The notes under the pieces are model-generated. The model was not told the origin of the DNA. It did not search any database and saw only the letters and a program-made list of their open reading frames with translations. This document shows, in pieces, positions 1-64,000 of a DNA stretch of 64,000 nt; position 1 is the first letter of the stretch, and each line of letters begins with the position of its first letter. Source of the stretch: Oscillospiraceae bacterium (GTDB lineage Bacteria; Bacillota; Clostridia; Oscillospirales; JAAYOS01); NCBI GenBank assembly GCA_031264245.1, contig JAISEG010000007.1, positions 1 to 64,000 of the forward strand, given 5' to 3'. A program made the translations under genes and the position numbers.

Positions 1-63
1 TTCCGCCATTCCGCGTTAAATTTTCTTACCAATAATCAATATTGCTTGCAAAAATTTGCCTTG

Positions 64-88
64 AATGACGAAAAAATCCCTCGTCATT
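64..88 (-). terminator. Possible terminator after fabD
   Basis: An 8-bp perfect inverted repeat (AATGACGA / TCGTCATT) with a 9-nt loop sits 15 nt beyond the fabD stop codon. A T run falls inside the loop on the minus strand rather than after the stem, so this is only a weak intrinsic terminator candidate. Nothing else is recognisable in positions 1-102. Confidence 0.35.
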
Positions 89-102
89 GCACATATTCCC
101 AA

Positions 103-1038
103 TTATCGAACGCACCCTAGTATTAGCGCCGTATTCTTGAAGCTGTCAATGTCCTCGATCGAATAAACCGTGATTTCCGGCGCGGTCTTTTTGACAAAGC
201 CTGAAATGACCTTGCCCGGACCGATCTCAACGACCGTATCCACCCCCAGCGCCTCCAGCCTCCTCACCGACTTCTCAAAGAGCACCGGCGACTTCACCTG
301 CCTGCGCAGGAGGTCGGGGATATCCGCGTCGTCCGAAAGGTCGGCTGTGCAATTGAACACGACAGGTATCTTCATTTCGGAGAATTTGACCGTTTTGAAC
401 CTCTCCCACAGCAGCCCGGACGCTTCCTCCATGAGCGGGGTGTGGAACGGACCGCTCACGTTGAGCGGCATAATCCGGCGGGAGCCGTATTCCTTGCACA
501 GCGCGGCGGCGGTCTCCACAGCGGAGGTCTCCCCCCCGATGACTATCTGCCCGGGGCAGTTGAAGTTCGCGCACGCCGCAACCTTGCCCGTCGCCCTTGC
601 CGCCTCGTCCGCCGCCCGGGTGACAAGCTCTTCGGAAAGCCCTAAAACAGCGTACATGGCGCAGGGGACGTCCGCGGTGGTCTCAGCCATGACCTTGCCC
701 CGGTAGGCGAGAAGCTCGATGAGGGTATCCGCGTCGAAGACCCCGGAGCAGTACAGGGCGGAGTATTCGCCGAGCGACAGCCCCGCCGCGTAGTCGGGAA
801 CTATTCCCGAGGCGGCGAGAAGGTCGGTTACGGCGGCGGCGAAGGCCGCCATGCAGGCCTGTGTGTACATCGTATTTGAAAGCCGCTCCTCCCCGGGGGA
901 AAAGCATATCTCTTTTATGTCAAAGCCCGCCCTCGGGCTGTCGAAGCGGGGTCGGATCTCAGGATAGCTTTCGTAGAAATCCTTGCCCATATATTCCTTT
1001 TGGCTGCCCTGCCCGGCATAGAGAAACGCAAGCTTCAT
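103..1038 (-). CDS. fabD: Malonyl-CoA:ACP transacylase FabD
   Basis: Transfers the malonyl group from CoA to acyl carrier protein, supplying extender units for cytosolic type II fatty-acid synthesis. The 311-residue protein has the usual family length. It shows the GQGSQ motif (residues 9-13), the nucleophile elbow GLSLG with catalytic Ser88, and the GPFHT segment carrying catalytic His199. It is the last gene of the minus-strand acpP-acc-fab operon, 40 nt after fabK. The start is an ATG with AAAGGAACC upstream. In many Clostridia fabD is followed by fabG and fabF; here only about 100 nt of AT-rich sequence follows before the window ends, so those genes are not seen. The family call is secure from motifs and context. 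Confidence 0.95.
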   Translation of the reverse strand: MKLAFLYAGQGSQKEYMGKDFYESYPEIRPRFDSPRAGFDIKEICFSPGEERLSNTMYTQACMAAFAAAVTDLLAASGIVPDYAAGLSLGEYSALYCSGVFDADTLIELLAYRGKVMAETTADVPCAMYAVLGLSEELVTRAADEAARATGKVAACANFNCPGQIVIGGETSAVETAAALCKEYGSRRIMPLNVSGPFHTPLMEEASGLLWERFKTVKFSEMKIPVVFNCTADLSDDADIPDLLRRQVKSPVLFEKSVRRLEALGVDTVVEIGPGKVISGFVKKTAPEITVYSIEDIDSFKNTALILGCVR

Positions 1039-1078
1039 CGTATGTGGTTCCTTTCATGGTTCCTTTCGCAAGGGAGGA

Positions 1079-2020
1079 TTAACGCATTATCGAGCTGTCA
1101 CGAAGAAGCTCCGCGGTCTTTTTGCAGTCCTCGAAAAGCTCCTTTAGGATAACGACCGCCGGACGGATTTCGGTGAGCTGTCCCGCAACCTGTCCCGCCA
1201 TCAGCGAGCCGCGGTTCGTGTCCCCCTCGTAGACGGCCCTGCGCAGCGACCCCAAGGTAAACTCCTCAAGCTCCTCCTTGCCCGCGCCCTCTTTTTCCCG
1301 CAGCAGGTACTCGCGGGTCATCTGGTTTTTTATTATACGCACCGGGACGCCGCCGTTTCTGCCGGTCACTGTGGTTCCGGTGTCCTTTGCCTTTATGACG
1401 GCGAGCTTGTAGTTTTCATGTATGGGGCACTCCTCCGACACCAGAAGCGCGGTGCCGATCTGAACCCCGATCGCGCCCAGGGCGAAGGCGGCAAGCATCT
1501 GCCCCCCGCTCGCGATACCTCCCGCGGCGACTACCGGGATATTTACAGCGCCCTTAACCTGCGGGACAAGAGCCATTGTTGTAAGCTCGCCCACATGCCC
1601 CCCGCTTTCGGTGCCCTCGGCGATGACTCCGTCAGCTCCGATAGCTTCCATGCGCCTCGCGTGGGCGACGCTTGGAACAACGGGAAAGACCTTGATACCG
1701 GCGTCCTTCCACCCCTGCATATACTTGCCGGGGCTGCCCGCGCCGGTGGTGACGATTTTGACCCCCTCCTCCGCGACGACCTCGGCCGCCTTGTCCGCGT
1801 CGGGGTGCATAAGCATTATGTTGACCCCGAAGGGCTTGGAGGTGAGGGATTTTGCCAGCCTTATATTTTCCCGGAGCTGTTCGATGCTGAACCCGCCCGC
1901 CGAAACGAGCCCCAGCCCGCCGCCGTTGGAGACGGCGGCGGCAAACCCCCCGGTGGCTATGTTCGCCATGCCGCCCTGTATAATCGGATATTCAATGCCC
2001 AAAAGTGTTCTCAAATCCAT
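1079..2020 (-). CDS. fabK: Enoyl-ACP reductase II FabK
   Basis: FMN-dependent enoyl-ACP reductase of the nitronate monooxygenase-like TIM-barrel family, which reduces the trans-2-enoyl intermediate in fatty-acid elongation. The N-terminus DLRTLLGIEYPIIQGGMA is typical. Glycine-rich phosphate-binding segments (VAAGGIASG and ALGAIGVQIGTAL) lie in the middle. At 313 residues it has normal length. I chose the ATG at 2020 because AAAGGA lies 12 nt upstream; an upstream in-frame ATG at 2041 has no ribosome-binding site. It sits between fabH and fabD, the common FabK arrangement in Clostridia lacking FabI. A 2-nitropropane dioxygenase-like enzyme would look similar, but the operon context favours FabK. 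Confidence 0.93.
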   Translation of the reverse strand: MDLRTLLGIEYPIIQGGMANIATGGFAAAVSNGGGLGLVSAGGFSIEQLRENIRLAKSLTSKPFGVNIMLMHPDADKAAEVVAEEGVKIVTTGAGSPGKYMQGWKDAGIKVFPVVPSVAHARRMEAIGADGVIAEGTESGGHVGELTTMALVPQVKGAVNIPVVAAGGIASGGQMLAAFALGAIGVQIGTALLVSEECPIHENYKLAVIKAKDTGTTVTGRNGGVPVRIIKNQMTREYLLREKEGAGKEELEEFTLGSLRRAVYEGDTNRGSLMAGQVAGQLTEIRPAVVILKELFEDCKKTAELLRDSSIMR

Positions 2021-2073
2021 AATTTTGCCCAATCCTTTCACTGACAGAGCGCGAGACCCTCAAGCCCCGAGCC

Positions 2074-3048
2074 CTAAAACGTAAAGTATGACGCGCCGTA
2101 GGTGAGTCCGCCGCCGAAGGCGCAGGCGACCACCTTGTCCCCCCTGCGGAACATTCCGTTTTGATTCATCTCGGCGAGGGCTATCGGAATACTCGCGGCG
2201 GACGTATTCCCATACTTCCCGATATTCATAAAAAATTTTTCGATGGGCGCGCCGAGCCGCTTTGCCGCGGTGGCGATGATCCTCCCGTTTGCCTGATGAA
2301 GGACAAAATGATCGATCTCACCAATGGCGACCCCCGCCGCCGCAAGGGTTTGGCTGATGCACTTCTTTATACTCTCAACGGCGAACTTAAAAACCTCGGA
2401 GCCCTCCATAAAGATAAAGGGAGCGGAGCTCTTACGTTTGTTTTTTCTGAACGGATTATTCGGGGTGACATTGGAGGGGCAGTACAGCGAGGTGTCGTTT
2501 CCTATCGAACCCGGCGTAAAATAATACGGGCTGTCCTTGTCCAAGCCGATGACCGCGGCGCCGGAGCCGTCGCCAAACAGGATGCAGGTGCTTCTGTCCG
2601 TATAGTCGAGCACATTGGACACCAGGTCCGTTCCAACGACGAGGGCATACTTGTCCGGGGTGTTCCGCAGGAGGGAATATGCCGTATGCATACCGTAAAG
2701 GAAGCCTGAGCACGCCGCGTTTAAATCGAAGGCGAGGGTTCCCTCGTTGAGCCCCAGGTCGCGCTGCAAAAGACACGCGACCGACGGGGTATAGTAGTCG
2801 TTTGTGAATGTGGCGCAGATCACCGCCGCAATGTCCTTTTTGTCAATTCCGGCGTTTTCTATCGCGCTTTTACATGAAGCCGTGGACATGAAGAGGTTCG
2901 TTTCACCGTCGGCTGTGCGGCGGGACTTGATGCCGGTGCGGCTTGTTATCCATTCGTCGTTTGTCTCGACAATGGTTTCAAGCAGCTCGTTTGTCAGCTC
3001 GAATTCGGGCAGATAGCTCCCTGTCCCGGCTATTTTTATTCCTGTCAA
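2074..3048 (-). CDS. fabH: Beta-ketoacyl-ACP synthase III FabH
   Basis: Condenses acetyl-CoA (or a branched acyl-CoA) with malonyl-ACP to start fatty-acid chains. From a TTG start at 3048 the protein is 324 residues, the normal length. The catalytic triad is visible as Cys113 (NAACSGF), His251 (LHQANGR) and Asn281 (YGNTSAA); a GGGLTYGAS glycine-rich end closes the fold. TTG is preferred because AAGGAAGG lies upstream and because the longer ATG-initiated frame (to 3156) would run into the end of accA. It lies 52 nt after accA and 53 nt before fabK in the operon. Substrate preference for straight or branched primers cannot be read from the sequence. Confidence 0.94.
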   Translation of the reverse strand: MTGIKIAGTGSYLPEFELTNELLETIVETNDEWITSRTGIKSRRTADGETNLFMSTASCKSAIENAGIDKKDIAAVICATFTNDYYTPSVACLLQRDLGLNEGTLAFDLNAACSGFLYGMHTAYSLLRNTPDKYALVVGTDLVSNVLDYTDRSTCILFGDGSGAAVIGLDKDSPYYFTPGSIGNDTSLYCPSNVTPNNPFRKNKRKSSAPFIFMEGSEVFKFAVESIKKCISQTLAAAGVAIGEIDHFVLHQANGRIIATAAKRLGAPIEKFFMNIGKYGNTSAASIPIALAEMNQNGMFRRGDKVVACAFGGGLTYGASYFTF

Positions 3049-3100
3049 ATATATAACATCCTTCCTTGAACGATTAAGATAAAAGAACGGCTGCCGGGCT

Positions 3101-3931
3101 TTATCTGCCCGTCTGATTCCCGATGGAACGGAATTTTTTATACCTCTTTTGTACAAGCGTGTCGCTTCTCATCTTTGTAAGGGCGTGAAGCTCCTCCCCG
3201 AGCACAAGCCGAAGCTCGTTGTACACAGCCTTGGGGTTTTTCCCCGCGCCGCCGTCAGGCTCGGAAACAATCCTGTCGCAAACGTTGTAGTCGTAGAGGT
3301 CGAACGCCGTGAGCTTCATGACCTCGCACGCCTCCCCGCTGCGTTTGGCGTCCTTCCACAGGATGGTCGCGAAGCCCTCCGGCGAGAGGATCGAAAAAAT
3401 AGAATTTTCAAGCATTACAATCCTGTCCGCGACCCCCAAAGCAAGGGCTCCGCCCGAACCGCCCTCGCCGGTTATTATGGATATGATGGGGGTGCGGAGG
3501 TTTGAAAGGGTCCAGAGGCAGCGGGCAATGGCTTCCCCCTGTCCGCGTTCCTCAGCTCCGGCGCCGGGGTAGGCGCCGGGGGTGTCGATAAAGGTGATGA
3601 CGGGGCGCTCGAACTTTTCCGCCTGCTCCGCCGCGCGGATAAACTTGCGGTAGCCCTCCGGGTTCGGCATTCCGAAGCTGCTGCGTATATTTTCCGTGAG
3701 GTCATGCCCCTTGAGGTGACCGGCTACCGTCACGGGGATGCCGCCGAACGAAGCGATGCCGCAGACGACCGCCTTGTCGTCCGCGTATGCCCTGTCCCCG
3801 TGTATTTCAAAGAAGTTGTCGAAGAGGGCGTCTATATAGTCGCGGACATTCGGGCGGGTGGCCGCCCTTGCGAGGTCCACCCGCTCCTTTGCCGAATACC
3901 TGTCCCGCCTGCTTAAAAGTAATGTGTCCAT
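3101..3931 (-). CDS. accA: Acetyl-CoA carboxylase carboxyltransferase subunit alpha
   Basis: The alpha subunit of the heterotetrameric carboxyltransferase moves CO2 from biotin on AccB to acetyl-CoA to make malonyl-CoA. The crotonase-like fold is recognisable from the segments VAGHLKGHD, FIDTPGAYPG, GEGGSGGALALG and SILSPEGFA. From the ATG at 3931 it is 276 residues, shorter than the roughly 320-residue proteobacterial form but typical of Firmicutes. GGGAGA lies 10 nt upstream of this ATG; a TTG 18 nt further upstream overlaps that site and is less likely. It follows accD by 90 nt, so the two carboxyltransferase halves are adjacent. Confidence 0.95.
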   Translation of the reverse strand: MDTLLLSRRDRYSAKERVDLARAATRPNVRDYIDALFDNFFEIHGDRAYADDKAVVCGIASFGGIPVTVAGHLKGHDLTENIRSSFGMPNPEGYRKFIRAAEQAEKFERPVITFIDTPGAYPGAGAEERGQGEAIARCLWTLSNLRTPIISIITGEGGSGGALALGVADRIVMLENSIFSILSPEGFATILWKDAKRSGEACEVMKLTAFDLYDYNVCDRIVSEPDGGAGKNPKAVYNELRLVLGEELHALTKMRSDTLVQKRYKKFRSIGNQTGR

Positions 3932-4021
3932 ATATTGTTGTTCTCCCAATTAAACTGACCTTGTCTATCCCGGAGCGTTCCCGGCTATAGGGGCGGCTTC
4001 CGGGTGAAACCGCCGCAATTT

Positions 4022-4882
4022 CTATTTTTTCTTCCGGTGCAGGTTTAGAATGTTTATCAGAACCTCCCGCATATCGCCGCGCTTTACAATAGAATCGACA
4101 AAGCCGTGCTCCAGAAGAAATTCAGAGCGCTGAAAGCCCTCCGGCAGCGCTTCCTTTATGGTCTGCTCGATGACCCGCGGCCCCGCGAAGCCGATAAGCG
4201 CGCCCGGCTCCGCCAGTATGACGTCCCCCAGGGAGGCAAAGCTCGCCGTCACGCCGCCGGTTGTCGGATTGGTCAGGTAGGAGATGAAAAGCCCCCCCTC
4301 GTCGGAAAAACGCTTGAGCGCGGCGGAGGTCTTTGCCATCTGCATGAGGGAGAAAATTCCCTCCTGCATACGCGCGCCGCCGCTGGCGCTGAAAATAATG
4401 AGCGGAAGCTCGTACCGCGCCGCGTACTCGACAGCGCGGGTCACCTTCTCGCCGACGGCCGTCCCCATGCTTCCCATCATGAAGGAGCTGTCCAAAACCG
4501 CGCAGACGGCGGCGACGCCGCCGATTTTCCCCACGGCGCACTCACACGCGTCCCGCATGGAGGTCTTTGACCTTTGGGCGGAAAGCTTTTTGTCGTAATC
4601 GGGGAAATCGATGGGGTTTTTGGGTCCTATCCCTGTGAAAAGCCGCTTTATGCTGTCCGCGTCGAAGATCATGGTCATGTAGGTCTTGTACGAAATCTTG
4701 AAGTGATGCCCGCACTCCTTACAGACATAGTACGCCTTCTTGAGCGCGAGCTGTGTGGTATCATTTTTGCATACGGGACAGGTGATATACTTCTCCGCCG
4801 GAGGGGCGCCCGCGGCTTCGGGGCGTCTAAGCGCCTTTAGGATATTCAGCTTGTTTTTCCTGTCTGAAAAGACATTGCCCAT
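4022..4882 (-). CDS. accD: Acetyl-CoA carboxylase carboxyltransferase subunit beta
   Basis: Partner of AccA in the carboxyltransferase half-reaction. The N-terminal zinc ribbon is intact, with Cys35, Cys38, Cys54 and Cys57 in two CxxC pairs, followed by the crotonase-like core with SASGGARMQEG and ITNPTTGGVTASFA-like segments that form the acyl-CoA pocket. The 286-residue length is normal. It lies 63 nt after accC and 90 nt before accA. The ATG at 4882 is supported by GGAGGCAATG upstream. No unusual features. Confidence 0.95.
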   Translation of the reverse strand: MGNVFSDRKNKLNILKALRRPEAAGAPPAEKYITCPVCKNDTTQLALKKAYYVCKECGHHFKISYKTYMTMIFDADSIKRLFTGIGPKNPIDFPDYDKKLSAQRSKTSMRDACECAVGKIGGVAAVCAVLDSSFMMGSMGTAVGEKVTRAVEYAARYELPLIIFSASGGARMQEGIFSLMQMAKTSAALKRFSDEGGLFISYLTNPTTGGVTASFASLGDVILAEPGALIGFAGPRVIEQTIKEALPEGFQRSEFLLEHGFVDSIVKRGDMREVLINILNLHRKKK

Positions 4883-4945
4883 ATTTTAAACATTGCCTCC
4901 GTTGTTCATAAATTCTCCGCCGCCGCTTATGCCAATTAACGATTA

Positions 4946-6322
4946 TTATAGCATCATGTCCTTTTCAACAGGCTTGAGGAGGTTTTCAAGGTTTGCCTCT
5001 ATAAAGCCGGTATTGTACCGGCCCTTCAGGAAATCGGGGTTGTAAAGTATCATGTACAGAAGCCCCAGGTTAGTCTTGACCCCCAGCACGACAAATTCCT
5101 CAAGCGCCCTGCGCATCCGAAGTATCGCTTCGGTCCTTGTGTTGCCGTGCACTATCACCTTGGCCACCATGGAGTCGTAGTACGGGCTTATCTCACATCC
5201 GGAATAGAGCGCCGTGTCGACGCGTACGCCGTAGCCGCCGGGCAGGTGGAGGAAATCTATTTTGCCGGGCGAGGGCATAAAGCCGTTTTCGGCGTCCTCG
5301 GCGTTTATCCTGCACTCTATGGCGTGACCGGAAAAGGTGACGTCCGACTGCTTGTATCTGAGCTTTGCGCCGGAAGCGATACGCAGCTGCTCGCGCACTA
5401 TGTCGATGCCCGTCACCATCTCGGTCACCGGGTGCTCGACCTGTATCCGGGTGTTCATTTCAATGAAGTAGAAATTTTGGTTTTCGTCGAGGACAAACTC
5501 GACTGTGCCCGCGTTTTTGTAGCCCGCGGTCTTTGCCGCCGTGACGGCTATGCTGCCCATCCTGTCCCGGACGGCGTCGTCTATGGCCCGTGACGGGGAT
5601 TCCTCAAGCATTTTTTGGTTGCGCCGCTGTATCGAACACTCGCGCTCGCCCAGATGCACGGTGTTTCCGTAGTTGTCCGCCAGCACCTGTATTTCGATGT
5701 GGCGCGGATTTATAATAAGCTTCTCCATGTAGACGCTGCCGTCGCCGAAACAGGACAGCGCCTCGGCGGAAGCCGTCTCAAACGAGCTTACTATGTCCTC
5801 GGGACCGCTGCTTTTCCGCATACCGCGGCCGCCGCCGCCGCTGGAGGCCTTTATCAGCACGGGGTACCCCAGCTTTTCCGCCAGCTCCTTTGCTTCCCCG
5901 GCGGTGCTTACGATTCCGTCGGAGCCGGGGACGACGGGTACGCCGCCCTCAAGCATCAGCCGGCGGGCTTCGCTCTTATTTCCCAGCTTTTCGATGACGT
6001 CGGCGTCGGGACCAATGAAAATAAGCCCGTTTTCGCTGACCTTTCGGGCAAATTCGGGATTTTCGGACAGAAAACCAAAACCGGGGTGAACCGCGTCACA
6101 TCCGGTTTTGACAGCTGCCGATATTATATTGTTTATGTTTAAGTAGCTCTCGGCGGAGCGTTTTTTCCCAACACAGACAGCCTGATTTGAAAGGGTTACA
6201 AAAAGCGCGTCGCGGTCAACCTCGGAGTAGACGGCGACTGTTTCTATATTCATGTCCCTGCAAGCGCGGATGATGCGTACGGCGATCTCGCCGCGGTTTG
6301 CCACTAATACTCGTTTTAACAT
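4946..6322 (-). CDS. accC: Biotin carboxylase subunit of acetyl-CoA carboxylase
   Basis: ATP-grasp enzyme that carboxylates biotin on AccB using bicarbonate. From the ATG at 6322 it is 458 residues and begins MLKRVLVANRGEIAVRI, the classic biotin carboxylase N-terminus. The glycine-rich ATP loop KASSGGGGRGMR, the HIEIQVLAD segment, the RECSIQRRNQK segment and the FIEMNTRIQVEHPVTE metal-binding motif are all present. An in-frame upstream extension to 6394 overlaps the accB stop region and lacks family similarity. The leader before 6322 has only a weak purine stretch, which suggests translational coupling to accB, 68 nt upstream. Confidence 0.95.
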   Translation of the reverse strand: MLKRVLVANRGEIAVRIIRACRDMNIETVAVYSEVDRDALFVTLSNQAVCVGKKRSAESYLNINNIISAAVKTGCDAVHPGFGFLSENPEFARKVSENGLIFIGPDADVIEKLGNKSEARRLMLEGGVPVVPGSDGIVSTAGEAKELAEKLGYPVLIKASSGGGGRGMRKSSGPEDIVSSFETASAEALSCFGDGSVYMEKLIINPRHIEIQVLADNYGNTVHLGERECSIQRRNQKMLEESPSRAIDDAVRDRMGSIAVTAAKTAGYKNAGTVEFVLDENQNFYFIEMNTRIQVEHPVTEMVTGIDIVREQLRIASGAKLRYKQSDVTFSGHAIECRINAEDAENGFMPSPGKIDFLHLPGGYGVRVDTALYSGCEISPYYDSMVAKVIVHGNTRTEAILRMRRALEEFVVLGVKTNLGLLYMILYNPDFLKGRYNTGFIEANLENLLKPVEKDMML

Positions 6323-6390
6323 TTTTTTGACACCATATCGGCGACATATAAATTGATTTTTTAATACTAAACCTTCTAATGCTCCGCCGA

Positions 6391-6855
6391 TCAATCCTTA
6401 TGAATTTTAAACAGCACGGCGCCAAACTCGGCGAGGTCCCCGTCCTCAAAGAGGATATCGCTGACCGTACCCGCGCACGGAGCTTTTATCTCGTTGAACA
6501 TCTTCATCGCCTCTATAAGCCCCAGGACGTCGCCCGCAAGGACCTTCTTGCCCGCGGAAACAAGCGGCTCCTGCCCGGGCTCCCTGGAGCGGTAAACCGA
6601 ACCCACAATAGGCGAGACGACAGTTATGATATTCTCATCCTGAGCCTGTGTACCGGCGGAGACGCCCCCGTCTGCCTTCAAGCGCTCCGGCTCTTTAGCG
6701 GACGCGGCAAGGGACGCGGGAAGGGGAGGCTGAACCTCAAGGCCCGAACCGCCCTTTTTCAGGCAAAGACGGATGGAGGAGTCCTGATACTCGAGATAAG
6801 CAAGCGAGGACCTTTCCAGCGCGGCTATTAATTTTTCAATTGAAGCTATATCCAT
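6391..6855 (-). CDS. accB: Biotin carboxyl carrier protein AccB
   Basis: Carries biotin between AccC and the AccA/AccD carboxyltransferase. The 154-residue protein has an N-terminal helical region, a flexible Ala/Pro-rich linker (about residues 38-72) and a C-terminal biotinyl domain with the EAMKM motif at 115-119, where Lys118 is the biotinylation site. The thumb-like segment is present before the domain. It lies 10 nt after acpP and is followed by accC, so the two biotin-handling subunits are adjacent. The ATG at 6855 is used. Confidence 0.95.
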   Translation of the reverse strand: MDIASIEKLIAALERSSLAYLEYQDSSIRLCLKKGGSGLEVQPPLPASLAASAKEPERLKADGGVSAGTQAQDENIITVVSPIVGSVYRSREPGQEPLVSAGKKVLAGDVLGLIEAMKMFNEIKAPCAGTVSDILFEDGDLAEFGAVLFKIHKD

Positions 6856-6865
6856 AATATTTTTT

Positions 6866-7096
6866 TTAGCTTAATGAGTCGACAAGCGCGACTATTTCAT
6901 CCACAGTGGAGATCTCCTTGGCCCTGTCCTCCGGCACGGATATCTCAAAGCTGTCCTCAAGCGCCATAATCAGCTCGACCGCGTCCAGGGAATCCGCTCC
7001 GAGATCGTCGGTCAGGCTCGCGCCCATGACGACAAGCGCCTCGTCGCAGTTCAATGTGTCTACAATAACCTCTTTAACTTTATCAAAAGTATTCAT
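6866..7096 (-). CDS. acpP: Acyl carrier protein
   Basis: Small acidic four-helix carrier (76 residues) that holds growing acyl chains on a phosphopantetheine arm. The attachment site GADSLD gives Ser36, followed by the recognition helix AVELIMALEDSFEISVPE. It is the first gene of the minus-strand fatty-acid operon, with AGAGGAG about 10 nt before the ATG and a sigma-A-like promoter just upstream. The leading position of acpP, before accB and away from fabD or fabF, differs from the common clostridial order. Confidence 0.95.
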   Translation of the reverse strand: MNTFDKVKEVIVDTLNCDEALVVMGASLTDDLGADSLDAVELIMALEDSFEISVPEDRAKEISTVDEIVALVDSLS

Positions 7097-7155
7097 GTCA
7101 AAAAAACTCCTCTACTGGAAATAAAATGAAATTATAGTTAAAATAATTTAAATAT

Positions 7156-7183
7156 ATTGTATCAGGTAAGTCCATTATGTCAA
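7156..7183 (-). promoter_or_regulatory. Sigma-A-like promoter of the acpP-fabD operon
   Basis: On the minus strand TTGACA is followed after 16 nt by TACAAT, about 60 nt upstream of the acpP start. This is the only convincing promoter ahead of the eight-gene operon. I see no clear FapR- or FabT-type palindrome next to it. Confidence 0.7.
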
Positions 7184-7271
7184 GCATTTTTTTATATTGT
7201 TGAAGCCTCCCCGATATTTAAATCTATTCTACTATCACATGGCGGCGAATGCTGTATAATCATGTAAAATT

Positions 7272-8720
7272 TTAAACATTTTCACGTAAATTTAAAAATC
7301 CGCTTTTTCTCCTGTTTGTTATTTCATACAGCCCGGCGGAGGAAATCAGGGAGAAGAATATGCGGTATGAGACGGTATACCGAAACGCGATTTCCAAAAA
7401 CATGAGCAGTATAAAGCTTCCAAGCAGATATAGGACAAGCACGGTCAAGCTGTCCTCCCGGCCTCCCGCGGAGCGGAGCAATACCCACAGACATACGAAC
7501 AGCGAAAAAATGAAAACGGGCAAATCCACCATCGTGATAAGGGTCAGATAGGTTCCCCTTGCGTCCCCGGAGTAAAAGGGGGAGGAGGGGTCCTGATAGG
7601 AGGCGGTATCCGCCATATACCGGGCGGAAAACCAGGAATCAAATTTTCTCAGCCCGTGCCTGATCGCACCTAAAATCCCCATCTCCCGGTATCTTTCAAA
7701 CGCCTGCCTTGCAAAGTATTCCTGCACCTGGGACGGACTCTCCGCGGAATTTATCACCGCGGTAAAGGTGTCCGCGTCTTTTTGATTCCATCTGCCCGTG
7801 GGGGAAGCTCCGACGTACAGGTTCCAGCCGTAAGAGCCGGAAGGGGAGTCGTATTTTGTGATTTCCTTTACCGCAAGCGAGTTGAGCGCCCCGAACAGGA
7901 CAAGCACGGCGGCAAATACAGCGGCGGAGGTCAATTTTACCGCGGGCTTTTCCCGGACGCAGCAGAATAAATAGATAAGAAGCGCGACCGCGAAAACAAT
8001 GCCCAGCGGCCGGAATATTCCGGATACGCCGCAGAGCCCGGCGCTTACGGCTATCCACCTTATGCGTTTAGGCAGGCTATCCGCCTCCCGCGATTTTACA
8101 AAGGAAAGGAAGGAGGAAAAGATGAGCGTTCCAAAGATGATCTCCGCGTTGCAGGTAGCCGAATATATGATGATGAAGGGATGCAGCGCGATAAAAAGAC
8201 CGCTGCCAAGCGCCCAGGCGTCCCCGGTTTTTCGCCTTAAAAACAGGTATGCCATTACACAGAGGCATGTAACCGAGATGTGGTTTAAAGCTATCGGAAC
8301 CATGCGGCCGGTCCCAAAAATTTTCATAAATAACATTAGGAACGCCGGATAGGTGGCGGTGCCGGGGAAAACCGCCTGATACATAAGGGGGGAGCCAAAT
8401 CCGTTTTCCGTAAAGCGGACCGCGCTGATAAAGTTGAAATTTAAATCGTTTTCATAAAGCAAACGCACATTCAGGCTGAATATCAATTGATATATAAGGG
8501 GCAGAAATACGAGGATAAATATCTTGATGAACAAGCCCTTTTTATATTTGACCGCAAACCAAACCGCGAATACCGCGGAGGATATCATCAGCAGGTAAGT
8601 AAAAATAATTTTTGTGCCGTTGTCCGCGTGTACAAGGCTGATTCTGACAAGCTGGAACGCTATAACCGAAAAAACGCCGAACGCGGCGAGAAGCATGACC
8701 CGTTTTAATATTTTTTGCAT
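7272..8720 (-). CDS. Multi-pass membrane glycosyltransferase-like protein (GT-C type)
   Basis: A 482-residue integral membrane protein with many hydrophobic segments (roughly ten or more) spread along its length and an extramembrane stretch around residues 290-370. The layout resembles GT-C polyprenyl-phosphate-dependent glycosyltransferases of the ArnT/PMT type: an early acidic loop after the second or third segment (around NVRLLYENDLNFNF), then paired helices, then an external domain near the end. I see no diagnostic catalytic motif beyond that layout, so the substrate is unknown. It is a single gene with its own promoter, transcribed divergently from xylA, and is not part of the downstream acpP operon. 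Confidence 0.55.
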   Translation of the reverse strand: MQKILKRVMLLAAFGVFSVIAFQLVRISLVHADNGTKIIFTYLLMISSAVFAVWFAVKYKKGLFIKIFILVFLPLIYQLIFSLNVRLLYENDLNFNFISAVRFTENGFGSPLMYQAVFPGTATYPAFLMLFMKIFGTGRMVPIALNHISVTCLCVMAYLFLRRKTGDAWALGSGLFIALHPFIIIYSATCNAEIIFGTLIFSSFLSFVKSREADSLPKRIRWIAVSAGLCGVSGIFRPLGIVFAVALLIYLFCCVREKPAVKLTSAAVFAAVLVLFGALNSLAVKEITKYDSPSGSYGWNLYVGASPTGRWNQKDADTFTAVINSAESPSQVQEYFARQAFERYREMGILGAIRHGLRKFDSWFSARYMADTASYQDPSSPFYSGDARGTYLTLITMVDLPVFIFSLFVCLWVLLRSAGGREDSLTVLVLYLLGSFILLMFLEIAFRYTVSYRIFFSLISSAGLYEITNRRKSGFLNLRENV

Positions 8721-8760
8721 GGGAATGTTGCCCCCTCAGTTATGTTAATGGTTTAGCTAA

Positions 8761-8789
8761 AGTATACCATGTGTGGGAATAACCGTCAA
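8761..8789 (-). promoter_or_regulatory. Promoter of the GT-C-like gene
   Basis: On the minus strand TTGACG, a 17-nt spacer and TATACT lie about 40 nt upstream of the ATG at 8720. It is back-to-back with the xylA promoter. Confidence 0.6.
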
Positions 8790-8825
8790 ACTTCATAAAC
8801 AGGTGGTATCATCGGCAAAATATTC

Positions 8826-8854
8826 TTGACAAAAGCGGCGGCAGGCGGTATTCT
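8826..8854 (+). promoter_or_regulatory. xylA-xylB promoter
   Basis: TTGACA (8826-8831), a 17-nt spacer and TATTCT (8849-8854) lie 86 nt upstream of the xylA start. The spacing is ideal and the minus-35 is a perfect consensus. Confidence 0.6.
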
Positions 8855-8861
8855 GATAACT

Positions 8862-8900
8862 GAATTATCTTTTATAAAAGTATTTGAAAAAAGATAATTC
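8862..8900 (+). promoter_or_regulatory. Operator-like inverted repeat downstream of the xylA promoter
   Basis: A perfect 12-bp inverted repeat, GAATTATCTTTT (8862-8873) and AAAAGATAATTC (8889-8900), is separated by 15 nt. It begins 8 nt after the minus-10 box and so covers the transcription start and early leader. That position suits a repressor operator for xylose control, or a 5' leader hairpin; no T run follows, so it is not a terminator. It does not match the classic XylR operator of Bacillus. Confidence 0.5.
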
Positions 8901-8940
8901 CGGCATATTTGAAAATTAATTTGACAGAGGAGTTTAAGCT

Positions 8941-10254
8941 ATGGAAATATTTAAAGGCATACCGCAAATAAAATATGAGGGCGCGTCCTCAAAAAATCCG
9001 ATGTCCTTCAAATTTTACGACGCCGAAAGAGTTATTCTGGGCAAGAGGATGAAGGAGCACCTTCCGTTCGCCATGGCATGGTGGCACAATCTCTGCGCGG
9101 GCGGCACCGACATGTTTGGCGGGGATACGGCCGACAAATCCTTCGGGCAGACGCCTAAGACAATGGAGCACGCAAGGGCCAAGGTCGACGCGGGCTTCGA
9201 GTTTATGGAGAAGGTTGGCATCGAATATTTCTGCTTCCACGACGCCGACCTTGTGCCGGAAGCGGATACGATCGCCGAAACAAACAAGAGGCTGGATGAA
9301 ATCTCGGATTACATACTGGAAAAGATGAAGCCGACTAAAATAAAGTGCCTTTGGGGAACCGCGAACATGTTTTCAAATGCCCGCTTTATGAACGGCGCGG
9401 GCAGCACAAACTCGGCGGACGTGTATTGCTTTGCCGCGGCGCAGATAAAAAAAGCGCTGGAGCTGACCGTGAAGCTGGGCGGCAGGGGCTATGTGTTCTG
9501 GGGCGGCAGGGAAGGCTACGAGACCCTTCTGAATACGGACATGAAGCTTGAGCTTGACAACATAGCGAAGCTTATGAAAATGGCGGTGGAATACGGCCGC
9601 TCGATCGGCTTTAAAGGCGATTTCTACATTGAGCCGAAGCCGAAGGAGCCGATGAAGCATCAGTACGACTACGACGCCGCCACAGCCATCGGCTTTGTCA
9701 AGGCGTACGGGCTGGACAAGGATTTCAAGATGAACATAGAGGCCAACCACGCAACCCTTGCCGGGCATACGTTCCAGCACGACCTGAGGGTGTCGGCGAT
9801 AAACGGTATGCTTGGAAGCGTCGACGCAAACCAGGGCGATTATCTGCTGGGCTGGGATACCGACCAGTTCCCGTTTAATGTGTACGAAACAACTCTTGCC
9901 ATGTACGAAATAGTAAAAGCCGGAGGGCTTACGGGCGGGATAAACTTCGACGCGAAAAACCGCCGCCCGTCAAACACGTATGAGGATATGTTCTACGGCT
10001 TTATCCTGGGCATGGACAGCTTCGCCCTCGGCCTCATAAAGGCGGCTGAAATCATTGAGGACGGCAGGATAGACAGGTTTGTTGAGGAGAAATACGGCAG
10101 CTTCAAGTCCGGCATAGGCGAGAGGATCGCTTCGGGCAAGGCAAGCCTTGCGGAGCTCGCCGAATACGCGGAGAAGCTCGGCGCGCCGCAGAGCCCGGGA
10201 AGCGGCAGGCAGGAATACCTTGAAAGCATTATAAACGGCATAATGTTCAAATAA
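8941..10254 (+). CDS. xylA: Xylose isomerase
   Basis: Interconverts D-xylose and D-xylulose in the cytosol, using two divalent metal ions. The 437-residue protein belongs to the longer class II xylose isomerases. Visible are the [14 protein letters not shown] segment (47-60), the catalytic FHDAD motif with His100 and Asp103, the metal ligand Glu231 with Lys233 in IEPKPKEP, and the [18 protein letters not shown] metal-site segment. AGAGGAG lies 9 nt before the ATG. It is cotranscribed with xylB, whose TTG start is 51 nt downstream. The pair forms the intracellular xylose pathway; no xylose transporter or xylosidase is visible in the window. Confidence 0.97.
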
Positions 10255-10305
10255 ACAGTGGAATTGCGGCATTGACACGCGAAAAAGACGTAAGGAGAGC
10301 ACACG

Positions 10306-11829
10306 TTGAAGTATTTAATAGGTATTGACTTAGGAACCTCCGCAACAAAGACAGTATTGTTTGACATGTCGGGCGAGGTCATCGCGTCGGCTGCAATAGA
10401 ATATCCCATGTATCAGCCGCATAACGGCTGGGCGGAGCAGGACCCGGACGACTGGATAAACGCGGCGTTCAATACCATCCAGGCCGTGCTGCGGGACAGC
10501 GAGCTTCCGCCCTCCGACATAGCCGGTATCGGGATATCCGGGCAGATGCACGGGCTTGTCATGCTGGATGAAAGCAATAAGCCGCTCCGGCGCAGCATAA
10601 TTTGGTGCGACCAGAGGACGGCCAAGGAGTGCGATGAGATAACGCGGAGGGTCGGGGCCGAGAGGCTTATAGAGATAACGGCGAACCCGGCGCTCACCGG
10701 CTTTACCGCTTCAAAGATACTCTGGGTAAGGAACAACGAGCCGGAGATATACGCAAGGTGCAGGCATATACTGCTGCCAAAGGACTATCTGCGGTTCAGG
10801 CTTACGGGCCAGTACGCCACCGAGGTGAGCGACGCCAGCGGTATGCAGCTGCTGGATGTGCCGGCGCGGCGCTGGTCTGAGGAAATTTTGCAGAAGCTGG
10901 ATATCGACCCCGCCCTTTTGGGCAAGGTGTACGAGTCGCCGGAGATAACCGGCTATATCTCAAACGAGGCGGCGGCGGCCACAGGGCTTTCCACCTCAAC
11001 TCCGGTTGTCGGCGGCGCGGGGGACAACGCCGCGGCGGCTGTCGGAGTGGGAGTGGTCGGCGACAAAAAGGCATTTGCGACAATCGGCTCGTCAGGCGTT
11101 GTGTACGCCCACACCGACAGCATAACAATAGACCCCAGGGGAAGGGTGCACACCTTCTGCTGCGCCGTCCCGGGAGCGTGGCACGTGATGGGTGTGACGC
11201 AGGGCGCGGGGCTGTCCCTCAAGTGGTTCCGCGACAATTTCTGCGGCGAGGAAGTGGGGGAAGCGGAGGCGCAGGGCGTCGACCCGTATGTCATAATGGA
11301 CAAAAAGGCCGCCGGAGTACCGATAGGCTCCAACAGGCTGGTGTACCTTCCATACCTCATGGGCGAGAGGACGCCGCATCTGAATCCCGATTGCAGGGGG
11401 GTATTTTTCGGTCTGTCCGCAATCCATACAAGAAGCGACCTGATCCGCGCCGTCATGGAGGGGGTGACCTTCTCGCTTACCGACTGTGTAAATATCCTCA
11501 AGGGCATGGGGGTCGAATTCGAGGACATGTACGCCTGCGGCGGCGGCGGCTCAAGCCCGCTGTGGCGGCAGATGCTTGCGGATTGCTTTGAGCTGCCTGT
11601 GCGGACCGTGCGCTCCAAGGAAGGTCCGGCGCTGGGAGTGGCAATTTTAGCGGCGGTGGGAGCGGGGCTGTACCCCGATGTGCGGACGGCGTGCGAAGCG
11701 ATGGTGAGGGTAAACGAGCCTCAGAAGCCCGACGGGGAGAATTCCGCCAGGTACGCGGGGTACTACAAGCTGTACGGCGAGCTGTACCCGGCGATGAAAG
11801 CGGAGTTCGGCAAGCTCGCGGGACTGTGA
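10306..11829 (+). CDS. xylB: Xylulokinase
   Basis: Phosphorylates D-xylulose with ATP to xylulose 5-phosphate, feeding the pentose phosphate pathway. It is a FGGY-family sugar kinase of 507 residues, the expected length. The N-terminal phosphate loop IGIDLGTSATK, the substrate segment GISGQMHGLV, the GGAGDNAAAAVG region and the C-terminal adenosine motif CGGGGSSPLWRQM are all present. The start is TTG at 10306, with TAAGGAGAG positioned 6 nt upstream. It forms an operon with xylA and ends before a hairpin terminator. Confidence 0.96.
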   Translation: MKYLIGIDLGTSATKTVLFDMSGEVIASAAIEYPMYQPHNGWAEQDPDDWINAAFNTIQAVLRDSELPPSDIAGIGISGQMHGLVMLDESNKPLRRSIIWCDQRTAKECDEITRRVGAERLIEITANPALTGFTASKILWVRNNEPEIYARCRHILLPKDYLRFRLTGQYATEVSDASGMQLLDVPARRWSEEILQKLDIDPALLGKVYESPEITGYISNEAAAATGLSTSTPVVGGAGDNAAAAVGVGVVGDKKAFATIGSSGVVYAHTDSITIDPRGRVHTFCCAVPGAWHVMGVTQGAGLSLKWFRDNFCGEEVGEAEAQGVDPYVIMDKKAAGVPIGSNRLVYLPYLMGERTPHLNPDCRGVFFGLSAIHTRSDLIRAVMEGVTFSLTDCVNILKGMGVEFEDMYACGGGGSSPLWRQMLADCFELPVRTVRSKEGPALGVAILAAVGAGLYPDVRTACEAMVRVNEPQKPDGENSARYAGYYKLYGELYPAMKAEFGKLAGL

Positions 11830-11853
11830 TAACTTACATATAAACCGCTGTGT

Positions 11854-11916
11854 AAAGGCGGCTCGGACAGACCTGAAATGGAAGGCTTGCCCGGTGCCGC
11901 CTTTCTGTATTTTTCA
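11854..11916 (+). terminator. Terminator of xylAB
   Basis: AAAGGCGGC (11854-11862) pairs perfectly with GCCGCCTTT (11896-11904) across a 33-nt loop, followed by CTGTATTTTTC. The stem and T-rich tail fit a rho-independent terminator 25 nt after the xylB stop. Confidence 0.6.
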
Positions 11917-11917
11917 C

Positions 11918-11946
11918 TTGTAATACCCACGTGCCTATGATAAAAT
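11918..11946 (+). promoter_or_regulatory. Promoter of the lhr-like helicase gene
   Basis: TTGTAA, a 17-nt spacer and TAAAAT lie 44 nt before the ATG at 11991. Confidence 0.5.
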
Positions 11947-11990
11947 AGACTAGAACATTAGTTTTAACTTGATTTAAATGAGGAAAAATC

Positions 11991-14900
11991 ATGGATGCGC
12001 TCAATTTATTCTCGCCTCCGACGTCGAAGTGGTTTCGTGAAAAGGTCGGAACCCCGACCGCTGTGCAGGCGGCGGGCTGGCCGCATATAGCGTCCGGCAA
12101 AAATGTGCTGATAAGCGCGCCGACAGGCACGGGGAAAACACTGTCGGCTTTTCTCGTCTTTATAGACCTGCTTATGGATAAGGCCGTCAAGGGCGAGCTT
12201 AAGGACGAGCTGTTTGTGATATACATTTCACCCTTGAAGGCGCTTGGCAACGACATACGGGAAAACCTGCAAAAGCCGCTGGCGGGCGTCGGAACCGGGG
12301 AAATTAAGGTCGCGGTGCGCACAGGGGACACCACGGCAAGCGAGCGGCAGAGCATGTATAAACGCCCGCCGCACATACTTATAACCACGCCGGAATCGCT
12401 GTATCTCCTTCTGACAAGCAAAAGCGGGCGGAATATGCTGGGAAGCGCGAAGGCGGTCATAGTTGACGAGCTGCACGCCATGATAAACTCGAAACGCGGC
12501 GCGCATCTGATGCTGTCCCTTGCCCGGCTGGACAAGCTGTGCGAAAGGAAGCTTCAGCGCATAGGGCTCTCGGCGACAATTGAACCGCTGGAGACAGCGG
12601 CGGCTTACCTTGCGCACCCTCAGGAGGCCACAGTAGTCGCGCCAGGGATGGAGAAGCTGGCGGACATCGAGGTCAACAGCCCGCTGTCAAATAAGCTGAT
12701 GCTGCCCGGCTCGGTCTGGCCGGAGCTTGCGCGGATGGTGTACGGCCACAGCCGCAGTGTGCGGACTGTGATCGTGTTTGTGGAGAACAGGGCGCAGGCG
12801 GAAAGGCTCGCCTACAACATAAATATTTTCGCGGGGGACAACTACGCCCGGACCCACCACGGCAGCGTGTCGAAGGAGCAGAGGCTGGAGGCGGAGCGGG
12901 CTTTGAGGAACGGGACGCTGAAGATACTCTGCGCCACGGCGTCGATGGAGCTGGGTATAGACGTCGGGGATGTGGACATGGTGCTTCAGATCGGATACCC
13001 AAAGACCATATCGAGTACGATGCAGCGGCTTGGACGCGCGGGGCACAACCCGGGCAGGGTAAGCGTCATGCGCCTCCTGCCGCGAACCGACGCGGAAAGC
13101 ATATACTGCGGACTTACCGCAAAGGTGGCAATGGACGGCGGCGTCGAGCGCTCCAAGCCCCCGGCGAAGTGCCTGGATGTGCTTGCGCAGCACCTTGTAT
13201 CCATGGCCGCCGGGGACGGGTACACTGTGGACGAGGCGATGGAGCTTACAAAAAACGCGTACAATTTCAGGGATGTGTCGCGGGAGGAGCTGCTCAGCGT
13301 GCTCGAGATGCTGGCGGGGGACTATGAGCATGAGCTTGACCGCCCCGTGAGACCCAGAATACTGTACAACAGGATAGACGGCGTTGTCGAAGGGGACGCC
13401 TACAGCAGGATGCTGGCGCTGTCCGCCGGAGGGACGATCCCGGACAGGGGCATGTTCGGCGTGCGGCTTCCCGACGGGAAAAAGCTGGGAGAGCTGGACG
13501 AGGAGTTCGTGTTTGAGGCGAGGGTGGGGGACAAGTTCCTTCTGGGCTCCTTCGCCTGGCGCATCTCCGCGATAAAGAGGGACGACGTAATCGTGACCGC
13601 CGCCTCGGCGGACGGGGCGCAGCCGCCGTTCTGGAAGGGCGACTGGTTTGGAAGGGATTACAGGACCTCGCTCGCCTTCGGGGAGATACTCAGAAATCTT
13701 TCGCAGGCTTACTGCGGCGGGGACATAGCCGCCGCGCTCAAAGAGCTGAGGCTGGATGAAACGGCGGGGAAGGGCGCCGCAAACGTGATCGAGCGCCAGC
13801 TGGAAGCGACAGGCTGCCTTGCCGACGACAGGACGGTCATCGCGGAGCATTTTCAGGATCACGGCGGGGAAAATCAGCTGATGATACATTCGGTGTTTGG
13901 CCGCAGGGTCAACGCCGGGCTCGCGATTTTATTGCAGGAGGCCGTGAAAAGGGAGACGGGGCTTGACACCTATCTGTTTGACGACGACGAGGGCTTTCTC
14001 ATATTTCCGTACAACAGCTCCGACCCGCTTCCCGACGGCTTGCTGGGGAAAATAGACCGCTCCGCCGCGAGAGCCGTGCTCTTCGCCGTGCTTCCCACCA
14101 CCGCCGTCTTTAATATGACGTTTCGGTATAACGCCGCAAGGGCGCTTATGACCGGGGGGTCGGGGGGCTTCGGGGGAAGGGGCAGGCGCCAGCCGCTGTG
14201 GATACAGAGGCTGCGGGGGGCGCAGGCCCTCGACGGAGCTATACAAAGGAAGGACCATCCGCTTATAACCGAGACAAAGCGCGAGTGCTCCCAGGATTTT
14301 TGGGACATGGACGCGCTCGACGACGTCCTTAAAAAGCTGGAGACCGGGGAGATAACCGTTCGGGAGCTTCACAGCGATTCCCCCTCTCCGCTGTCCCTTC
14401 CGCTCAGGCGTCAGGCGGAGGCGGTGCTCATGTACGAATACAATCCGACGCCGACACGGGCGAACCGCGCGGTCGCCGAAGCGCTTCACGAGCTTGAGAT
14501 GATACCGCCTTCGCCGGAGCAGCTGGAAAAGGCGGGCGAAAGGGCAAGACAGCCGGAAAACGCCATACAGCTTCATTCGCTTATGATGGCTGAGGGGGAC
14601 ATAGCCGCGGGTGAGGTGGACGCCCCCCTCCAGTGGCTGGAGGAGCTGGCGGGGAAGGGCAGGATAGCGTATATAGAGCCCGGGCTTTGGATATGCGCCG
14701 AGCACATGGAGGACTACGCCGCCGCGCTGGAAGGCGGCGACAGGACGCCGCTGTCGCGGATCGTTCGCCGGTGCCTGAGATACCGGGGGGCGCAGGACGC
14801 GGAGAGCATAGCCGACAGGTATTTCATAGCGGAGGCCCTGGCGAAGGACCTGCTTGACCGGCTTGTCAGCGAGGAGGCGGCCGTATTCGCGGACGGGGCT

Positions 14901-16112
14901 TACTATCACGCCGAGCTGTACGAGAGGGCGAGAAACGCCACGGTTCAGGCGCGGAGGCGACAGATAAGAACCCTTCCCAAGCAAAACTATCAGGCGATGC
15001 TTGTCCGGAGGCTCAGGGCGGCCGGAGCTCCCGACGAACAGCTCAGGTATGCGCTTAAGAGCCTTGCGGGACTGAGCTTTTCACCGGCGGCATTTGAAAA
15101 CACCCTTCTTCCGGCGCGGGTGAACGGATACCGCCCTGAAATGCTGGACAGGCTGCTTTCGCAGGGGGAGTTCTACTGGCAGTTTGACGGCGGAGATAAA
15201 AATTTGCTGAGCTTTAAGCTGCATGACGACATAGATTGGGAGAGTGGGTTTCTCGCCGGCAACGCCGAGCTGAGCGGGGAAGAGGCGAGGGTGGCCGACG
15301 CCCTGAGAAGCCGCGGCGCAAGCTTCGCGCAGAGCCTGACGGGTGTGACCGAAGGCGGGCCGCCGCTGGAAATCCTTCTGGCTCTCGCGGAAAAGGGGCT
15401 TTGCCGCGCGGACAGCTTCGCGCCTGTGCGCAGGCTGATAGACAGAGAGAGGCTGGTCAAGGCGGCCGCCCGGCAGCGGGTGAGGTCGAGGGTCATGGCG
15501 ATGGAGGGCCGGTGGGAGCTTACCCGCCCCGCAAAGGAGCTGTCCCCCCGGGAGCTGATAGACAGGGCGTTTGACTTCTCGCCGCTGCTGTGCAGGGAGA
15601 CCGCCGGGGGCGTCAGGTGGCAGGAGGCGCTGGAGACGCTGCGGATACTTGAGTACACGGGTCAGGCGCGGCGGGGCTACTTTGTCGAGGGGCTCTCCGG
15701 CGCGCAGTTTATAAGGGACGGCGAGTTTAACGCGGTGACAAATATGCTGGAAAATCCGCGCGAGGACATAGTCTGGCTCTCCGCGGCGGACCCCGCCCAG
15801 CAGTGGGGCAAGTCCCTGGAGCACAGGGACAGGGAGACGTCCTTTATCTGCGTCGCGGGTACGGCGGTGGCGCTGTGCGGCGGCGTTCCGGCGGCGGTGC
15901 TGGAAAACAGGGGCGGGACGCTGAGGGTCTTTGATGAAAGCAGGCTGGAAAGCGTCCTAAATACGTTTATAAATGAGTACCGGCAGAAGAGGATTTTTCC
16001 CGAACAAAAGCGGATAACGGTCAAGTCGTACCCCGAATTTGCCGCGCCGGCGCTTGCCGCGGCGGGCTTTGCGGAGGAAATGCGGGACTTCGTGTATTGG
16101 CGCGGGATATAG
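11991..16112 (+). CDS. Lhr-type large ATP-dependent helicase
   Basis: A 1373-residue superfamily 2 helicase of the Lhr family, thought to act in DNA repair or nucleic-acid remodelling. The two RecA-like domains are clear: Q-motif-like TPTAVQ near residue 21, Walker A APTGTGKT (43-50), motif II DELH (159-162), SAT (194-196) and motif VI QRLGRAGH. Next come a winged-helix/Lhr-core region and a C-terminal extension of about 550 residues resembling the Lhr-CTD, which gives the full-length architecture of about 1400-1500 residues. DELH replaces the more usual DEVH. It is a single gene with its own promoter; a weak purine run, GAGGAAAAATC, precedes the ATG. No repair partner genes lie nearby. Confidence 0.9.
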   Translation: MDALNLFSPPTSKWFREKVGTPTAVQAAGWPHIASGKNVLISAPTGTGKTLSAFLVFIDLLMDKAVKGELKDELFVIYISPLKALGNDIRENLQKPLAGVGTGEIKVAVRTGDTTASERQSMYKRPPHILITTPESLYLLLTSKSGRNMLGSAKAVIVDELHAMINSKRGAHLMLSLARLDKLCERKLQRIGLSATIEPLETAAAYLAHPQEATVVAPGMEKLADIEVNSPLSNKLMLPGSVWPELARMVYGHSRSVRTVIVFVENRAQAERLAYNINIFAGDNYARTHHGSVSKEQRLEAERALRNGTLKILCATASMELGIDVGDVDMVLQIGYPKTISSTMQRLGRAGHNPGRVSVMRLLPRTDAESIYCGLTAKVAMDGGVERSKPPAKCLDVLAQHLVSMAAGDGYTVDEAMELTKNAYNFRDVSREELLSVLEMLAGDYEHELDRPVRPRILYNRIDGVVEGDAYSRMLALSAGGTIPDRGMFGVRLPDGKKLGELDEEFVFEARVGDKFLLGSFAWRISAIKRDDVIVTAASADGAQPPFWKGDWFGRDYRTSLAFGEILRNLSQAYCGGDIAAALKELRLDETAGKGAANVIERQLEATGCLADDRTVIAEHFQDHGGENQLMIHSVFGRRVNAGLAILLQEAVKRETGLDTYLFDDDEGFLIFPYNSSDPLPDGLLGKIDRSAARAVLFAVLPTTAVFNMTFRYNAARALMTGGSGGFGGRGRRQPLWIQRLRGAQALDGAIQRKDHPLITETKRECSQDFWDMDALDDVLKKLETGEITVRELHSDSPSPLSLPLRRQAEAVLMYEYNPTPTRANRAVAEALHELEMIPPSPEQLEKAGERARQPENAIQLHSLMMAEGDIAAGEVDAPLQWLEELAGKGRIAYIEPGLWICAEHMEDYAAALEGGDRTPLSRIVRRCLRYRGAQDAESIADRYFIAEALAKDLLDRLVSEEAAVFADGAYYHAELYERARNATVQARRRQIRTLPKQNYQAMLVRRLRAAGAPDEQLRYALKSLAGLSFSPAAFENTLLPARVNGYRPEMLDRLLSQGEFYWQFDGGDKNLLSFKLHDDIDWESGFLAGNAELSGEEARVADALRSRGASFAQSLTGVTEGGPPLEILLALAEKGLCRADSFAPVRRLIDRERLVKAAARQRVRSRVMAMEGRWELTRPAKELSPRELIDRAFDFSPLLCRETAGGVRWQEALETLRILEYTGQARRGYFVEGLSGAQFIRDGEFNAVTNMLENPREDIVWLSAADPAQQWGKSLEHRDRETSFICVAGTAVALCGGVPAAVLENRGGTLRVFDESRLESVLNTFINEYRQKRIFPEQKRITVKSYPEFAAPALAAAGFAEEMRDFVYWRGI

Positions 16113-16173
16113 CCTTTTTTTATGATATATATTTGGTTAATAGTTCAGTGTGTCAAAAAAGCTGGAAAATTGC

Positions 16174-16275
16174 GGGCGGGGTTAACCCCGCCCCTACAAA
16201 AAAACGCTGTGTTTTCAAAGGTTTGTGTAGGGGCGCGCACTGCGCGTCCGCGAAAAATGGTTCTTTTTCGACAGT
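16174..16275. repeat. Dispersed GC-rich palindromic repeat, two units
   Basis: The gap between the helicase gene and the giant adhesin gene (16113-16550) begins with a perfect 20-bp palindrome, GGGCGGGGTTAACCCCGCCC (16174-16193), followed by CCTAC. About 35 nt on lies a second unit, GTAGGGGCGCGCACTGCGCG, then TCCGCGAAAAATGG and TCGACAG. Both belong to the family seen near 25.6, 37.2, 37.7, 46.7, 50.2, 53.6, 59.3 and 64.0 kb. Confidence 0.75.
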
Positions 16276-16438
16276 CTGGTTAATAGTTGCAAAAGTTTTT
16301 TTAATCTGTTACACAATTGTAAAGTTTAGTTTTTTTAATGCTATTGTAATAAAATGATATATCAGGTATCATAAGAACAAATTAGGCGTTAATATTAAGT
16401 GATATTTTATCTTTTTTCATGGAAGGGGACAAGGAAGT

Positions 16439-16471
16439 TGTGACCATTTTGTGACCGGAACCGAGTAAGAT
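16439..16471 (+). promoter_or_regulatory. Tandem heptamer-controlled promoter of the thioester adhesin gene
   Basis: TGTGACC at 16439-16445 is repeated at 16450-16456, an 11-bp period, and is followed 9 nt later by a minus-10-like TAAGAT (16466-16471). No consensus minus-35 is present. The same box, spacing and distance to a minus-10 occur upstream of the vWA surface protein gene on the other strand. The layout resembles activator boxes of OmpR/PhoB-type response regulators; the regulator is not in the window. Confidence 0.6.
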
Positions 16472-16550
16472 TGTTTTACATATTAAGGAATTTTACGCAA
16501 AATACCAGCTTTGAGAATCAAACCCGAGAGTATCGAAAGGAGAGAGCAAA

Positions 16551-19500
16551 ATGTTTAAAATCAGGAAAATTATAACCTTGGCGCTTACTTTCTGTATGGT
16601 ATTATCGATCCTTCCCATGGGGGCGCTCGCGGATACGATAAAATACGGAGACGAAAGCGGAACCACCGCAACCTATTACTACACGGGGAGTAAGGATCCG
16701 AGTACCGACTCCATCGCATTTACCGAAAGCGGAAGAACCGGCGTAGAGCACATCTACAAGTATCAGCTGAATTTAGTGGGCAGCAGTGACCCGAGGGATT
16801 TGCTGTGGACCTATTGCAGCGATTTTTCCATTGCCCCGGTGGTAAATCAGCAGTATACCAGGATGGACATCGAAAAGGTCACTCCCTACAAACCGGACAA
16901 CTTTTTCACTGAAAAGGAGGACCCGGCGAAGCTCAGAGCCATACTTACGCAGTCCGACCTGTTTTTGAACCTTGCCGAAATCAGGACTAATACGGGAATT
17001 TCCGGGCTGACGGCGGAGGAAGCCATAAAGGCCGTCCAGTGCGCGATCTGGCAGGTGGTCAACAACGTCACCCCCAGCGAGACTACGCTGGGAAACGCAG
17101 ACAGCAACGTCCGAAAGTATTATGATTACCTGCTCCTCCTTGCGGGACTTGACTCCGACGCGATGGCAAAGCTGGAAATAAGGGAAATAACAAAGGCTTA
17201 CACACCGGGGAATGCTGACACAGCATATGACGTCACCATAAACGGCGCGGTGACGGGGCTTGGCATTTCCGATGTAAACATAAACGATTTAGCGGTCACC
17301 GCCGCGCTTAAATCCGGCGGCTCGATCAATGAGAAAATAAAGGTTTATACCTTGAACGGGACAAATAAGGACCCCGCTCTGGCGGCGAATGAGTTCATGA
17401 TAGTCATATCCGGAATACCGAGGAGCTCCGAGATTGACGTCAAGGTCTCCACCACTCAGGAGAATGTCAAAAAGGTCTACATCTTCTACCCGACGGGCGG
17501 CAAGGGCGCGTCCCAGACCCTTGTCACGGTTGATTCGGTGAACGTTCCCCTCACGGCGGACATCAACGTGACGCTGCCCGTAAACCACGAAAAGGTGACC
17601 TTCTTCAAGGAATGGAGAATTGGGAGCAAGACCGGTCCCGCCGTCGCGTCGGCTGTCGCGGACGGTTTGAAGTCCGTGTTTTCCATCACCTACTACAACA
17701 ACGGCAACAGCTACGACGGCTTGAAGGTCATAGGCGACGTCGTCCTCAACGGCAACGCCAACTATGAATCGGGGCTGTACTTCGAGCTGGGAAAAAACTA
17801 TAAGATCGAAGAGACTGTGGTCGACGGCAAGGATAACCCGGTCGGCACATATGTCAAATACTTTAAGGTAGTCCAGAACGACACCTTCCTGGAAATCGTC
17901 TGGACCGACGCGAACATGACCCCCCTCACGGGAGCGGCGCTTGTTGGGGCGAACGTCTTTACAAACGTATACACTGAGCCTACCGGCGCTGTGAGCGTCA
18001 CAAAGACAGTGACCGGAGCGCTGGATGCGCTGAAGGACGACACGTTCGAGCTCACGGCGGTCTATCAAAAAGCGGGCGGCGGGGGGAGCGCCCCGTACGC
18101 TAACGCCGAGTACGAGCTGTTCACCGGAGCGGCGTCCGGGGGGATGCTTACAACAACTTCGGAAGGCAAGCTTTCGCTTAAAGCGGGTCAGACAGCGAAA
18201 TTCTACGGAATCCCTGTCGGCTCCACCCTCACCGTAACCGAGAAAGCCGGCGGCAAGGCTTATTACACCTACGACACAGCCGCGAAACAGGCCACTGTTG
18301 CGACCGACGGGGAAGAGAAGCAAATCACCGTCACGAACACACTGAAAACCGGGGCTATTACCATAAACAAGGATGTGACAGGGAGCGAAGAGATTAGCTT
18401 CGCGACTATCGGCAGCATCTTCTTTACGGTTACAGACGCATCCGGAAAAGAGCATACCGTAGAGCTGACAAGCGGCAGCGGCAACCAGTCCAAAACCCTC
18501 ACCCTGCCGATAGGTCCCTTTACCGTTGTGGAGGGAACTGCCTCCATGACCGGCTACAACCACACCCTCACCTGGAGCTCGGTCGCGTCCTACACATACG
18601 AGAACGGTATCCTCAGCGGCGAGGTTACTGAGGGCGTTGCGGCTGTGACCTATTCCGCGAAGAACAACTACGAAAAGCAGGTTGGAAGCCTGACGGTTTC
18701 AAAGGCTGTATCGACAGGCGCCGGGGTAACAACCGTCCCGTCTGACAAGGCATTTACCTTCACACTGACCTTCAAGGGAAGTCCGGTGGCGAACAAGGCG
18801 TATACCAGCAACAAAACAAACGGCAGCACCGGTACCGACGGTAAATTTACCCTTGTCGCCGGTGAAACCGCAACCTTTGCCGGACTCGACGCGGGCGACT
18901 ACACGGTTACCGAGGCGGACGCGGCAATCGCGGAGCTGAACCTTGTGACGAAGGCTCAGATAGACGCCGGGGCGGAAAACGAAACAAACTCAGTCGTCGC
19001 GGCAGTCCCGGACAAAGGAACCGCCGAGGTGAAATTCACAAACGCCTACTCAAAATATTCGGGCAAAATAGAGATCACCAAGGTCATCGCGGGCGATTTG
19101 ACAAACACTTCCACGGCGACGGCGGATAAGACGTTTACCGTGACCGCGTACGCGGTGGTGGGCGGGATAACAAGCGAGACCCCGAGCGGTTCGGTAACCA
19201 TAGGCGCGCCGACCTGGAAGGGTACGATCGACGGCCTCGAGCCGGGGGTATACGCGCTGGTTGAGAGCGACACAGGAGTTACTCACTACACCGTAGTGGA
19301 CAACAGCTGGAGTGTCGCCGACGGTAAGGTCACTGTCGCGAACAACGGGACGGCGGCGGCGACCGTGACCAACACCTACACACGGCAAACCGCGTCGGTC
19401 GCGATAACCAAGAATATAACTAACTACAACGAAAAATACGCGAATCATGACTTCACCTTCACCGTTAAAGCGGACGGCGAGACATGGAACCCGATGAAAT

Positions 19501-22500
19501 ACACGGTGACGGGGACAGGCGCTCCGTCGGGTGAACAAACCAGCACAAATGGAACGCTGACCCTCAAGTACGGTTGGACAGCGACGGTCACCGTACCGGC
19601 GGGAGCGGTCATCACCGTGACCGAGACTGTGCTGACGGGGTACGCCCTTGCAAGCATCACCTCATTTACAAACGGAGAGGCGACTCCCGAAAGCGCGCTT
19701 TTCACCACTTACGCGTTATCCTCCGGAACCACAGCCTCCGCGACCTTCAACAACAGGCGCGAGCTTGGAAGCCTGACCCTGAGCAAGACCTTTGCGGGGG
19801 ACAGCGCGGGTGTGACCCTCGCGAAAGTCGGAACCGTAACCTTCACGGTCTCAGGTCCCGCCGACTGGACTCCGGTGGCAGCTGAGAACAGCGCCGTATC
19901 CGGAAGCACATTGGTCGTAACCCGGCCGGAGGCAGCCGGAGACGATTGGAGCTATACCCTGACGAACATTCCCGCCGGGAATTACACTGTCGTCGAGACC
20001 TACACCGATCCGTCCGGCTACACCTCTGACACGACCTATACCGTGAACAGCACAACCAATGGCAGCGGCATATCTGTCACGGCGGCGGTCAGTGACAGCG
20101 CGGAGGCGACAGTCGTGTTTACAAACACCTACAGGCTCAAGGTGGGCGCCGCCGTAATCGGAAAGACGGTAGACTACAGCGCGGTTCCCGACTTTAGCGG
20201 CATATATAACGATATAGAGTTCAGCTTCACCGCCACCTTCTCCCAGGCTGTGACCTCGACGCTGAAATATACGATCACCGGAGGAACAGAACAGACTGCG
20301 ATCCTTGAAACCGGAAACAAAGAGTTCAAGTTCACCCTGAAGCACGGTCAGACAATAACCATCACAGGGATACCCGAGGGCGTAACCGTCACAGTGACCG
20401 AGACTGCGCCAGACGGCAATATATTTGAAACGCCCGTGATAAGTCCCGCGAACGGAACAATCACCAACAACGGGACGACAATCAACTTCACGGCTACAAA
20501 CAAGGTCAAGGCATACACCGTAAACGTGCAGAAGCAGCTGTTTATAGGCACTGCGCTCGGAAGCAGTACACAGCTGAACGCGCCGACCGGGGGAGTGACG
20601 GCAACGGCAAGCGTAAAAGTTGTTACAGCTTCCAGTTCGGAGAAATCATACAATGTATCCTTGCAGATTGCGGCAGGCTCATACGCTTCGGTGGTGACAG
20701 CGGTTAAGGTTCCGTACGGCACGGTTTCCGTAACCGAATCCGGCGCCGTCGCGATTGCGGGCTATAGCTACGTCACCCGCGGGTACGTCGTCAACAGCGT
20801 CGCTGAAAGCGCCACCGTGCCCACCGCTGTGGCGAACGGCAGCACTGTCGTCATAAACAACTACTACACAAGGGACACGGGCGAACTGGCGGTTACGAAG
20901 ACTGTTACCGCTCCGTCCGATCCGGCATTCACTGGCAAGGAGTACGCCTTTACCCTCAAGCTGGGAAGCGACCCGGTAGTGGGCGCGGCGTATACCAGCA
21001 GTGTCGGAGCCGAGAGAAATGACAGCACCGGCGAAGGTGGCAGCTTCAAGCTTATCGCCGGGGAGAAGATAACCTTCGCGGGTCTCCCGACAGGCGACTA
21101 CACGGTGACCGAGGGCGATTCGAATGTCGTCGGCTACACGCTTGAGGTGACCGGCACGAGGACGGCAAACGTCACCAAGGACGGCTCTTCCGCGATAACC
21201 GTCACCAACACCTACACACTAAAGACAGGCGAGCTCAAGGTGACAAAGTCGGTCACCGGGCTCACAAATCCGGAGACATACAGCTTCAAGCTGTACAGGA
21301 GCGACAATTCACCGGTAATAAGCCACAGCTATCTGGGCAGCCAGAGCACAGGGGCTGACGGTTCGTTCACCATCACTGTCCCTAACGGTCAGACGTCAAG
21401 CACCGTAACCTTCAAGGGTCTGCCCGAAGGCAGCTACTACGTTGCGGAAGACGCGGCTTCGGCGGCCAGACCAAACTATGACGTAACAACCACCGGAGAC
21501 ACGTCGGCAAATCCCAAAGCCGTGTCGACGGCTCAGACGTCCGTCCCGGAAATTGAGGTGACAAACGCCTACACAAGGCATGTGGGCAGCCTGACAGTTG
21601 AAAAGAAGGTCTCAGCTCCGTCCGACGACACCGCGTTTGATGGCAAGGAGTACGCCTTTACCCTCAAGCTGGGAAGCGACCCGGTGGTGGGTGCGGCGTA
21701 TACCAGCAGTGTCGGAGCCGGGAGAAATGGCAGCACCCTCGCGGGCGGCAGCTTCACGCTGATTCACGGAGAAACCGTCACCTTCGCCGGTCTCCCGACA
21801 GGAACCTACACGGTGACCGAGGGCGATTCGAATGTCGTCGGCTACACGCTTGTTGTAACAGACGACGGCGAGAAGTCCGCGGCTGTCACCAAGGACACGA
21901 CCTCTCCCGTGAGCTTCACCAACACCTACACAAGGATCACCGACAAAACCATGACGCTGACAAAGACCGTCGGCGGCACAAAGCTCATCGGCGGAACCTT
22001 CACAGCCAGCGACCTGCCGAACGGCGCTTCCACTCAGTTCACCTTCACAGTCGCGGGTCCGTCCTACTGGACGCCGAACGCGGGCAACGTGAGCGGAGCA
22101 ACCTCGGCGTCGGTTGACGACGGCAAGCTGGTGATCGTACTTGTGGCGGGTCAGACGGCGACCATTTCCGCTCTGCCGGGCGGCGAGTACACCGTCACCG
22201 AAACGGCGCTGGCCGTTTCCGGGTACGTAAGAAGCACGGTTTACACTGTCGGCAGCACAGCGGCTCCCGCAGGTCTTGCGGCGACGGTCGCGGTGGAGGA
22301 CAATGTAGCGGTCGAGTGCGCAAACACCTACTCGCAGAAAAAGGGAGTGTTTACCCTTGAGAAGAAATATTCCGGCATAGAAGTGGCGGAGTGGCAAACC
22401 ATCAAGCCTTCATTTGAGTTTACACTTATAAAAATCAATGACGGCGGAGCTCCGGACAGCTATACGGCGGACACCGGATTCACTAAAGTCGATATAACGC

Positions 22501-25466
22501 TGGATAATGCCAACGGCTATACGCTGCCGGCGGGAATCAACCTCCCCGCGGGCACATATATCCTCACCGAGACGACAAAAGATGTAAGCAAGTTCACCTT
22601 TATCTCGGCGGCATGGGCGGACGGCGGCGGCAATATAACCGCGCCGAATGTCTCGGCGGACGGCATGTCCATACTCTTCACCGTCAGCGCGGACGACGCG
22701 GCGGATGAAAATATAAGCATAGTCTGCACAAACACCTACATCAAGGACGGCGCTGTCCTTCGCGTGACGAAGGAAGCGGTCGGCTACGCGGGAGAGGATG
22801 AGTTCGAGTTCCTCCTTGAAAAGGGCGGAGTAGCGTATGAAACGAGCTATATACTTCTCTTGGATGACGACGGCACGGTGGATACCGACGAGGGTGGTGC
22901 GGCGATAAACCACCCGGCGATAAGTGGCGTATTCAAGCTTAAAGCGGGGCAGACGGCGGTGTTCGCGGGTCTGGATACCGAAACGGTGTATACCGTGACG
23001 GAGCGGAATCTGAACTCCGACAAGTACGCGCTCAGCGGCAGAAGCTATACCGCCTACCAAGCGCCCAGCGATAACCCGCTGGCGGCACCCGGCGCCGGAA
23101 CGGCAGTGCCTGTCGCCGACGGCGGCAGCGCAATCGCCGCGACAATGGCGAAGAAGCTGACGGAGGACTTCAATCCCGGACTGCTCTTTGTCTTTGAGAA
23201 TACCCGCCACACAGGAAGCCTGAAGCTGAGCAAGGTCGTTTCCGACCCGGTCTACAACGGCGAGGCGTTTAAGTTCTACCTGCACTTCACCAATGCGGAC
23301 GGCTCGGATGTGATATTTGCCGACCTTGTGAAAGCAATGTTCCCGTCGCCTGAAAACGTGCCTGCAAACGTAACGGCAAACGTGACGGACGAGTGTCTGG
23401 AAATATCGGTAACGCCGACCGGCTCGGTTGTGATCCCCAAAATACCGGCGGGGCTGAAATACAGCCTGACCGAGGACAACAGCGAGTTTCTCTACGACTC
23501 CGTATACTCGGACGCCGAAAGCAATAAGCTTATCGAAAAGGGCGTACAGTCCGAGGTTACGGTGACAAACACCCGCAACACCGGGACCGTCTCCATCGAA
23601 AAGAATGTGATAGGCGGCAGCGCCGGGGACGAGACCTTCACAGTCAAGGTGACCTTCCACACTCCGGCGTATGCGGAGAGCTCCGAGCACTTCAAAATTG
23701 ACCTTCCGAGCTGTGTGCCGGAGATAAAACCGACAGCTTCGGGAACTTCCGGAACAGACGTCATATTCACAATTGGCATCAAAAACGGAGAAAAGGTGAC
23801 AATAAGTGAAATCCCATGCGGCATTGCCTACGATTTGCAGGAGGTTCTGTCCGCGGGCAGCAAATACCAGACGAGAATAATCGGATATGACGGAAAAGTG
23901 GATCCCCAGCCTCCGCAGCATGCAGGCAGCAGCAAGGAGGACTACAAAAAGGACGTCATCTACATCAAAAACTATCTCATCCCGTACAACACCCTTGTAG
24001 TATCCAAGAGCGTAACCTCAAACGACAGCGAGGTTCTGGGCTATGCGTATCCGTTTACGCTTAAGCTGGACACCCAGGATGGCACCTATCTGACAAAGCT
24101 GATAGATGAGCTCAAGGAGAGAAACGCGGCTCTGAACGTAAAGGCAAGTGATGAGCGCAAGGCGATTTTGCTGGAGATAGAAAAGCTTGAACCCACCGAT
24201 CCGAAGCTGACTGAATTGAATGAAGATCTGAAAGCCGTCGAAGCAAAGATAGCCAGATTCGGCGAAATCGGCACAAAATTAGCACAGAATATCTATGTCG
24301 AGTTTAACGACGACGGAAACATCCTGTTTTGGCAGACGACGCCCCCGTATAAGCTCAATATACAGGAGCAGGTGAAGGCATACAGGAAGAATGGCAGCGA
24401 AATAACCGATTCGACCGAGCTGGAAGAAATTGGATTTGCCCCCACGTCTGATAAGGGCGTATATTCCTTCAAACTAAAGGACGGTCAGCATATCAAGATC
24501 ATAGGTCTTCCTGAAAACACAGCGTACAGCGTACAGGAAACAGATATCGCAGAACCTGGACTCTGGCAGGAAACCAAGATTAACGGAACGCCTTACACTG
24601 ACAGAGATGAATTGATTTTCGGCGGAGTGATCATTGATGGCAGCAGTGAGGAAAAGAGCAACATCGCGGAATTTGAAAACATATACGACGATGTGACAGG
24701 AAAGCTTACAGTGACCAAAAGCTGGTCCGGCAGTGTCCCGAGCAACCTAACACGGATAAGGGTACAGCTTGTGATCAATGGCGATCCGTCAACCAACGAG
24801 GAGCATGTAAAGTATATAATCAAGGGCGAAAACGACGTCTGGTCCACGGTTGAATTCACCGATTTGCCAATCGGTAATAAATACGCTGTACTCGAGACTG
24901 TTCCGGGCGGTTATACTGCCAGCTATTCAAGCAATGGCATTACGCTCGATAGCGAGGGCATTACGCTCGATAAAGAAAACAAGGATTCCGCCGCGATAAC
25001 CATAACCAACACATATAATGTGCCGGATATTCCGACGTCACAGCAGCCGTCGCCGTCGCCGTCCGCGAGCCCGAGTACCCCGCCGTCGGCGTCGCCGTCA
25101 CCGTCGGGGTCGCCCGAACCGTCAACCTCACCCGCGCCGTCCTCAGAGCCGTCGGCGTCACCCACGCCAACGCCCGAAGTCGTGATTCCGCCTGAGATAC
25201 CGAGGCAGCCGGGAACGGAGCTGGTTCCCAAGGACGACGGATATGAAGTCATTGACGAGGACGGAACCCCTCTTGGAAAATGGACGTATGACGAAGAAGA
25301 GGAAGAATGGGTATACGAGGAGTATCCGCCGCTTGGCAACCTGCCTGTGACAGGCGGAGCTGAAATGAACTTTATGCTGCTGGTGGGCGGCGCGCTGACA
25401 GGAGTGACCGTGCTGCACAGAAGAAAGAAATACAGAGTAAAGCATGAGGACGCGCAGACTGAGTAA
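16551..25466 (+). CDS. Giant LPXTG surface adhesin with thioester domain and Cna-B-like modules
   Basis: A 2971-residue secreted, wall-anchored protein. A signal peptide (1-27, ending ALA) is followed by a thioester domain with WTYCSDF (Cys89) and VQCAIW (Gln163), the pair that forms a Cys-Gln thioester able to bond covalently to host or surface amines. Then come about 18 immunoglobulin-like modules resembling Cna-B/SpaA/DUF5979, each starting GxLxVxKxV and ending VTNTYT-like; the Lys and Asn fit intramolecular isopeptide bonds. One late module carries a charged, probably coiled-coil insertion (about residues 2515-2580). A Pro/Ser-rich stalk, the sorting signal LPVTGG, a hydrophobic helix and a basic tail close the protein. 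GGAGAG precedes the ATG. Two modules are nearly identical at DNA level. The ligand is unknown. Confidence 0.9.
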   Translation: MFKIRKIITLALTFCMVLSILPMGALADTIKYGDESGTTATYYYTGSKDPSTDSIAFTESGRTGVEHIYKYQLNLVGSSDPRDLLWTYCSDFSIAPVVNQQYTRMDIEKVTPYKPDNFFTEKEDPAKLRAILTQSDLFLNLAEIRTNTGISGLTAEEAIKAVQCAIWQVVNNVTPSETTLGNADSNVRKYYDYLLLLAGLDSDAMAKLEIREITKAYTPGNADTAYDVTINGAVTGLGISDVNINDLAVTAALKSGGSINEKIKVYTLNGTNKDPALAANEFMIVISGIPRSSEIDVKVSTTQENVKKVYIFYPTGGKGASQTLVTVDSVNVPLTADINVTLPVNHEKVTFFKEWRIGSKTGPAVASAVADGLKSVFSITYYNNGNSYDGLKVIGDVVLNGNANYESGLYFELGKNYKIEETVVDGKDNPVGTYVKYFKVVQNDTFLEIVWTDANMTPLTGAALVGANVFTNVYTEPTGAVSVTKTVTGALDALKDDTFELTAVYQKAGGGGSAPYANAEYELFTGAASGGMLTTTSEGKLSLKAGQTAKFYGIPVGSTLTVTEKAGGKAYYTYDTAAKQATVATDGEEKQITVTNTLKTGAITINKDVTGSEEISFATIGSIFFTVTDASGKEHTVELTSGSGNQSKTLTLPIGPFTVVEGTASMTGYNHTLTWSSVASYTYENGILSGEVTEGVAAVTYSAKNNYEKQVGSLTVSKAVSTGAGVTTVPSDKAFTFTLTFKGSPVANKAYTSNKTNGSTGTDGKFTLVAGETATFAGLDAGDYTVTEADAAIAELNLVTKAQIDAGAENETNSVVAAVPDKGTAEVKFTNAYSKYSGKIEITKVIAGDLTNTSTATADKTFTVTAYAVVGGITSETPSGSVTIGAPTWKGTIDGLEPGVYALVESDTGVTHYTVVDNSWSVADGKVTVANNGTAAATVTNTYTRQTASVAITKNITNYNEKYANHDFTFTVKADGETWNPMKYTVTGTGAPSGEQTSTNGTLTLKYGWTATVTVPAGAVITVTETVLTGYALASITSFTNGEATPESALFTTYALSSGTTASATFNNRRELGSLTLSKTFAGDSAGVTLAKVGTVTFTVSGPADWTPVAAENSAVSGSTLVVTRPEAAGDDWSYTLTNIPAGNYTVVETYTDPSGYTSDTTYTVNSTTNGSGISVTAAVSDSAEATVVFTNTYRLKVGAAVIGKTVDYSAVPDFSGIYNDIEFSFTATFSQAVTSTLKYTITGGTEQTAILETGNKEFKFTLKHGQTITITGIPEGVTVTVTETAPDGNIFETPVISPANGTITNNGTTINFTATNKVKAYTVNVQKQLFIGTALGSSTQLNAPTGGVTATASVKVVTASSSEKSYNVSLQIAAGSYASVVTAVKVPYGTVSVTESGAVAIAGYSYVTRGYVVNSVAESATVPTAVANGSTVVINNYYTRDTGELAVTKTVTAPSDPAFTGKEYAFTLKLGSDPVVGAAYTSSVGAERNDSTGEGGSFKLIAGEKITFAGLPTGDYTVTEGDSNVVGYTLEVTGTRTANVTKDGSSAITVTNTYTLKTGELKVTKSVTGLTNPETYSFKLYRSDNSPVISHSYLGSQSTGADGSFTITVPNGQTSSTVTFKGLPEGSYYVAEDAASAARPNYDVTTTGDTSANPKAVSTAQTSVPEIEVTNAYTRHVGSLTVEKKVSAPSDDTAFDGKEYAFTLKLGSDPVVGAAYTSSVGAGRNGSTLAGGSFTLIHGETVTFAGLPTGTYTVTEGDSNVVGYTLVVTDDGEKSAAVTKDTTSPVSFTNTYTRITDKTMTLTKTVGGTKLIGGTFTASDLPNGASTQFTFTVAGPSYWTPNAGNVSGATSASVDDGKLVIVLVAGQTATISALPGGEYTVTETALAVSGYVRSTVYTVGSTAAPAGLAATVAVEDNVAVECANTYSQKKGVFTLEKKYSGIEVAEWQTIKPSFEFTLIKINDGGAPDSYTADTGFTKVDITLDNANGYTLPAGINLPAGTYILTETTKDVSKFTFISAAWADGGGNITAPNVSADGMSILFTVSADDAADENISIVCTNTYIKDGAVLRVTKEAVGYAGEDEFEFLLEKGGVAYETSYILLLDDDGTVDTDEGGAAINHPAISGVFKLKAGQTAVFAGLDTETVYTVTERNLNSDKYALSGRSYTAYQAPSDNPLAAPGAGTAVPVADGGSAIAATMAKKLTEDFNPGLLFVFENTRHTGSLKLSKVVSDPVYNGEAFKFYLHFTNADGSDVIFADLVKAMFPSPENVPANVTANVTDECLEISVTPTGSVVIPKIPAGLKYSLTEDNSEFLYDSVYSDAESNKLIEKGVQSEVTVTNTRNTGTVSIEKNVIGGSAGDETFTVKVTFHTPAYAESSEHFKIDLPSCVPEIKPTASGTSGTDVIFTIGIKNGEKVTISEIPCGIAYDLQEVLSAGSKYQTRIIGYDGKVDPQPPQHAGSSKEDYKKDVIYIKNYLIPYNTLVVSKSVTSNDSEVLGYAYPFTLKLDTQDGTYLTKLIDELKERNAALNVKASDERKAILLEIEKLEPTDPKLTELNEDLKAVEAKIARFGEIGTKLAQNIYVEFNDDGNILFWQTTPPYKLNIQEQVKAYRKNGSEITDSTELEEIGFAPTSDKGVYSFKLKDGQHIKIIGLPENTAYSVQETDIAEPGLWQETKINGTPYTDRDELIFGGVIIDGSSEEKSNIAEFENIYDDVTGKLTVTKSWSGSVPSNLTRIRVQLVINGDPSTNEEHVKYIIKGENDVWSTVEFTDLPIGNKYAVLETVPGGYTASYSSNGITLDSEGITLDKENKDSAAITITNTYNVPDIPTSQQPSPSPSASPSTPPSASPSPSGSPEPSTSPAPSSEPSASPTPTPEVVIPPEIPRQPGTELVPKDDGYEVIDEDGTPLGKWTYDEEEEEWVYEEYPPLGNLPVTGGAEMNFMLLVGGALTGVTVLHRRKKYRVKHEDAQTE
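20934..21851 (+). repeat. Recently duplicated module inside the adhesin gene
   Basis: Positions 20934-21143 and 21642-21851, both 210 nt, are nearly identical: both encode GKEYAFTLKLGSDPVVGAAY and, later, TVTEGDSNVVGYTL. The module between them is unrelated, so the duplication is non-adjacent. Confidence 0.8.
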
Positions 25467-25502
25467 GCATTTTATCGGAGTAACATCAACATCGTAACAT
25501 CG

Positions 25503-25538
25503 AAAAGCGGTGAACAGAAAATTCTGTTCACCGCTTTT
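25503..25538 (+). terminator. Terminator of the giant adhesin gene
   Basis: A near-perfect hairpin: AAAAGCGGTGAACAGAA (25503-25519) pairs with TTCTGTTCACCGCTTTT (25522-25538), ending in a short T run. It lies about 35 nt after the stop. Confidence 0.85.
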
Positions 25539-25564
25539 ATAGCAATTTGCATTATCATATAGGG

Positions 25565-25850
25565 GACGCGCCCCCGCGCGTCCCGCAGCCTGTCGCGAAA
25601 GAACCATTTCTCGCGGACGCGCAATGCGCGCCCCTACGGACGCAAGATTTTCCCGCGCCCCCGCGCGTCCCGCAGCCTGTCGCAAAAGAACCATTTCTCG
25701 CGGACGCGCAATGCGCGCCCCTACGGACGCAAGATTTTCCCGCGCCCCTGCGCGTCCCGCAGCCTGTCGCGAAATAACCATTTCTCACGGACGCGCAATG
25801 CGCGCCCCTACGGACGCAAGATTTTCCCGCGCCCCCGCGTGTCCCGCAGC
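25565..25850. repeat. Tandem array of an 87-bp GC-rich unit
   Basis: Three full copies and a partial fourth of an 87-bp unit lie head to tail; for example CCTGTCGC starts at 25589, 25676 and 25763. Each unit contains the dispersed repeat core in the form GCGGACGCGCAATGCGCGCC followed by CCTAC. Copies differ at only a few positions. The array fills the space between the terminators of the two convergent surface-protein genes. No gene is supported here. Confidence 0.9.
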
Positions 25851-25870
25851 TTTCCGGCTTCTTTGACACG

Positions 25871-25916
25871 CTGACAAAAAGGGAGACCGGCTTTCGCCGG
25901 TCTCCCTTTTTGTCAG
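25871..25916. terminator. Bidirectional terminator between the convergent surface-protein genes
   Basis: A perfect 21-bp stem (25871-25891 with 25896-25916) has a 4-nt TTTC loop and A/T runs inside the stem on both sides, the classic two-way intrinsic terminator. It lies 27 nt after the minus-strand stop codon. Confidence 0.9.
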
Positions 25917-25942
25917 CTTAGAGTTTTAATTTTGCTTTGTGA

Positions 25943-28900
25943 TTACTCAGCGTCCTCGTCCTTTTTCCTTGATTTGAAGAATACGCCAAGTCCCGCAAGT
26001 CCTGCTCCGAGAAGTCCGAACGCGGCGTTCGAGGTTGTCGCGACGTCGCCGGTCTTCGGAATGATTTGGTCGATGATTTCTTCATCATCCGGAGGAACTA
26101 TCGCGTCGAGAGGAGGATTAATTTCATCCACTGTCTCTTCTTCGGGCGGGTTGGGGTTGCTCGGGAAGCTTGGGATTTCCGGACGGTCTATCGGAGAAAC
26201 CGGGATATTCGGGATCAGCGGGATTTCCGGTATCTCAGGAACGGTGGTTTCTGTAAGCTCGTAGTTGAGTACCACTACATAGGTGTTTCCTGCTTTCTCA
26301 AGCGTGAAGCTCATGGATGTGAGGGTTGTGCCATCAAGCGTTCCGCTTACGTAGCCGTAGGATGAATAGATGCCGCCACTATCGTTGCCCTTGTAGAAGT
26401 CCGTGATGATCGTCACTCCTTCGTTGTGAATCCCCGGCGTGACAGTGCCGGTAACAGTGTTCGTCGCGCCGCGCACGCCGTCAACTATACGGGTGTAGTT
26501 GCGGATCACCTGATAGGAGTAGTAGTTTTTCTCGTAGGTGTTTTTGATTACAAGACCGAGTTCTTCGTCGTAGCTGTAGTTAACGATGAAGCCCCTGCCG
26601 CCTAAGGTGATCATTCCGCCTTCATCTATCGTCTTGCCTTCCTTGACTTCTCTGAAGGTGTATTTTATCTCTTTTCCTTCTGCGTTATACACCGGGAGAT
26701 TTGTAAAGCGGATTACCCACTCGCCCTCGTCGTTCGGTGTAACCGTGGTTGTCACAGCGGTTTCGCCGTCAAATACCTGTGCTCCGTCGGCGAAGAGAGC
26801 GACTGTGATGCTTTCGGGAAGATTAACGCCCTCAGCGTCCCACACCTTCAAGCCCTCAAGAACCTCGATGTATTCCTGGTTTACCGTGTTGGTTATGAGA
26901 CCCGAAGCGGAGTAGGTGACTGTGTAGGTGTGGTCTCCGAATACGACCTCTGCGCCGTTTTTGAGAGCATTGCCTTGACTGTCAAGCTCTTGTACCGAGT
27001 ATTGGTATGCGTTGCGCTCGCGGTCATACTTGGGAAGCTCTTCAAAGGTGTACTTCCAGTCGTTATCCGCTGAGAGCTCCGGAGCGCTTGAAGGCATCGG
27101 CTCGCCGTTGCGGAAAAGCTGTACTGTGACTGGACCACCCTTAGGTCCGACCCAGTTCTTCTCGACGGTGAAGGGGATAAGGGGGTTGTCGCTGATGTTG
27201 ACTATTGTGCGCCTGTCTCTCAGCACTCTGCCGGTGAAGCCCTCGATCGAGTCCTCGGTGATGGTGTATCTGATTTCGCGGCCTGTTGTGTCATTGTACT
27301 TCTTAAGTCCCTCGAAGGAGTAGCTCCAATTGCCGTTTTCAAGGGCTGATTCAGCGGTGACTACCGCGTAGCCGGTGTTGGTTTCGTCGTCGTCACCTTG
27401 ATAACGTACTGTGATGGACTCGGGGAGAGTGCCGTCGGTCGGGTATATCCAAATCTTCACGCCGCTGACAGTCCTTTCGCCGTTGTTAAAGGTGTTGGTC
27501 ACGGTGAGTGGTGTTGCCGGGTCGAAGCTCGCGGTGTAGCGGTTGTATATCGCGCCTATGCCTGCCGCGCTTTCGCTGATGGTATAGATTATCTCCTGAC
27601 CGTCCTCGCCATAGATGGGAACTGTGAAGGTCGCTGTGAAGATGTTCTCATCCTCGGTTCCGGTCATCGCGTTTGTCTGAACCGATTCAACCGTTCTGCC
27701 GTCTGCCCTGAGCGATATTGTGTAGACCGGGCGGAGCTCCGGATTAAGCTCGTCGTCCCATATCTTTGTTACGGTCAGGTTCTGGGAACCCGGCTCGATG
27801 GTGTTGGTGAATACGAAGTTATTCTTGCTGCTGCCGTCGGTCGAGGTGGTGTAGCCTTCGATATCCGCCTCAGCCGCCGAGTACACTATTTCCTGCCCAT
27901 CAATATACTTGGGCATGTTGCGGGTGTTGGTATAACCATCTACGCTGGTCGTGACTGTTGCGGTATACTTGTCTCCCTCAACCGCTGTGCCGTTAACCTT
28001 GCCGGTCACGGTGATTATAGCTTTGATGCCCAGTTCGGCGCGCTGTTCGTCAGTGTACGGGTCTCTCCAGTTCTTTACGACCGTTACCGAAACTTCGTCG
28101 CCGTTAAGGGTATTCGTGACCGCTTCAGCTACGCCGTCTTCGTCCGTATCCGCGATGGTCGCCGCGTATAAGTCGATCTTTGTGATTTCTTCTATGGTGT
28201 AGATGATTTCGTTTCTTTCGTCATCGTACTTGGGGAAGTTGATTAGCTCATCATTCGAACCTACAAACGAGAAAGTGAAATCTGACCAGCTGTAGGTAAC
28301 TTCGCCTGTCGGCTCGTTGTCGTCATCAAGGACGTCGGTCTCGGTGGGGTAGACTGTGGCTATTGCGACTGGCTCAGTAGCCCCGTTCGCAAAGAGACCA
28401 AACTCGATGGGATCGCCGGTCGTCGGGCGTGTGCCAAATTCGTTGTTGCTGTCCACCCATGTCTTGCTTCCGCCGAAGGTGAGGTACTCCTGATCAAGCG
28501 TGTTGGTTATAACGTAGCCGTTGCCCGCGGTGCCGATATCGGTGGTCGTATAGCCGCCGACGCTGTCGCTCACGGTGTAGACTATCTCATGTCCGTCTTC
28601 GGCATACTTGGGGAATGTGCCTTCGAACGTGAACGTGTTATCCTCGGCAAGGGTAGTGGTGGCAATTGCGGTATCGCCATTATCGGCGTAGAGGTTTATG
28701 GTTACTTCGCCTTCATAGACTATGCCGCCGTCGACCCATACCTTGGTGCCGTTGATGGTGATATAATCCTGGGATATTTTGTTGGTTATGGTAAAGTTGT
28801 TGCTGGCGTCGCCTTCGTTTGGATCGTCGAAGCCAGTAAGCTCGGTTGCTTCGACGACGGTGTAGGTGATATACTGACCCGAACCGTCAAAGGCGTCAAG

Positions 28901-31132
28901 GTCTGTAAAGGTGTAGCTCCAACTGTCACTTTGAGGAAGGGTAATCGTGTGCTCAGTTGCTTCGCCGTTGGCGTAAAGCACGAAGGTAACCGGAACCTTT
29001 TTATCAGTCGGAGCGATCCAGACCTTGTTTACGGTGATATCTGTCGTGTCCTTAGCCGTGTTGGTGATTGAATATCCGTCGATATTGGTGGTGTAGCCGG
29101 GAAGATCTGTTTCGCCGGAAACCTTGTAGGCGATGGAAGCGCCTGTGGCTCTGTCGACCATCGGCAGGTCGCTTATAGTGTACTGCCATTTCTTCGCGTC
29201 TGCTGTGGCGTTAGCCGATTTTGTCATGGTATAGGTTCCGTAGTAAGCCCAGTCGTTGCTTCCGATTTTCTGAGCCAGCGTGAAGGTGATTGTAGGAAGA
29301 TTGGAGACAAGCGAATCCGGTACCTGCCAAATCTTGGTGACGGTGATGGAGCCCGGCTTCGGGTCGTAGTCGTTAAGGAATATCTTGTTGCCATCTTTTA
29401 TAAAGAAGGTTCCGTCGTACTCGGAAACAACGGTAACAACGCCGTAGTTTACGCTGATTTCATAGGTTTTTGTGCTGAGAGCCGCCGTTCCGCCGATGTC
29501 GACCCTGGTCTCAGACAGGATGTAGTTGTGCCCGGAGGGGATACCGGTGAATTTAACCTCGCCTGAACCATTGGAGGTCGCGATACCGGCAACTCTGTTC
29601 GGAGCCGCTTTTTCGGTGAGGGTAAAGGTAGCTCCATGATAGACCTTGCTGTCGCTCGCGGTGCCGATCCTCTTGGTGAAGTCGAACGCGCCTGTAAAGC
29701 CCTTGACCTTCGGGACGGTGAAGTTAGCGATAACCGGCGTCTTCGTCAGGTTTTCCCCGTTTTTCACAATGTAATAGTCTAATGTGGTTACGCCGTTGGT
29801 AAGTAACTGTGTAGCGCTGGTAAACCCGGTGTACAGATTATCAAGAGTTACCTTGTACGTATAACTGTACTGGAACCAGCCTGCATAATCGCCTCCGACA
29901 ATTTTTTGACCCGATTGTTCCTTCAAATCCCAAGACAGCTCGTTACCTTCAAATTTTTGGTTTGAGTTAAGAATGTTGTCGGAATTCCAGACAATATGGT
30001 CGCCCATCGGATCGCTTACGACCCAAGCGTCGGCGAAAGTGGTTATAGTTTTGGAGATATTCTCAAATATAATCGGGAGATCTTTTGTGGTCGCCGCGAA
30101 AACATTTTCGCTTCCGCAGATTGTCTTTAAGGTGTCTATAGTCGATTCAGCATACGCAACCGCGTAAAGCGACGCCGAATATCTCGGATATGATCCTGTT
30201 GTCGCGCCGTTCTTGATCTCATTCGCCCGGCTTTGCGCATATGTCGTGTTGCCGTTTCCGTTGCTTGGCAGTGAAAGACTTGTGCTGGAGGTGCTGTGAT
30301 TTCCGCTTCTGTTCGCATCACCATCGGTAAACAGGACAACATTGTTATTCTCGATCGCTCCGCCGGCTGGGATCGGCAGAACACGGTTTCCGCTGATACC
30401 CGTTCCGCTCTTGATATAGAGGTTACGGGCGACTGCCAACCCGGACTCGATGCTGGTATAATATCCGTTTGTAGCAGTGTTGTTATTGTTGGTGAAAGCC
30501 TTCAGGGTGCTCAGATAGTTCAGCACCGCCGCTTTCCCCGCCGCAGTGGACACATTCACCCAGTACGTCCCTGAAATTTGCTGGGCGACTCCGCTGGAAC
30601 CGAAAAGCACGATTCCTACGTAACGATCCGCTTTGCCGCTGTCATCGGCGAAAGTGTTTATAAAGTCTGCCGCCGCACTGCGCACAGCCGCGAAACGTGT
30701 CTGGTTCTCTGTGATGGTATTATTGTTTCTGTTATAGTGCGAGCATGAGTTCGCATGTGTGCCGTAACTCCCGCTACTACCGCTGCCGCACTCGGCGCAT
30801 CTGTACATGGACCCTGACATATCGAGTACCAGAACTACCGATGCGTCGGACGGGGTGACGTCGTTCTCGACATCCATCCTAGTCTTAACGTCGAGCGTAA
30901 TGCTGAACTCATTTTCCGGTCCGTTGGAGGCGATTGTCTTGGACACCGCCACCCAAGCCGAAGACCTGTTTTGGACGACAACTCCTTTTTCGTTGTAGAG
31001 CGTCGTCCCGCCCTGTAGAGCGATCTGGTCTGACGCGCCGTACGCCATGGCGCTGCCCAGGGGCAGCATACCCAGCAGCATCACCAGTGTGATAACCAGT
31101 GACAGGGTTTTTCTTAAACCAAGCTTCTTCAT
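25943..31132 (-). CDS. Giant vWA and Cna-B repeat surface protein, IPKTG-anchored
   Basis: A 1729-residue secreted protein resembling a pilus-tip or backbone adhesin. The signal peptide covers about residues 1-32. A von Willebrand A domain follows with the MIDAS motif DMSGS (104-108). Directly after it is a Cys/His-rich insertion (Cys112, Cys115, Cys130, His132). Then come about ten Cna-B modules of 80-100 residues, recognisable by KxW near each start, paired E or D in the middle, and TNT at the end, the layout that forms Lys-Asn isopeptide bonds. The end is IPKTGD, a hydrophobic helix and a Lys/Arg/Asp tail, a sortase signal with Ile instead of Leu. AAAGGAAG precedes the ATG. It is convergent with the thioester adhesin and shares its promoter layout. 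Confidence 0.9.
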   Translation of the reverse strand: MKKLGLRKTLSLVITLVMLLGMLPLGSAMAYGASDQIALQGGTTLYNEKGVVVQNRSSAWVAVSKTIASNGPENEFSITLDVKTRMDVENDVTPSDASVVLVLDMSGSMYRCAECGSGSSGSYGTHANSCSHYNRNNNTITENQTRFAAVRSAAADFINTFADDSGKADRYVGIVLFGSSGVAQQISGTYWVNVSTAAGKAAVLNYLSTLKAFTNNNNTATNGYYTSIESGLAVARNLYIKSGTGISGNRVLPIPAGGAIENNNVVLFTDGDANRSGNHSTSSTSLSLPSNGNGNTTYAQSRANEIKNGATTGSYPRYSASLYAVAYAESTIDTLKTICGSENVFAATTKDLPIIFENISKTITTFADAWVVSDPMGDHIVWNSDNILNSNQKFEGNELSWDLKEQSGQKIVGGDYAGWFQYSYTYKVTLDNLYTGFTSATQLLTNGVTTLDYYIVKNGENLTKTPVIANFTVPKVKGFTGAFDFTKRIGTASDSKVYHGATFTLTEKAAPNRVAGIATSNGSGEVKFTGIPSGHNYILSETRVDIGGTAALSTKTYEISVNYGVVTVVSEYDGTFFIKDGNKIFLNDYDPKPGSITVTKIWQVPDSLVSNLPTITFTLAQKIGSNDWAYYGTYTMTKSANATADAKKWQYTISDLPMVDRATGASIAYKVSGETDLPGYTTNIDGYSITNTAKDTTDITVNKVWIAPTDKKVPVTFVLYANGEATEHTITLPQSDSWSYTFTDLDAFDGSGQYITYTVVEATELTGFDDPNEGDASNNFTITNKISQDYITINGTKVWVDGGIVYEGEVTINLYADNGDTAIATTTLAEDNTFTFEGTFPKYAEDGHEIVYTVSDSVGGYTTTDIGTAGNGYVITNTLDQEYLTFGGSKTWVDSNNEFGTRPTTGDPIEFGLFANGATEPVAIATVYPTETDVLDDDNEPTGEVTYSWSDFTFSFVGSNDELINFPKYDDERNEIIYTIEEITKIDLYAATIADTDEDGVAEAVTNTLNGDEVSVTVVKNWRDPYTDEQRAELGIKAIITVTGKVNGTAVEGDKYTATVTTSVDGYTNTRNMPKYIDGQEIVYSAAEADIEGYTTSTDGSSKNNFVFTNTIEPGSQNLTVTKIWDDELNPELRPVYTISLRADGRTVESVQTNAMTGTEDENIFTATFTVPIYGEDGQEIIYTISESAAGIGAIYNRYTASFDPATPLTVTNTFNNGERTVSGVKIWIYPTDGTLPESITVRYQGDDDETNTGYAVVTAESALENGNWSYSFEGLKKYNDTTGREIRYTITEDSIEGFTGRVLRDRRTIVNISDNPLIPFTVEKNWVGPKGGPVTVQLFRNGEPMPSSAPELSADNDWKYTFEELPKYDRERNAYQYSVQELDSQGNALKNGAEVVFGDHTYTVTYSASGLITNTVNQEYIEVLEGLKVWDAEGVNLPESITVALFADGAQVFDGETAVTTTVTPNDEGEWVIRFTNLPVYNAEGKEIKYTFREVKEGKTIDEGGMITLGGRGFIVNYSYDEELGLVIKNTYEKNYYSYQVIRNYTRIVDGVRGATNTVTGTVTPGIHNEGVTIITDFYKGNDSGGIYSSYGYVSGTLDGTTLTSMSFTLEKAGNTYVVVLNYELTETTVPEIPEIPLIPNIPVSPIDRPEIPSFPSNPNPPEEETVDEINPPLDAIVPPDDEEIIDQIIPKTGDVATTSNAAFGLLGAGLAGLGVFFKSRKKDEDAE

Positions 31133-31183
31133 TGTTTTTTCTTCCTTTCAAAATGTAATTATTGCTCTCAGTTGGTGGATAAT

Positions 31184-31225
31184 GGTTATTCCGGAGGAAT
31201 AACCACGTATGTCACGTGACATACG
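31184..31225 (-). promoter_or_regulatory. Two adjacent hairpins in the vWA gene leader
   Basis: Within the roughly 160-nt untranslated leader lie two side-by-side inverted repeats: GGTTATTCC/GGAATAACC (31184-31192 with 31196-31204, loop of 3) and a perfect 20-bp palindrome CGTATGTCACGTGACATACG (31206-31225). They could be RNA hairpins or dimeric protein sites; neither is followed by a T run on the minus strand. Confidence 0.5.
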
Positions 31226-31293
31226 AAAAATTTGATGCTGTTTTCGATTTGCTTGCGATGGTTTTTCTTGGTGCTGTATCACTCTATGATGCG

Positions 31294-31326
31294 AGTATAA
31301 CCACTCTCGGTCACAGGACGGTCACA
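31294..31326 (-). promoter_or_regulatory. Tandem heptamer-controlled promoter of the vWA gene
   Basis: Read on the minus strand: TGTGACC, 4 nt, TGTGACC (31326-31309), then 9 nt and TATACT (31299-31294). Box sequence, 11-bp period and distance to the minus-10 exactly match those upstream of the thioester adhesin. Confidence 0.65.
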
Positions 31327-31412
31327 TTTGGCAAGTTTTGAGTCATTTACCAAATATTTTTTCAACTGGACATTGATAATCGCTGACCTATGATCAAATA
31401 ATAATGTAAACC

Positions 31413-31459
31413 GGTCACAAATCAGTCACAAATCGCCGTTTTTGTGAAATTATTGTGAA
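31413..31459. promoter_or_regulatory. Additional upstream heptamer boxes
   Basis: About 100 nt upstream of the vWA promoter the minus strand carries TGTGACT-N4-TGTGACC (31431-31414). Just beyond it the plus strand carries TTGTGAA-N4-TTGTGAA (31442-31459). Both have the 11-bp period. The rest of the 31133-31668 gap is AT-rich, with no gene seen. Confidence 0.5.
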
Positions 31460-31668
31460 AATATGTATTCCGGCGCGCAAACAGCCGGATATCCGGCGCA
31501 CCTCCGCAGTTTTATACATTATAATATATTTTTTAAAAAAAAGCAATTAATAAAATTTTACTAATATTTTCTATCGGAATAATTTTTTTAACAGTGGGCA
31601 GATTAAATATGCGGATTCACTTTTTTAAACTCAAAAACCGGTTTTAAGCCGGAGAAACGGAGTATATC

Positions 31669-31875
31669 ATGGTTATGGATAGAATTGCTTTAATAATAAG
31701 TATAATAGGCGCTATCAATTGGGGGCTTATCGGCTTATTCAGATTCGATTTTGTCGCTTATCTCTTTGGAGGAATGACACATTCTGTAAGCAGGGTTATA
31801 TATACAATAGTCGGTCTTGCCGGTGTTTGGTGTATCTCTCTCTTGTTCCGCCAGGAAGATAGAGTAAAGGACTAA
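31669..31875 (+). CDS. DUF378 family small membrane protein
   Basis: A 68-residue protein with two hydrophobic helices (about 5-27 and 40-60) and the signature IGAINWGLIGLFRFD in the first, typical of the DUF378/YuzA family. Its function is unknown; homologues are common single genes in Firmicutes. GGAG lies about 6 nt before the ATG. A second in-frame ATG two codons later is also possible. It is a solitary gene, and its plus-strand promoter may lie in the AT-rich region that also holds the surface-protein boxes. Confidence 0.85.
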   Translation: MVMDRIALIISIIGAINWGLIGLFRFDFVAYLFGGMTHSVSRVIYTIVGLAGVWCISLLFRQEDRVKD

Positions 31876-31962
31876 AAAACCCTTGCACAGCGCGGGTTTA
31901 GCGGCAGTCTGCAAAAACAGCTCGAATTGCCGCGGCGCGATGTCAAAGCCGATCGCTTTACA

Positions 31963-32000
31963 GCAAACGCCTTTCGCGGAATACCGCGAAAGGCGTTTGC
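31963..32000 (-). terminator. Terminator of the 32002-32517 gene
   Basis: A perfect 17-bp stem (31963-31979 with 31984-32000) with a 4-nt AATA loop begins 2 nt after the minus-strand stop codon. It also faces the end of the DUF378 gene. Confidence 0.7.
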
Positions 32001-32001
32001 T

Positions 32002-32517
32002 TTACAGTATCATCTTCACGGTCGTCCACAGCACGTCGACAAGCTCGTCCTTTATATCGCTTTTGGCAAGTATTCCCGCCTTGAGGTCGGAGTTGAAGTC
32101 CCCGATTTCGCAGGAGTAGGTGTCGTTGCCGGACAGCAGGTAGAAGTGGTACCTTGTCTTGTCAAGCATGTGCAGCATGGTTATCATCTGCCCGACGGTG
32201 AGCAGGGGAATGGTCTCGCTTTTCACAAAGGTGGTCGGCTCCTGGAGCAGGAAGTCCTCATCCTCCTCGGTTTCGCCCTCCATTATTTTTACATATCCGT
32301 CGGTCAGGCGCAGATCGCTGAGAAACACCGTGCCGTTGTCGCCTATCTGTATGTCGCCGATTGCGAATTCAAGCCACCTGTATTCATCTGTTTCAGCGTT
32401 GACGCAAATTTGGGAAACGGCTATGTCATAGCGCTCCGGCTTCCAGATGCTTCTCAGGTTTTCCTGCTGGGAGGGGGTCAAGGCCTCGATATCCTCAAGA
32501 GAAATTCTCTGTTTCAT
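32002..32517 (-). CDS. Unknown acidic cytosolic protein
   Basis: A 171-residue protein I do not recognise. It has no signal peptide or membrane segment. It is acidic, with a stretch EGETEEDEDF near the middle and a mix of strands and helices suggested by the alternating pattern, for example WLEFAIGDIQIGDNGTVFLSDLRL. The ATG at 32517 is preferred because GGAG lies 9 nt upstream; another ATG 15 nt earlier overlaps that site. It is monocistronic, closed by a strong hairpin, and preceded by a large palindromic element. Codon use looks like its neighbours, so it is likely a real gene. Confidence 0.75.
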   Translation of the reverse strand: MKQRISLEDIEALTPSQQENLRSIWKPERYDIAVSQICVNAETDEYRWLEFAIGDIQIGDNGTVFLSDLRLTDGYVKIMEGETEEDEDFLLQEPTTFVKSETIPLLTVGQMITMLHMLDKTRYHFYLLSGNDTYSCEIGDFNSDLKAGILAKSDIKDELVDVLWTTVKMIL

Positions 32518-32551
32518 GCTAAAGCTCTCCATTCCTTTAATTTTTTATATA

Positions 32552-32660
32552 GCTTATAGCAATTTAACTTAATAACGCTTCATTTTGCCGGAATGAAGCC
32601 AGCCATATATGCGATATTCCGGTAAAATGATATAGCGTTATTTTGTTAAATTGCTATAGC
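32552..32660. repeat. Long imperfect palindrome with TATAGCAATTTAAC ends
   Basis: Two arms of about 40 nt (32552-32596 and 32612-32660) pair with only a few mismatches and a small bulge; both outer ends carry TATAGCAATTTAAC. The same terminal word (AAATTGCTATA or its complement) also appears near gene ends at about 25540 and 45030. It resembles a small non-autonomous palindromic element. No gene is seen in 32518-32783. Confidence 0.6.
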
Positions 32661-32716
32661 AATTATATCAGATTTTTTTGATATTCGCAACTGTGCACGG
32701 AGATTGTCACAAAAGG

Positions 32717-32745
32717 TTGGAAATTCCCGCAGCCTGTGGTATAAT
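32717..32745 (+). promoter_or_regulatory. Promoter of the PHP-domain gene
   Basis: TTGGAA, a 17-nt spacer and a perfect TATAAT (32740-32745) lie 38 nt before the ATG at 32784. Confidence 0.6.
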
Positions 32746-32783
32746 AGCTTAATAGAATATATTAACAAAAGAGGGTTATTAAT

Positions 32784-33506
32784 ATGCCGGAAAGATTTTT
32801 ATACGAAACACATTTGCATACCAGCGAAGGCAGCGCCTGCTCGATGAGCACCGGCGCGGAGCTTGCCGAGGCGCACAAAGCCGCCGGTTACGCCGGGATG
32901 ATTGTAACCAACCATTTCTTTTACGGAAACACCGCGGTGGACAGAAGCCTGCCATGGGAGGAATGGGTGAGGAGGTTCTGCACAGGCTATAAAAACGCGA
33001 AGGCGGTCGGGGATAAAATCGGATTACAGGTGTTTTTCGGCTGGGAATCGTGCTACAGCGGCACTGAGTTTTTGATATACGGCTTGGATGAAAATTGGCT
33101 GCTTAGCCACCCTGAAATAAAGGACTGTTCGATAGAGGAGCAGTATTCGCTTGTGAAGTCAGGCGGCGGACTGGTCGTACACGCCCACCCATTCCGAACG
33201 GCGTTCTATATTAAAGAGGCACGGCTGTTTCCCGAGTATGTTGACGCGGTCGAAGGCTGCAACGCCACACACAACAGCCCCCTGAGCACCAGTCACAAAA
33301 ACCCGGACTTCGACGCGCAGGCGCGGGAGTACGCCGCCAGGCACGGTCTGCCGGTCACCGCGGGCTCGGACACACATTACACAAATCTCTTTATGGGCGG
33401 CATGGTCTTTGAACGGCGGCTCACCGGCATAAGCGACTTTATTTCCGCGGTGCGCGGCAGGGAAGCTGTGGAATACCGCGACGGGACCGAAGCTTTCCGG
33501 CAGTGA
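32784..33506 (+). CDS. PHP-domain phosphoesterase
   Basis: A 240-residue PHP-superfamily metal-dependent hydrolase. The metal-binding motifs are in order: ETHLHTSEGSACS at the N-terminus, TNHFF, FGWES, VVHAHPFR in the middle and GSDTH near residue 197. This is a stand-alone PHP domain without polymerase or histidinol-phosphatase extensions. The substrate could be a nucleoside or sugar phosphate and cannot be told from the motifs. GAGGG precedes the ATG. It runs in the same direction as degV, but degV has its own promoter 38 nt after this stop. Confidence 0.85.
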   Translation: MPERFLYETHLHTSEGSACSMSTGAELAEAHKAAGYAGMIVTNHFFYGNTAVDRSLPWEEWVRRFCTGYKNAKAVGDKIGLQVFFGWESCYSGTEFLIYGLDENWLLSHPEIKDCSIEEQYSLVKSGGGLVVHAHPFRTAFYIKEARLFPEYVDAVEGCNATHNSPLSTSHKNPDFDAQAREYAARHGLPVTAGSDTHYTNLFMGGMVFERRLTGISDFISAVRGREAVEYRDGTEAFRQ

Positions 33507-33543
33507 CGGCGCTTCTCGTTCGGTATACAGCATGTGACTTTAT

Positions 33544-33572
33544 TTGACATATTTCGTTTATTATGCTAATAT
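33544..33572 (+). promoter_or_regulatory. Promoter of degV
   Basis: TTGACA (33544-33549), a 17-nt spacer and TAATAT (33567-33572) lie 41 nt before the degV start. Confidence 0.6.
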
Positions 33573-33613
33573 GTACCATAACAGCGTTTGTGGCAGAAGG
33601 AAGGACAGGCATA

Positions 33614-34474
33614 ATGAACAAAATTAAGATTATTACAGACAGCACGGCGGATTTGACCCGCGAGCTTTACGACAGGTATGACATATCCGTCGTGCCGCTT
33701 CAAATCATTTGCGACGACGTTTCGTACACAGACGGCGAGGTTACGCAGGAGGAAATTTTTTCCTGGGCTGACAGGACGGGGAGAACCCCGAAAACGGCGG
33801 TCTCCGGACTGGAGCTTTCGGTTTCCGCGATAAAGCCGCACTTGGACAAGGGCGCCGAGATAATCTTTTTCGGCATCTCGGAAACGATGTCCGCCTCCTG
33901 CAACCTTATGCGTATCGCCGCGAAGGAGCTGGAATGTGAGGATCGGGTGCATGTAATAAATTCGCAGAATCTCTCCTGCGGCATCGGGCTTCTTATCGCG
34001 GCCGCGGCGGAGCTTGCCGGCGGCGGTATGCCCGCGCGGGAAATTGCCGGCGTTGTTGAGGGCTTGCGGGACAAGGTGCGCGCCAGCTTTGTCATCGAGA
34101 CGCTTACATATCTTCACCGCGGCGGCAGGTGCAGCGCCCTCACCGCCATCATAGCCAACCAGTTTAATCTGAAGCCGAAAATCATTCTCAGCGGCGGTAA
34201 AATGTCGGTGGGCAAGCGTTACCGGGGCAGCCTGGACGCTGTTGTGAGGAAATACACGGAGGACCTGCTGCCCGAGATGAAAAACGCCGATACCAGGCGG
34301 ATTTTCGTCGTAGACACCTTTCTTCCCGATTACATATATCTGCGGGACGAGGTGGTCAGGCATATCGAGTGGCTCGGCATTTTTGATGAGATATGCGTTT
34401 GCAAGGCGGGCGGGGTCATTTCAAGCCACTGCGGTCCCAACACGCTGGGTATAATGCTTCTGCAAAAGCAGTAA
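33614..34474 (+). CDS. DegV family fatty-acid-binding protein
   Basis: A 286-residue DegV/FakB-type protein that binds a fatty acid between two alpha/beta domains; in the fatty-acid kinase system FakB presents the acid to FakA. Family motifs visible are the N-terminal KIITDSTADL, the SGLELS loop, and the TLTYLHRGGRCSA segment. The ATG at 33614 is preferred over one at 33563 because AGGAAGG lies 9 nt upstream and the protein then begins directly at strand 1. No FakA/DAK-domain kinase gene is in the window. Together with the acc/fab operon it hints at handling of exogenous fatty acids, but the link is only by family. Confidence 0.9.
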   Translation: MNKIKIITDSTADLTRELYDRYDISVVPLQIICDDVSYTDGEVTQEEIFSWADRTGRTPKTAVSGLELSVSAIKPHLDKGAEIIFFGISETMSASCNLMRIAAKELECEDRVHVINSQNLSCGIGLLIAAAAELAGGGMPAREIAGVVEGLRDKVRASFVIETLTYLHRGGRCSALTAIIANQFNLKPKIILSGGKMSVGKRYRGSLDAVVRKYTEDLLPEMKNADTRRIFVVDTFLPDYIYLRDEVVRHIEWLGIFDEICVCKAGGVISSHCGPNTLGIMLLQKQ

Positions 34475-34494
34475 ATTGCAAATTATTTGCTTAC

Positions 34495-34537
34495 AAAATA
34501 CCCTGGGGGCGGTCTTTGACCGCCCCCAGGGTATTTT
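34495..34537. terminator. Bidirectional terminator between degV and tRNA-Arg
   Basis: A 20-bp stem, AAAATACCCTGGGGGCGGTC paired with its complement, has a TTT loop and A/T runs at both ends. It serves the convergent degV (plus) and tRNA (minus) genes. Confidence 0.9.
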
Positions 34538-34551
34538 ATAAGCTTTTTCGT

Positions 34552-34626
34552 TGGTACGCCTGATTGGAATCGAACCAACGCTCCCGGCTCCGGAGGCCGG
34601 TGCTCTATCCACTGAGCTACAGGCGC
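34552..34626 (-). tRNA. tRNA-Arg(CCG)
   Basis: On the minus strand a 75-nt cloverleaf is readable. The acceptor stem GCGCCTG pairs with CAGGCGT (one G-U pair). The D-arm is GCTC...GAGC and the anticodon stem CCGGC/GCCGG encloses the loop CTCCGGA with anticodon CCG. The variable loop has 4 nt and the T-arm GTTGG/CCAAT has loop TTCGATT. The CCA end is encoded (34552-34554). It decodes CGG. Confidence 0.95.
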
Positions 34627-34652
34627 GTATAAAAAAATTTGTGACCTTGTTC

Positions 34653-34681
34653 ATTATAACAACCAGTCCGCCCAAGGTCAA
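34653..34681 (-). promoter_or_regulatory. Promoter of tRNA-Arg
   Basis: Minus strand: TTGACC, a 17-nt spacer and a perfect TATAAT, about 27 nt upstream of the tRNA 5' end. Confidence 0.7.
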
Positions 34682-34848
34682 GACAATTCAGAAAATATCG
34701 GAATAAAAAAATATACCCTGAATCTTACACACATAAATCATTTTTTACAGATAATAATATCTATAACTGTTAATGTACGCGGATTTTTAACGGTTTTGGC
34801 AAATTCAGGAGTTGTCATATGAAAAATTTTGATAAAGGAGAAACAAAA

Positions 34849-35034
34849 ATGGCTAATTTAACTTCAAAAGAGCTTACCGCTATCGAGGACCAGCTCAACT
34901 GGGAGGACGTATTGGTAAAGAAGTATAAATCGCTGGCTTCACAGTGTACCGACGCCACTATAAAGTCGCAGATGGAAGAGATTTCGCAGAAGCATCAGAA
35001 TCATTATAACCGCCTTACAACCTTCCTCCAGTAA
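34849..35034 (+). CDS. Small CotF-like spore coat protein
   Basis: A 61-residue helical protein starting MANLTSKELTAIEDQLNWED. It resembles the short clostridial relatives of the spore coat F family (Coat_F), which form helical, ferritin-like hairpins on the spore surface. AAAGGAG lies 7 nt upstream of the ATG at 34849, so the longer ATG at 34819 is rejected. The next gene encodes a second coat-F-like protein 89 nt downstream; the two together look like half-domains of a CotF pair. I could not identify the mother-cell sigma promoter with confidence. Confidence 0.75.
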   Translation: MANLTSKELTAIEDQLNWEDVLVKKYKSLASQCTDATIKSQMEEISQKHQNHYNRLTTFLQ

Positions 35035-35123
35035 TCAAACGGGTCATTTATTACAAATTTTAATCAGTGAAGTAATACAATACAAATTAAAGCGCCTGTC
35101 AGCGCTTTGGAATGGGGTTTAAA

Positions 35124-35390
35124 ATGAATTATACAAGTACAACAATGAACGACAAGGAATGTTTAAACGACGGTCTCATCAGCCAAAAGCAGATAACCTC
35201 CTCCTACAATACCTTTGCGGGCGAGTGCGTAAACACACAGGTGAGGGATGAATTCCTCTGCATATTGAAGGAAGAGCATGAAATTCAGAGCAATCTTTTC
35301 TGCAACCTCCAGTCGCACGGCTGGGTCGCTCCCGCCGCCGCCGAACAGCAAAAAATAGACCAGGCGAGGCAGAAATATCCCACAAAATAG
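35124..35390 (+). CDS. CotF family spore coat protein
   Basis: An 88-residue helical protein with the Coat_F signature: MNDKECLNDGLISQKQIT, then SSYNTFAGECVN, RDEFLCILKEEHEIQ and a C-terminal AEQQKIDQARQKY. It probably forms part of the spore coat in the mother cell. It carries three cysteines, which is more than usual and could allow disulfide cross-linking. The start at 35124 has a weak GGGG site 6 nt upstream; 35112 is an alternative four codons earlier. It pairs with the preceding small coat gene and is closed by a GC hairpin. Confidence 0.85.
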   Translation: MNYTSTTMNDKECLNDGLISQKQITSSYNTFAGECVNTQVRDEFLCILKEEHEIQSNLFCNLQSHGWVAPAAAEQQKIDQARQKYPTK

Positions 35391-35409
35391 CGATGTCCGG
35401 CTGTAACAC

Positions 35410-35433
35410 GGGACGGGTGTTTTATCCCGTCCC
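35410..35433 (+). terminator. Terminator of the coat-protein genes
   Basis: GGGACGGG (35410-35417) pairs with CCCGTCCC (35426-35433) across an 8-nt loop and is followed by TTCTCCT. Confidence 0.65.
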
Positions 35434-35441
35434 TTCTCCTA

Positions 35442-35491
35442 TTGTTTACTGCTGTGGGATATGATATAATATTCGCAAAGCGAATATTATA
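35442..35491 (+). promoter_or_regulatory. Promoter with overlapping palindrome before the ABC exporter genes
   Basis: TTGTTT (35442-35447), a 17-nt spacer and TATAAT (35465-35470) form a promoter. The minus-10 is the left end of a perfect palindrome, TATAATATTCGC-AAA-GCGAATATTATA (35465-35491). A protein bound there would block transcription, so this is a likely repressor operator. Confidence 0.65.
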
Positions 35492-35513
35492 TACAGGCAA
35501 AGGAGGGTATACC

Positions 35514-36470
35514 ATGCGGGACGCGGTATTTTCCGCTCAGGGTCTGACAAAAGCATACAAGGGCTCCGCGGTTCTGGACGGGGTGAGCTTCGCGCTGGAA
35601 CGGGGTAAAGTCTACGGACTTGCGGGGCTTAAAGGGTCGGGCAAAACCACCGTTTTAAAGCTCATGGCGGGAATAGCCGCGAAGGACTCCGGCGAGCTGC
35701 GGTTTTTCGGCGAAGAGCCGCCCGCTTCGGTCGAGGCGCGGGGCAAGGTGGGCTATATGATTGACGGACCCGTTTTTTCTGAAACTATGAATGTCAGAAA
35801 AAACCTTGAAATGGTGCGCCTGCTCAAAAAGGTCGGGAACAGGGAGCGGGTCGGCGAGCTGATGGATATGCTGGAGCTGAGCGGCGAGGGGAACACGGAC
35901 CAGCTTGTTTTCCGCCAGCAGCTCGGGGTACGGCAGAAGCTGGGCATAGCGGCGGCGCTTATGAGCGACCCGGAGCTTGTCCTGCTTGACGACGCGGCGG
36001 GCGGTATCGACCCGGCGTACAAATCCGCCTTTGGCAGCCTGCTTGTGAAGCTGACCAGTGAAAATTCGCAGGGGCGGCCGTCCAAAACCGTACTTATAAC
36101 CGGCTCCCGTCTCACCGATATGATCGGCTATTGCGACGAGCTTTTCTTCCTTGACAAGGGGAAAATCGCCGCTCACGAGACACGAAAAAGCATACTTGAC
36201 AGGTGCGACATAAGGTATTCGATAAATACGGTCAGCTCCGAGGCGGCCGAGCAGACGCTGAAAAAGCTTTTTTCGCCGGGGGAATACCAAATAACCTCGG
36301 AGGAGAGCTTCGACATACTCTCCCCGCGGGTAACCGAGGCTGAACTGAGGCGTATGCTGGAGATAAACGGAGTTTTGGTAAAGAGTATGCAAAAGCAGGG
36401 GATAAGCATAGAAGAATTTTACCATGGAATAGTGGATGCGGGTATAGTGGGAGGTGGGGAAAATGCTTAA
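35514..36470 (+). CDS. ABC transporter ATP-binding protein with degenerate motifs
   Basis: A 318-residue ATPase-like subunit probably paired with the overlapping permease gene. Walker A GLKGSGKT (38-45) and Walker B LVLLDD (155-160) are present. The usual catalytic Glu after Walker B is Asp160, the LSGGQ signature is replaced by FRQQLGVRQ (residues 133-141), and the switch His is replaced in VLITGSRL. A C-terminal domain of about 100 residues follows, as in bacitracin/gallidermin-type exporters. The ATG at 35514 follows GGAGG at 8 nt; the upstream in-frame ATG at 35442 lies inside the promoter. ATP hydrolysis may be slow or altered. The substrate is unknown. Confidence 0.85.
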   Translation: MRDAVFSAQGLTKAYKGSAVLDGVSFALERGKVYGLAGLKGSGKTTVLKLMAGIAAKDSGELRFFGEEPPASVEARGKVGYMIDGPVFSETMNVRKNLEMVRLLKKVGNRERVGELMDMLELSGEGNTDQLVFRQQLGVRQKLGIAAALMSDPELVLLDDAAGGIDPAYKSAFGSLLVKLTSENSQGRPSKTVLITGSRLTDMIGYCDELFFLDKGKIAAHETRKSILDRCDIRYSINTVSSEAAEQTLKKLFSPGEYQITSEESFDILSPRVTEAELRRMLEINGVLVKSMQKQGISIEEFYHGIVDAGIVGGGENA

Positions 36471-37215
36471 TCTGCTTCGTGTGGAGCTTTCCCGGTCGGT
36501 ACGGCGGACCTCCGTCCTGATTGCCCTTATCTTTGTCGTTATATTTGGGTGTATGCTCATCTATCCGTCAAACGCCTACGCCTCCCTTACGCAGAAGAGC
36601 GCTTATACGGACAGCATGAACAAGGGGAATATGACCGAGGATGAGTTCTACGAAAGAATGAACGAGGACTTTCGCAGGAACTACGCAAGCACCGCCATGT
36701 CCTCGATGGGGCTGCTCGGCTTTTTGTCGGTCGCCTGCGTCGTTCCCTTCGCGGTCAAGTCGGACTTTACAAAGCGCAGGGTCGCCGAACAGGCCGCCAT
36801 CGGGTACGGTCGGTTTTCGATGCTCGCCGCAAAGCTTTTGTCGCTGTGGATAGTTTGCTTCGCCGTATTCTTAATCGGGCTCACAGTCAGCTATCTGACC
36901 TCCCCCGGCGTGTGGTGGGGGTACGTCTCCGCCGCGGATATCCCGCTCATATTGCAGTACATCCTGCTTGACGCGGCAATTGTCGCGGTTCTCGCCTCGG
37001 TTTGCATGGTGGGCGGATACATTTTCAGGGGGTCGGTTCTGTCGGTCATATTCTCCCTCGCCCTATACCTCGCGGTACTTGTCGCGTTTGCGTCCATGTC
37101 CGGCACAACCGGATTGGCGGACGGAGCTCCCGCGGTTTTCCTGCTGTGCTCCTGTGCGCTTATCCCCGTCTCGCTCGCGGTCTCATGGCTTGCCTACAGG
37201 AAAGCCGACTTGTAA
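36463..37215 (+). CDS. ABC-2-like membrane permease
   Basis: A 250-residue integral membrane protein with about six hydrophobic segments and one extracytoplasmic loop after the first (about residues 30-80), as in ABC-2 exporter permeases. The start overlaps the last 8 nt of the ATPase gene, indicating translational coupling; GGAGGT lies 7 nt upstream of the ATG at 36463, which is favoured over the GTG at 36454. It probably forms a small lipid, peptide or antibiotic exporter with the preceding ATPase. I see no substrate-specific motif. Confidence 0.8.
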   Translation: MLNLLRVELSRSVRRTSVLIALIFVVIFGCMLIYPSNAYASLTQKSAYTDSMNKGNMTEDEFYERMNEDFRRNYASTAMSSMGLLGFLSVACVVPFAVKSDFTKRRVAEQAAIGYGRFSMLAAKLLSLWIVCFAVFLIGLTVSYLTSPGVWWGYVSAADIPLILQYILLDAAIVAVLASVCMVGGYIFRGSVLSVIFSLALYLAVLVAFASMSGTTGLADGAPAVFLLCSCALIPVSLAVSWLAYRKADL

Positions 37216-37221
37216 AAAACG

Positions 37222-37290
37222 CTGAGCCCGTTCTTCGCGGACGCGCACCCGCGCGTCCGCCGCTCCGCAATTTTCCGTCTTTTTACACGC
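37222..37290. repeat. Dispersed GC-rich palindromic repeat
   Basis: GCTGAGCCCGTTCTTCGCGG followed by ACGCGCACCCGCGCGTCCGC, then CAATTTTCCGTCTTTTTACA. This is a copy of the dispersed family, directly downstream of the ABC permease stop. Confidence 0.7.
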
Positions 37291-37293
37291 TGT

Positions 37294-37345
37294 TTACAAT
37301 GTGAAGCGCCCTGCCGCGTAAGCGGCGGGGTGCTTCACATTGTAA
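37294..37345 (+). terminator. Hairpin terminator after the ABC permease
   Basis: A long stem, TTACAATGTGAAGC paired with GCTTCACATTGTAA, is continued by GC-rich pairs with small mismatches and a GTAA-like loop. It ends in AATAAAT on the plus strand. Confidence 0.65.
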
Positions 37346-37624
37346 TAAATATTACCCCTTATATTTTGTCCTTCGTGTTTTGAGAAGCGGAATGAGGGAC
37401 ATAATGAATACAGCCGCTGGTGTGATTCCCGGGCGCCGCGCTAAGGCTGCCGGACACGCGGTCCAAAGTGCAAACGCCCTCCCGCTGGTAAATACATTTG
37501 TCTGAACAAGAAAGCATAATGTTAAATTTCCCCTTCCTTCGTGAGCCGGAGTATATCCCGGGTGAGAGCCGGAACGTAAAATTTAATAATTTCTTTAATA
37601 TCTTTTCCCTTCAACCGGGAAATA

Positions 37625-37970
37625 ATACAATTGACAATGGACAGTGGACAGTGGACAATTGAGAGTTGAGAGTGGACAGTTGACAGTTGGAGACGGAGAA
37701 CGGGTTGGGAGACGATTGTTTGTAGGGGCGCGCATTGCGCGTCCGCCGTCCACCAGTGGACAATTGAGGACAGTGTGTAGGGGCGACCGAGGCGGTTGTC
37801 CGCCATCTTAACGCAGAAGGTAACGAACGAGCGCCCCTACCCTCTTTGGCAAAGAGGGTGCCCCCGAAGGGGCGGGTGTTTTACCTTTCGTAAAGAGGGG
37901 CGTCCCCAACTGTCCACTCTCAACTCTCAACTCTCAACTGACAACTGTCCATTGTCCATTGCCAAACAAC
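37625..37970. repeat. Composite repeat block: heptamer arrays and GC-rich palindromes
   Basis: The 770-nt gap 37216-37985 contains no supported gene. From 37625 it holds 7-bp arrays (GACAGTG, GACAGTT, GAGAGTT variants), then a GTAGGGGCGCGCATTGCGCG unit near 37722, a GTAGGGGCGACCGAGGCGGT unit near 37777, and a palindromic CCCTCTTTGGCAAAGAGGG unit near 37839. A second heptamer array in the opposite orientation follows (about 37905-37965). The whole block resembles the block at 53.6-53.9 kb inverted. Confidence 0.85.
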
Positions 37971-37985
37971 GGAGGTGTTTTTACC

Positions 37986-38966
37986 ATGAAAAAAAGTATA
38001 TTTGCCATTATTGTCACCGCTGTTCTCTGCGTATATCTCTTTGCGGCATACGGCGGCAGGGAGGCGCGGATTCCCGCCGAGCTTCACAGCCCCCAAACGA
38101 GAGATATTTACCTCAGCGCGGAGGCCGCCGGGAAAATCCGCGAGATACGCTCACGGTCGCTGGGCTCCTCCGGCTACGCTGTGGTTGACAGAATTTTTGT
38201 CAACGTCGGCGACAGTGTGAAGGAGGGGCAGATAATTATGAGCCTTACCTCGGAGGGGGTAAGCGGCCTTGCGCCGGACGCTGCGCTTTTTAACAATCTC
38301 GTGATAAACGAGCTGTCGGAGGAAGGGCTCTACAGCGCGGTCAGCGGCCTTGTCGCGCAGGAGACCCGGAGCGGCTACATCGCAAGCCCGTTTGACGGCA
38401 TTGTCACCTCCATAAATGCCGCCGAGGGTGAACAGGTTACGCCCTTTACAGTGTGCGCAAGCATATCCGATTACAGCCGTATGCAGGCGGTCGTAAATGT
38501 CAGCGAAAAGGAGCTGCCCAACCTTGCGGTCGGTATGCCGGCAGTGGTAAAGGTCACAGGCTCGGGGCTGTCATATGACGGCGTAGTTATCGAAATACCG
38601 CCGAAAATCACCGCTTCATCAGCAATTATAGGCGGAGGGGACAGCTACTCCCCGGTGGTTATAGAGATATATGAGCCGGACGGATCCCTCTTCTCCGGGG
38701 CCAGCGCCAGCGCGGCAATCCATATGAAAAAGACTGAAAACGCGCTCACCCTGCCGTACGAGGCGGTGCATCAGGACGCGGAAAATAACGAGTACGTTTA
38801 CCTTCACAGGGAGGGGAGAGCTGTAAAGCAATATATCTTGACGGGAAAAGAGCTGAGCCGGTATGTGGAGATCACCGCGGGACTGTCCGCGGAGGACGCC
38901 GTCCTTATTTCAAAGGCGGATATATACGACGGAGCCGCAATCGAGGTGAGCAATGCGGCTGACTGA
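37986..38966 (+). CDS. MacA/HlyD-like membrane fusion (periplasmic adaptor) protein
   Basis: A 326-residue protein with one N-terminal membrane anchor (about 5-25) and an outside barrel-sandwich domain: a split lipoyl-like motif is seen around ISLSAEAAGKI and IASPFDGIVTSINA, then a beta-barrel with VNVSEKELPNL. It resembles RND/ABC efflux adaptors as used in Gram-positive MacAB-like and lantibiotic exporters. GGAGG lies 11 nt before the ATG at 37986. The 3' end overlaps the FtsX-like permease gene by 14 nt. No MacB-type ATPase follows, which is unusual. The coiled-coil hairpin of true MacA is short or absent. Confidence 0.8.
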   Translation: MKKSIFAIIVTAVLCVYLFAAYGGREARIPAELHSPQTRDIYLSAEAAGKIREIRSRSLGSSGYAVVDRIFVNVGDSVKEGQIIMSLTSEGVSGLAPDAALFNNLVINELSEEGLYSAVSGLVAQETRSGYIASPFDGIVTSINAAEGEQVTPFTVCASISDYSRMQAVVNVSEKELPNLAVGMPAVVKVTGSGLSYDGVVIEIPPKITASSAIIGGGDSYSPVVIEIYEPDGSLFSGASASAAIHMKKTENALTLPYEAVHQDAENNEYVYLHREGRAVKQYILTGKELSRYVEITAGLSAEDAVLISKADIYDGAAIEVSNAAD

Positions 38967-40146
38967 CATATTGCGCCTCTCCTTTATAAACAGCACGCGG
39001 GGCAGACTGCGCACCGCCTTTACAGTCATGGCGATCGCAATCGGGGTTGCGTCCACCTTGCTTGTCGTCTCGGTGGGAAACGGAGCGTCCCGCGCGGTGC
39101 AGGGCGAGCTTGAAAAGACAGGGCTGAGCGGAATATCGCTGTATCCCAAGAAGGCGGCGCTGGATTCCGGGGTGAATATAACCGGCGAGGACGCGGTGCA
39201 GGTCATGTCGCGTGTGAAAGATGTAGACACAGCCATGCCTCTTGTGTTAAAATACAGCTCGTACAGATTAAAAAACTGGATCGGCAATCTCATCATCTGC
39301 GGGGTCAACGAAAGCCTGAGCGATGTTATGTCCCTCGAGCTTATGTACGGCAGGCTTATAACAAAGGCGGAGGTGGCTTCCGCATCGCCTGTCATAATAC
39401 TGGACAATGAATTTGCCGCGATGGCTTACGGCCGGGAAAACATAGTGGGAAAAACTGTGGAGGTAAATATAGGGGGCAGTAACAGGGAATTCGAAATTGT
39501 AGGTATAATCTCGTCGCAGAGCAACGGCATTTCCCGGGTAATAGGAGATGTGATACCGAATATTTCATACATGCCGTACACGACCTATTTGAAGTACAGC
39601 GGCGAGCTTTACGTCGACCAGATAGTTATCAATACGCAGGACGACAAGGTAGGGGAAAGGGCAGCCGACCTTCTCAGTACGCTGCACGACGTCAGAAATG
39701 GCTTTAAATATGAGAATATCAGCGGGATACGCTCCCAAATAGATTCAGCCATGACAATAATTTCGGTGTTTATGGGCGCGGTCGCCGCCATATCCATGGT
39801 GGTTGCGGGTATCGGCATAATGAACACCATGCTCTCGGCCGCGGTGGAGCGCAAGCGGGAAATCGGCGTATATATGGCGCTGGGCGCTTCGCGGCGGGAT
39901 ATAATGCTTAGCTTTCTTTCCGAGTCCGCCTATATCTCGGTCATGGGCGGGACGATAGGTGTGGCGGCAGCTCTTGCCATACTTTTTGCCGCAGAGCGTA
40001 TCACCGGCGTGAATATGAATCCCGGAGCCGCGGTAATCGCCTGTTCGGAGCTTGCGGCGGTGCTTTGCGGAGTGGTTTTCGGGGTTTTGCCCGCCGTAAA
40101 GGCGTCCCGCATGAAGCCGATAGACGCGCTGCAAAGCTCTGCCTAG
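38953..40146 (+). CDS. FtsX/MacB-type ABC permease
   Basis: A 397-residue permease with one N-terminal transmembrane helix (about 20-43), a large extracytoplasmic core domain (about 45-270, MacB periplasmic core type) and three C-terminal helices with the FtsX signature ERKREIGVYMALGASRRDI between them. It begins inside the preceding adaptor gene, so the two are translationally coupled. It lacks the nucleotide-binding domain of MacB and must use an ATPase encoded elsewhere; the nearest ATPase is the degenerate one at 35.5 kb. It probably expels peptides or stress compounds. Confidence 0.85.
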   Translation: MRLTDILRLSFINSTRGRLRTAFTVMAIAIGVASTLLVVSVGNGASRAVQGELEKTGLSGISLYPKKAALDSGVNITGEDAVQVMSRVKDVDTAMPLVLKYSSYRLKNWIGNLIICGVNESLSDVMSLELMYGRLITKAEVASASPVIILDNEFAAMAYGRENIVGKTVEVNIGGSNREFEIVGIISSQSNGISRVIGDVIPNISYMPYTTYLKYSGELYVDQIVINTQDDKVGERAADLLSTLHDVRNGFKYENISGIRSQIDSAMTIISVFMGAVAAISMVVAGIGIMNTMLSAAVERKREIGVYMALGASRRDIMLSFLSESAYISVMGGTIGVAAALAILFAAERITGVNMNPGAAVIACSELAAVLCGVVFGVLPAVKASRMKPIDALQSSA

Positions 40147-40152
40147 TGAAAT

Positions 40153-40195
40153 ACTTGTGCAATGAAATTCACAAAGTGAATTTCATTGCACAAGT
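40153..40195. terminator. Long hairpin after the FtsX-like permease
   Basis: A perfect 20-bp stem, ACTTGTGCAATGAAATTCAC (40153-40172) with its complement (40176-40195) and an AAA loop. No strong T run follows, so termination is likely but not classic. Confidence 0.6.
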
Positions 40196-40212
40196 CTAAT
40201 CAATGTCAACAG

Positions 40213-40258
40213 GTTAAGGGTATCCCTGTAGGGACGGTCGCCCTCGACCGTCCGAAAA
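40213..40258. repeat. Short palindromic repeat unit
   Basis: CTGTAGGGACGGTCGCCCTCGACCGTCCG-like unit, with GGACGGTCG pairing to CGACCGTCC. It is a divergent relative of the dispersed GTAGGGG family and lies in the leader of the next gene. Confidence 0.55.
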
Positions 40259-40311
40259 CAGGCAGGTTTCGCAAATTACATACCGTTTTACCCGCAAGAG
40301 GAACCCGAATT

Positions 40312-41088
40312 ATGGAATTTATTAAAACACCCAACCTCCCGTCCGCAAGAGTGGAAACGGTTGTTCTTGCAGGAAACGGGACAGGGGAGTGGGAGAAGCT
40401 GAAGGCTTCGCTCGAACGGCGCGGCATAGCCGTGCTGGAGCTTGAGCGGGACCTAAACCTCGCGGAGGAGGTAAATTACCACACCGACTTGATTTTTCAT
40501 CACCTCGGCGAAAATTCGTTCGTGTTTTCAACCGAAGAAAACGCGGTAAAATTTACCGAATATTTCAGTAAATTTCATAGAATCGCGGCTCAAAGCCTGA
40601 ATATCCGCACGCTGGAATATGCTTTGAGCGGCAAATATCCCGGCGATGTGCCTTTAAACGCGGCTGTGGTCGGCGGCAGCGTCATATGCAATATGAAGCA
40701 TACCGACCCGGAGCTGCTGCGACACTACGGGCGCGCCGGGTACAGGCTGATAAACGTCGCTCAGGGCTACGCGAAGTGTTCGGTTTGCGCCGTTTCGGCG
40801 GACGCGGCGATAACCTCCGACCCGGTCATTTTAAAGGAGCTTGGAAACGCCGGAATCGACGCAATCTATGCAGACCCCGCAAAAATAATTTTAAACGGCT
40901 GCAAACACGGATTTATCGGCGGCGCGGCCGGAAAGCTTTCACCGGATACGCTGGCGTTCACAGGAAGAATAGATCATCTGCCGGACTGTGAAGCGATCCT
41001 GGATTTTTTAAGCCTGCACAAGGTTCGTCCGGTTTTTCTCACGGATGAGGACATTTTCGACGTTGGATCGATAATGCCTGTGACATAG
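40312..41088 (+). CDS. DUF6873-like protein (putative GME fold)
   Basis: A 258-residue cytosolic protein beginning MEFIKTPNLPSARVETVVL. Conserved-looking segments are NYHTDLIFHHLGE, NAAVVGGSVICN, INVAQGYAKCSVCAVS, AITSDPVI, GFIGGAAGKL and FDVGSIMPV. I recognise this pattern from clostridial proteins labelled DUF6873, proposed to share the guanidine-modifying-enzyme fold. The catalytic status is unclear: a Cys in GYAKCSVC is the most conspicuous candidate nucleophile. GAGGA lies upstream of the ATG at 40312; a longer ATG frame from 40186 runs through repeat sequence and is rejected. Its function is unknown. Confidence 0.7.
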   Translation: MEFIKTPNLPSARVETVVLAGNGTGEWEKLKASLERRGIAVLELERDLNLAEEVNYHTDLIFHHLGENSFVFSTEENAVKFTEYFSKFHRIAAQSLNIRTLEYALSGKYPGDVPLNAAVVGGSVICNMKHTDPELLRHYGRAGYRLINVAQGYAKCSVCAVSADAAITSDPVILKELGNAGIDAIYADPAKIILNGCKHGFIGGAAGKLSPDTLAFTGRIDHLPDCEAILDFLSLHKVRPVFLTDEDIFDVGSIMPVT

Positions 41089-41178
41089 GGGTCTCGATAA
41101 CACTCTAATATTTAAACTAGAAGGACCCCTTACATAGTGCGGACTTTGGGTCTCGATAAAGAGTTCCCCTGCCCCCAC

Positions 41179-41305
41179 TTCAACAAAATTTTTATTTTGT
41201 TGAATAGCCTACGCGAGCTCCGGAGGGCAACGTATACAAAATACACAAAAGAATCAGCGAACAAGAAAGCTCCGGCAACTCAACAAAACATGTGCATTTT
41301 GTTGA
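41179..41305. repeat. Pair of CAACAAAA/TTTTGTTG hairpins
   Basis: TTCAACAAAAT-4 nt-ATTTTGTTGAA (41179-41204) and TCAACAAAA-8 nt-TTTTGTTGA (41280-41305) lie about 100 nt apart, each followed by ATAGC. GGGTCTCGATAA is also directly repeated near 41090 and 41148. The gap 41089-41396 otherwise shows no gene. Confidence 0.6.
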
Positions 41306-41396
41306 ATAGCATATGTGGGAAATTCCAGGAGGACTTACGATCGTCTGTCCCCCCGTCCCCTGATTATTGATTAATTTTATCCCGGAGGTGCTTTCC

Positions 41397-42407
41397 ATGG
41401 ACTACCGTTCCGAGGCTCCGCAGCTTATAAAGGAGTTTCTCATCTTCCACGAAACTATAAAAGGACATTCAAAAAAGACCGTAAACGAGTATTATCTCGA
41501 TCTGCGGACCTTTTTCAGGTACATAAAATATAAACGAGGGCTTGTAAACGCCGATATAACCGAAATCTCCGGCATCGATATATCCGACGTCGGCTTGGAG
41601 CTTATCGCGTCGGTCACCCTCACCGACGTCTACGACTTTTTGAGCTACCTCAGCCGGGACCGGGAAATAAGGTACAATCTTCCCGCGGCCGGTACGGGTC
41701 TCAGCGCCTCCTCCCGTTCGAGGAAGATCTCCTGCATACGCTCGTTTTACAAATATCTGACCGAAAAGGTTAACATAATCTCGGAAAACCCGGTCAAAAA
41801 CCTGGATTCGCCGAAGCTGAGGCAGTCACTTCCCCGCTACCTCTCGCTGGAGCAGAGCATAAGCCTGCTCGGCGCGGTAAGCGGCAAATACAGGGAGCGC
41901 GACTACTGCATCCTCACGCTTTTTTTAAACTGCGGGCTGCGTATTTCCGAGCTGTGCGGCGTCAATATCTCCGACATAGTCTCGGACAGCATACGCATCC
42001 TCGGAAAGGGCAACAAGGAACGCACCGTTTTTTTGAACGACTCCTGCATGGCGGCTCTGGACGACTATCTGACAGTCCGGCGTTCCCTTCCGGCTGTGGA
42101 GCACAGCTCCAGAAACGCGCTGTTTATCTCGAGGGAAAACAGGCGCATCTCCCCTTCCACCGTGCATGTCCTGGTGAAAAAATACTTTGCCGCCGCCGGT
42201 ATTGACCAAAAGCAGTATTCGGCGCACAAGCTGCGGCACACCGCCGCGACGCTGATGCATCAAAACGGTGTGGATGTGCGGACTCTTCAGGAGATACTGG
42301 GACATGAGAACCTGAATACCACTCAAATTTATACGCATGTTGACAACAATGAGCTTCGCCTCGCCACAAAGGCAAATCCGCTGAACAAGGTCAAAAAACC
42401 GAAATAA
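41397..42407 (+). CDS. Tyrosine recombinase, XerC/XerD-like
   Basis: A 336-residue site-specific tyrosine recombinase. The N-terminal SAM-like core-binding domain (about 1-150) begins APQLIKEFLIFHETIKGHSKKT. The catalytic domain carries NCGLRISELCGV (first Arg), the HKLRHTAATLMHQNG box (His and Arg), GHENLNTTQIYTHV (His and the nucleophile Tyr). It is somewhat longer than XerC because of an insertion around residues 50-85. GGAGGTG precedes the ATG at 41397. A second Xer gene sits at 45 kb, so this one could be the XerC partner or an XerA-like recombinase; no att or integron sites are seen beside it. Confidence 0.85.
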   Translation: MDYRSEAPQLIKEFLIFHETIKGHSKKTVNEYYLDLRTFFRYIKYKRGLVNADITEISGIDISDVGLELIASVTLTDVYDFLSYLSRDREIRYNLPAAGTGLSASSRSRKISCIRSFYKYLTEKVNIISENPVKNLDSPKLRQSLPRYLSLEQSISLLGAVSGKYRERDYCILTLFLNCGLRISELCGVNISDIVSDSIRILGKGNKERTVFLNDSCMAALDDYLTVRRSLPAVEHSSRNALFISRENRRISPSTVHVLVKKYFAAAGIDQKQYSAHKLRHTAATLMHQNGVDVRTLQEILGHENLNTTQIYTHVDNNELRLATKANPLNKVKKPK

Positions 42408-42427
42408 CAATCAGTTGACGACAACGA

Positions 42428-42560
42428 CGGGGTAAAACACCCGCCGGGTGCATTGCCACCGTCGGTGGCGTTACGGCAAACCCTCTTTCGCAAAAGAGGG
42501 TGGCGAATGTCGCCGAAGGCGACAATGCAATGCCGGGTGGTTTTACCCCGTCCCCCAATT
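42428..42560. repeat. Second palindromic repeat family
   Basis: GGGGTAAAACACCCGCCGGG, ATTGCCACCGTCGGTGGCGT, CCCTCTTTCGCAAAAGAGGG, TTCGCCGAAGGCGAC-like palindromes and a closing GGTTTTACCCCGTCCCC. The ends are inverted (GGGGTAAAAC and GTTTTACCCC), so the block is one large nested palindrome. Related units lie at 37.85 and 50.05 kb. Confidence 0.75.
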
Positions 42561-42561
42561 G

Positions 42562-43518
42562 TTAATTATCCTCATGCGCTCCCGCTCCCGGACCGCCCAG
42601 CTCGGGAGGCAGCCCGCCCATACGCGCGAGCACATCCGGCGGCAATTCCTCCTCCGGCTTTGCCTCCAGCGCCTTTGCGGGCCGGACTATATATTTGTCC
42701 ACGATGGGATAGGTGGTAAACTGTATGAGAAAGCCGCAAAACGAAAAGAGAAACAGCGGGACAACTATGACCTCCGCCACCGGATGCAGGAATAATGCGA
42801 GGAATCCTGCGGCGGCGCAGCAAACCAGCGCGAGAGCGTTGCGCCACAGTCCCAGCACCGCGAATATAGCGGAGTTTTTGATTATTCCGAGCACAGGCAG
42901 CTCCACGGTGACCGCGAGTTGATAGAAATATACACGCATCGCCAGGTAGAACACAAAGAGCACAAGGCAGACATATTTCCATATGTTAAAGCCCAGCGCC
43001 AGACCGCCCTCCGCGCCGGTTATCGAAACAAGTGAGAAGCTGAGCAGCAGTATTATGACCGCAAGCGCGTCAAGCAGGCTGAACACTATCCCCTGCCTGT
43101 GGTTTGACACCGTGCGGGTGAAGAAATCGCTGGTCCAGGTGTGCTCCTGCCGCGCCATGTTTCTCATCATATAGGTGAAGCCCATGGTAAACGGACCTTG
43201 CAGCATTACGGAAAGTATCACAAGCGGAGCCTGCGCGTTTTCAGGCAGCGCCTCCAAAAGTATCCGGATAAGGTCGAGGAGTATCGGCAGCTGCACCTCC
43301 CCCTGCACCGGTATCCTTGTGATGAGCCAGCCGTATAAATAGCCGTAAAAAAGTATGAATATCGGCGATATTATAATAAAATAGAATATATTTATCATAA
43401 CAAGTCTGAAAAACTTTCTTCCCACAAGCTCAAAAAACATAAAGAACGCGGTCTTTTCGGGAGCGTCCTTGTCCACTCCCCTTCCGGGTCTGCTGTAATT
43501 TCGGGTAAATAATCCCAT
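42562..43518 (-). CDS. YesL-like (DUF624-type) membrane protein
   Basis: A 318-residue protein with about five or six hydrophobic helices and a hydrophilic Pro/Glu-rich tail ending GGPGAGAHEDN. The first helix region KFFRLVMINIFYFIIISPIF, the TMGFTYMMRNMARQEHTW segment and the layout resemble YesL/DUF624 membrane proteins, often found with carbohydrate transporters; here no such genes are adjacent. The ATG at 43518 is preferred, with AAAGGA 10 nt upstream. The stop is directly beside the 42.4-42.56 kb repeat. Function unknown. Confidence 0.65.
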   Translation of the reverse strand: MGLFTRNYSRPGRGVDKDAPEKTAFFMFFELVGRKFFRLVMINIFYFIIISPIFILFYGYLYGWLITRIPVQGEVQLPILLDLIRILLEALPENAQAPLVILSVMLQGPFTMGFTYMMRNMARQEHTWTSDFFTRTVSNHRQGIVFSLLDALAVIILLLSFSLVSITGAEGGLALGFNIWKYVCLVLFVFYLAMRVYFYQLAVTVELPVLGIIKNSAIFAVLGLWRNALALVCCAAAGFLALFLHPVAEVIVVPLFLFSFCGFLIQFTTYPIVDKYIVRPAKALEAKPEEELPPDVLARMGGLPPELGGPGAGAHEDN

Positions 43519-43552
43519 GGTCACAAATTCCTTTCCGTGATGTTTGTATATT

Positions 43553-43582
43553 ATTATAGCATATATTGACTATAAATAGCAA
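43553..43582 (-). promoter_or_regulatory. Promoter of the YesL-like gene
   Basis: Minus strand: TTGCTA, an 18-nt spacer and TATAAT, 35 nt before the ATG at 43518. Confidence 0.5.
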
Positions 43583-43657
43583 TACGTTTTTATATAATAT
43601 AACCAAAGCTGTGAAAAAGAATACTCTAAACCGCGCCCGCTATTTCATATGGCGGTT

Positions 43658-44872
43658 TTAATTCGTGTTTCCTCCCATGCTTTTCGTTTGTGCGCTCGTG
43701 TTTGTGAGTAAATGCCGATATGTTTTGTCCAGGATAAATGCGCCAAGCGGGGCGGTAAATAATATTGAGAGTACCGCAACGGTGAGAATAATATCGCCGT
43801 TGGGCAATCCCATCGCTAACGGTATTCCGCCAATTGCGGCTTGAACAGTTGCTTTTGGTATGCCCGCAAACGTACAAAACAGACGTTCCTTCCGGTTTAG
43901 ATTTGTTTTTATAAGGCATAGCAAAATACCTGCGGCTCTTATCAGCAGCACCGCAACAAGCATGACAACCGTTTTCAATATTGCGGCGGAAGCGTAGCCG
44001 ATATTCATACTTGAACCAACAAGAACAAATAAAAGTATTTCCGCCCCCACCCAAAGCTTGGAAAACTTGGTTGATATTCTTTCAGCGACGACAGGGCGGC
44101 GTAATAAAATAATCGCTCCCATAGTCATAACTGAAAGAAGCCCGGAAAAAGGCAAATATTTATCCGCAAATTCTTCCAAGGTTATGAATAAAAAGGCGAC
44201 ACTTAATATAACAATGATTTTTACAGAATCGCGCATATGAAATTTTTTGAATACAGCGGATAAAATAAAACCCAATAAAACTCCGAGCGCAATACCTAAT
44301 ATAGCGGAGACGGGTATCAGCGCAAATCTGACAGCCGAAACCCCCGTACCTGCCGCAAGCCCTAAAAGAGAAGTGAAAATTACAATATTCGTTATATCGT
44401 CAACCGAATCGCCCGCCATAATCATTTGCGGTATTTGCTTATTCGTTCCGTAGCCTGTTTCCATTAGCTTTAACATTCTCGGAGTTATTACGGCGGGGGA
44501 AGCGGAAGCAATTACCGCGGCTAAAATAGCGGCGTCTAATACCGGTAATTTGAAGAGATAAATTCCGAAAAGAATAGTCCCGCCCATTTCAAAAAATGCG
44601 GGTATTAAACTCAATAAAACAGCAGGACGCCCGACCTTCTTCAAATCGTGCAAATCTAACGAAAGCCCCGCTTGTGTGAGTATGATGATCAGCGCCAACT
44701 GGCGCAAATCGGCGGAAATGTTAAGTATGGAAGCGTCAAGCAGGTTAAGGACATAAGGTCCCAAAACAATACCGATAATCAGCATACCAATCAGGCTTGG
44801 CATTTTCAGCTTTTGGAAGATTGAACCCAAAAGCAGCCCGCAAAGAAAAATTAACGCTAAACTTGTAAGCAT
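43658..44872 (-). CDS. CPA2-family cation:proton antiporter
   Basis: A 404-residue integral membrane exchanger with about 12 hydrophobic helices, covering nearly the full membrane domain of the KefB/NapA type and lacking a C-terminal TrkA-N regulatory domain. The motifs GLSLDLHDLKKVG, ASASPAVITPRML and the unwound-helix region AGDSVDDITNIV (acidic pair) are typical of the ion-binding site. It probably exchanges Na+ or K+ for H+. The ATG at 44872 follows GGGAGGGGG by 7 nt. Its base composition is clearly more AT-rich than the neighbouring genes, which hints at separate ancestry. A long hairpin lies right before the ribosome-binding site. Confidence 0.85.
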   Translation of the reverse strand: MLTSLALIFLCGLLLGSIFQKLKMPSLIGMLIIGIVLGPYVLNLLDASILNISADLRQLALIIILTQAGLSLDLHDLKKVGRPAVLLSLIPAFFEMGGTILFGIYLFKLPVLDAAILAAVIASASPAVITPRMLKLMETGYGTNKQIPQMIMAGDSVDDITNIVIFTSLLGLAAGTGVSAVRFALIPVSAILGIALGVLLGFILSAVFKKFHMRDSVKIIVILSVAFLFITLEEFADKYLPFSGLLSVMTMGAIILLRRPVVAERISTKFSKLWVGAEILLFVLVGSSMNIGYASAAILKTVVMLVAVLLIRAAGILLCLIKTNLNRKERLFCTFAGIPKATVQAAIGGIPLAMGLPNGDIILTVAVLSILFTAPLGAFILDKTYRHLLTNTSAQTKSMGGNTN

Positions 44873-44892
44873 ATTGTTCCCCCTCCCGTGAA

Positions 44893-44953
44893 GCGTAACA
44901 AAACGCTGATAGCTCCACGACAAAAATAATCGTAGAAGCTATCAGCGTTACGC
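44893..44953 (-). promoter_or_regulatory. Leader hairpin directly upstream of the antiporter ribosome-binding site
   Basis: On the minus strand GCGTAACGCTGATAGCT pairs with AGCTATCAGCG and then GTTACGC, with a 4-nt bulge and an inner ACGA/TCGT pair. The structure ends 5 nt before GGGAGG. Its position suggests control of translation of the antiporter; it could also be an attenuator. A second inverted repeat, GTTTAACAC/GTGTTAAC, lies just upstream (44967-45009). Confidence 0.5.
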
Positions 44954-45038
44954 GGTTTAGGCAGCTGTTTAACACAATATGCCCCGGAGAGCTTCATCTC
45001 CGTGTTAACTTGTCTATGTTATGTCAAATTGCTATAGC

Positions 45039-45923
45039 TTACGCGCGCGGATGATACCTGTTGTATACATCCCGCAGCTTCTGCTTTACAAGGTGGGCGT
45101 ACAGCTGGGTCGAGGAGACGTCGACATGCCCCAGCATCTCCTGAATGGAGCGGATGTCGGCTCCGTTTTCAAGCAGATGGGTCGCAAAGGAGTGGCGAAG
45201 GGTGTGCGGTGTTATTTGCTTGTCGATTTTAGCAAGCTCCTGATAGCGCTTTACTATCTTCCAAAAGCCCTGGCGGGTTATTCGCGAGCCGCCCAGGTTG
45301 ACAAAGAGCGCGGTTTCGTTCGCGTTTGAAACCATCTTGCTCCTGGCGGACGAGATGTACTCGGACACCGCCTGCACAGCCGCGGGATACAGCGGGATTA
45401 TCCGCTCCCGCCGCGCGCCCTCGCAGCGCAGAAAGCCCGCGCTTATGTTCACATCGGTCACGTTGAGCGAGGTGAGCTCGCTCACCCGGATTCCGGTCGC
45501 ATACAGCAGCTCGAGCATAGCCTTGTCCCGGTAGCCCTTAAAATCTACGCATTTCGGCTGCGCCAAAAGGGTTTCCACTTCTTTTCCGGATAAAATTTGC
45601 GGCAGCTTGCGTTCCACCTTTGGCGACACAATTCCCAAAAGCGGATTTTGTTCGATTTTCTTGTCAAGTACAAGGTAGTTGTAGAAGCATTTCAGGGACG
45701 CTATGTTGCGGGTCACAGTCGAAAGCGACTTGCCCGCGTTTTCCATTTGCTTTATGTAGGCGTTTACCTGCCCGTCAGTTACATCAGTGAAGGCGCCGCC
45801 GCCGTTTTCGCTGAGATAGGCGTGAAACTGCCCGATATCCCTCATGTAGGAGGTGACTGTGTTTTGTGAAGCTTCTTTAACCGTCGTTAAATATACTTCA
45901 AATCCCTTTATTGCTTCTTCCAT
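45039..45923 (-). CDS. xerD: Site-specific tyrosine recombinase XerD
   Basis: A 294-residue XerD-type recombinase that resolves chromosome dimers at dif together with a partner. The N-terminal domain starts IKGFEVYLTTVKEASQNT; the catalytic residues are seen in ATGIRVSELTSL (Arg), ITPHTLRHSFATHLLENGAD (His, Arg) and GHVDVSSTQLYAHL (His, Tyr). It lies 19 nt after spoIIM, the conserved clostridial spoIIM-xerD pair. AGGAAGAAA precedes the ATG. The first Arg motif is intact and the length is normal. Confidence 0.92.
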   Translation of the reverse strand: MEEAIKGFEVYLTTVKEASQNTVTSYMRDIGQFHAYLSENGGGAFTDVTDGQVNAYIKQMENAGKSLSTVTRNIASLKCFYNYLVLDKKIEQNPLLGIVSPKVERKLPQILSGKEVETLLAQPKCVDFKGYRDKAMLELLYATGIRVSELTSLNVTDVNISAGFLRCEGARRERIIPLYPAAVQAVSEYISSARSKMVSNANETALFVNLGGSRITRQGFWKIVKRYQELAKIDKQITPHTLRHSFATHLLENGADIRSIQEMLGHVDVSSTQLYAHLVKQKLRDVYNRYHPRA

Positions 45924-45942
45924 TTGTTTCTTCCTTCATATT

Positions 45943-46563
45943 TCATACGATTTGCAGAAAGGTATCTGCCACCCAGGCCGCAAGCCCCGGAGTTATCAGC
46001 TTTTCCATAAGCGCGCACAGCAGCAGCGCCGCGATACAGATAAAGGTTCGGGCAAAATACCCGCTGTCAAGCATCTGCCCCGAAATTTTCTTCCCCACGC
46101 CCCGCGTCACGGAAAAGAGCATACCGGAGGTCAAAAAGCCCTGCGCCGCGAAGAGCATCAGACACGGGAACACAAACAAGCACTGTACCCCGAATACGCA
46201 GAAGGCAAAGGCAAGTCCGCTTCCGCCGTACAGCCGCGCAAACGTCGTAACGGCAAAGGAGAGGAAAAAGCCTCTCACTCCAATGGTAATGGGTATCAGC
46301 AGCGCCCCGAACGCGGAAAACCCGAAAAAGAACACGATCACAGGGTACTTGAATGTGTTGTACATCACCTCGAACATGGCGGGCTGCCCCACAGCGGAGT
46401 ATTCCCCCGCGCTTGCTATAAGCGCTTCGCCGTCCCCGCCGTACGCGGCAAGCAGGCACCCGATAAGCGCTCCCACGATGAAAAAAGAAGCGAGCAGCAT
46501 TGCCGCCGAGGCGACGGCTTTGTTGTTTTGCGAATGAAACGCCGAATAAATAAACTTCCTCAT
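45943..46563 (-). CDS. spoIIM: Stage II sporulation protein M
   Basis: A 206-residue membrane protein with about five hydrophobic helices. SpoIIM works in the DMP machine (SpoIID, M, P) that thins septal peptidoglycan during engulfment of the forespore. Family cues are the N-terminal FIYSAFHSQNNKAV region, the PVIVFFFGFSAFGALLIPITIGVRGFF segment (split by helices) and the position directly before xerD. GGAAG lies very close to the ATG, so the start is slightly uncertain. spoIID and spoIIP are not in the window. Confidence 0.88.
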   Translation of the reverse strand: MRKFIYSAFHSQNNKAVASAAMLLASFFIVGALIGCLLAAYGGDGEALIASAGEYSAVGQPAMFEVMYNTFKYPVIVFFFGFSAFGALLIPITIGVRGFFLSFAVTTFARLYGGSGLAFAFCVFGVQCLFVFPCLMLFAAQGFLTSGMLFSVTRGVGKKISGQMLDSGYFARTFICIAALLLCALMEKLITPGLAAWVADTFLQIV

Positions 46564-46689
46564 AGCTTCCGGACCCCTGGCCGGCGGACACAGGCTAGCC
46601 CCCTGTGAAAATTAATAGAGTTTTCCACAGCTCATGCCCGCATATCCTATAGATATGATTTGAAGCCGGATTCTATACTATTGTTTGAC

Positions 46690-46832
46690 AATTGCAAAGC
46701 TGACCCGTTACAATCCGGACATTTCCATCCGGATGCTGTCGAAAAAACATCTCTTTTTCGCGGACGCGCAGTGCGCGCCCCTACACACAACGCTTTTTGT
46801 AGGGGTGGCCATTGACCGTCCGCAATTTTCCT
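46690..46832. repeat. Dispersed repeat, two units
   Basis: GCTGTCGAAAAAACATCTC, TTTTTCGCGGACGCGCAGTG, CGCGCCCCTACA, then GTAGGGGTGGCCATTGACCG and TCCGCAATTTTCCTGCTGTC. The two units face each other. The gap 46564-46868 holds nothing else recognisable. Confidence 0.75.
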
Positions 46833-46868
46833 GCTGTCCTGACACATTACCGCCCTGATAGGACGCGT

Positions 46869-47720
46869 TTACCGTCCTATTTCCCTCGCGCGTTTCGTGC
46901 AGGCCTCCATCCCCAGCCTCACGCTTTCGGAAAAGCCCGCCTGCTCCATCGCCTCCAGCGCGGCGAAGGTGGTGCCGCCCTTGGAGGTGACCTGGGCTAT
47001 CAGCTGGGCGGGAGACCTTCCCCCGGCGGCTTCACCGCCGGCGGCGGTCGCAGCCGCGTCGGAGAGGGTGAGCAGCATCTCGGCCGCGCCCTTCATGGAC
47101 TGGGCGGCGAGCAAAAGCGCTGTGCCGTAGTCGATTCCGGCGCTTACGCCATATTCCGCCATAGCCTTTATAAGTGTAAAAAAGTACGCGGGGCTGGAGC
47201 CGTTTATCGAGACGACCTCGTTCATCTTGTCCTCCGGCAGCAGCTTCACAAGCCCGGCGGAGGAAAACATCCGCATCGCCTTGTCCCGGTAACGCTCCGG
47301 GATGTCCCCGGAATATGTCATCGCCGCCGCGCCCTGCCCGCAGAGGATCGGGGTGTTCGGCATGACCTGCACCACATGGCAGCCGCAAAATTTCTCCCTG
47401 AGATATTTTGCCGAGACCCCGGCCAGGATGGATACTATGCATTTTCCGATGATATTTATACCTTTGCACTTTTCCACAACCTCGTCGATGTTCTGCGGCT
47501 TAACGGCGAGCAAGATTATCTCCGCGCTTTCCCACACCCCGGTCTCGGAGGTAAATACGTTTAAGCCCATGCTCCCCGCGAGCTCTCTTCTTTCGGCGGC
47601 AGGATCGAATATGTATACGCCGCCGCGGGAAAATTCGCCCGCGTTCAACGCCGCCTTTACTATCGCCTCGGCCATGCTTCCAAAGCCGACGACCCCCAGT
47701 GTTCCCCTGTCCTCCGTCAT
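46869..47720 (-). CDS. proC: Pyrroline-5-carboxylate reductase
   Basis: Reduces 1-pyrroline-5-carboxylate to proline with NAD(P)H. From the ATG at 47720 it is 283 residues. The Rossmann loop GVVGFGSMAEA lies near the N-terminus, VKPQNI and VMPNTPILCGQGAAA follow, and the C-terminal dimerisation helix has AQVTSKGGTTFAALEAM, the expected signature. AAAGG lies about 10 nt upstream; ATGs further upstream give non-homologous extensions into the promoter. It stands alone, with its own promoter; proA and proB are not nearby. Confidence 0.95.
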   Translation of the reverse strand: MTEDRGTLGVVGFGSMAEAIVKAALNAGEFSRGGVYIFDPAAERRELAGSMGLNVFTSETGVWESAEIILLAVKPQNIDEVVEKCKGINIIGKCIVSILAGVSAKYLREKFCGCHVVQVMPNTPILCGQGAAAMTYSGDIPERYRDKAMRMFSSAGLVKLLPEDKMNEVVSINGSSPAYFFTLIKAMAEYGVSAGIDYGTALLLAAQSMKGAAEMLLTLSDAAATAAGGEAAGGRSPAQLIAQVTSKGGTTFAALEAMEQAGFSESVRLGMEACTKRAREIGR

Positions 47721-47765
47721 CTCAGTCTGCCTTTCAAATTTGATTGACATAATACGCATGGGGAT

Positions 47766-47794
47766 AATATATACCAATTCAAAGCAAATTACAA
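47766..47794 (-). promoter_or_regulatory. Promoter of proC
   Basis: Minus strand: TTGTAA, a 17-nt spacer and TATATT, 46 nt upstream of the proC ATG. Confidence 0.55.
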
Positions 47795-48097
47795 GGGGAT
47801 TTCTAAGGTTTTTCCATATTTGTTTAAAACGCCAAAGTTTTATGTAAAATTGATTATGTAAACCTGACAACCGCGGCACCCCACTCCCCCGCCGCTCCGA
47901 AGGCAAAACCGCAATATCTTGGGAGTAAAAAATTATCAGTTACTACATGTATTTTCGGAGGGGTTTGCGGCGTCCCTGTAAACAGAATAAGAAACACTGC
48001 CCGCAAGCCGCGCCGCCACCCCGAAGCCCCATCCTAAATCAGCCACATCAGCATCACCCCCCCCCGCCGAGCACAGCGCCGCCCCGCCCAATCGTCC

Positions 48098-48187
48098 GTG
48101 CAAAATAGTATACAGCCCTATGCAACCACTAATTGTGGCTGCATAGGGCTGTATACCATTGCACGCATTGCATAATTATGCAATGCG
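48098..48187. repeat. Two abutting long palindromes
   Basis: The gap 47795-48261 has no gene. It holds a C-rich stretch (about 48055-48095), then a hairpin from 48098 to 48164 with arms GTATACAGCCCTATGCA / TGCATAGGGCTGTATAC, an inner ACCAC/GTGG pair and outer GTGCA/TGCAC. This is immediately followed by a perfect 24-bp palindrome (48164-48187, CGCATTGCATAA and complement). A weaker GC-rich inverted repeat lies at about 47955-48028. Confidence 0.7.
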
Positions 48188-48261
48188 TGTCCTGTACGGC
48201 GATCGCGGGGGGAAACACCCGTCCCCCGCTAAGCGGGGCGTTCATTATTAATGCGACCGCG

Positions 48262-48477
48262 TCAGCGGTCGCATCTCCCTGTCAGATAGTCCAGAGACAC
48301 GCCGAAGTAGTCGGCAAGGGCGCACAGAACTTCTGCTGACGGACCGCGTTGCCCGGTCTCCATCATACTGATCTGCCTGTTCGTTATTCCGACCGCTTCG
48401 GCAACATCACTTTGCTTAACGTTTTTTTTGCAGCGCAGGTATTTAATTCGCTCAGAGAAAATTTCTTTTGAAAACAT
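48262..48477 (-). CDS. Xre-family HTH transcriptional regulator
   Basis: A 71-residue protein that is almost only a Cro/C1-type helix-turn-helix: helices 2 and 3 are QSDVAEAVGITNRQISMMETG (Gln at the start of helix 2, ISMMETG the recognition end), followed by SAEVLCALADYFGVSLDYLTG, the typical C-terminal half. No effector domain. Two CCAC-N5-6-GTAG boxes in the upstream region could be its own operators. It lies just after scfB on the same strand, 122 nt away, and before a gap; its target is unknown. Confidence 0.9.
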   Translation of the reverse strand: MFSKEIFSERIKYLRCKKNVKQSDVAEAVGITNRQISMMETGQRGPSAEVLCALADYFGVSLDYLTGRCDR

Positions 48478-48498
48478 CTAAAAACCCCCTTGACAATC

Positions 48499-48553
48499 CA
48501 CCTAAAGTAGATTATTGTAAGGATAGCCTAACCCACTTTGAGTAGACTGGCAA
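48499..48553 (-). promoter_or_regulatory. Promoter with repeated boxes before the Xre gene
   Basis: Minus strand TTGCCA (48553-48548), a 17-nt spacer and TAGGCT (48530-48525) form a weak promoter. CTACTCAAAGTGGG lies in the spacer and CTACTTTAGGTGG just downstream (48511-48499), two similar boxes that suit autorepression. A plus-strand TTGACA-N17-TATTGT (48490-48518) overlaps but faces no gene. Confidence 0.4.
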
Positions 48554-48599
48554 GAAAAAGGAGTGAACCCGCCTTTGATACGGCATGAATCAAGGCTCG

Positions 48600-49985
48600 T
48601 CAGCGGTCGCGAGCGACCGCCAAAGCAATCGCGCACTCCACCCTCTTCTTCTCTATGTCGCAGCCCAGCTTGTAGGCCTTGTCTATCCTGCCGGTGGAGG
48701 CGAGGTTTGCCGCGTTGCACCCGCCGCTGCAATAGAACTTTGCCCAGCAGTCCCGGCAGTCCTCCCGCGTGTAGATGTTGAGCGCGCTGAATTTGCCGGA
48801 AATCCCGAGGTCAAGCTCCTCCCCGTACACGCTGCCCATCAGGTATTCCGGCTTCCCCGCAAACTGGTGGCACGGGTAGATATCACCCTGCGGAGTGATC
48901 GCGACATACTCAAAGCCCGCGCCGCAGCCGCGCAGCCGCTTTATCACGCAGGGACCCTGCTCCAAATCGATGTTGAAGTGGAAGAAGTTGAAGCTGCCCC
49001 CCTCCGCCATTATTCCGCACAGCCGCTCATATTCGGCGTATATCTCAGGCAGGTCCCGCTCGGTTATGGCGTAGTCCAGTATCTCCTCCCGCTCCGAATC
49101 GGTGAGGGTGAAGTCCTCGGACACCACCGGCTCGACCGAAAGCTGGTCAAAGCCCAGCGCCGCCATATGCAGGATATCCTCGGAAAAGTCGAGGTTTTTC
49201 CGGGTAAACGTCCCCCTGACGTAGTAGTCCTTGGACTTGTCCCTGCCTTCTATAAGCTCTCTGAATTTGGGGACGATTATGTCGTAGCTGCCTTTGGCGT
49301 TCACCGTCGGGCGCATAGCGTCGTTTATTTCCTTCCTGCCGTCGAGGGACAGCACCACGTTGCTCATCTCCCGGTTTATGTATTCGATGCTATCGTCGTC
49401 CAGCGCGACCCCGTTGGTCGTGATGGTAAAGCGAAAATTCTTGTCCTTAAACCGCTTCGCGTATTCGACCGTGCTCTTGACCGTGTCCATGGCCATAAGC
49501 GGCTCGCCGCCGAAGAAATCCACCTCTATGTTCCGCCTCGCGCCCGAACGCTTCACCACAAAATCTATGGCTTTTTTCGCGGTTTCGGGGCTCATAAGCT
49601 CCCGTCCCGTCCCGAAATCCCCCTTCGCCGCAAAGCAGTATTCGCAGCGCAGGTTGCAGTCGTGCGCCACATGCAAGCAAATCGCCTTTACAGGCGCGGT
49701 TCCCAGCAGCTTCGCCGTCTCCGGGTGAACATAGTCGTCGCCGGAGAACAGGAGACCGTCCTCCTGCAAGCCTCTCAGCTCGCTCCACCCCTCCAAAGCC
49801 TCAGCCGCCGTGCAGCCCTGCGTGAGGGCGCGGGAAATTGCCTCCGGCGGGCAGCTCTCCGCCACCTCACCGACCTCGACGGCGAAATCCAGCAGGTCAT
49901 AGGCGAGCTTGTCCAGCTCCAGCACAGCCCCGCTGTTCACGTCCAGCACTATATATTTGCCGAGAAGAGAAAATTTATGTATCAT
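48600..49985 (-). CDS. scfB: Radical SAM SCIFF peptide maturase
   Basis: A 461-residue radical SAM/SPASM enzyme that forms thioether cross-links in the six-cysteine SCIFF peptide. It starts MIHKFSLLGKYIVLDVNSGA, the family N-terminus, which folds as a peptide-recognition element. The radical SAM cluster motif is CNLRCEYC (Cys110, Cys114, Cys117). The C-terminal SPASM region holds further cysteines (GPCVIK, GCGAGF, PCHQF, EDCRDCWAKFYCSGGC) for two auxiliary clusters. The ATG at 49985 was chosen over a GTG at 50000 that overlaps GAGGTG. Its substrate scfA is at 51155-51298, an unusual 1.2 kb away. Confidence 0.93.
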   Translation of the reverse strand: MIHKFSLLGKYIVLDVNSGAVLELDKLAYDLLDFAVEVGEVAESCPPEAISRALTQGCTAAEALEGWSELRGLQEDGLLFSGDDYVHPETAKLLGTAPVKAICLHVAHDCNLRCEYCFAAKGDFGTGRELMSPETAKKAIDFVVKRSGARRNIEVDFFGGEPLMAMDTVKSTVEYAKRFKDKNFRFTITTNGVALDDDSIEYINREMSNVVLSLDGRKEINDAMRPTVNAKGSYDIIVPKFRELIEGRDKSKDYYVRGTFTRKNLDFSEDILHMAALGFDQLSVEPVVSEDFTLTDSEREEILDYAITERDLPEIYAEYERLCGIMAEGGSFNFFHFNIDLEQGPCVIKRLRGCGAGFEYVAITPQGDIYPCHQFAGKPEYLMGSVYGEELDLGISGKFSALNIYTREDCRDCWAKFYCSGGCNAANLASTGRIDKAYKLGCDIEKKRVECAIALAVARDR

Positions 49986-50045
49986 AATATGACGCCACAC
50001 CTCTGCCTATATTTGTTGTTTTGGATTGCTTCGCTTTGCTCGCAA

Positions 50046-50345
50046 TGACTGGGGTAAAACACCCGTCGCCTGCGGGCGACACCCTCTTTGCGAAAGAGGG
50101 TAAGGACGAACGCTTCGCTAATTAATAATTGAGTACGGGGAGCGATTGTTTGTAGGGGCGCGCATTGCGCGTCCGCCGCCCCTCGCCCCTACCCTCTGTT
50201 TTCACAAACGTCTCCAATGTCTCCCTGCGGGAGCCATCTGGGGAGCCGTCAGAGGGTTTGCCGTAATGCCGCCGAAGGCGGCATTGCCGTCCGAAGGCGG
50301 CATTGCCGCCTTCGGGCGGCAATGCAGTCAGTGGGTGTTTTACTC
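50046..50345. repeat. Block of mixed palindromic repeats upstream of scfB
   Basis: The gap 49986-50380 holds GGGGTAAAACACCC with GTCGCCTGCGGGCGAC and CCCTCTTTGCGAAAGAGGG (second family, about 50051-50102). Next is GGGGAGCGATTGTTTGTAGG with GGCGCGCATTGCGCGTCCGC (first family, about 50137-50180). Last come three AATGCCGCC/GGCGGCATT palindromes (about 50265-50327). No gene is supported. Confidence 0.8.
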
Positions 50346-50380
50346 CTGTCCCCAATTATTAACTACCCCCGCAGTGCCGG

Positions 50381-50593
50381 CTATATTTGTCTCCCGGTGG
50401 TCTTATCGGTAAATACGATATCATAATCGTAATTCAGAACCTCAGCTATCTGCTTCAAGTCCTTTTCGGAAAAATTGTCGCGTTTCATTTTACCGCTAAT
50501 TGTCGGGACGCTCCTGTTTAAAAGCTTTGCCAAATCCGTAAGTGTCATCTCACGGTCGACCAGAAGCATTTTTATCTTCTTTGCAGCGGACAA
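50381..50593 (-). CDS. Small Cro/C1-like HTH regulator
   Basis: A 70-residue helix-turn-helix protein. It begins with a helix (AAKKIKMLLVDREM), then LTDLAKLLNRSVPTISGKMKRD as the DNA-binding helices, then FSEKDLKQIAEVLNYDYDIVF, as in stand-alone XRE proteins. It lies between scfA and scfB, divergent from an unknown gene at 50769, with 175 nt of shared upstream DNA carrying a consensus promoter and a palindrome. It probably controls that intergenic region, possibly itself. No effector domain is visible. Confidence 0.88.
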   Translation of the reverse strand: MSAAKKIKMLLVDREMTLTDLAKLLNRSVPTISGKMKRDNFSEKDLKQIAEVLNYDYDIVFTDKTTGRQI

Positions 50594-50651
50594 TTTATCA
50601 CCTCATTTACCTAATATTATACGTGTTTTAACGAATTTAGTCAAATAAAAA

Positions 50652-50737
50652 GCGAATAATATTCGCAAAACCCAAAAAACACTTGACAGTGTTAATTTTT
50701 CAGCATATAATATTAGTTAATAAACTAACTTTGTTAG
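50652..50737 (+). promoter_or_regulatory. Consensus promoter with flanking palindromes
   Basis: TTGACA (50683-50688), a 17-nt spacer and TATAAT (50706-50711) are a perfect sigma-A promoter driving the 50769 gene. GCGAATAATATTCGC (50652-50666) lies upstream. TTAGTT-AATA-AACTAA (50713-50728) and an overlapping CTAAC-TTT-GTTAG (50725-50737) cover the start site. The downstream palindromes look like operators for the divergent HTH protein. Confidence 0.75.
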
Positions 50738-50768
50738 AATATAACCTAAATTTCAGGAGGAACTCACT

Positions 50769-51086
50769 ATGATAATCCGTCAGATAAGTGAAAATCATTG
50801 GAGGCAGGTTTACAGTCAAATCACTACATATGGCAGAGCCGCGCCGATGTCGCTGCAAATCGATATAGACATAAGCTGCAACGGGGTGGACTACGTTTTG
50901 AAGGTGCAGCCGCAGAGCGGCAGGAAAATCGCCGCGCTGCAAGCCCTCGGCGTGTATCCCGGCACGGACGGCGGACGGTCCTACTGCATGATAGAAAGCA
51001 ATCTGGTGCTTTCCGCGCTGCTTGAAATCGTAATCTATCAGGGCGCGGAGAGGCGGCAGACAATCAAAACCACAGACCGGCTTTAG
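50769..51086 (+). CDS. Unknown small protein divergent from the HTH regulator
   Basis: A 105-residue protein I do not recognise. It has no signal or membrane segment. It starts with IIRQISENHWRQVY and then a probable strand-rich core (SLQIDIDISCNGVDYVLKV), a glycine turn and a final helix (VLSALLEIVIYQG). It has a very strong leader, a perfect promoter and CAGGAGG 9 nt before the ATG, so it is surely expressed. It is the only plus-strand gene between tgt and proC and interrupts the scfA-scfB pair. It could be the target gene of the divergent regulator or part of a two-gene unit such as a toxin-like or accessory module; nothing in the sequence decides this. Confidence 0.8.
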   Translation: MIIRQISENHWRQVYSQITTYGRAAPMSLQIDIDISCNGVDYVLKVQPQSGRKIAALQALGVYPGTDGGRSYCMIESNLVLSALLEIVIYQGAERRQTIKTTDRL

Positions 51087-51099
51087 CGCGGTCTGTGGT
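51069..51099 (+). terminator. Hairpin at the end of the 50769 gene
   Basis: ACCACAGACCG (51069-51079) pairs with CGGTCTGTGGT (51089-51099); the stop codon lies in the loop. No T run follows directly. It separates this gene from convergent scfA. Confidence 0.55.
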
Positions 51100-51154
51100 C
51101 AGGCTGTCGAAGAGAAATCTTATTTCTTGAGAAATTTTATTTCTTGAGAAATCG

Positions 51155-51298
51155 CTATTTCTTGTTTTCGCAGCTTTGGTTTGCCACTGTGCAGGAGGTC
51201 TTGCACGCCGACTGGCAGGAGGTTTGACATTCCCCGCAGCCGCCCTTTGCGGCGCTCGCCTTGAGTGTGGCTTTGTTTATAATTTTGATGTGCTTCAT
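51155..51298 (-). CDS. scfA: SCIFF ranthipeptide precursor ScfA
   Basis: A 47-residue peptide with six cysteines (21, 24, 28, 32, 36, 43) in the pattern of the six-cysteines-in-forty-five family: MKHIKIINKATLKASAAKGG leader, then CGECQTSCQSACKTSCTVAN and QSCENKK. The leader matches the known SCIFF leader closely. ScfB installs Cys-to-Thr or similar thioether links in this peptide; a secreted or signalling role is proposed for the family but unproven. GGGAG lies 6 nt before the ATG. It follows a TIGR04086-like membrane protein gene, yajC and tgt, the conserved SCIFF neighbourhood, but scfB is not next to it. Confidence 0.95.
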   Translation of the reverse strand: MKHIKIINKATLKASAAKGGCGECQTSCQSACKTSCTVANQSCENKK

Positions 51299-51343
51299 AA
51301 TATACTCCCATTTATACTTCGAATATTTATACTTCGAACGCTT

Positions 51344-51778
51344 TTACTTCGAAATTTTTTTGCGGAGGTTTGGACCTGTTTTCTTGTTCCTGTTTTTTAG
51401 CATAGCCCCGGAAATACTTCCCGCAAGCCCGGACAGGAATATCTGGACTCCCCCGTGCGAAGGCAGGAAATTGCTGTAGAAAATCAGCCCGATGAGACAA
51501 ATGATCAGGAATACGACGATTCCCTGCACCGCTCCGACGATCAAAAACCGGCTTCCATGCCTGCCCGCGGCGAGAAAGCCGCCGCCGATTGTGCTGATAA
51601 ACAGCACCACCATCAGTATCGCCCCGGAGGAGCCCTCGCTCATGTTTCCAGAGAGTATGATCCCCGAAACCGCCAGCAATATCAAAAGACAACCCGCGAC
51701 AGAAACCCCGGACCCGATCAGAACCGCCTGCGCAAAACGCTTTACATTGAATCCGCTTTCTTCATTACCTTTATGCAT
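51344..51778 (-). CDS. TIGR04086-like membrane protein
   Basis: A 144-residue protein with four hydrophobic helices (about 13-35, 50-70, 75-95, 108-128) and a basic tail. Small membrane proteins of this layout (TIGR04086) typically lie between yajC and scfA in Clostridia, so a link to SCIFF export or membrane insertion is often supposed but not shown. GGAG lies 6 nt before the ATG at 51778. The gene end and the scfA leader contain three copies of TTATACTTCGAA-like words (51311-51355). Confidence 0.8.
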   Translation of the reverse strand: MHKGNEESGFNVKRFAQAVLIGSGVSVAGCLLILLAVSGIILSGNMSEGSSGAILMVVLFISTIGGGFLAAGRHGSRFLIVGAVQGIVVFLIICLIGLIFYSNFLPSHGGVQIFLSGLAGSISGAMLKNRNKKTGPNLRKKISK

Positions 51779-51907
51779 ACGATCACTCCCTAAACGTTTT
51801 GTTTAAAGAGTATTCGGCATGTACCATAAAAAGTACAGGTTTTAAATATTTTGTTATGAACCTATCACCGCTCTGTGGCGGGAGGCTCAAATGAACCCCG
51901 GCAAGCT

Positions 51908-52234
51908 TTACTGCTGAGCCGGAGCCTCGCCCTTGCCCGTCGAGGATACCGCCCAGCGCATGACCTGGAGCTGGGTGCGGTCCTTGCCGCTCTCAATGGT
52001 GATGACGTCGTCCTTTATCGCGGATATCTTGCCGACAATCCCGCCTCTGGTCGTGACCTCATTCCCTACGGACAGCTCGCTGAGCATCTTCTGCACCGAT
52101 TTCTTCCGCTTTGACTCCGGACGAATGAGCATAAAATAGAAAACAACGATAACAACCGCGAAGGGCAGGATGTATGAAGCGATCATGGAGATATCAAGAC
52201 CTTCTGCCGCCGTCAAAAATGGCAATGTTAACAA
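51908..52234 (-). CDS. yajC: Preprotein translocase subunit YajC
   Basis: A 108-residue protein with one N-terminal membrane helix (about 18-36) followed by RPESKRKKSVQKMLSELSVG and GDEVTTRGGIVGKI-like segments, the YajC signature; it assists the Sec translocon. The start is TTG at 52234 with AAGGAGGTG 8 nt upstream. It lies between tgt and the TIGR04086-like gene; secD and secF, which often follow in Clostridia, are not here. An Ala/Gln-rich short tail ends the protein. Confidence 0.92.
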   Translation of the reverse strand: MLTLPFLTAAEGLDISMIASYILPFAVVIVVFYFMLIRPESKRKKSVQKMLSELSVGNEVTTRGGIVGKISAIKDDVITIESGKDRTQLQVMRWAVSSTGKGEAPAQQ

Positions 52235-52277
52235 TGTATTTTCACCTCCTTATCAGATTTTGTTTCGCGGGGGAAAA

Positions 52278-52297
52278 TTTTTGCCGCATAGCAAAAA
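52278..52297 (-). terminator. Weak terminator-like hairpin between tgt and yajC
   Basis: On the minus strand TTTTTGC, a 6-nt loop and GCAAAAA are followed by TTTTCCC. The short stem could attenuate read-through from tgt into yajC. Confidence 0.4.
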
Positions 52298-52379
52298 TTA
52301 CTAATATTGCGCTATTTTGTTATTATAATGAATATATTATATTTTTGCAAGCAATTTATGCAAATAACTCAAATTTAAC

Positions 52380-53567
52380 TCAAATTCTTTTGCCGAGCAG
52401 CTCTTTTTTCTCCTCCATGAAGCGGGAAAAGCTTCCCTCCTCTATCGAACGGCGTATGTCCGCCATCAGCCTGTTGTAAAAATACAGGTTGTGCATGACC
52501 GCGAGCCGCAGGGCAAGCAGCTCTCCGGCCTTGAACAAATGCCGCAGGTACGCGGCGGAGAAGCTGCGGCAGAGACGGCAGCCGCACTCCGGGTCCACCG
52601 GGGAGGGGTCGCGCTCATACTTTTTGTTTTGTATGTTGATTATCCCCCTGCCTGTAAACAGGTGCCCGTGCCTGGCGTTGCGGGCGGGCATCACACAGTC
52701 GAACAAATCCACCCCCCGGCACACCGCCTCAAGGATATTCACCGGGGTTCCCACCCCCATGAGGTACCGCGGCTTATCCTCTGGCGCCTCGGGGCAGACC
52801 GCCTCCAAAATTTCGTACATCGTCTCCGCGGTCTCTCCCACCGCAAGCCCGCCGATGGCGTAGCCGGGCAGGTCCAGCTCCCGTATCCGCCGCATATGCT
52901 CGATTCTCAGGTCCTTATATATCCCGCCCTGATTTATCCCGAAGAGCGCCTGTCCCCTGTTTGTCACAGCCTCGTCCGCGCTTTGGCGGGAAAGCTCCTC
53001 CTTGCATCTCACAAGCCAGCGGTAGGTACGCATACAGGAGTCCGCGACGTAGCCGTGTGTGGAGGGATTTTCGACGCACTCGTCAAACGCCATGGCGATG
53101 TCCGAGCCCAGAGCCGACTGTATGCGTATGCTGTCCTCCGGCGACATGAATATCCTTCTGCCGTCGATGTGGGAGCTGAAGCTCACGCCCTCCTCCGAAA
53201 TTTTCCTCAGCTTCGCAAGCGAAAAGACCTGAAACCCGCCGCTGTCGGTGAGAATAGGTCTCCTCCAGTTCATGAAGCCGTGTAACCCGCCGGTTGCATG
53301 TAACCCACAGGTTGCATGTAACCCGCCGGTTGCATGAAGCCCGCCGCCAACCTCCTTGATCACATCCTCACCCGGTCGCAGGTGCAGATGATAGGTGTTG
53401 GACAGCTCTATCTGACAGCCGATCTCCTCGAGGTCCGCGGCGTCAAGCCCGCCCTTGATCGCCGCCTGAGTGCCGACGTTCATAAAGGCGGGCGTCTGAA
53501 CAGTCCCGTGCGGGGTATAAAGCTCCCCGCGCCGCGCGGAGCCATCGGTTGATATAAGCTTAAACAT
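52380..53567 (-). CDS. tgt: tRNA-guanine transglycosylase
   Basis: Exchanges guanine for the queuine precursor preQ1 at position 34 of GUN tRNAs. From the ATG at 53567 it is 395 residues, slightly longer than the usual 370-380. The start VGTQAAIKGG, the catalytic ILTDSGGFQVFSL (Asp108), the nucleophile region AMAFDECVEN and the C-terminal zinc site CGCRLC...HN are intact. An in-frame repeat GGLHATGGLHATCGLHATGG (residues 76-95) expands a normally short conserved stretch just before the FMNWRRPILTDSGG active-site region. GGGGG lies 7 nt before the ATG. The upstream DNA is the heptamer repeat block, so its promoter is not clear. Confidence 0.93.
   Translation of the reverse strand: MFKLISTDGSARRGELYTPHGTVQTPAFMNVGTQAAIKGGLDAADLEEIGCQIELSNTYHLHLRPGEDVIKEVGGGLHATGGLHATCGLHATGGLHGFMNWRRPILTDSGGFQVFSLAKLRKISEEGVSFSSHIDGRRIFMSPEDSIRIQSALGSDIAMAFDECVENPSTHGYVADSCMRTYRWLVRCKEELSRQSADEAVTNRGQALFGINQGGIYKDLRIEHMRRIRELDLPGYAIGGLAVGETAETMYEILEAVCPEAPEDKPRYLMGVGTPVNILEAVCRGVDLFDCVMPARNARHGHLFTGRGIINIQNKKYERDPSPVDPECGCRLCRSFSAAYLRHLFKAGELLALRLAVMHNLYFYNRLMADIRRSIEEGSFSRFMEEKKELLGKRI
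53281..53334 (-). repeat. In-frame 18-bp tandem repeat inside tgt
   Basis: Three 18-bp units (53281-53298, 53299-53316, 53317-53334), TGTAACCCGCCGGTTGCA and one variant with ACA, plus a degenerate fourth. They add repeats of the six residues GLHATG. Being a multiple of three, the array keeps the frame. Confidence 0.9.
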
Positions 53568-53574
53568 GTCCGTC

Positions 53575-53900
53575 CCCCGTCTAAAATTGTCAACTGGGGA
53601 ACGGCGGACGCGCGGGTGCGCGCCCCTACAAGCAATCGTCTCCCCACTCGTTCTCCGTCCCCAACTGTCAACTGTCAATTGTCAACTCTCAACTGCCAAC
53701 TGGGGGACGGCGGACGCGCAATGCGCGCCCCTACAAACAATCGTCTCCCCACTCGTTCTCCGTCCCCAACTGTCAATTGTCAACTGTCAACTGTCAACTG
53801 CCAACTGGGGGACGGCGGACGCGCGGGTGCGCGCCCCTACAAGCAATCGTCTCCCCACCCGTTCTCCGTCCCCAATTGTCAACTGTCAATTGTCAATTGT
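53575..53900. repeat. Composite heptamer and GC-rich repeat block
   Basis: Three units of about 105-106 bp, each made of GGGGACGGCGGACGCGC, AATGCGC or GGGTGCG, GCCCCTACAA, then CAATCGTCTCCCCAC, GTTCTCCGTCCCC, and a 7-bp tandem array (AACTGTC, AATTGTC, AACTCTC, AACTGCC). The ATCGTC word recurs at 53635, 53740 and 53846. The last array enters the end of the next gene. No gene is supported in 53568-53878. Confidence 0.9.
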
Positions 53901-54454
53901 ATAAACCCCTCCCCCGCCCTTTCGACAAATTCAAAGGTGTATTCGGGGGTGTACAGCTTCGACGGCTCCAGCTTCTCGCGGGTCAGCAGGGCGTAATTTC
54001 TCTCAAGGTACCCCCGTATGTCCGGCTTGCTTATTCCGCGGAACTCATACAGCAGACCGTCCGGGCAGCTCAGCATATCCCGCCACAGCCCGTCACACCA
54101 GTCGAAGCGGTGAAAAAGCCAGTTGCTTGTCATGAGGATATTCTCCCTGTACGACGCGACCCAGCTGTTGTCATTATACCCGCTTTTGTATAGGTCAACC
54201 GCCTCCCTGTCCCACAAATAGTCGGCGTACAGGTGCAGAAGCACACCCATGAAAAATTCGTTTTTGCAGTCCGCCTCCCTCGCGTAGCCGCGCAGAGCGT
54301 CCAGCCTGTCCGGCAGGTCCCGGAAATGGTTTTTGTCCTTTTCCAGGTATGTGCCGTTGAACGCGTCCGGGGCAAGGCTGCCCACCATGAAGGGTATCGG
54401 CATATCCGGTTTCAGCTTCCTCGCGAGCAATATGTGGATCATGGATGAAGGCAT
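53879..54454 (-). CDS. Zinc-dependent phospholipase C-like protein
   Basis: A 191-residue all-helical protein of the zinc-dependent phospholipase C/S1-P1-like fold. It starts MPSSMIHILLARKL, with HIL and GSLAPDAF providing the early metal ligands; NHFRDLP, FFMGVLLHLYADYLWD (HxxxD) follow. There is no signal peptide, as in the cytosolic small-PLC-like family. The ATG at 54454 follows GGGAG by 6 nt. The last residues, IQLTIDS, are encoded by the heptamer array, so the original end of the gene may have been lost. A hairpin lies upstream. Its substrate is unknown. Confidence 0.8.
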   Translation of the reverse strand: MPSSMIHILLARKLKPDMPIPFMVGSLAPDAFNGTYLEKDKNHFRDLPDRLDALRGYAREADCKNEFFMGVLLHLYADYLWDREAVDLYKSGYNDNSWVASYRENILMTSNWLFHRFDWCDGLWRDMLSCPDGLLYEFRGISKPDIRGYLERNYALLTREKLEPSKLYTPEYTFEFVERAGEGFIQLTIDS

Positions 54455-54523
54455 TGTTATCTCCCATTTTTTTGTTGCCGCGATATAACGCGGCATCGAA
54501 ACCCAAGTCTGCACAAAGTCCCG

Positions 54524-54552
54524 GAATATGACGCCCTGTGGGCGTCATATTC
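54524..54552. terminator. Hairpin upstream of the PLC-like gene and after natB
   Basis: A perfect 13-bp stem, GAATATGACGCCC (54524-54536) with GGGCGTCATATTC (54540-54552), loop TGT. On the minus strand it lies 47 nt after the natB stop; no T run follows, so termination is likely but not certain. Confidence 0.6.
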
Positions 54553-54598
54553 GTAATGCGGTTCACCAAATTCAGATATTAGAGTAGAATCGAAACCG

Positions 54599-55819
54599 CT
54601 ATGCCCTAAGCATAATATTTTCCTTTTTGAACATTATCCTTCCGAGCGCCAGCACCACAACCACAAACAGCGCGCTTTCCCCCAGCGTGACGAGGAAATA
54701 CGGTATGTTCTCCATACCTGACAGCACCATTTTCAGGCAGCCTATCGTGTTGTACACAGGGATGAAGGCGGTTTGGAATGTAAAGTCGCCGGCTTGCTTA
54801 TATATCGTAGTGAATATCGGGATGTATGACGCGAGCATTACGAAGGTTCCGTAGCTTGACGCCTCCTTCACGGTGCGCGCGTAGGTGGAAAGCAGCACAT
54901 GGATGCCGCTGAACATCAGCGCCATAAGCGCGATGATCACTATGGTCAGCGCCAACGTGACAGGCGGCAAGCCAAATCCCTTTACATCGTCCAGCCCCAT
55001 AGTCATGGCTCCGGGGTTGAGCAAATAGCCGAGAGCCATGCCCAGTACGCTCGACGCGACCATCAAAAACGACATTGACAGCACCGCCCCGAGCTTTCCC
55101 GCCAGAATATCGCTTCGCCGCGCCTTCGTGCAGAGAAGCGGCTCAAAGGTACGGCGTTCCTTCTCCCCGGCGAAAAGATCCACCGCCGTCGACATTGCGC
55201 CGACAGAGAGGAAAATCAGCACCATCATCGGCAATATCATGGACAGCACCATGCCCGCGCCCGCTTCCTCGCCGCCCAGCTCCGCCTTTAACGTGCCGAT
55301 GGAGATGTGTATCGGGGTGAGCTCCGCCAGCGACACGCCCATCTGAGCCAGCTTTTCCTGCTGGACAACCGAGTTGTAGGCGTTAAGCAGGTTTATAAAA
55401 TAGCTCATGCTGGCGGAGGAGGCGGATTTGTTTTCGTCGTACATAATTTTCAGGCTTGCGGGCTCTCTGTTTTCTATCGCCGCAAGACCGTCGCCGTCAA
55501 ATGTGACCGCTATCTGGGCGCCGCCGGAGGACAGCTCCCCCGCCGGGTCGGCATTGCTGATGACGGATATTCCGCCCTCCCCCGCAAACACGCTGTGGCT
55601 TAAAAGCGTCTCCAGCGCCGCGAGCTGTTCCCCCGGCTCCGTGACTATGACGGTGCTGTTCTGCGCCTGCTCCTCGATACCTGTCAACGCCGAGCCCATC
55701 ATCCAAAACATCGCGGGATACAGCAAAATCGGAAGTATCAGCGAGACCAGCAGACTGCGCCGGTCGCGGAAAATATCAACTATTTCCTTCCGGAAAATAA
55801 TTCCTGCGTAGCTTTTCAT
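54599..55819 (-). CDS. natB: ABC exporter permease, NatB-like
   Basis: A 406-residue permease with one N-terminal helix, a large extracytoplasmic domain (about 50-180) and five C-terminal helices with the motif AGEKERRTFEPLLCTKARR, as in NatB of the NatAB sodium exporter family. It overlaps natA by 4 nt, so the two are translationally coupled. Substrate assignment as Na+ is only by family; similar permeases export other compounds. It is the last gene of the 58.2-54.6 kb minus-strand operon. Confidence 0.85.
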   Translation of the reverse strand: MKSYAGIIFRKEIVDIFRDRRSLLVSLILPILLYPAMFWMMGSALTGIEEQAQNSTVIVTEPGEQLAALETLLSHSVFAGEGGISVISNADPAGELSSGGAQIAVTFDGDGLAAIENREPASLKIMYDENKSASSASMSYFINLLNAYNSVVQQEKLAQMGVSLAELTPIHISIGTLKAELGGEEAGAGMVLSMILPMMVLIFLSVGAMSTAVDLFAGEKERRTFEPLLCTKARRSDILAGKLGAVLSMSFLMVASSVLGMALGYLLNPGAMTMGLDDVKGFGLPPVTLALTIVIIALMALMFSGIHVLLSTYARTVKEASSYGTFVMLASYIPIFTTIYKQAGDFTFQTAFIPVYNTIGCLKMVLSGMENIPYFLVTLGESALFVVVVLALGRIMFKKENIMLRA

Positions 55820-56547
55820 TCCTCGTTCCCCCTTCCGGCAAGCTTGAAAAATACTTCCTCAAGCGACCCGCAGCCGCTTGAATTGCATAAATCCTCTATC
55901 GTACCGCACGCCATCAGGCTGCCCTTGTGCAGTATCCCGACCCGGTCGCAAAGCCGCGTGATTACGTCCAGGTTGTGGTCGGACAGGACAATCGTCTTGT
56001 CCTTGCCCTTCAACTCGAACACAAAATCCTCGACGTCCTTGCGGCTTGTGACGTCCAGCCCCACCATAGGCTCGTCAAAGAGCATGACCGTCGGGTTATG
56101 TACGACGCTTCTGGCAAGCGCCGCCTTCTGGCGGGTGCCCTTCGAGAGCTTCTTTGCCCGAAAGCTCAAATACTCTGTAAAGTTGAAGGCTTCGGCCAGC
56201 TCCTCCGCCCTTTTGTTCGCTTCCGCCTTGGACATGTCGTTTAACTCGGCAAAATACACAATATTTTCCCGCGCGGTCAGACGCTCATAAAGTCCGGTGT
56301 CCCCTCCGAAAAGCAGCCCGACGTGCTTTCTTATCTCGTCGGGTTTTTTAATCAGGTCAATACCGTTGATACTTGCGGTGCCCGCCGTTGGGGTTAGCAT
56401 GGTCGCCAGCATACGAAGGGTGGTGGTTTTTCCCGCTCCGTTTGCGCCGAGCAGTCCGAAAACCTCCCCCGGCTTCACGGTCAGGCTGACGTCCTGCACA
56501 GCCCTTACCGCCTTGAAGTGCTTTGTAAGTCCTTGCAATACAAGCAT
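55816..56547 (-). CDS. natA: ABC exporter ATP-binding protein, NatA-like
   Basis: A 243-residue ATPase with Walker A GANGAGKT (34-41), signature LSKGTR (134-139), Walker B MLFDEP (155-160) and switch His191, all intact. It partners the NatB-like permease whose gene overlaps it. It lies 16 nt after the transglutaminase/SLH gene, so all three are probably one transcript. The start ATG at 56547 has AGGAGAAACACAAAT upstream. Confidence 0.9.
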   Translation of the reverse strand: MLVLQGLTKHFKAVRAVQDVSLTVKPGEVFGLLGANGAGKTTTLRMLATMLTPTAGTASINGIDLIKKPDEIRKHVGLLFGGDTGLYERLTARENIVYFAELNDMSKAEANKRAEELAEAFNFTEYLSFRAKKLSKGTRQKAALARSVVHNPTVMLFDEPMVGLDVTSRKDVEDFVFELKGKDKTIVLSDHNLDVITRLCDRVGILHKGSLMACGTIEDLCNSSGCGSLEEVFFKLAGRGNEE

Positions 56548-56563
56548 ATTTGTGTTTCTCCTC

Positions 56564-58192
56564 TTAATTACTAATTATATTGTACATTCTCAGCATGGTG
56601 ATAAACGCCTGCTCCCTTGTGTAGTAGCCCTGCGGGGTGAACAGGTCGGCGGAGGTCCCCTTCATCAGCGGCTCGTTATATACGCCGTCGATACAGCTGG
56701 ATATAAAGCTTATTTCATTAGCCGACCACGAGGAGAAGGACTTCGAATCGCTGAAGGCGACCGGCGCGCCGTTTGGTTCGGCGTAGCCCGCGACGTGCAG
56801 CGTCCTGTACAGCATTGTCGCCGCCTGCTCCCTTGTGATGCTTCCGTCCGGGTCGAAGCGCTTGTTGCCGTAGCCCAAAACGATGCCGAGCGCGTTTGCC
56901 GCGAGGACGTTTCTCGACTGCGTATCGCTAAAGGTGTCCGCCTTTACGCTCACACCCTTGAGGGTCAGGAAGTCGTCTATGGACAGCTTTGAGTACACCT
57001 CAATAAACCCGACTATCAGGTCGCTGAACTCGCTTCTCGTGATGTTCTGCTGATAGCCGCTGTTCAGGGTCTTGGGGATAAGTCCCAGCGCGTTTGCCGC
57101 GGTCACATATTCCGCCGCCCAGTAGGACGGCTCGGTGGCGGCTGGTATGGAAGCCTCCGAATAGCTGACAAGCTTGTGGTCGGCGGAGAAAAATTCCAGC
57201 GTAGGGTCGAAATATTTTCTGTAGGTCATGCCGCCGCCGGAGGCAAACCTGCCCTTTTCATATATGCCGCCGGAGTCCCAGGTGGCGTCAATGATCGCCC
57301 ACCTGCCGTCTATAAACGCCTCGTTCCAGATGTGGTTTATCCTGCTGCCGGTGAGCGTATCGCTTGTCCAGTCGTCCTCCGCGTATATCCCAAGCCCGTA
57401 GCCGGACACCACCTTTGCGGGTATCCCGGCCGCCCGCAGCAGCGCGGCGTTGAGATTGGAATAGCCCTCGCAGGAGGCATATTTGTTGTGCAAAACTCCG
57501 AGGGAGGTTTGGGTGCTCCGCACACCTGTATCCAGCTCGTCATAGTTGTAGGAGATGTTTCCCGCGACCCAGTCGTGTACCGCCCGCGCCTTGGAGTAGT
57601 CGCCGGTCTTGCCCTTTGTTATCTCGGCGGCAAGCCTGTATATTTCAAGGCTGTCCGATTGGATGGAAGCGGTACTTTTTAGGTAATAGCCCAGCGCGGC
57701 GGAGTCGGTTCTCCCTCTTTTAAATATTTCGGTGTTCTGAGAGTATACGGGGGAAAGGGCAAAGCTCGGCGCTCCCCCGCTTAGCTTAACAGGAAGCTTG
57801 GCCTTCCATACGTAGCTGGTGTACGTGCCGTCCCGTTCCCTGCCGTAGAACATATGCAAATAGTATGTGCCGTCCGAAACGCCGGAGGCGTCGTAGAGCG
57901 CGCTGTAACCATCGGCGGCTGAATACGAGCGCTCCAGCACCTGATCGTTCAGCTTCTTCTCGCTCGTGGGAGAGGATGTAAGCCACAGCCAGATAAATTT
58001 ATACTCCTCCGTGTCCGGTATGCCGCCGATATGTATCGCTTTGCCCCGGGCGGAGATGCGGAAGGCCTGTCCCGGATCGTTTGACAGGGTTATCGAATCG
58101 GTATACACCGCCGCGAATGAGGGTATCGTAAGTGAGATAACCGCCGCAAAAGCAAGCAGCAGCGATACCGCGGGGGTTAGTTTTTTCTTCAT
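56564..58192 (-). CDS. Secreted transglutaminase-like protein with SLH domains
   Basis: A 542-residue exported protein. The signal peptide covers residues 1-28. A transglutaminase-like domain has the catalytic triad Cys241 (YASCEGYSN), His287 (NHIWNE) and Asp302 (IIDATWD). Then come three SLH motifs (about 355-405, 410-470, 475-540; ITRSEFSDLI, ITREQAATML, YTREQAFITML) that anchor it to wall secondary polymers. Such proteins probably process or cross-link surface peptides. AGGA lies 9 nt before the ATG at 58192; a GTG at 58207 would bury that site. It heads an operon with natA and natB, an odd partnership. Confidence 0.9.
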   Translation of the reverse strand: MKKKLTPAVSLLLAFAAVISLTIPSFAAVYTDSITLSNDPGQAFRISARGKAIHIGGIPDTEEYKFIWLWLTSSPTSEKKLNDQVLERSYSAADGYSALYDASGVSDGTYYLHMFYGRERDGTYTSYVWKAKLPVKLSGGAPSFALSPVYSQNTEIFKRGRTDSAALGYYLKSTASIQSDSLEIYRLAAEITKGKTGDYSKARAVHDWVAGNISYNYDELDTGVRSTQTSLGVLHNKYASCEGYSNLNAALLRAAGIPAKVVSGYGLGIYAEDDWTSDTLTGSRINHIWNEAFIDGRWAIIDATWDSGGIYEKGRFASGGGMTYRKYFDPTLEFFSADHKLVSYSEASIPAATEPSYWAAEYVTAANALGLIPKTLNSGYQQNITRSEFSDLIVGFIEVYSKLSIDDFLTLKGVSVKADTFSDTQSRNVLAANALGIVLGYGNKRFDPDGSITREQAATMLYRTLHVAGYAEPNGAPVAFSDSKSFSSWSANEISFISSCIDGVYNEPLMKGTSADLFTPQGYYTREQAFITMLRMYNIISN

Positions 58193-58261
58193 AGCTCTAT
58201 TCCTCACACCGTTTTACCGGATATCCTCCTCATAATTATAGCTTGACAATAGCTTTACATA

Positions 58262-58290
58262 AGTATATACGAATTGCTTATGATTATCAA
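58262..58290 (-). promoter_or_regulatory. Promoter of the transglutaminase-natAB operon
   Basis: Minus strand: TTGATA, a 17-nt spacer and TATACT, about 70 nt upstream of the ATG at 58192. Confidence 0.6.
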
Positions 58291-58331
58291 CAAATATTTT
58301 TATTTGATGACGGGATAAACGCGTGAGCATA

Positions 58332-58360
58332 TAGACATTTTCTAAAAAATATATTATAAT
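58332..58360 (+). promoter_or_regulatory. Promoter of the nitroreductase gene
   Basis: TAGACA, a 17-nt spacer and a perfect TATAAT (58355-58360), 57 nt before the ATG at 58417. It is in an AT-rich palindromic stretch. Confidence 0.6.
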
Positions 58361-58416
58361 ATATAATATATTATATGTTATACACAACTTCGCAAAAAGA
58401 AAGGATGACAGACAAC

Positions 58417-58965
58417 ATGAACGAGACCTTGAAAAACATATTCTCCCGCTACTCCTGCCGCGCGTTTAAGGACGAAATGCCGCCGGACGATATCCTGAAT
58501 CAAATCACCGACGCCGCCCTTGCCGCTCCCAGCGGGATGAACGCAATGCCATGGCATGTTACCCTCGTGAAGAACAAGGGGATAATTGACGGCTTCGAGC
58601 GGGACGCCATGGAAGTCTTAAAAGCGAACCCGGACAAATCAATCTACGACCGGATAGCCTCAAGGGGCGGGAAGATATACTACAACGCGCCCGCCATGGT
58701 GATGATATCCATACGTGACGGCGGGGAGCTGGACTGCGGTATCCTGTGCCAGAACGTCGTACTCGCCGCCGAAGCGCTGGGGCTTGGCAGCCTCATATGC
58801 GGAATGGCGGCATTCCCCTTCTCCGGGGAAAAGGGCGGGGAATACGTGAAGAAATTCGCCTTCCCCGACGGCTATAAGTTCGGCGTTGCTGTTCTTCTGG
58901 GCTATCCCGACGCGGTGAAGGAGCCGCACGAGCCGGACAGGTCAAAGCTCTCGGTCGTGCAGTGA
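58417..58965 (+). CDS. Nitroreductase family protein
   Basis: A 182-residue FMN-dependent oxidoreductase. The FMN phosphate-binding start RYSCRAFKDE, the AAPSGMNAMPWHV segment and the C-terminal GYPDAVKEP are typical of the nitroreductase fold. It may reduce nitroaromatics, quinones or flavins; the substrate is unknown. The ATG at 58417 is favoured since AAAGG lies 12 nt upstream, whereas an ATG at 58405 sits directly on that site. It is monocistronic and ends at a strong hairpin. Confidence 0.9.
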   Translation: MNETLKNIFSRYSCRAFKDEMPPDDILNQITDAALAAPSGMNAMPWHVTLVKNKGIIDGFERDAMEVLKANPDKSIYDRIASRGGKIYYNAPAMVMISIRDGGELDCGILCQNVVLAAEALGLGSLICGMAAFPFSGEKGGEYVKKFAFPDGYKFGVAVLLGYPDAVKEPHEPDRSKLSVVQ

Positions 58966-59010
58966 CCAGCTCCGCGCGCCTCCGGCGCGGGTGTGCTTGC
59001 CGGAGGCAAC

Positions 59011-59048
59011 GCCTCCCCCATCGAACACTTGGGTTCGATGGGGGAGGC
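59011..59048 (+). terminator. Terminator of the nitroreductase gene
   Basis: A perfect 16-bp GC-rich stem, GCCTCCCCCATCGAAC (59011-59026) with its complement (59033-59048), loop ACTTGG. It lies 45 nt after the stop; the following T run is poor. Confidence 0.7.
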
Positions 59049-59078
59049 GTGAAAGCAATAGTTTGAGGTACTGCTGTT

Positions 59079-59276
59079 ATGATAATGAAATACGACTTGC
59101 AGCTGTGTATTTACAATGACGAGTTTATGTGCTCCTTATCTGACAAGATGCATATAACCTCGCCGGAGCAATGCGAGGATTGCATAATACTATCCTTGAA
59201 ATATGAGACCTATGTTGAATATAAAAAGAAGCAGCTGCAACGCAAGTCAAGCAGATATAAGGGCTTTGACAAATGA
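59079..59276 (+). CDS. Unknown small Cys-containing protein
   Basis: A 65-residue protein starting MIMKYDLQLCIYNDEFMCSL. It has four cysteines (10, 18, 33, 36) including QCEDCII, and a basic C-terminal helix (VEYKKKQLQRKSSRYK). The cysteine pattern could bind a metal. GAGGT lies 9 nt before the ATG, and codon use resembles real genes. I do not recognise the family. It ends at a dispersed repeat unit at 59285. Confidence 0.55.
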   Translation: MIMKYDLQLCIYNDEFMCSLSDKMHITSPEQCEDCIILSLKYETYVEYKKKQLQRKSSRYKGFDK

Positions 59277-59284
59277 CCGCCGCT

Positions 59285-59345
59285 CAGGCTGTCGAAAAAG
59301 AACCGTTTTTCGCGGACGCGCACCTGCGCGCCCGCGATTTTTTGA
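59285..59345. repeat. Dispersed GC-rich palindromic repeat
   Basis: CAGGCTGTCGAAAAAGAACC, GTTTTTCGCGGACGCGCACC, TGCGCGCCCGCGATTTTTTG. This is a copy of the family, abutting the stop codon of the small gene. A GCCAGGTC/GACCTGGC hairpin follows at about 59354-59376. Confidence 0.75.
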
Positions 59346-59498
59346 CTTTTTTGCCAGGTCGTGCGGGGACCTGGCAAATATTGTTTGAAGCGTATAAACA
59401 TGTCGAAATATGTGCCAAAATAAGTATAATATCCAGTATTTAAGCGAAGAATAGTGTTAAATTATGTCGAATAAATAAATCTATCTTTTTCCTCCCCT

Positions 59499-59527
59499 GT
59501 ATATATGCCCCCCGCGGCGGGAATACT
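59499..59527 (+). promoter_or_regulatory. Forespore (sigma-F/sigma-G type) promoter of sigG
   Basis: GTATA (59499-59503), a 15-nt spacer and GGGAATACT (59519-59527) match the sigma-F consensus GYATA-N15-GGNNANANT at every conserved position. It lies 75 nt upstream of the sigG start. Confidence 0.65.
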
Positions 59528-59602
59528 TCTCATAAGGCAAAAGAGCTTTCGAAGCCGAACCTTGGAGGCTCGAATATACGCTTTGTGGGGAGGCTTTATA
59601 TA

Positions 59603-60373
59603 TTGCAGGGCAAGGTAGAGATTTGCGGAGTTAACACATCAAAGCTAAAGGTATTGAAAAACGCGGAGACGGACGAGCTGCTCAGAAGGACAAAGGCGGG
59701 CGATAAGGACGCGAGGGAACAGCTTATCGCGGGCAACCTCAGGCTTGTACTTTCCGTGATACAGAAATTTACAAACAGGGGCGAAAACATCGACGACCTC
59801 TTTCAGGTGGGCTGTATCGGGCTTATCAAGGCGATAGACAACTTCGATATAACCCTCAACGTAAGATTTTCCACTTATGGGGTCCCGATGATTATAGGGG
59901 AAATACGCAGGTACCTCCGTGACAACAGCAGCATCAGGGTCAGCCGGTCAATGAGGGACACCGCTTATAAGATATTGCAAATTAAAGAAAAGCTGCAAAA
60001 CGAGACACAGCGGGAGCCCACGGTTGAGGAGATAGCGAAGGCGCTGGAGATAAAGCGTGAGGACGTGGTGTTCGCGATGGACGCGATAATGGACCCTGTG
60101 TCCCTGTATGATCCGGTATACTCGGATGGCGGCGACGCCATTTGCGTCATGGATCAGGTGCGGGACACACGGAACACCGACGAAAACTGGACTGAGCACA
60201 TCGCGCTTTCGGAGGCGATAAACCGGCTGGGCGAGCGGGAAAGAAATATCCTGGCGATGCGGTTTTACGACGGCAAGACCCAGATGGAGGTTGCGGAGGA
60301 GGTCGGCATCTCACAGGCGCAGGTGTCCCGGCTTGAAAAAAACGCTATCAGCCAGATTCGTAAAAATATATAA
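59603..60373 (+). CDS. sigG: Sporulation sigma factor SigG
   Basis: The late forespore RNA polymerase sigma factor. From TTG at 59603 the 256-residue protein begins LQGKVEICGVNTSKLKVL, the diagnostic SigG N-terminus. Region 2 has NLRLVLSVIQKFTNRGENID and DLFQVGCIGLIKAIDNFD; regions 3 and 4 follow, with the helix-turn-helix EVAEEVGISQAQVSRLEKNA. GGGGAGG lies 9 nt before the TTG; a GTG six codons earlier overlaps that site. A sigma-F-like promoter lies upstream. In many Clostridia sigG follows spoIIGA-sigE; here it is alone. Confidence 0.95.
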   Translation: MQGKVEICGVNTSKLKVLKNAETDELLRRTKAGDKDAREQLIAGNLRLVLSVIQKFTNRGENIDDLFQVGCIGLIKAIDNFDITLNVRFSTYGVPMIIGEIRRYLRDNSSIRVSRSMRDTAYKILQIKEKLQNETQREPTVEEIAKALEIKREDVVFAMDAIMDPVSLYDPVYSDGGDAICVMDQVRDTRNTDENWTEHIALSEAINRLGERERNILAMRFYDGKTQMEVAEEVGISQAQVSRLEKNAISQIRKNI

Positions 60374-60416
60374 TAACACTGAGCCGCAAAAATTTTTGCG
60401 GCTCAGTGTTATTATA
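60367..60416. terminator. Bidirectional terminator between sigG and srtB
   Basis: A perfect 50-bp palindrome (25 + 25) with a GC core AGCCGC...GCGGCT and AT-rich ends serves convergent sigG and the sortase gene. The sigG stop codon is inside the left arm. Confidence 0.85.
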
Positions 60417-60444
60417 TAAATTATATCGCAGTCTGGCGTCGGCG

Positions 60445-61341
60445 TTATCCCTCTTCGGTCCACTTCCCGCCGAATTTATTGTACCAGCCCTTGGGATACA
60501 TAGGCTTCGGATTTTTTTCGTACAGCGACGTGTCCGGCTCGGCCGATTCGCCCTCCCTGAGCTTTCTGCCCGCGATGATTATACGCAAATCGTCTATTTC
60601 GTATGAGCAGCAGGTCAGAAGCACAAGCTGATCCTCCGGCCCGACGTCCACCCCGGTGAGAAATATGGAACGCTTGGTGATTTCCTCCACATGCGCCGTA
60701 AAGGCGTCGTCGTCCTTGAACACGGCGTTGGGATAGTAGTAAAAATATTCGTCCTTGCTCGACCCCGCCATGTAGAACACGGAAAATATCTTGTAGCCCG
60801 CGTCCTCATAGAGGCTGTCGAAGGTGAATACCGGAGTTTTCTTCAGGAAATCCAGGCTTTTAAAGCTGTGCAGCTCCGAAAACATCCCCCCGGTAAAGCG
60901 GTGATGCCCAAACAGCGCGAGGCTGCGGTTGTTTACGAGCAGGTCGGCGCTCTTGTCAAGGAACGGCACGCCGTTGCGGTACGGCTCCCTGTTAAAGTTG
61001 TGGCTTAGATAATACTCGTTGTCCTCACAGTATACAACGGGGAAATCTATCCCGGTGTTAGGTACCCTTATCCAGCCGACAAAGTCCTCGTTTTGTTCGT
61101 AATAGCTCAAAAACTTATCCATTATCACCGGCTCGGGGGTCGGAGTCGGAGACGGCGGCGGGGTCGGCGATGGGGACGGCTTTGGCGTCGGCGATGGGGT
61201 CGGGGACGGCGGCGGGGAAGGCTCCTCCAAAACAGGCGCGTCGATATTATAGAAATAGTTATACGCAAAAATTCCAAGCGCGGCAATGCAGAGAATACCC
61301 GCTATGATAAAAACCAGCGCGCCCCTGTTCCCCCTGTTCAT
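60445..61341 (-). CDS. Class B sortase
   Basis: A 298-residue membrane-anchored transpeptidase that attaches proteins to peptidoglycan. It has an N-terminal membrane helix (8-30), a Pro/Ser/Thr linker (about 40-70, SPTPSPTPKPSPSP) and the sortase domain. The catalytic triad is His146 (FGHHR), Cys244 (LLTCC) and Arg253 (DLRIIIAGR). The class B call rests on the FVGWIRVPNTGIDFPVVY start and the insertion before the active site. The ATG at 61341 follows GGGAGG by 10 nt. The window's two sortase substrates end LPVTG and IPKTG; whether this sortase serves them is inference, since class B enzymes often use NPQTN-like signals. Confidence 0.88.
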   Translation of the reverse strand: MNRGNRGALVFIIAGILCIAALGIFAYNYFYNIDAPVLEEPSPPPSPTPSPTPKPSPSPTPPPSPTPTPEPVIMDKFLSYYEQNEDFVGWIRVPNTGIDFPVVYCEDNEYYLSHNFNREPYRNGVPFLDKSADLLVNNRSLALFGHHRFTGGMFSELHSFKSLDFLKKTPVFTFDSLYEDAGYKIFSVFYMAGSSKDEYFYYYPNAVFKDDDAFTAHVEEITKRSIFLTGVDVGPEDQLVLLTCCSYEIDDLRIIIAGRKLREGESAEPDTSLYEKNPKPMYPKGWYNKFGGKWTEEG

Positions 61342-61604
61342 TGCAAAACCGCCTCCCGTTTTTTTGTTGACATTTAATATTCTATCACATTTTTTTCCCG
61401 ACGGCAATTCTACTTTTTCTTCCCGGGCATAAAATTATAGCAAGGGTATCTTCATTAACGGAAATTTTGCGCCTTTTTTTAAATTTTCTCCGGTTTTCCC
61501 TCACCGATCTGATAAACAGCTCATATAATTGAAATGAGACGTCTTTTAAAGTTAACCCGCCTTATTACACCATGGCAATTTTTAGATTGGAGAAGGAGAC
61601 GGAA

Positions 61605-61889
61605 ATGGCTGACAATAAAAACATGGATTCACTGGTAAAGGCATTGCTTAGCTCTGCGCAGGGCGCGCAGGTAGTGGGAAACATGGATAAGCTGAAAAGC
61701 TTCACGTCGAGCAAGGAAGGTCAGGAGCTTTTGGTCCTGCTTTCAGGCAGCGGCGGGGATGAAATCAAAAAAGCCGCGGCGGCGGCGGTCGGCGGGGATA
61801 AGGACAGCGCGAAAAGAATGATGACCTCCCTGCTCTCCACACCGGACGGGCAAAAGGTGGCAAAAAGCATTGTCGATCTGATGAAATAG
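61605..61889 (+). CDS. Unknown small helical protein, first of three
   Basis: A 94-residue protein starting MADNKNMDSLVKALLSSAQG. It looks entirely helical, with two repeated-looking halves (SLVKALLSSAQGAQVV and RMMTSLLSTPDGQKVA), each a short amphipathic helix plus a turn. It has no signal or membrane segment. AGAAGGAGACGG precedes the ATG at 61605. It begins a group of three small plus-strand genes of unknown function between the sortase and YhfC-like genes. Similar small genes are, from memory, common in Clostridia, but I cannot name a family. Confidence 0.75.
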   Translation: MADNKNMDSLVKALLSSAQGAQVVGNMDKLKSFTSSKEGQELLVLLSGSGGDEIKKAAAAAVGGDKDSAKRMMTSLLSTPDGQKVAKSIVDLMK

Positions 61890-61946
61890 ATATTGCTCTT
61901 TCTATAAAATCTGGACAGGAGAAGGGTTCATTGCCTGATTTATATT

Positions 61947-62480
61947 ATGGATTTATTATCTGAAATATTGTCGTCGCCTGAAAAGCTTGATCAGGTAATG
62001 TCGATAGCAAAGACTTTTCTGGGCGATAATTCAGCGCCCGCCGGTGAAAACGCGGCTCCGGCAGCCGCAGCGCCCGGAAACGCCGTACCGGCGTCCGCGA
62101 TAAGCCCGGTGCCCGCCGCCGAGGCGCTTCCCGCTCCCCCGGCAGGGGGCGGCGCACCTTCTTCAGGAGGCGGCGGAAACGACTTCGGCGCGATATTGGA
62201 GGCTCTCCGGCCCATGCTGTCCTCAGCGCCGCCGTCCGCCGCCCCCGCCGCCGCCTCCGCGCCGGGCATGGGGGATATACTGTCGGGGCTGGACCCGAAG
62301 ATAATGTCGCTTGCCATGAATTTGCTTGGGGAATATTCGAACGACGATGAAAAGATAAAGCTGCTCTACGCGATCAAGCCCCATCTTTCACACGGGCGGC
62401 ACGACCGCCTTGACAAAGCGGTTCAGATGTTCCGCATATCAAAAACAGTCAGGGCCCTGATGAAGGGCCTGTCCGATTAG
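61947..62480 (+). CDS. Unknown protein with Ala/Pro-rich centre
   Basis: A 177-residue protein. An N-terminal amphipathic helix (LLSEILSSPEKLDQVMSIAKTFLG) resembles the helices of the preceding gene. A low-complexity Ala/Pro/Gly linker (about 30-75) follows, then a second helical repeat (ILEALRPMLSSAP) and a C-terminal helical domain with KLLYAIKPHLSHGRHDRLDKAVQM. The start has no strong ribosome-binding site, so it may be coupled to the previous gene, 57 nt upstream. A scaffold or sporulation-linked role is possible but not shown. Confidence 0.75.
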   Translation: MDLLSEILSSPEKLDQVMSIAKTFLGDNSAPAGENAAPAAAAPGNAVPASAISPVPAAEALPAPPAGGGAPSSGGGGNDFGAILEALRPMLSSAPPSAAPAAASAPGMGDILSGLDPKIMSLAMNLLGEYSNDDEKIKLLYAIKPHLSHGRHDRLDKAVQMFRISKTVRALMKGLSD

Positions 62481-62550
62481 GCTTCCCGGCGGCGGGTTAC
62501 CGCTCCGATTACCAAGCCCCGCACTAAGCTTTATAGGGAGGTTCATAGCT

Positions 62551-62871
62551 ATGTATTCCAGACTTTCCATGGGCGGCGACGACGTCTTTGTCGCGGCGGG
62601 CGAGGCTCAGCCCCCGCGTGAAGAATATCACGACCCGCACAATATCCGCCTGTCAAATCCGGAGCCGCGCCCGGTGCCGGCGGACAGCCCTCACGAAAGG
62701 GGCGCCGGACTTCTCGGCGGGATAAGGGGTGTCCTCGGCAGGTTTGGGCTGAAAGACATAGACCTGGGGGATATAATACTTATACTTGTGATCCTGCTGC
62801 TCTTCCTGGAGGAGGGGGAAAACGACTTCCTTCTCATAGCCGCGCTGTTTGTGGTGGTCGGCTTCTTTTAG
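62551..62871 (+). CDS. Unknown protein with C-terminal membrane segment
   Basis: A 106-residue protein with a polar N-terminal half and a hydrophobic C-terminal half (about 72-106) holding two short helices, IILILVILLLFLEEG and FLLIAALFVVVGFF. It is probably tail-anchored in the membrane. GGGAGG lies 9 nt before the ATG. It is the third gene of the 61.6-62.9 kb group and ends at a strong shared hairpin. Its partners are unknown. Confidence 0.75.
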   Translation: MYSRLSMGGDDVFVAAGEAQPPREEYHDPHNIRLSNPEPRPVPADSPHERGAGLLGGIRGVLGRFGLKDIDLGDIILILVILLLFLEEGENDFLLIAALFVVVGFF

Positions 62872-62884
62872 ACAAATCCATGAG

Positions 62885-62938
62885 CCTATAAATAGGGTGC
62901 AATGCCCGCTAACGCGGGCATTGCACCCTATTTATAGG
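62885..62938. terminator. Bidirectional terminator before the YhfC-like gene
   Basis: A perfect 25-bp stem (62885-62909 with 62914-62938), loop TAAC, ending in TTTT on the plus strand. It lies 2 nt from the minus-strand stop codon at 62941. Confidence 0.9.
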
Positions 62939-62940
62939 TT

Positions 62941-63750
62941 TTAGTACCTCATGGGGTTTTCGCCGTATTTCTTTGTAAAGTAGTAGGTGGTCACAACAAT
63001 CCCGGCCGCGACCGACGTGTTTAAAAATTCGTATATGATGACGCTCCCGATCAGACCGACCGAATACATGGCCGGGAATATCTGATACACGAGGAACAGC
63101 GCCATTCCAAGGTAGATAAAGCTGAAGGAGCACCTGTGGGTAGCCGCCAGATGAATTATAACCCCGAGCGAAACCAACACCAAAAACAGCAGAATCCCGT
63201 CGTATCCGGCAATCAGGAAATTGACGGCGGGGGTGTCGGTCAGCGTCGCGAGAGCCTCCTTCATCGAAAAAATGCCGTCCGCGGTGTTGTCCGCGATGAA
63301 GCTGTCGACTCCGTTTTTGTTTATCTGGTTTGCGGCTATTACGTTGGTCAGCATAGGCCACGCCTTGCTCATTATGAGGTTTGCGCCGCCGCAGCCCAGA
63401 CCCAGCGCGACCCCGCCGCCGTAGCCCGTGTCGTCCCGCATGGTCATCCGCGCGGCGACATAAAATCCGACCGAGTAGAACAGCGCGTGTATAAAGCCGT
63501 AGTACAGCGTATAGCCGGTCCCGGTGCTGTAGATGAAGCTGTAGATATCGCCGGAAAATTGCTGCATAAGTATGGCGTCAAAGGCGTTGAGCAGAAACGA
63601 GTCGAATATGACATACATGATAAGACCCAGAAATATCGCGGACAGGTTCATTCTGGCCCTCTTCGAGAAAAAGACCACAGCCGCGACCGGAACCGCCGCC
63701 GAGACCGCGGCGCAGATAACCATACAGACTATCGATGAAACAGGTATCAA
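62941..63750 (-). CDS. YhfC-like intramembrane protein
   Basis: A 269-residue membrane protein with about eight hydrophobic helices, resembling the YhfC family of glutamic-type intramembrane proteases. The helix order and the segments YYGFIHALFYSVGFYVAARM and GYGGGVALGLGCGGANLIM correspond to the family active-site helices. The paired catalytic glutamates and the later His/Glu expected from the family (EExxR and GHGGIE-like) appear replaced by SVGFYVAAR and GLGCGGAN. It may therefore be a non-catalytic relative. GGGAGGGGAAATAATTG precedes the start. It is monocistronic. Confidence 0.65.
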   Translation of the reverse strand: MIPVSSIVCMVICAAVSAAVPVAAVVFFSKRARMNLSAIFLGLIMYVIFDSFLLNAFDAILMQQFSGDIYSFIYSTGTGYTLYYGFIHALFYSVGFYVAARMTMRDDTGYGGGVALGLGCGGANLIMSKAWPMLTNVIAANQINKNGVDSFIADNTADGIFSMKEALATLTDTPAVNFLIAGYDGILLFLVLVSLGVIIHLAATHRCSFSFIYLGMALFLVYQIFPAMYSVGLIGSVIIYEFLNTSVAAGIVVTTYYFTKKYGENPMRY

Positions 63751-63790
63751 TTATTTCCCCTCCCTAAATGTTTGTTGATAAGGATAAATT

Positions 63791-64000
63791 TTATCCCTTG
63801 ATAAAGTAAAAGTCGTCCTGCCATTTTGTGGGGTTTTCATCAATGTATTGCCAAATTCGCCGATATTCCTCCTCGTTGCGAATAATGTGGTCGTGGAATA
63901 ATTTTTGCCAAATAGAAAATCCAGTTTGTTTTGTAATATACCCCTTAAATTGATTCACAACGGTGGATATTGTAGGGGCGCGCATTGCGCGTCCGCCGCT
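63791..64000 (-). pseudogene. REP-associated tyrosine transposase (RAYT), C-terminal part at window edge
   Basis: The frame encodes the C-terminal part of a RAYT/IS200-like Y1 transposase: ISTVVNQFKGYITKQTGFS, IWQKLFHDHIIRNEEEYRRI and WQYIDENPTKWQDD are typical of the region after the catalytic Tyr. The frame stays open to the right edge of the window, so the catalytic HUH part would lie outside. Immediately upstream within the frame is the dispersed repeat (GCGGACGCGCAATGCGCGCC), encoding residues such as RAMRAPT. The repeat therefore lies inside the transposase coding sequence. Whether the rest is intact is unknown. Confidence 0.7.
63972..64000. repeat. Dispersed repeat core inside the RAYT frame
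   Basis: TGTAGGGGCGCGCATTGCGC followed by GTCCGCCGC, a copy of the family core, coincides with codons of the RAYT reading frame on the minus strand. Confidence 0.8.

Follow-up and report, generated by a model that had tools for sequence, protein, structure and literature searches.

How are two giant surface proteins that are encoded side by side switched on, and by which regulator? The question is raised by a 64,000-nucleotide stretch of an Oscillospiraceae genome (the window), where the convergent genes of a thioester adhesin and a vWA/Cna-B protein are both preceded by tandem TGTGACC repeats. To our knowledge, little is known about the regulation of surface adhesion in gut-type Clostridia. 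A first-pass annotation of the window had proposed that the two genes form one regulon under an OmpR/PhoB-type activator encoded elsewhere; our analysis supports the regulon but points to another family of activator.

Three tandem boxes in the window

The 33-bp pattern TGTGACY-N4-TGTGACC-N9-TANNNT matches three times in the window (Table 1) and not once in 100 dinucleotide shuffles of it. Boxes 1 and 2 are the two sites of the first-pass annotation and proved exact. Its tally of two overlooked Box 3, an equally good copy 104 bp upstream of Box 2 on the same strand, which may act on the vWA/Cna-B gene either as a distal tandem promoter or as a second operator. A tandem pair comparable to Boxes 2 and 3 is found on contig C10 of a related genome (G037). 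In Box 1 the repeated unit is the octamer TTGTGACC, with a period of 11 bp and its first T at 16438. When the tandem repeat was sought with up to one mismatch and no -10 requirement, the available sequence of the window's genome (G000; 1.2 Mb, 9 contigs, 47% complete) yielded these three sites only, and the reversed pattern none.

At all three sites of G000 a TANNNT hexamer lies exactly 9 bp 3' of the repeat. The earlier remark that a consensus -35 is absent was borne out, as no hexamer 16-18 bp from the -10 of the three boxes agrees with TTGACA at more than three of six positions. Instead, direct repeats with an 11-bp period overlap the -35 region in all three window boxes as well as in the boxes of related genomes. 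A fixed -10 spacing without a standard -35 could also mean that the box is a promoter read by an alternative sigma factor and is not bound by an activator. We consider this very improbable, because the -10 consensus TATAMT is that of the housekeeping sigma, because the upstream element is a tandemly duplicated octamer that points to a dimeric activator, and because the sites track a regulator gene (see below). Still less credit can be given to a CRP/FNR-type dimer. TGTGAC does include the CRP half-site TGTGA, but CRP/FNR sites are inverted repeats, whereas the halves of the box are direct repeats 11 bp apart and a mirrored half occurs in no site. As a separate observation, the 5' leader of the vWA/Cna-B gene (window 31180-31235, minus strand) holds two adjacent perfect hairpins, CGTATGTCACGTGACATACG and GGTTATTCCTCCGGAATAACC, the second of which bears an anti-Shine-Dalgarno-like CCTCC at its apex; translational control is possible.

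Table 1. Coordinates of boxes, genes and box-associated loci (plain numbers are window positions; G, C and L are our handles for genomes, contigs and loci)
Feature	Location	Strand	Description
Box 1	16439..16471	+	TGTGACCATTTTGTGACCGGAACCGAGTAAGAT; -10 TAAGAT after N9; putative promoter of thioester adhesin gene
Box 2	31294..31326	-	TGTGACCGTCCTGTGACCGAGAGTGGTTATACT; TGTGACC-N4-TGTGACC-N9-TATACT; putative proximal promoter of vWA/Cna-B gene
Box 3	31398..31430	-	TGTGACTGATTTGTGACCGGTTTACATTATTAT; TGTGACT-N4-TGTGACC-N9-TATTAT
Thioester adhesin	16551..25466	+	intact ORF, 2971 aa; Box 1 upstream
vWA/Cna-B protein	25943..31132	-	intact ORF, 1729 aa; Boxes 2 and 3 upstream
Sortase, class B-type	60445..61407	-	TIGR03064 3.1e-39, below curated cut-off
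Candidate regulator	G000:C4:227561-228778 (= L128:7561-8778)	-	405 aa; followed by two SWQG genes
SWQG genes, G000	L128:7099-7542 and L128:6821-7036		147 and 71 aa; 3' of SARP gene
SWQG genes elsewhere	L146:1519-2031, L023:7312-7794, others
Gene neighbourhood	L146		SARP-SWQG-box-surface protein
Gene neighbourhood	L137		SARP-weak box-SWQG-box-surface protein
Gene neighbourhood	L135		SARP-weak box-SWQG
Gene neighbourhood	L142		SARP-box-surface protein
Gene neighbourhood	L147 (Anaerovorax odorimutans)		SARP, sortase (6886-7518), box, 1353-aa collagen-binding protein
Gene neighbourhood	L138, L095		SARP adjoins box-driven 2.7-kaa protein
Gene neighbourhood	L136		SARP 4 kb from box

The box precedes many surface-protein genes in other genomes

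An order-wide scan of 394 genomes with TTGTGACYNNNTTGTGACCN9TATAMT, allowing up to two mismatches, returned 26 sites in nine genomes, among which they cluster (n=7 in G291, n=6 in G037 and n=5 in G083). The first-pass annotation had named frequent random occurrence of the box as grounds for giving up the common regulon; with three sites in G000 and the reversed pattern in 0 of the 394 genomes, the regulon was not refuted on these grounds. Among 84,980 species genomes, exact matches were present at 35 loci, 22 of them in Clostridia or Erysipelotrichaceae (taxon as named in the record). These 22 belong to Gemmiger, Ruthenibacterium, Fournierella, Limivivens, Lachnospiraceae, Anaerovorax and uncultured relatives. 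The other 13 loci mostly lack a plausible placement of a downstream gene, and exact matches outside Clostridia (Methylophilus, Omnitrophota and others) were set aside as chance or unrelated.

The genes 3' of the box mostly encode large signal-peptide proteins with adhesin domains (vWA, Cna_B, SpaA, collagen-binding, SHIRT, MucBP and Flg_new), often LPXTG-anchored. A signal-peptide-like gene follows 38 of 60 site records, which may include near-duplicates, compared with 25% of neighbouring genes (p = 6e-9); because the heuristic used is crude and generous, as this background indicates, only the excess over it is used. At 7 further site records the downstream gene encodes a small SWQG protein (described below). 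The boxes of G037 are mixed, several having no surface gene downstream, so the regulon can extend further.

This recurrence also bears on a simpler account of the window, in which a single upstream region was recently duplicated and its identical promoters are no sign of co-regulation. In favour of this account, two giant surface genes with repeats are direct neighbours. But the three boxes differ from one another in spacer bases and flanks, and in other genera the box recurs with unrelated flanks before unrelated surface proteins. Recent duplication is thus largely refuted, and we give it next to no chance.

Genes for SARP-type proteins often accompany the box

SARP proteins are known as activators controlling antibiotic production in Streptomyces and its relatives among the Actinobacteria. 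In G167 the gene after a box-driven protein of 2669 aa encodes a winged-helix plus BTAD protein, the SARP domain pair, and PF03704 (BTAD) was present in 20 of 21 genomes searched, which had been chosen for box-like sites; in G399 a box is present and no BTAD protein was found. Reading of neighbourhoods placed a SARP gene near the box in eight genomes (Table 1). SARP gene, box and surface gene stand together, with or without an SWQG gene between them, in L146, L137, L138, L142, L147 and L095, and in G037 (L132:9067-10011) a class B sortase gene lies directly upstream of the SARP gene, which is followed by an SWQG gene.

A profile of the 405-aa SARP family, run on 245 genomes of the order, detected the family in 46. 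All six genomes with strict TGTGAC boxes have it (p = 3.3e-5). With a relaxed box, TGTRACY-N4-TGTRACY-N9-TATAMT (control 0), the family was found in 19 of 26 box-bearing genomes vs 27 of the 219 others (Fisher p = 1.2e-10), and 8 of 34 relaxed sites have a SARP gene no more than 10 kb away vs 0.33 expected (p = 2.6e-9). These tests count each genome as an independent case, which holds only in part. No box at up to one mismatch was found in 27 of the 46 SARP-bearing genomes, and SARP was not detected in 7 of the 26 box-bearing ones. One of these seven is 65% complete and has congeners that carry SARP, and in two the site has a common TTATGCGCATTATAA context, suggestive of a different element. 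The repeats of G084 and G052 (L198:1376-1532, L199:1500), in which TGTAACC-N4-TGTAACT is followed by TTATGCGCATTATAA in genomes where the SARP family was not detected, are probably a different palindromic element.

Tandem 7-mers with an 11-bp period are common to SARP and OmpR/PhoB regulators, and it is the genomic context that favours SARP. Pho boxes, such as that of E. coli phoA, also have the form of tandem 7+4-bp repeats near the -10. If an OmpR/PhoB-family response regulator such as PhoB/PhoP bound the boxes, the adhesins would respond to phosphate or envelope stress. G000 encodes four response-regulator-sized proteins with strong Trans_reg_C matches, and both G291 and G083 have a pst-phoU-RR-HK operon with a box 2-3 kb downstream of its response regulator gene. 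This pst-pho neighbour had suggested PhoB as the regulator, an idea dropped on reading the pstS promoter of that locus, whose repeats are of the TTTACAT/TTAACAT type and not TGTGAC. Moreover, the two cases of adjacency are orthologous, come from sister genomes (L082, L088) and count as a single locus; a receiver-plus-winged-helix response regulator was seen near no other box, against eight genomes with a SARP gene close to the box; and box presence tracks the SARP family over the 245 genomes, the family for which that test was run. The OmpR/PhoB assignment of the first-pass annotation is therefore probably wrong, and a regulator of this family appears unlikely. Proximity to the boxes was also considered for the OmpR-type proteins of G000, none of which is encoded on the window's contig. 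The pstS promoter repeats of G291 (L082:780-850) appear to be this lineage's genuine pho box.

The candidate regulator

The SARP-type protein most likely to regulate the window boxes is the 405-aa protein of G000. Its gene lies on contig C4 and not on the contig of the window, and within the window there is no SARP or SWQG gene, in line with the earlier proposal of one regulon with an activator encoded elsewhere, which is well supported. No box was found beside the G000 SARP gene at up to five mismatches, so autoregulation is unsupported in this genome. The BTAD domain (PF03704, 8.4e-17, residues 117-258) directly follows an N-terminal OmpR-like winged helix, which matches PF00486 at 1.6e-6 and 2.4e-7 in family members and weakly (0.0026) in the G000 copy alone. 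At the profile level the family matches AfsR (3.7e-18, over AfsR residues 47-265) and EmbR (1.2e-9), and its C-terminal domain resembles GGDEF (4urg, 2.6e-8). The GG(D/E)EF signature is lost in all 17 aligned rows (e.g., RYSGAQY), so the role of this domain may be sensing or dimerisation and not c-di-GMP synthesis. No receiver domain (Response_reg) was matched in the box-linked regulators.

A second BTAD protein is frequent in clostridial genomes, and G000 too has another one, AfsR-like and 617 aa long (C4:140088-141941). As about half of the genome is available, another SARP family member could be the true regulator; the family itself is present, and we infer that this particular paralogue acts in G000.

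The SARP gene is often accompanied by genes of the SWQG family, small proteins of about 70 or 150 aa with the motif RQN-[AS]-[ST]-WQG...FRS-x-LE-[LM], which in several genomes are themselves preceded by a box. SWQG has no Pfam or NCBIfam match and is a new family with a strong functional association. The AlphaFold model, for which three sequences were used, has a mean pLDDT of 54, which is insufficient for a fold search, and weakly suggests two beta-beta-beta-alpha units.

A second box type and the recognition helix

Tandem TGTAACC repeats with the same -10 spacing lie beside SARP genes in genomes that have no TGTGAC boxes, and the order-wide relaxed scan confirmed this type. The recognition helix reads ALKT..HR in 9 of 10 genomes with TGTAACC boxes and mostly ALKN/S..YR in those with TGTGACC boxes. 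This covariation has p = 1e-4 with shared ancestry ignored, and the TGTAACC label (type A) was assigned in part from boxes detected next to these very SARP genes; in the tree, the A-type SARPs fall into a few clades. The G000 protein is intermediate, having ALKTLLYR (ALKT..YR) together with TGTGACC boxes.

The variable T/N position of the helix aligns with T88 of AfsR and the conserved R with R92, which are the two base-contacting residues in the AfsR cryo-EM structure, T88 contacting the fifth base pair of the repeat (PMC10936776). In TTGTRACC it is the fifth base that varies, which by analogy would match the T88 contact if the register is the same.

Proposed mechanism and relation to known systems

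In SARP promoters, 11-bp direct repeats overlap the -35 and the 3' repeat lies about 8 bp from the -10 (PMC10936776). Two protomers bind next to each other and provide a docking site for sigma region 4 (PMC10936776; PMC5930380), and AfsR contacts 8 bp of each repeat (PMC10936776). The window boxes share this anatomy (8 bp + 3 bp, 8 bp, 9 bp to the -10), and we therefore propose sigma adaptation by the 405-aa protein; the gap from TGTGACC to the -10 hexamer is 9 bp, and its comparison with the published 8 bp (PMC10936776) depends on the assigned repeat end. On the evidence taken together we give a probability of about 80% to the reading in which a SARP-type activator acts through the three boxes, as its operators/promoters, and switches on sortase-anchored giant adhesins.

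Two winged-helix plus BTAD protomers would bind TTGTGACC-N3-TTGTGACC side by side on one face of the DNA, covering the place of a -35 element, and would recruit housekeeping RNA polymerase to the TATAMT-like -10 located 9 bp downstream, as in sigma adaptation by AfsR. Binding, the direction of the effect (activation) and the position of the transcription start are inferred here. Under this scheme the SARP would switch on the thioester adhesin through a single promoter, and the vWA/Cna-B protein through a tandem pair. Among related Clostridia its regulon would consist of the SARP itself, SWQG and giant surface proteins, joined in some cases by a sortase encoded next to the regulator. The signal may enter by way of SWQG or of the degenerate GGDEF domain.

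The fold and the promoter logic are of a known kind. Like the SARPs AfsR, ActII-ORF4, DnrI and PimR and like EmbR of M. tuberculosis, the clostridial protein has a winged helix followed by BTAD, and both sets of sites are 11-bp direct repeats (7-8 conserved bp plus a 3-4 bp spacer) that replace the -35. It differs from them in having a degenerate GGDEF domain at the C-terminus instead of NOD/TPR or FHA, in its linkage to SWQG, in targeting adhesins and not antibiotic clusters, in a host outside the Actinobacteria, and in a promoter that combines the heptamer TGTRACC with a good TATAMT -10. PhoB/PhoP and other OmpR-family regulators also combine a winged-helix fold with 11-bp direct-repeat boxes over the -35, but the candidate regulator is without a receiver domain and the pstS repeat of G291 differs from the box. 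Streptococcal pilus loci have a dedicated regulator of sortase-dependent surface proteins in RofA/Nra (PMC10763501); this is another protein family than SARP and serves as an analogy only.

No earlier report of this box/regulator system was found in the open-access literature searched. As far as that search goes, the novel features are the clostridial branch, its regulon of surface adhesins, the partner protein SWQG and a two-letter variation of the box that is matched by helix residues. A further-reaching version, which we advance tentatively and would not expect to hold in every part, is an undescribed system in which a SARP with a non-catalytic GGDEF domain and SWQG partners turns on giant adhesins as a set, an N/Y vs T/H helix code reads TGTGACC vs TGTAACC, and a signal from a nucleotide or the surface is sensed by SWQG or by what is left of the GGDEF domain. 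A divergent SARP branch appears to control adhesins in gut-type Clostridia. With the box as a simple sequence marker, surface proteins that are co-regulated could be predicted in uncultured gut bacteria, and the covariation of helix and box makes a specificity code testable with purified proteins.

The giant surface proteins and their surroundings

The thioester adhesin has a signal-peptide-like start, a thioester domain (TED) and about 11 DUF7601/DUF5979 repeats, and ends with an LPVTG sorting signal, a hydrophobic stretch and RRKK. The vWA/Cna-B protein is of the tip-pilin/MSCRAMM-like type, with a signal-peptide-like start, a vWA domain, a GBS104-like Ig domain, nine Cna_B domains and a C-terminal IPKTG sorting signal. 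Both sorting signals have hydrophobic, basic tails and match TIGR01167. The window proteins share vWA, GBS104-like Ig, Cna_B, TED and LPXTG-like signals with sortase-anchored fibrillar adhesins and tip pilins (GBS104-like proteins, thioester adhesins and MSCRAMMs), from which they differ in their unusual size (2971 aa for the adhesin) and in a shared SARP-type promoter in place of a pilus island with its own regulator. Their shared regulation suggests that the two may act together on the cell surface.

The class B-type sortase of the window, the only sortase found in the available G000 genome, is a candidate anchoring enzyme of the giant surface proteins; no box adjoins its gene. Between the convergent genes (window 25560-25860) lie three near-identical copies of a GC-rich, REP-like repeat (GGACGCGCAATGCGCGCCCCTACGGACGCAAGATTTTCC...), of which a related copy precedes Box 1 at about 16225-16260. 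The window also carries a fluoride riboswitch (RF01734, 41.5 bits) at 44926-45010 on the minus strand.
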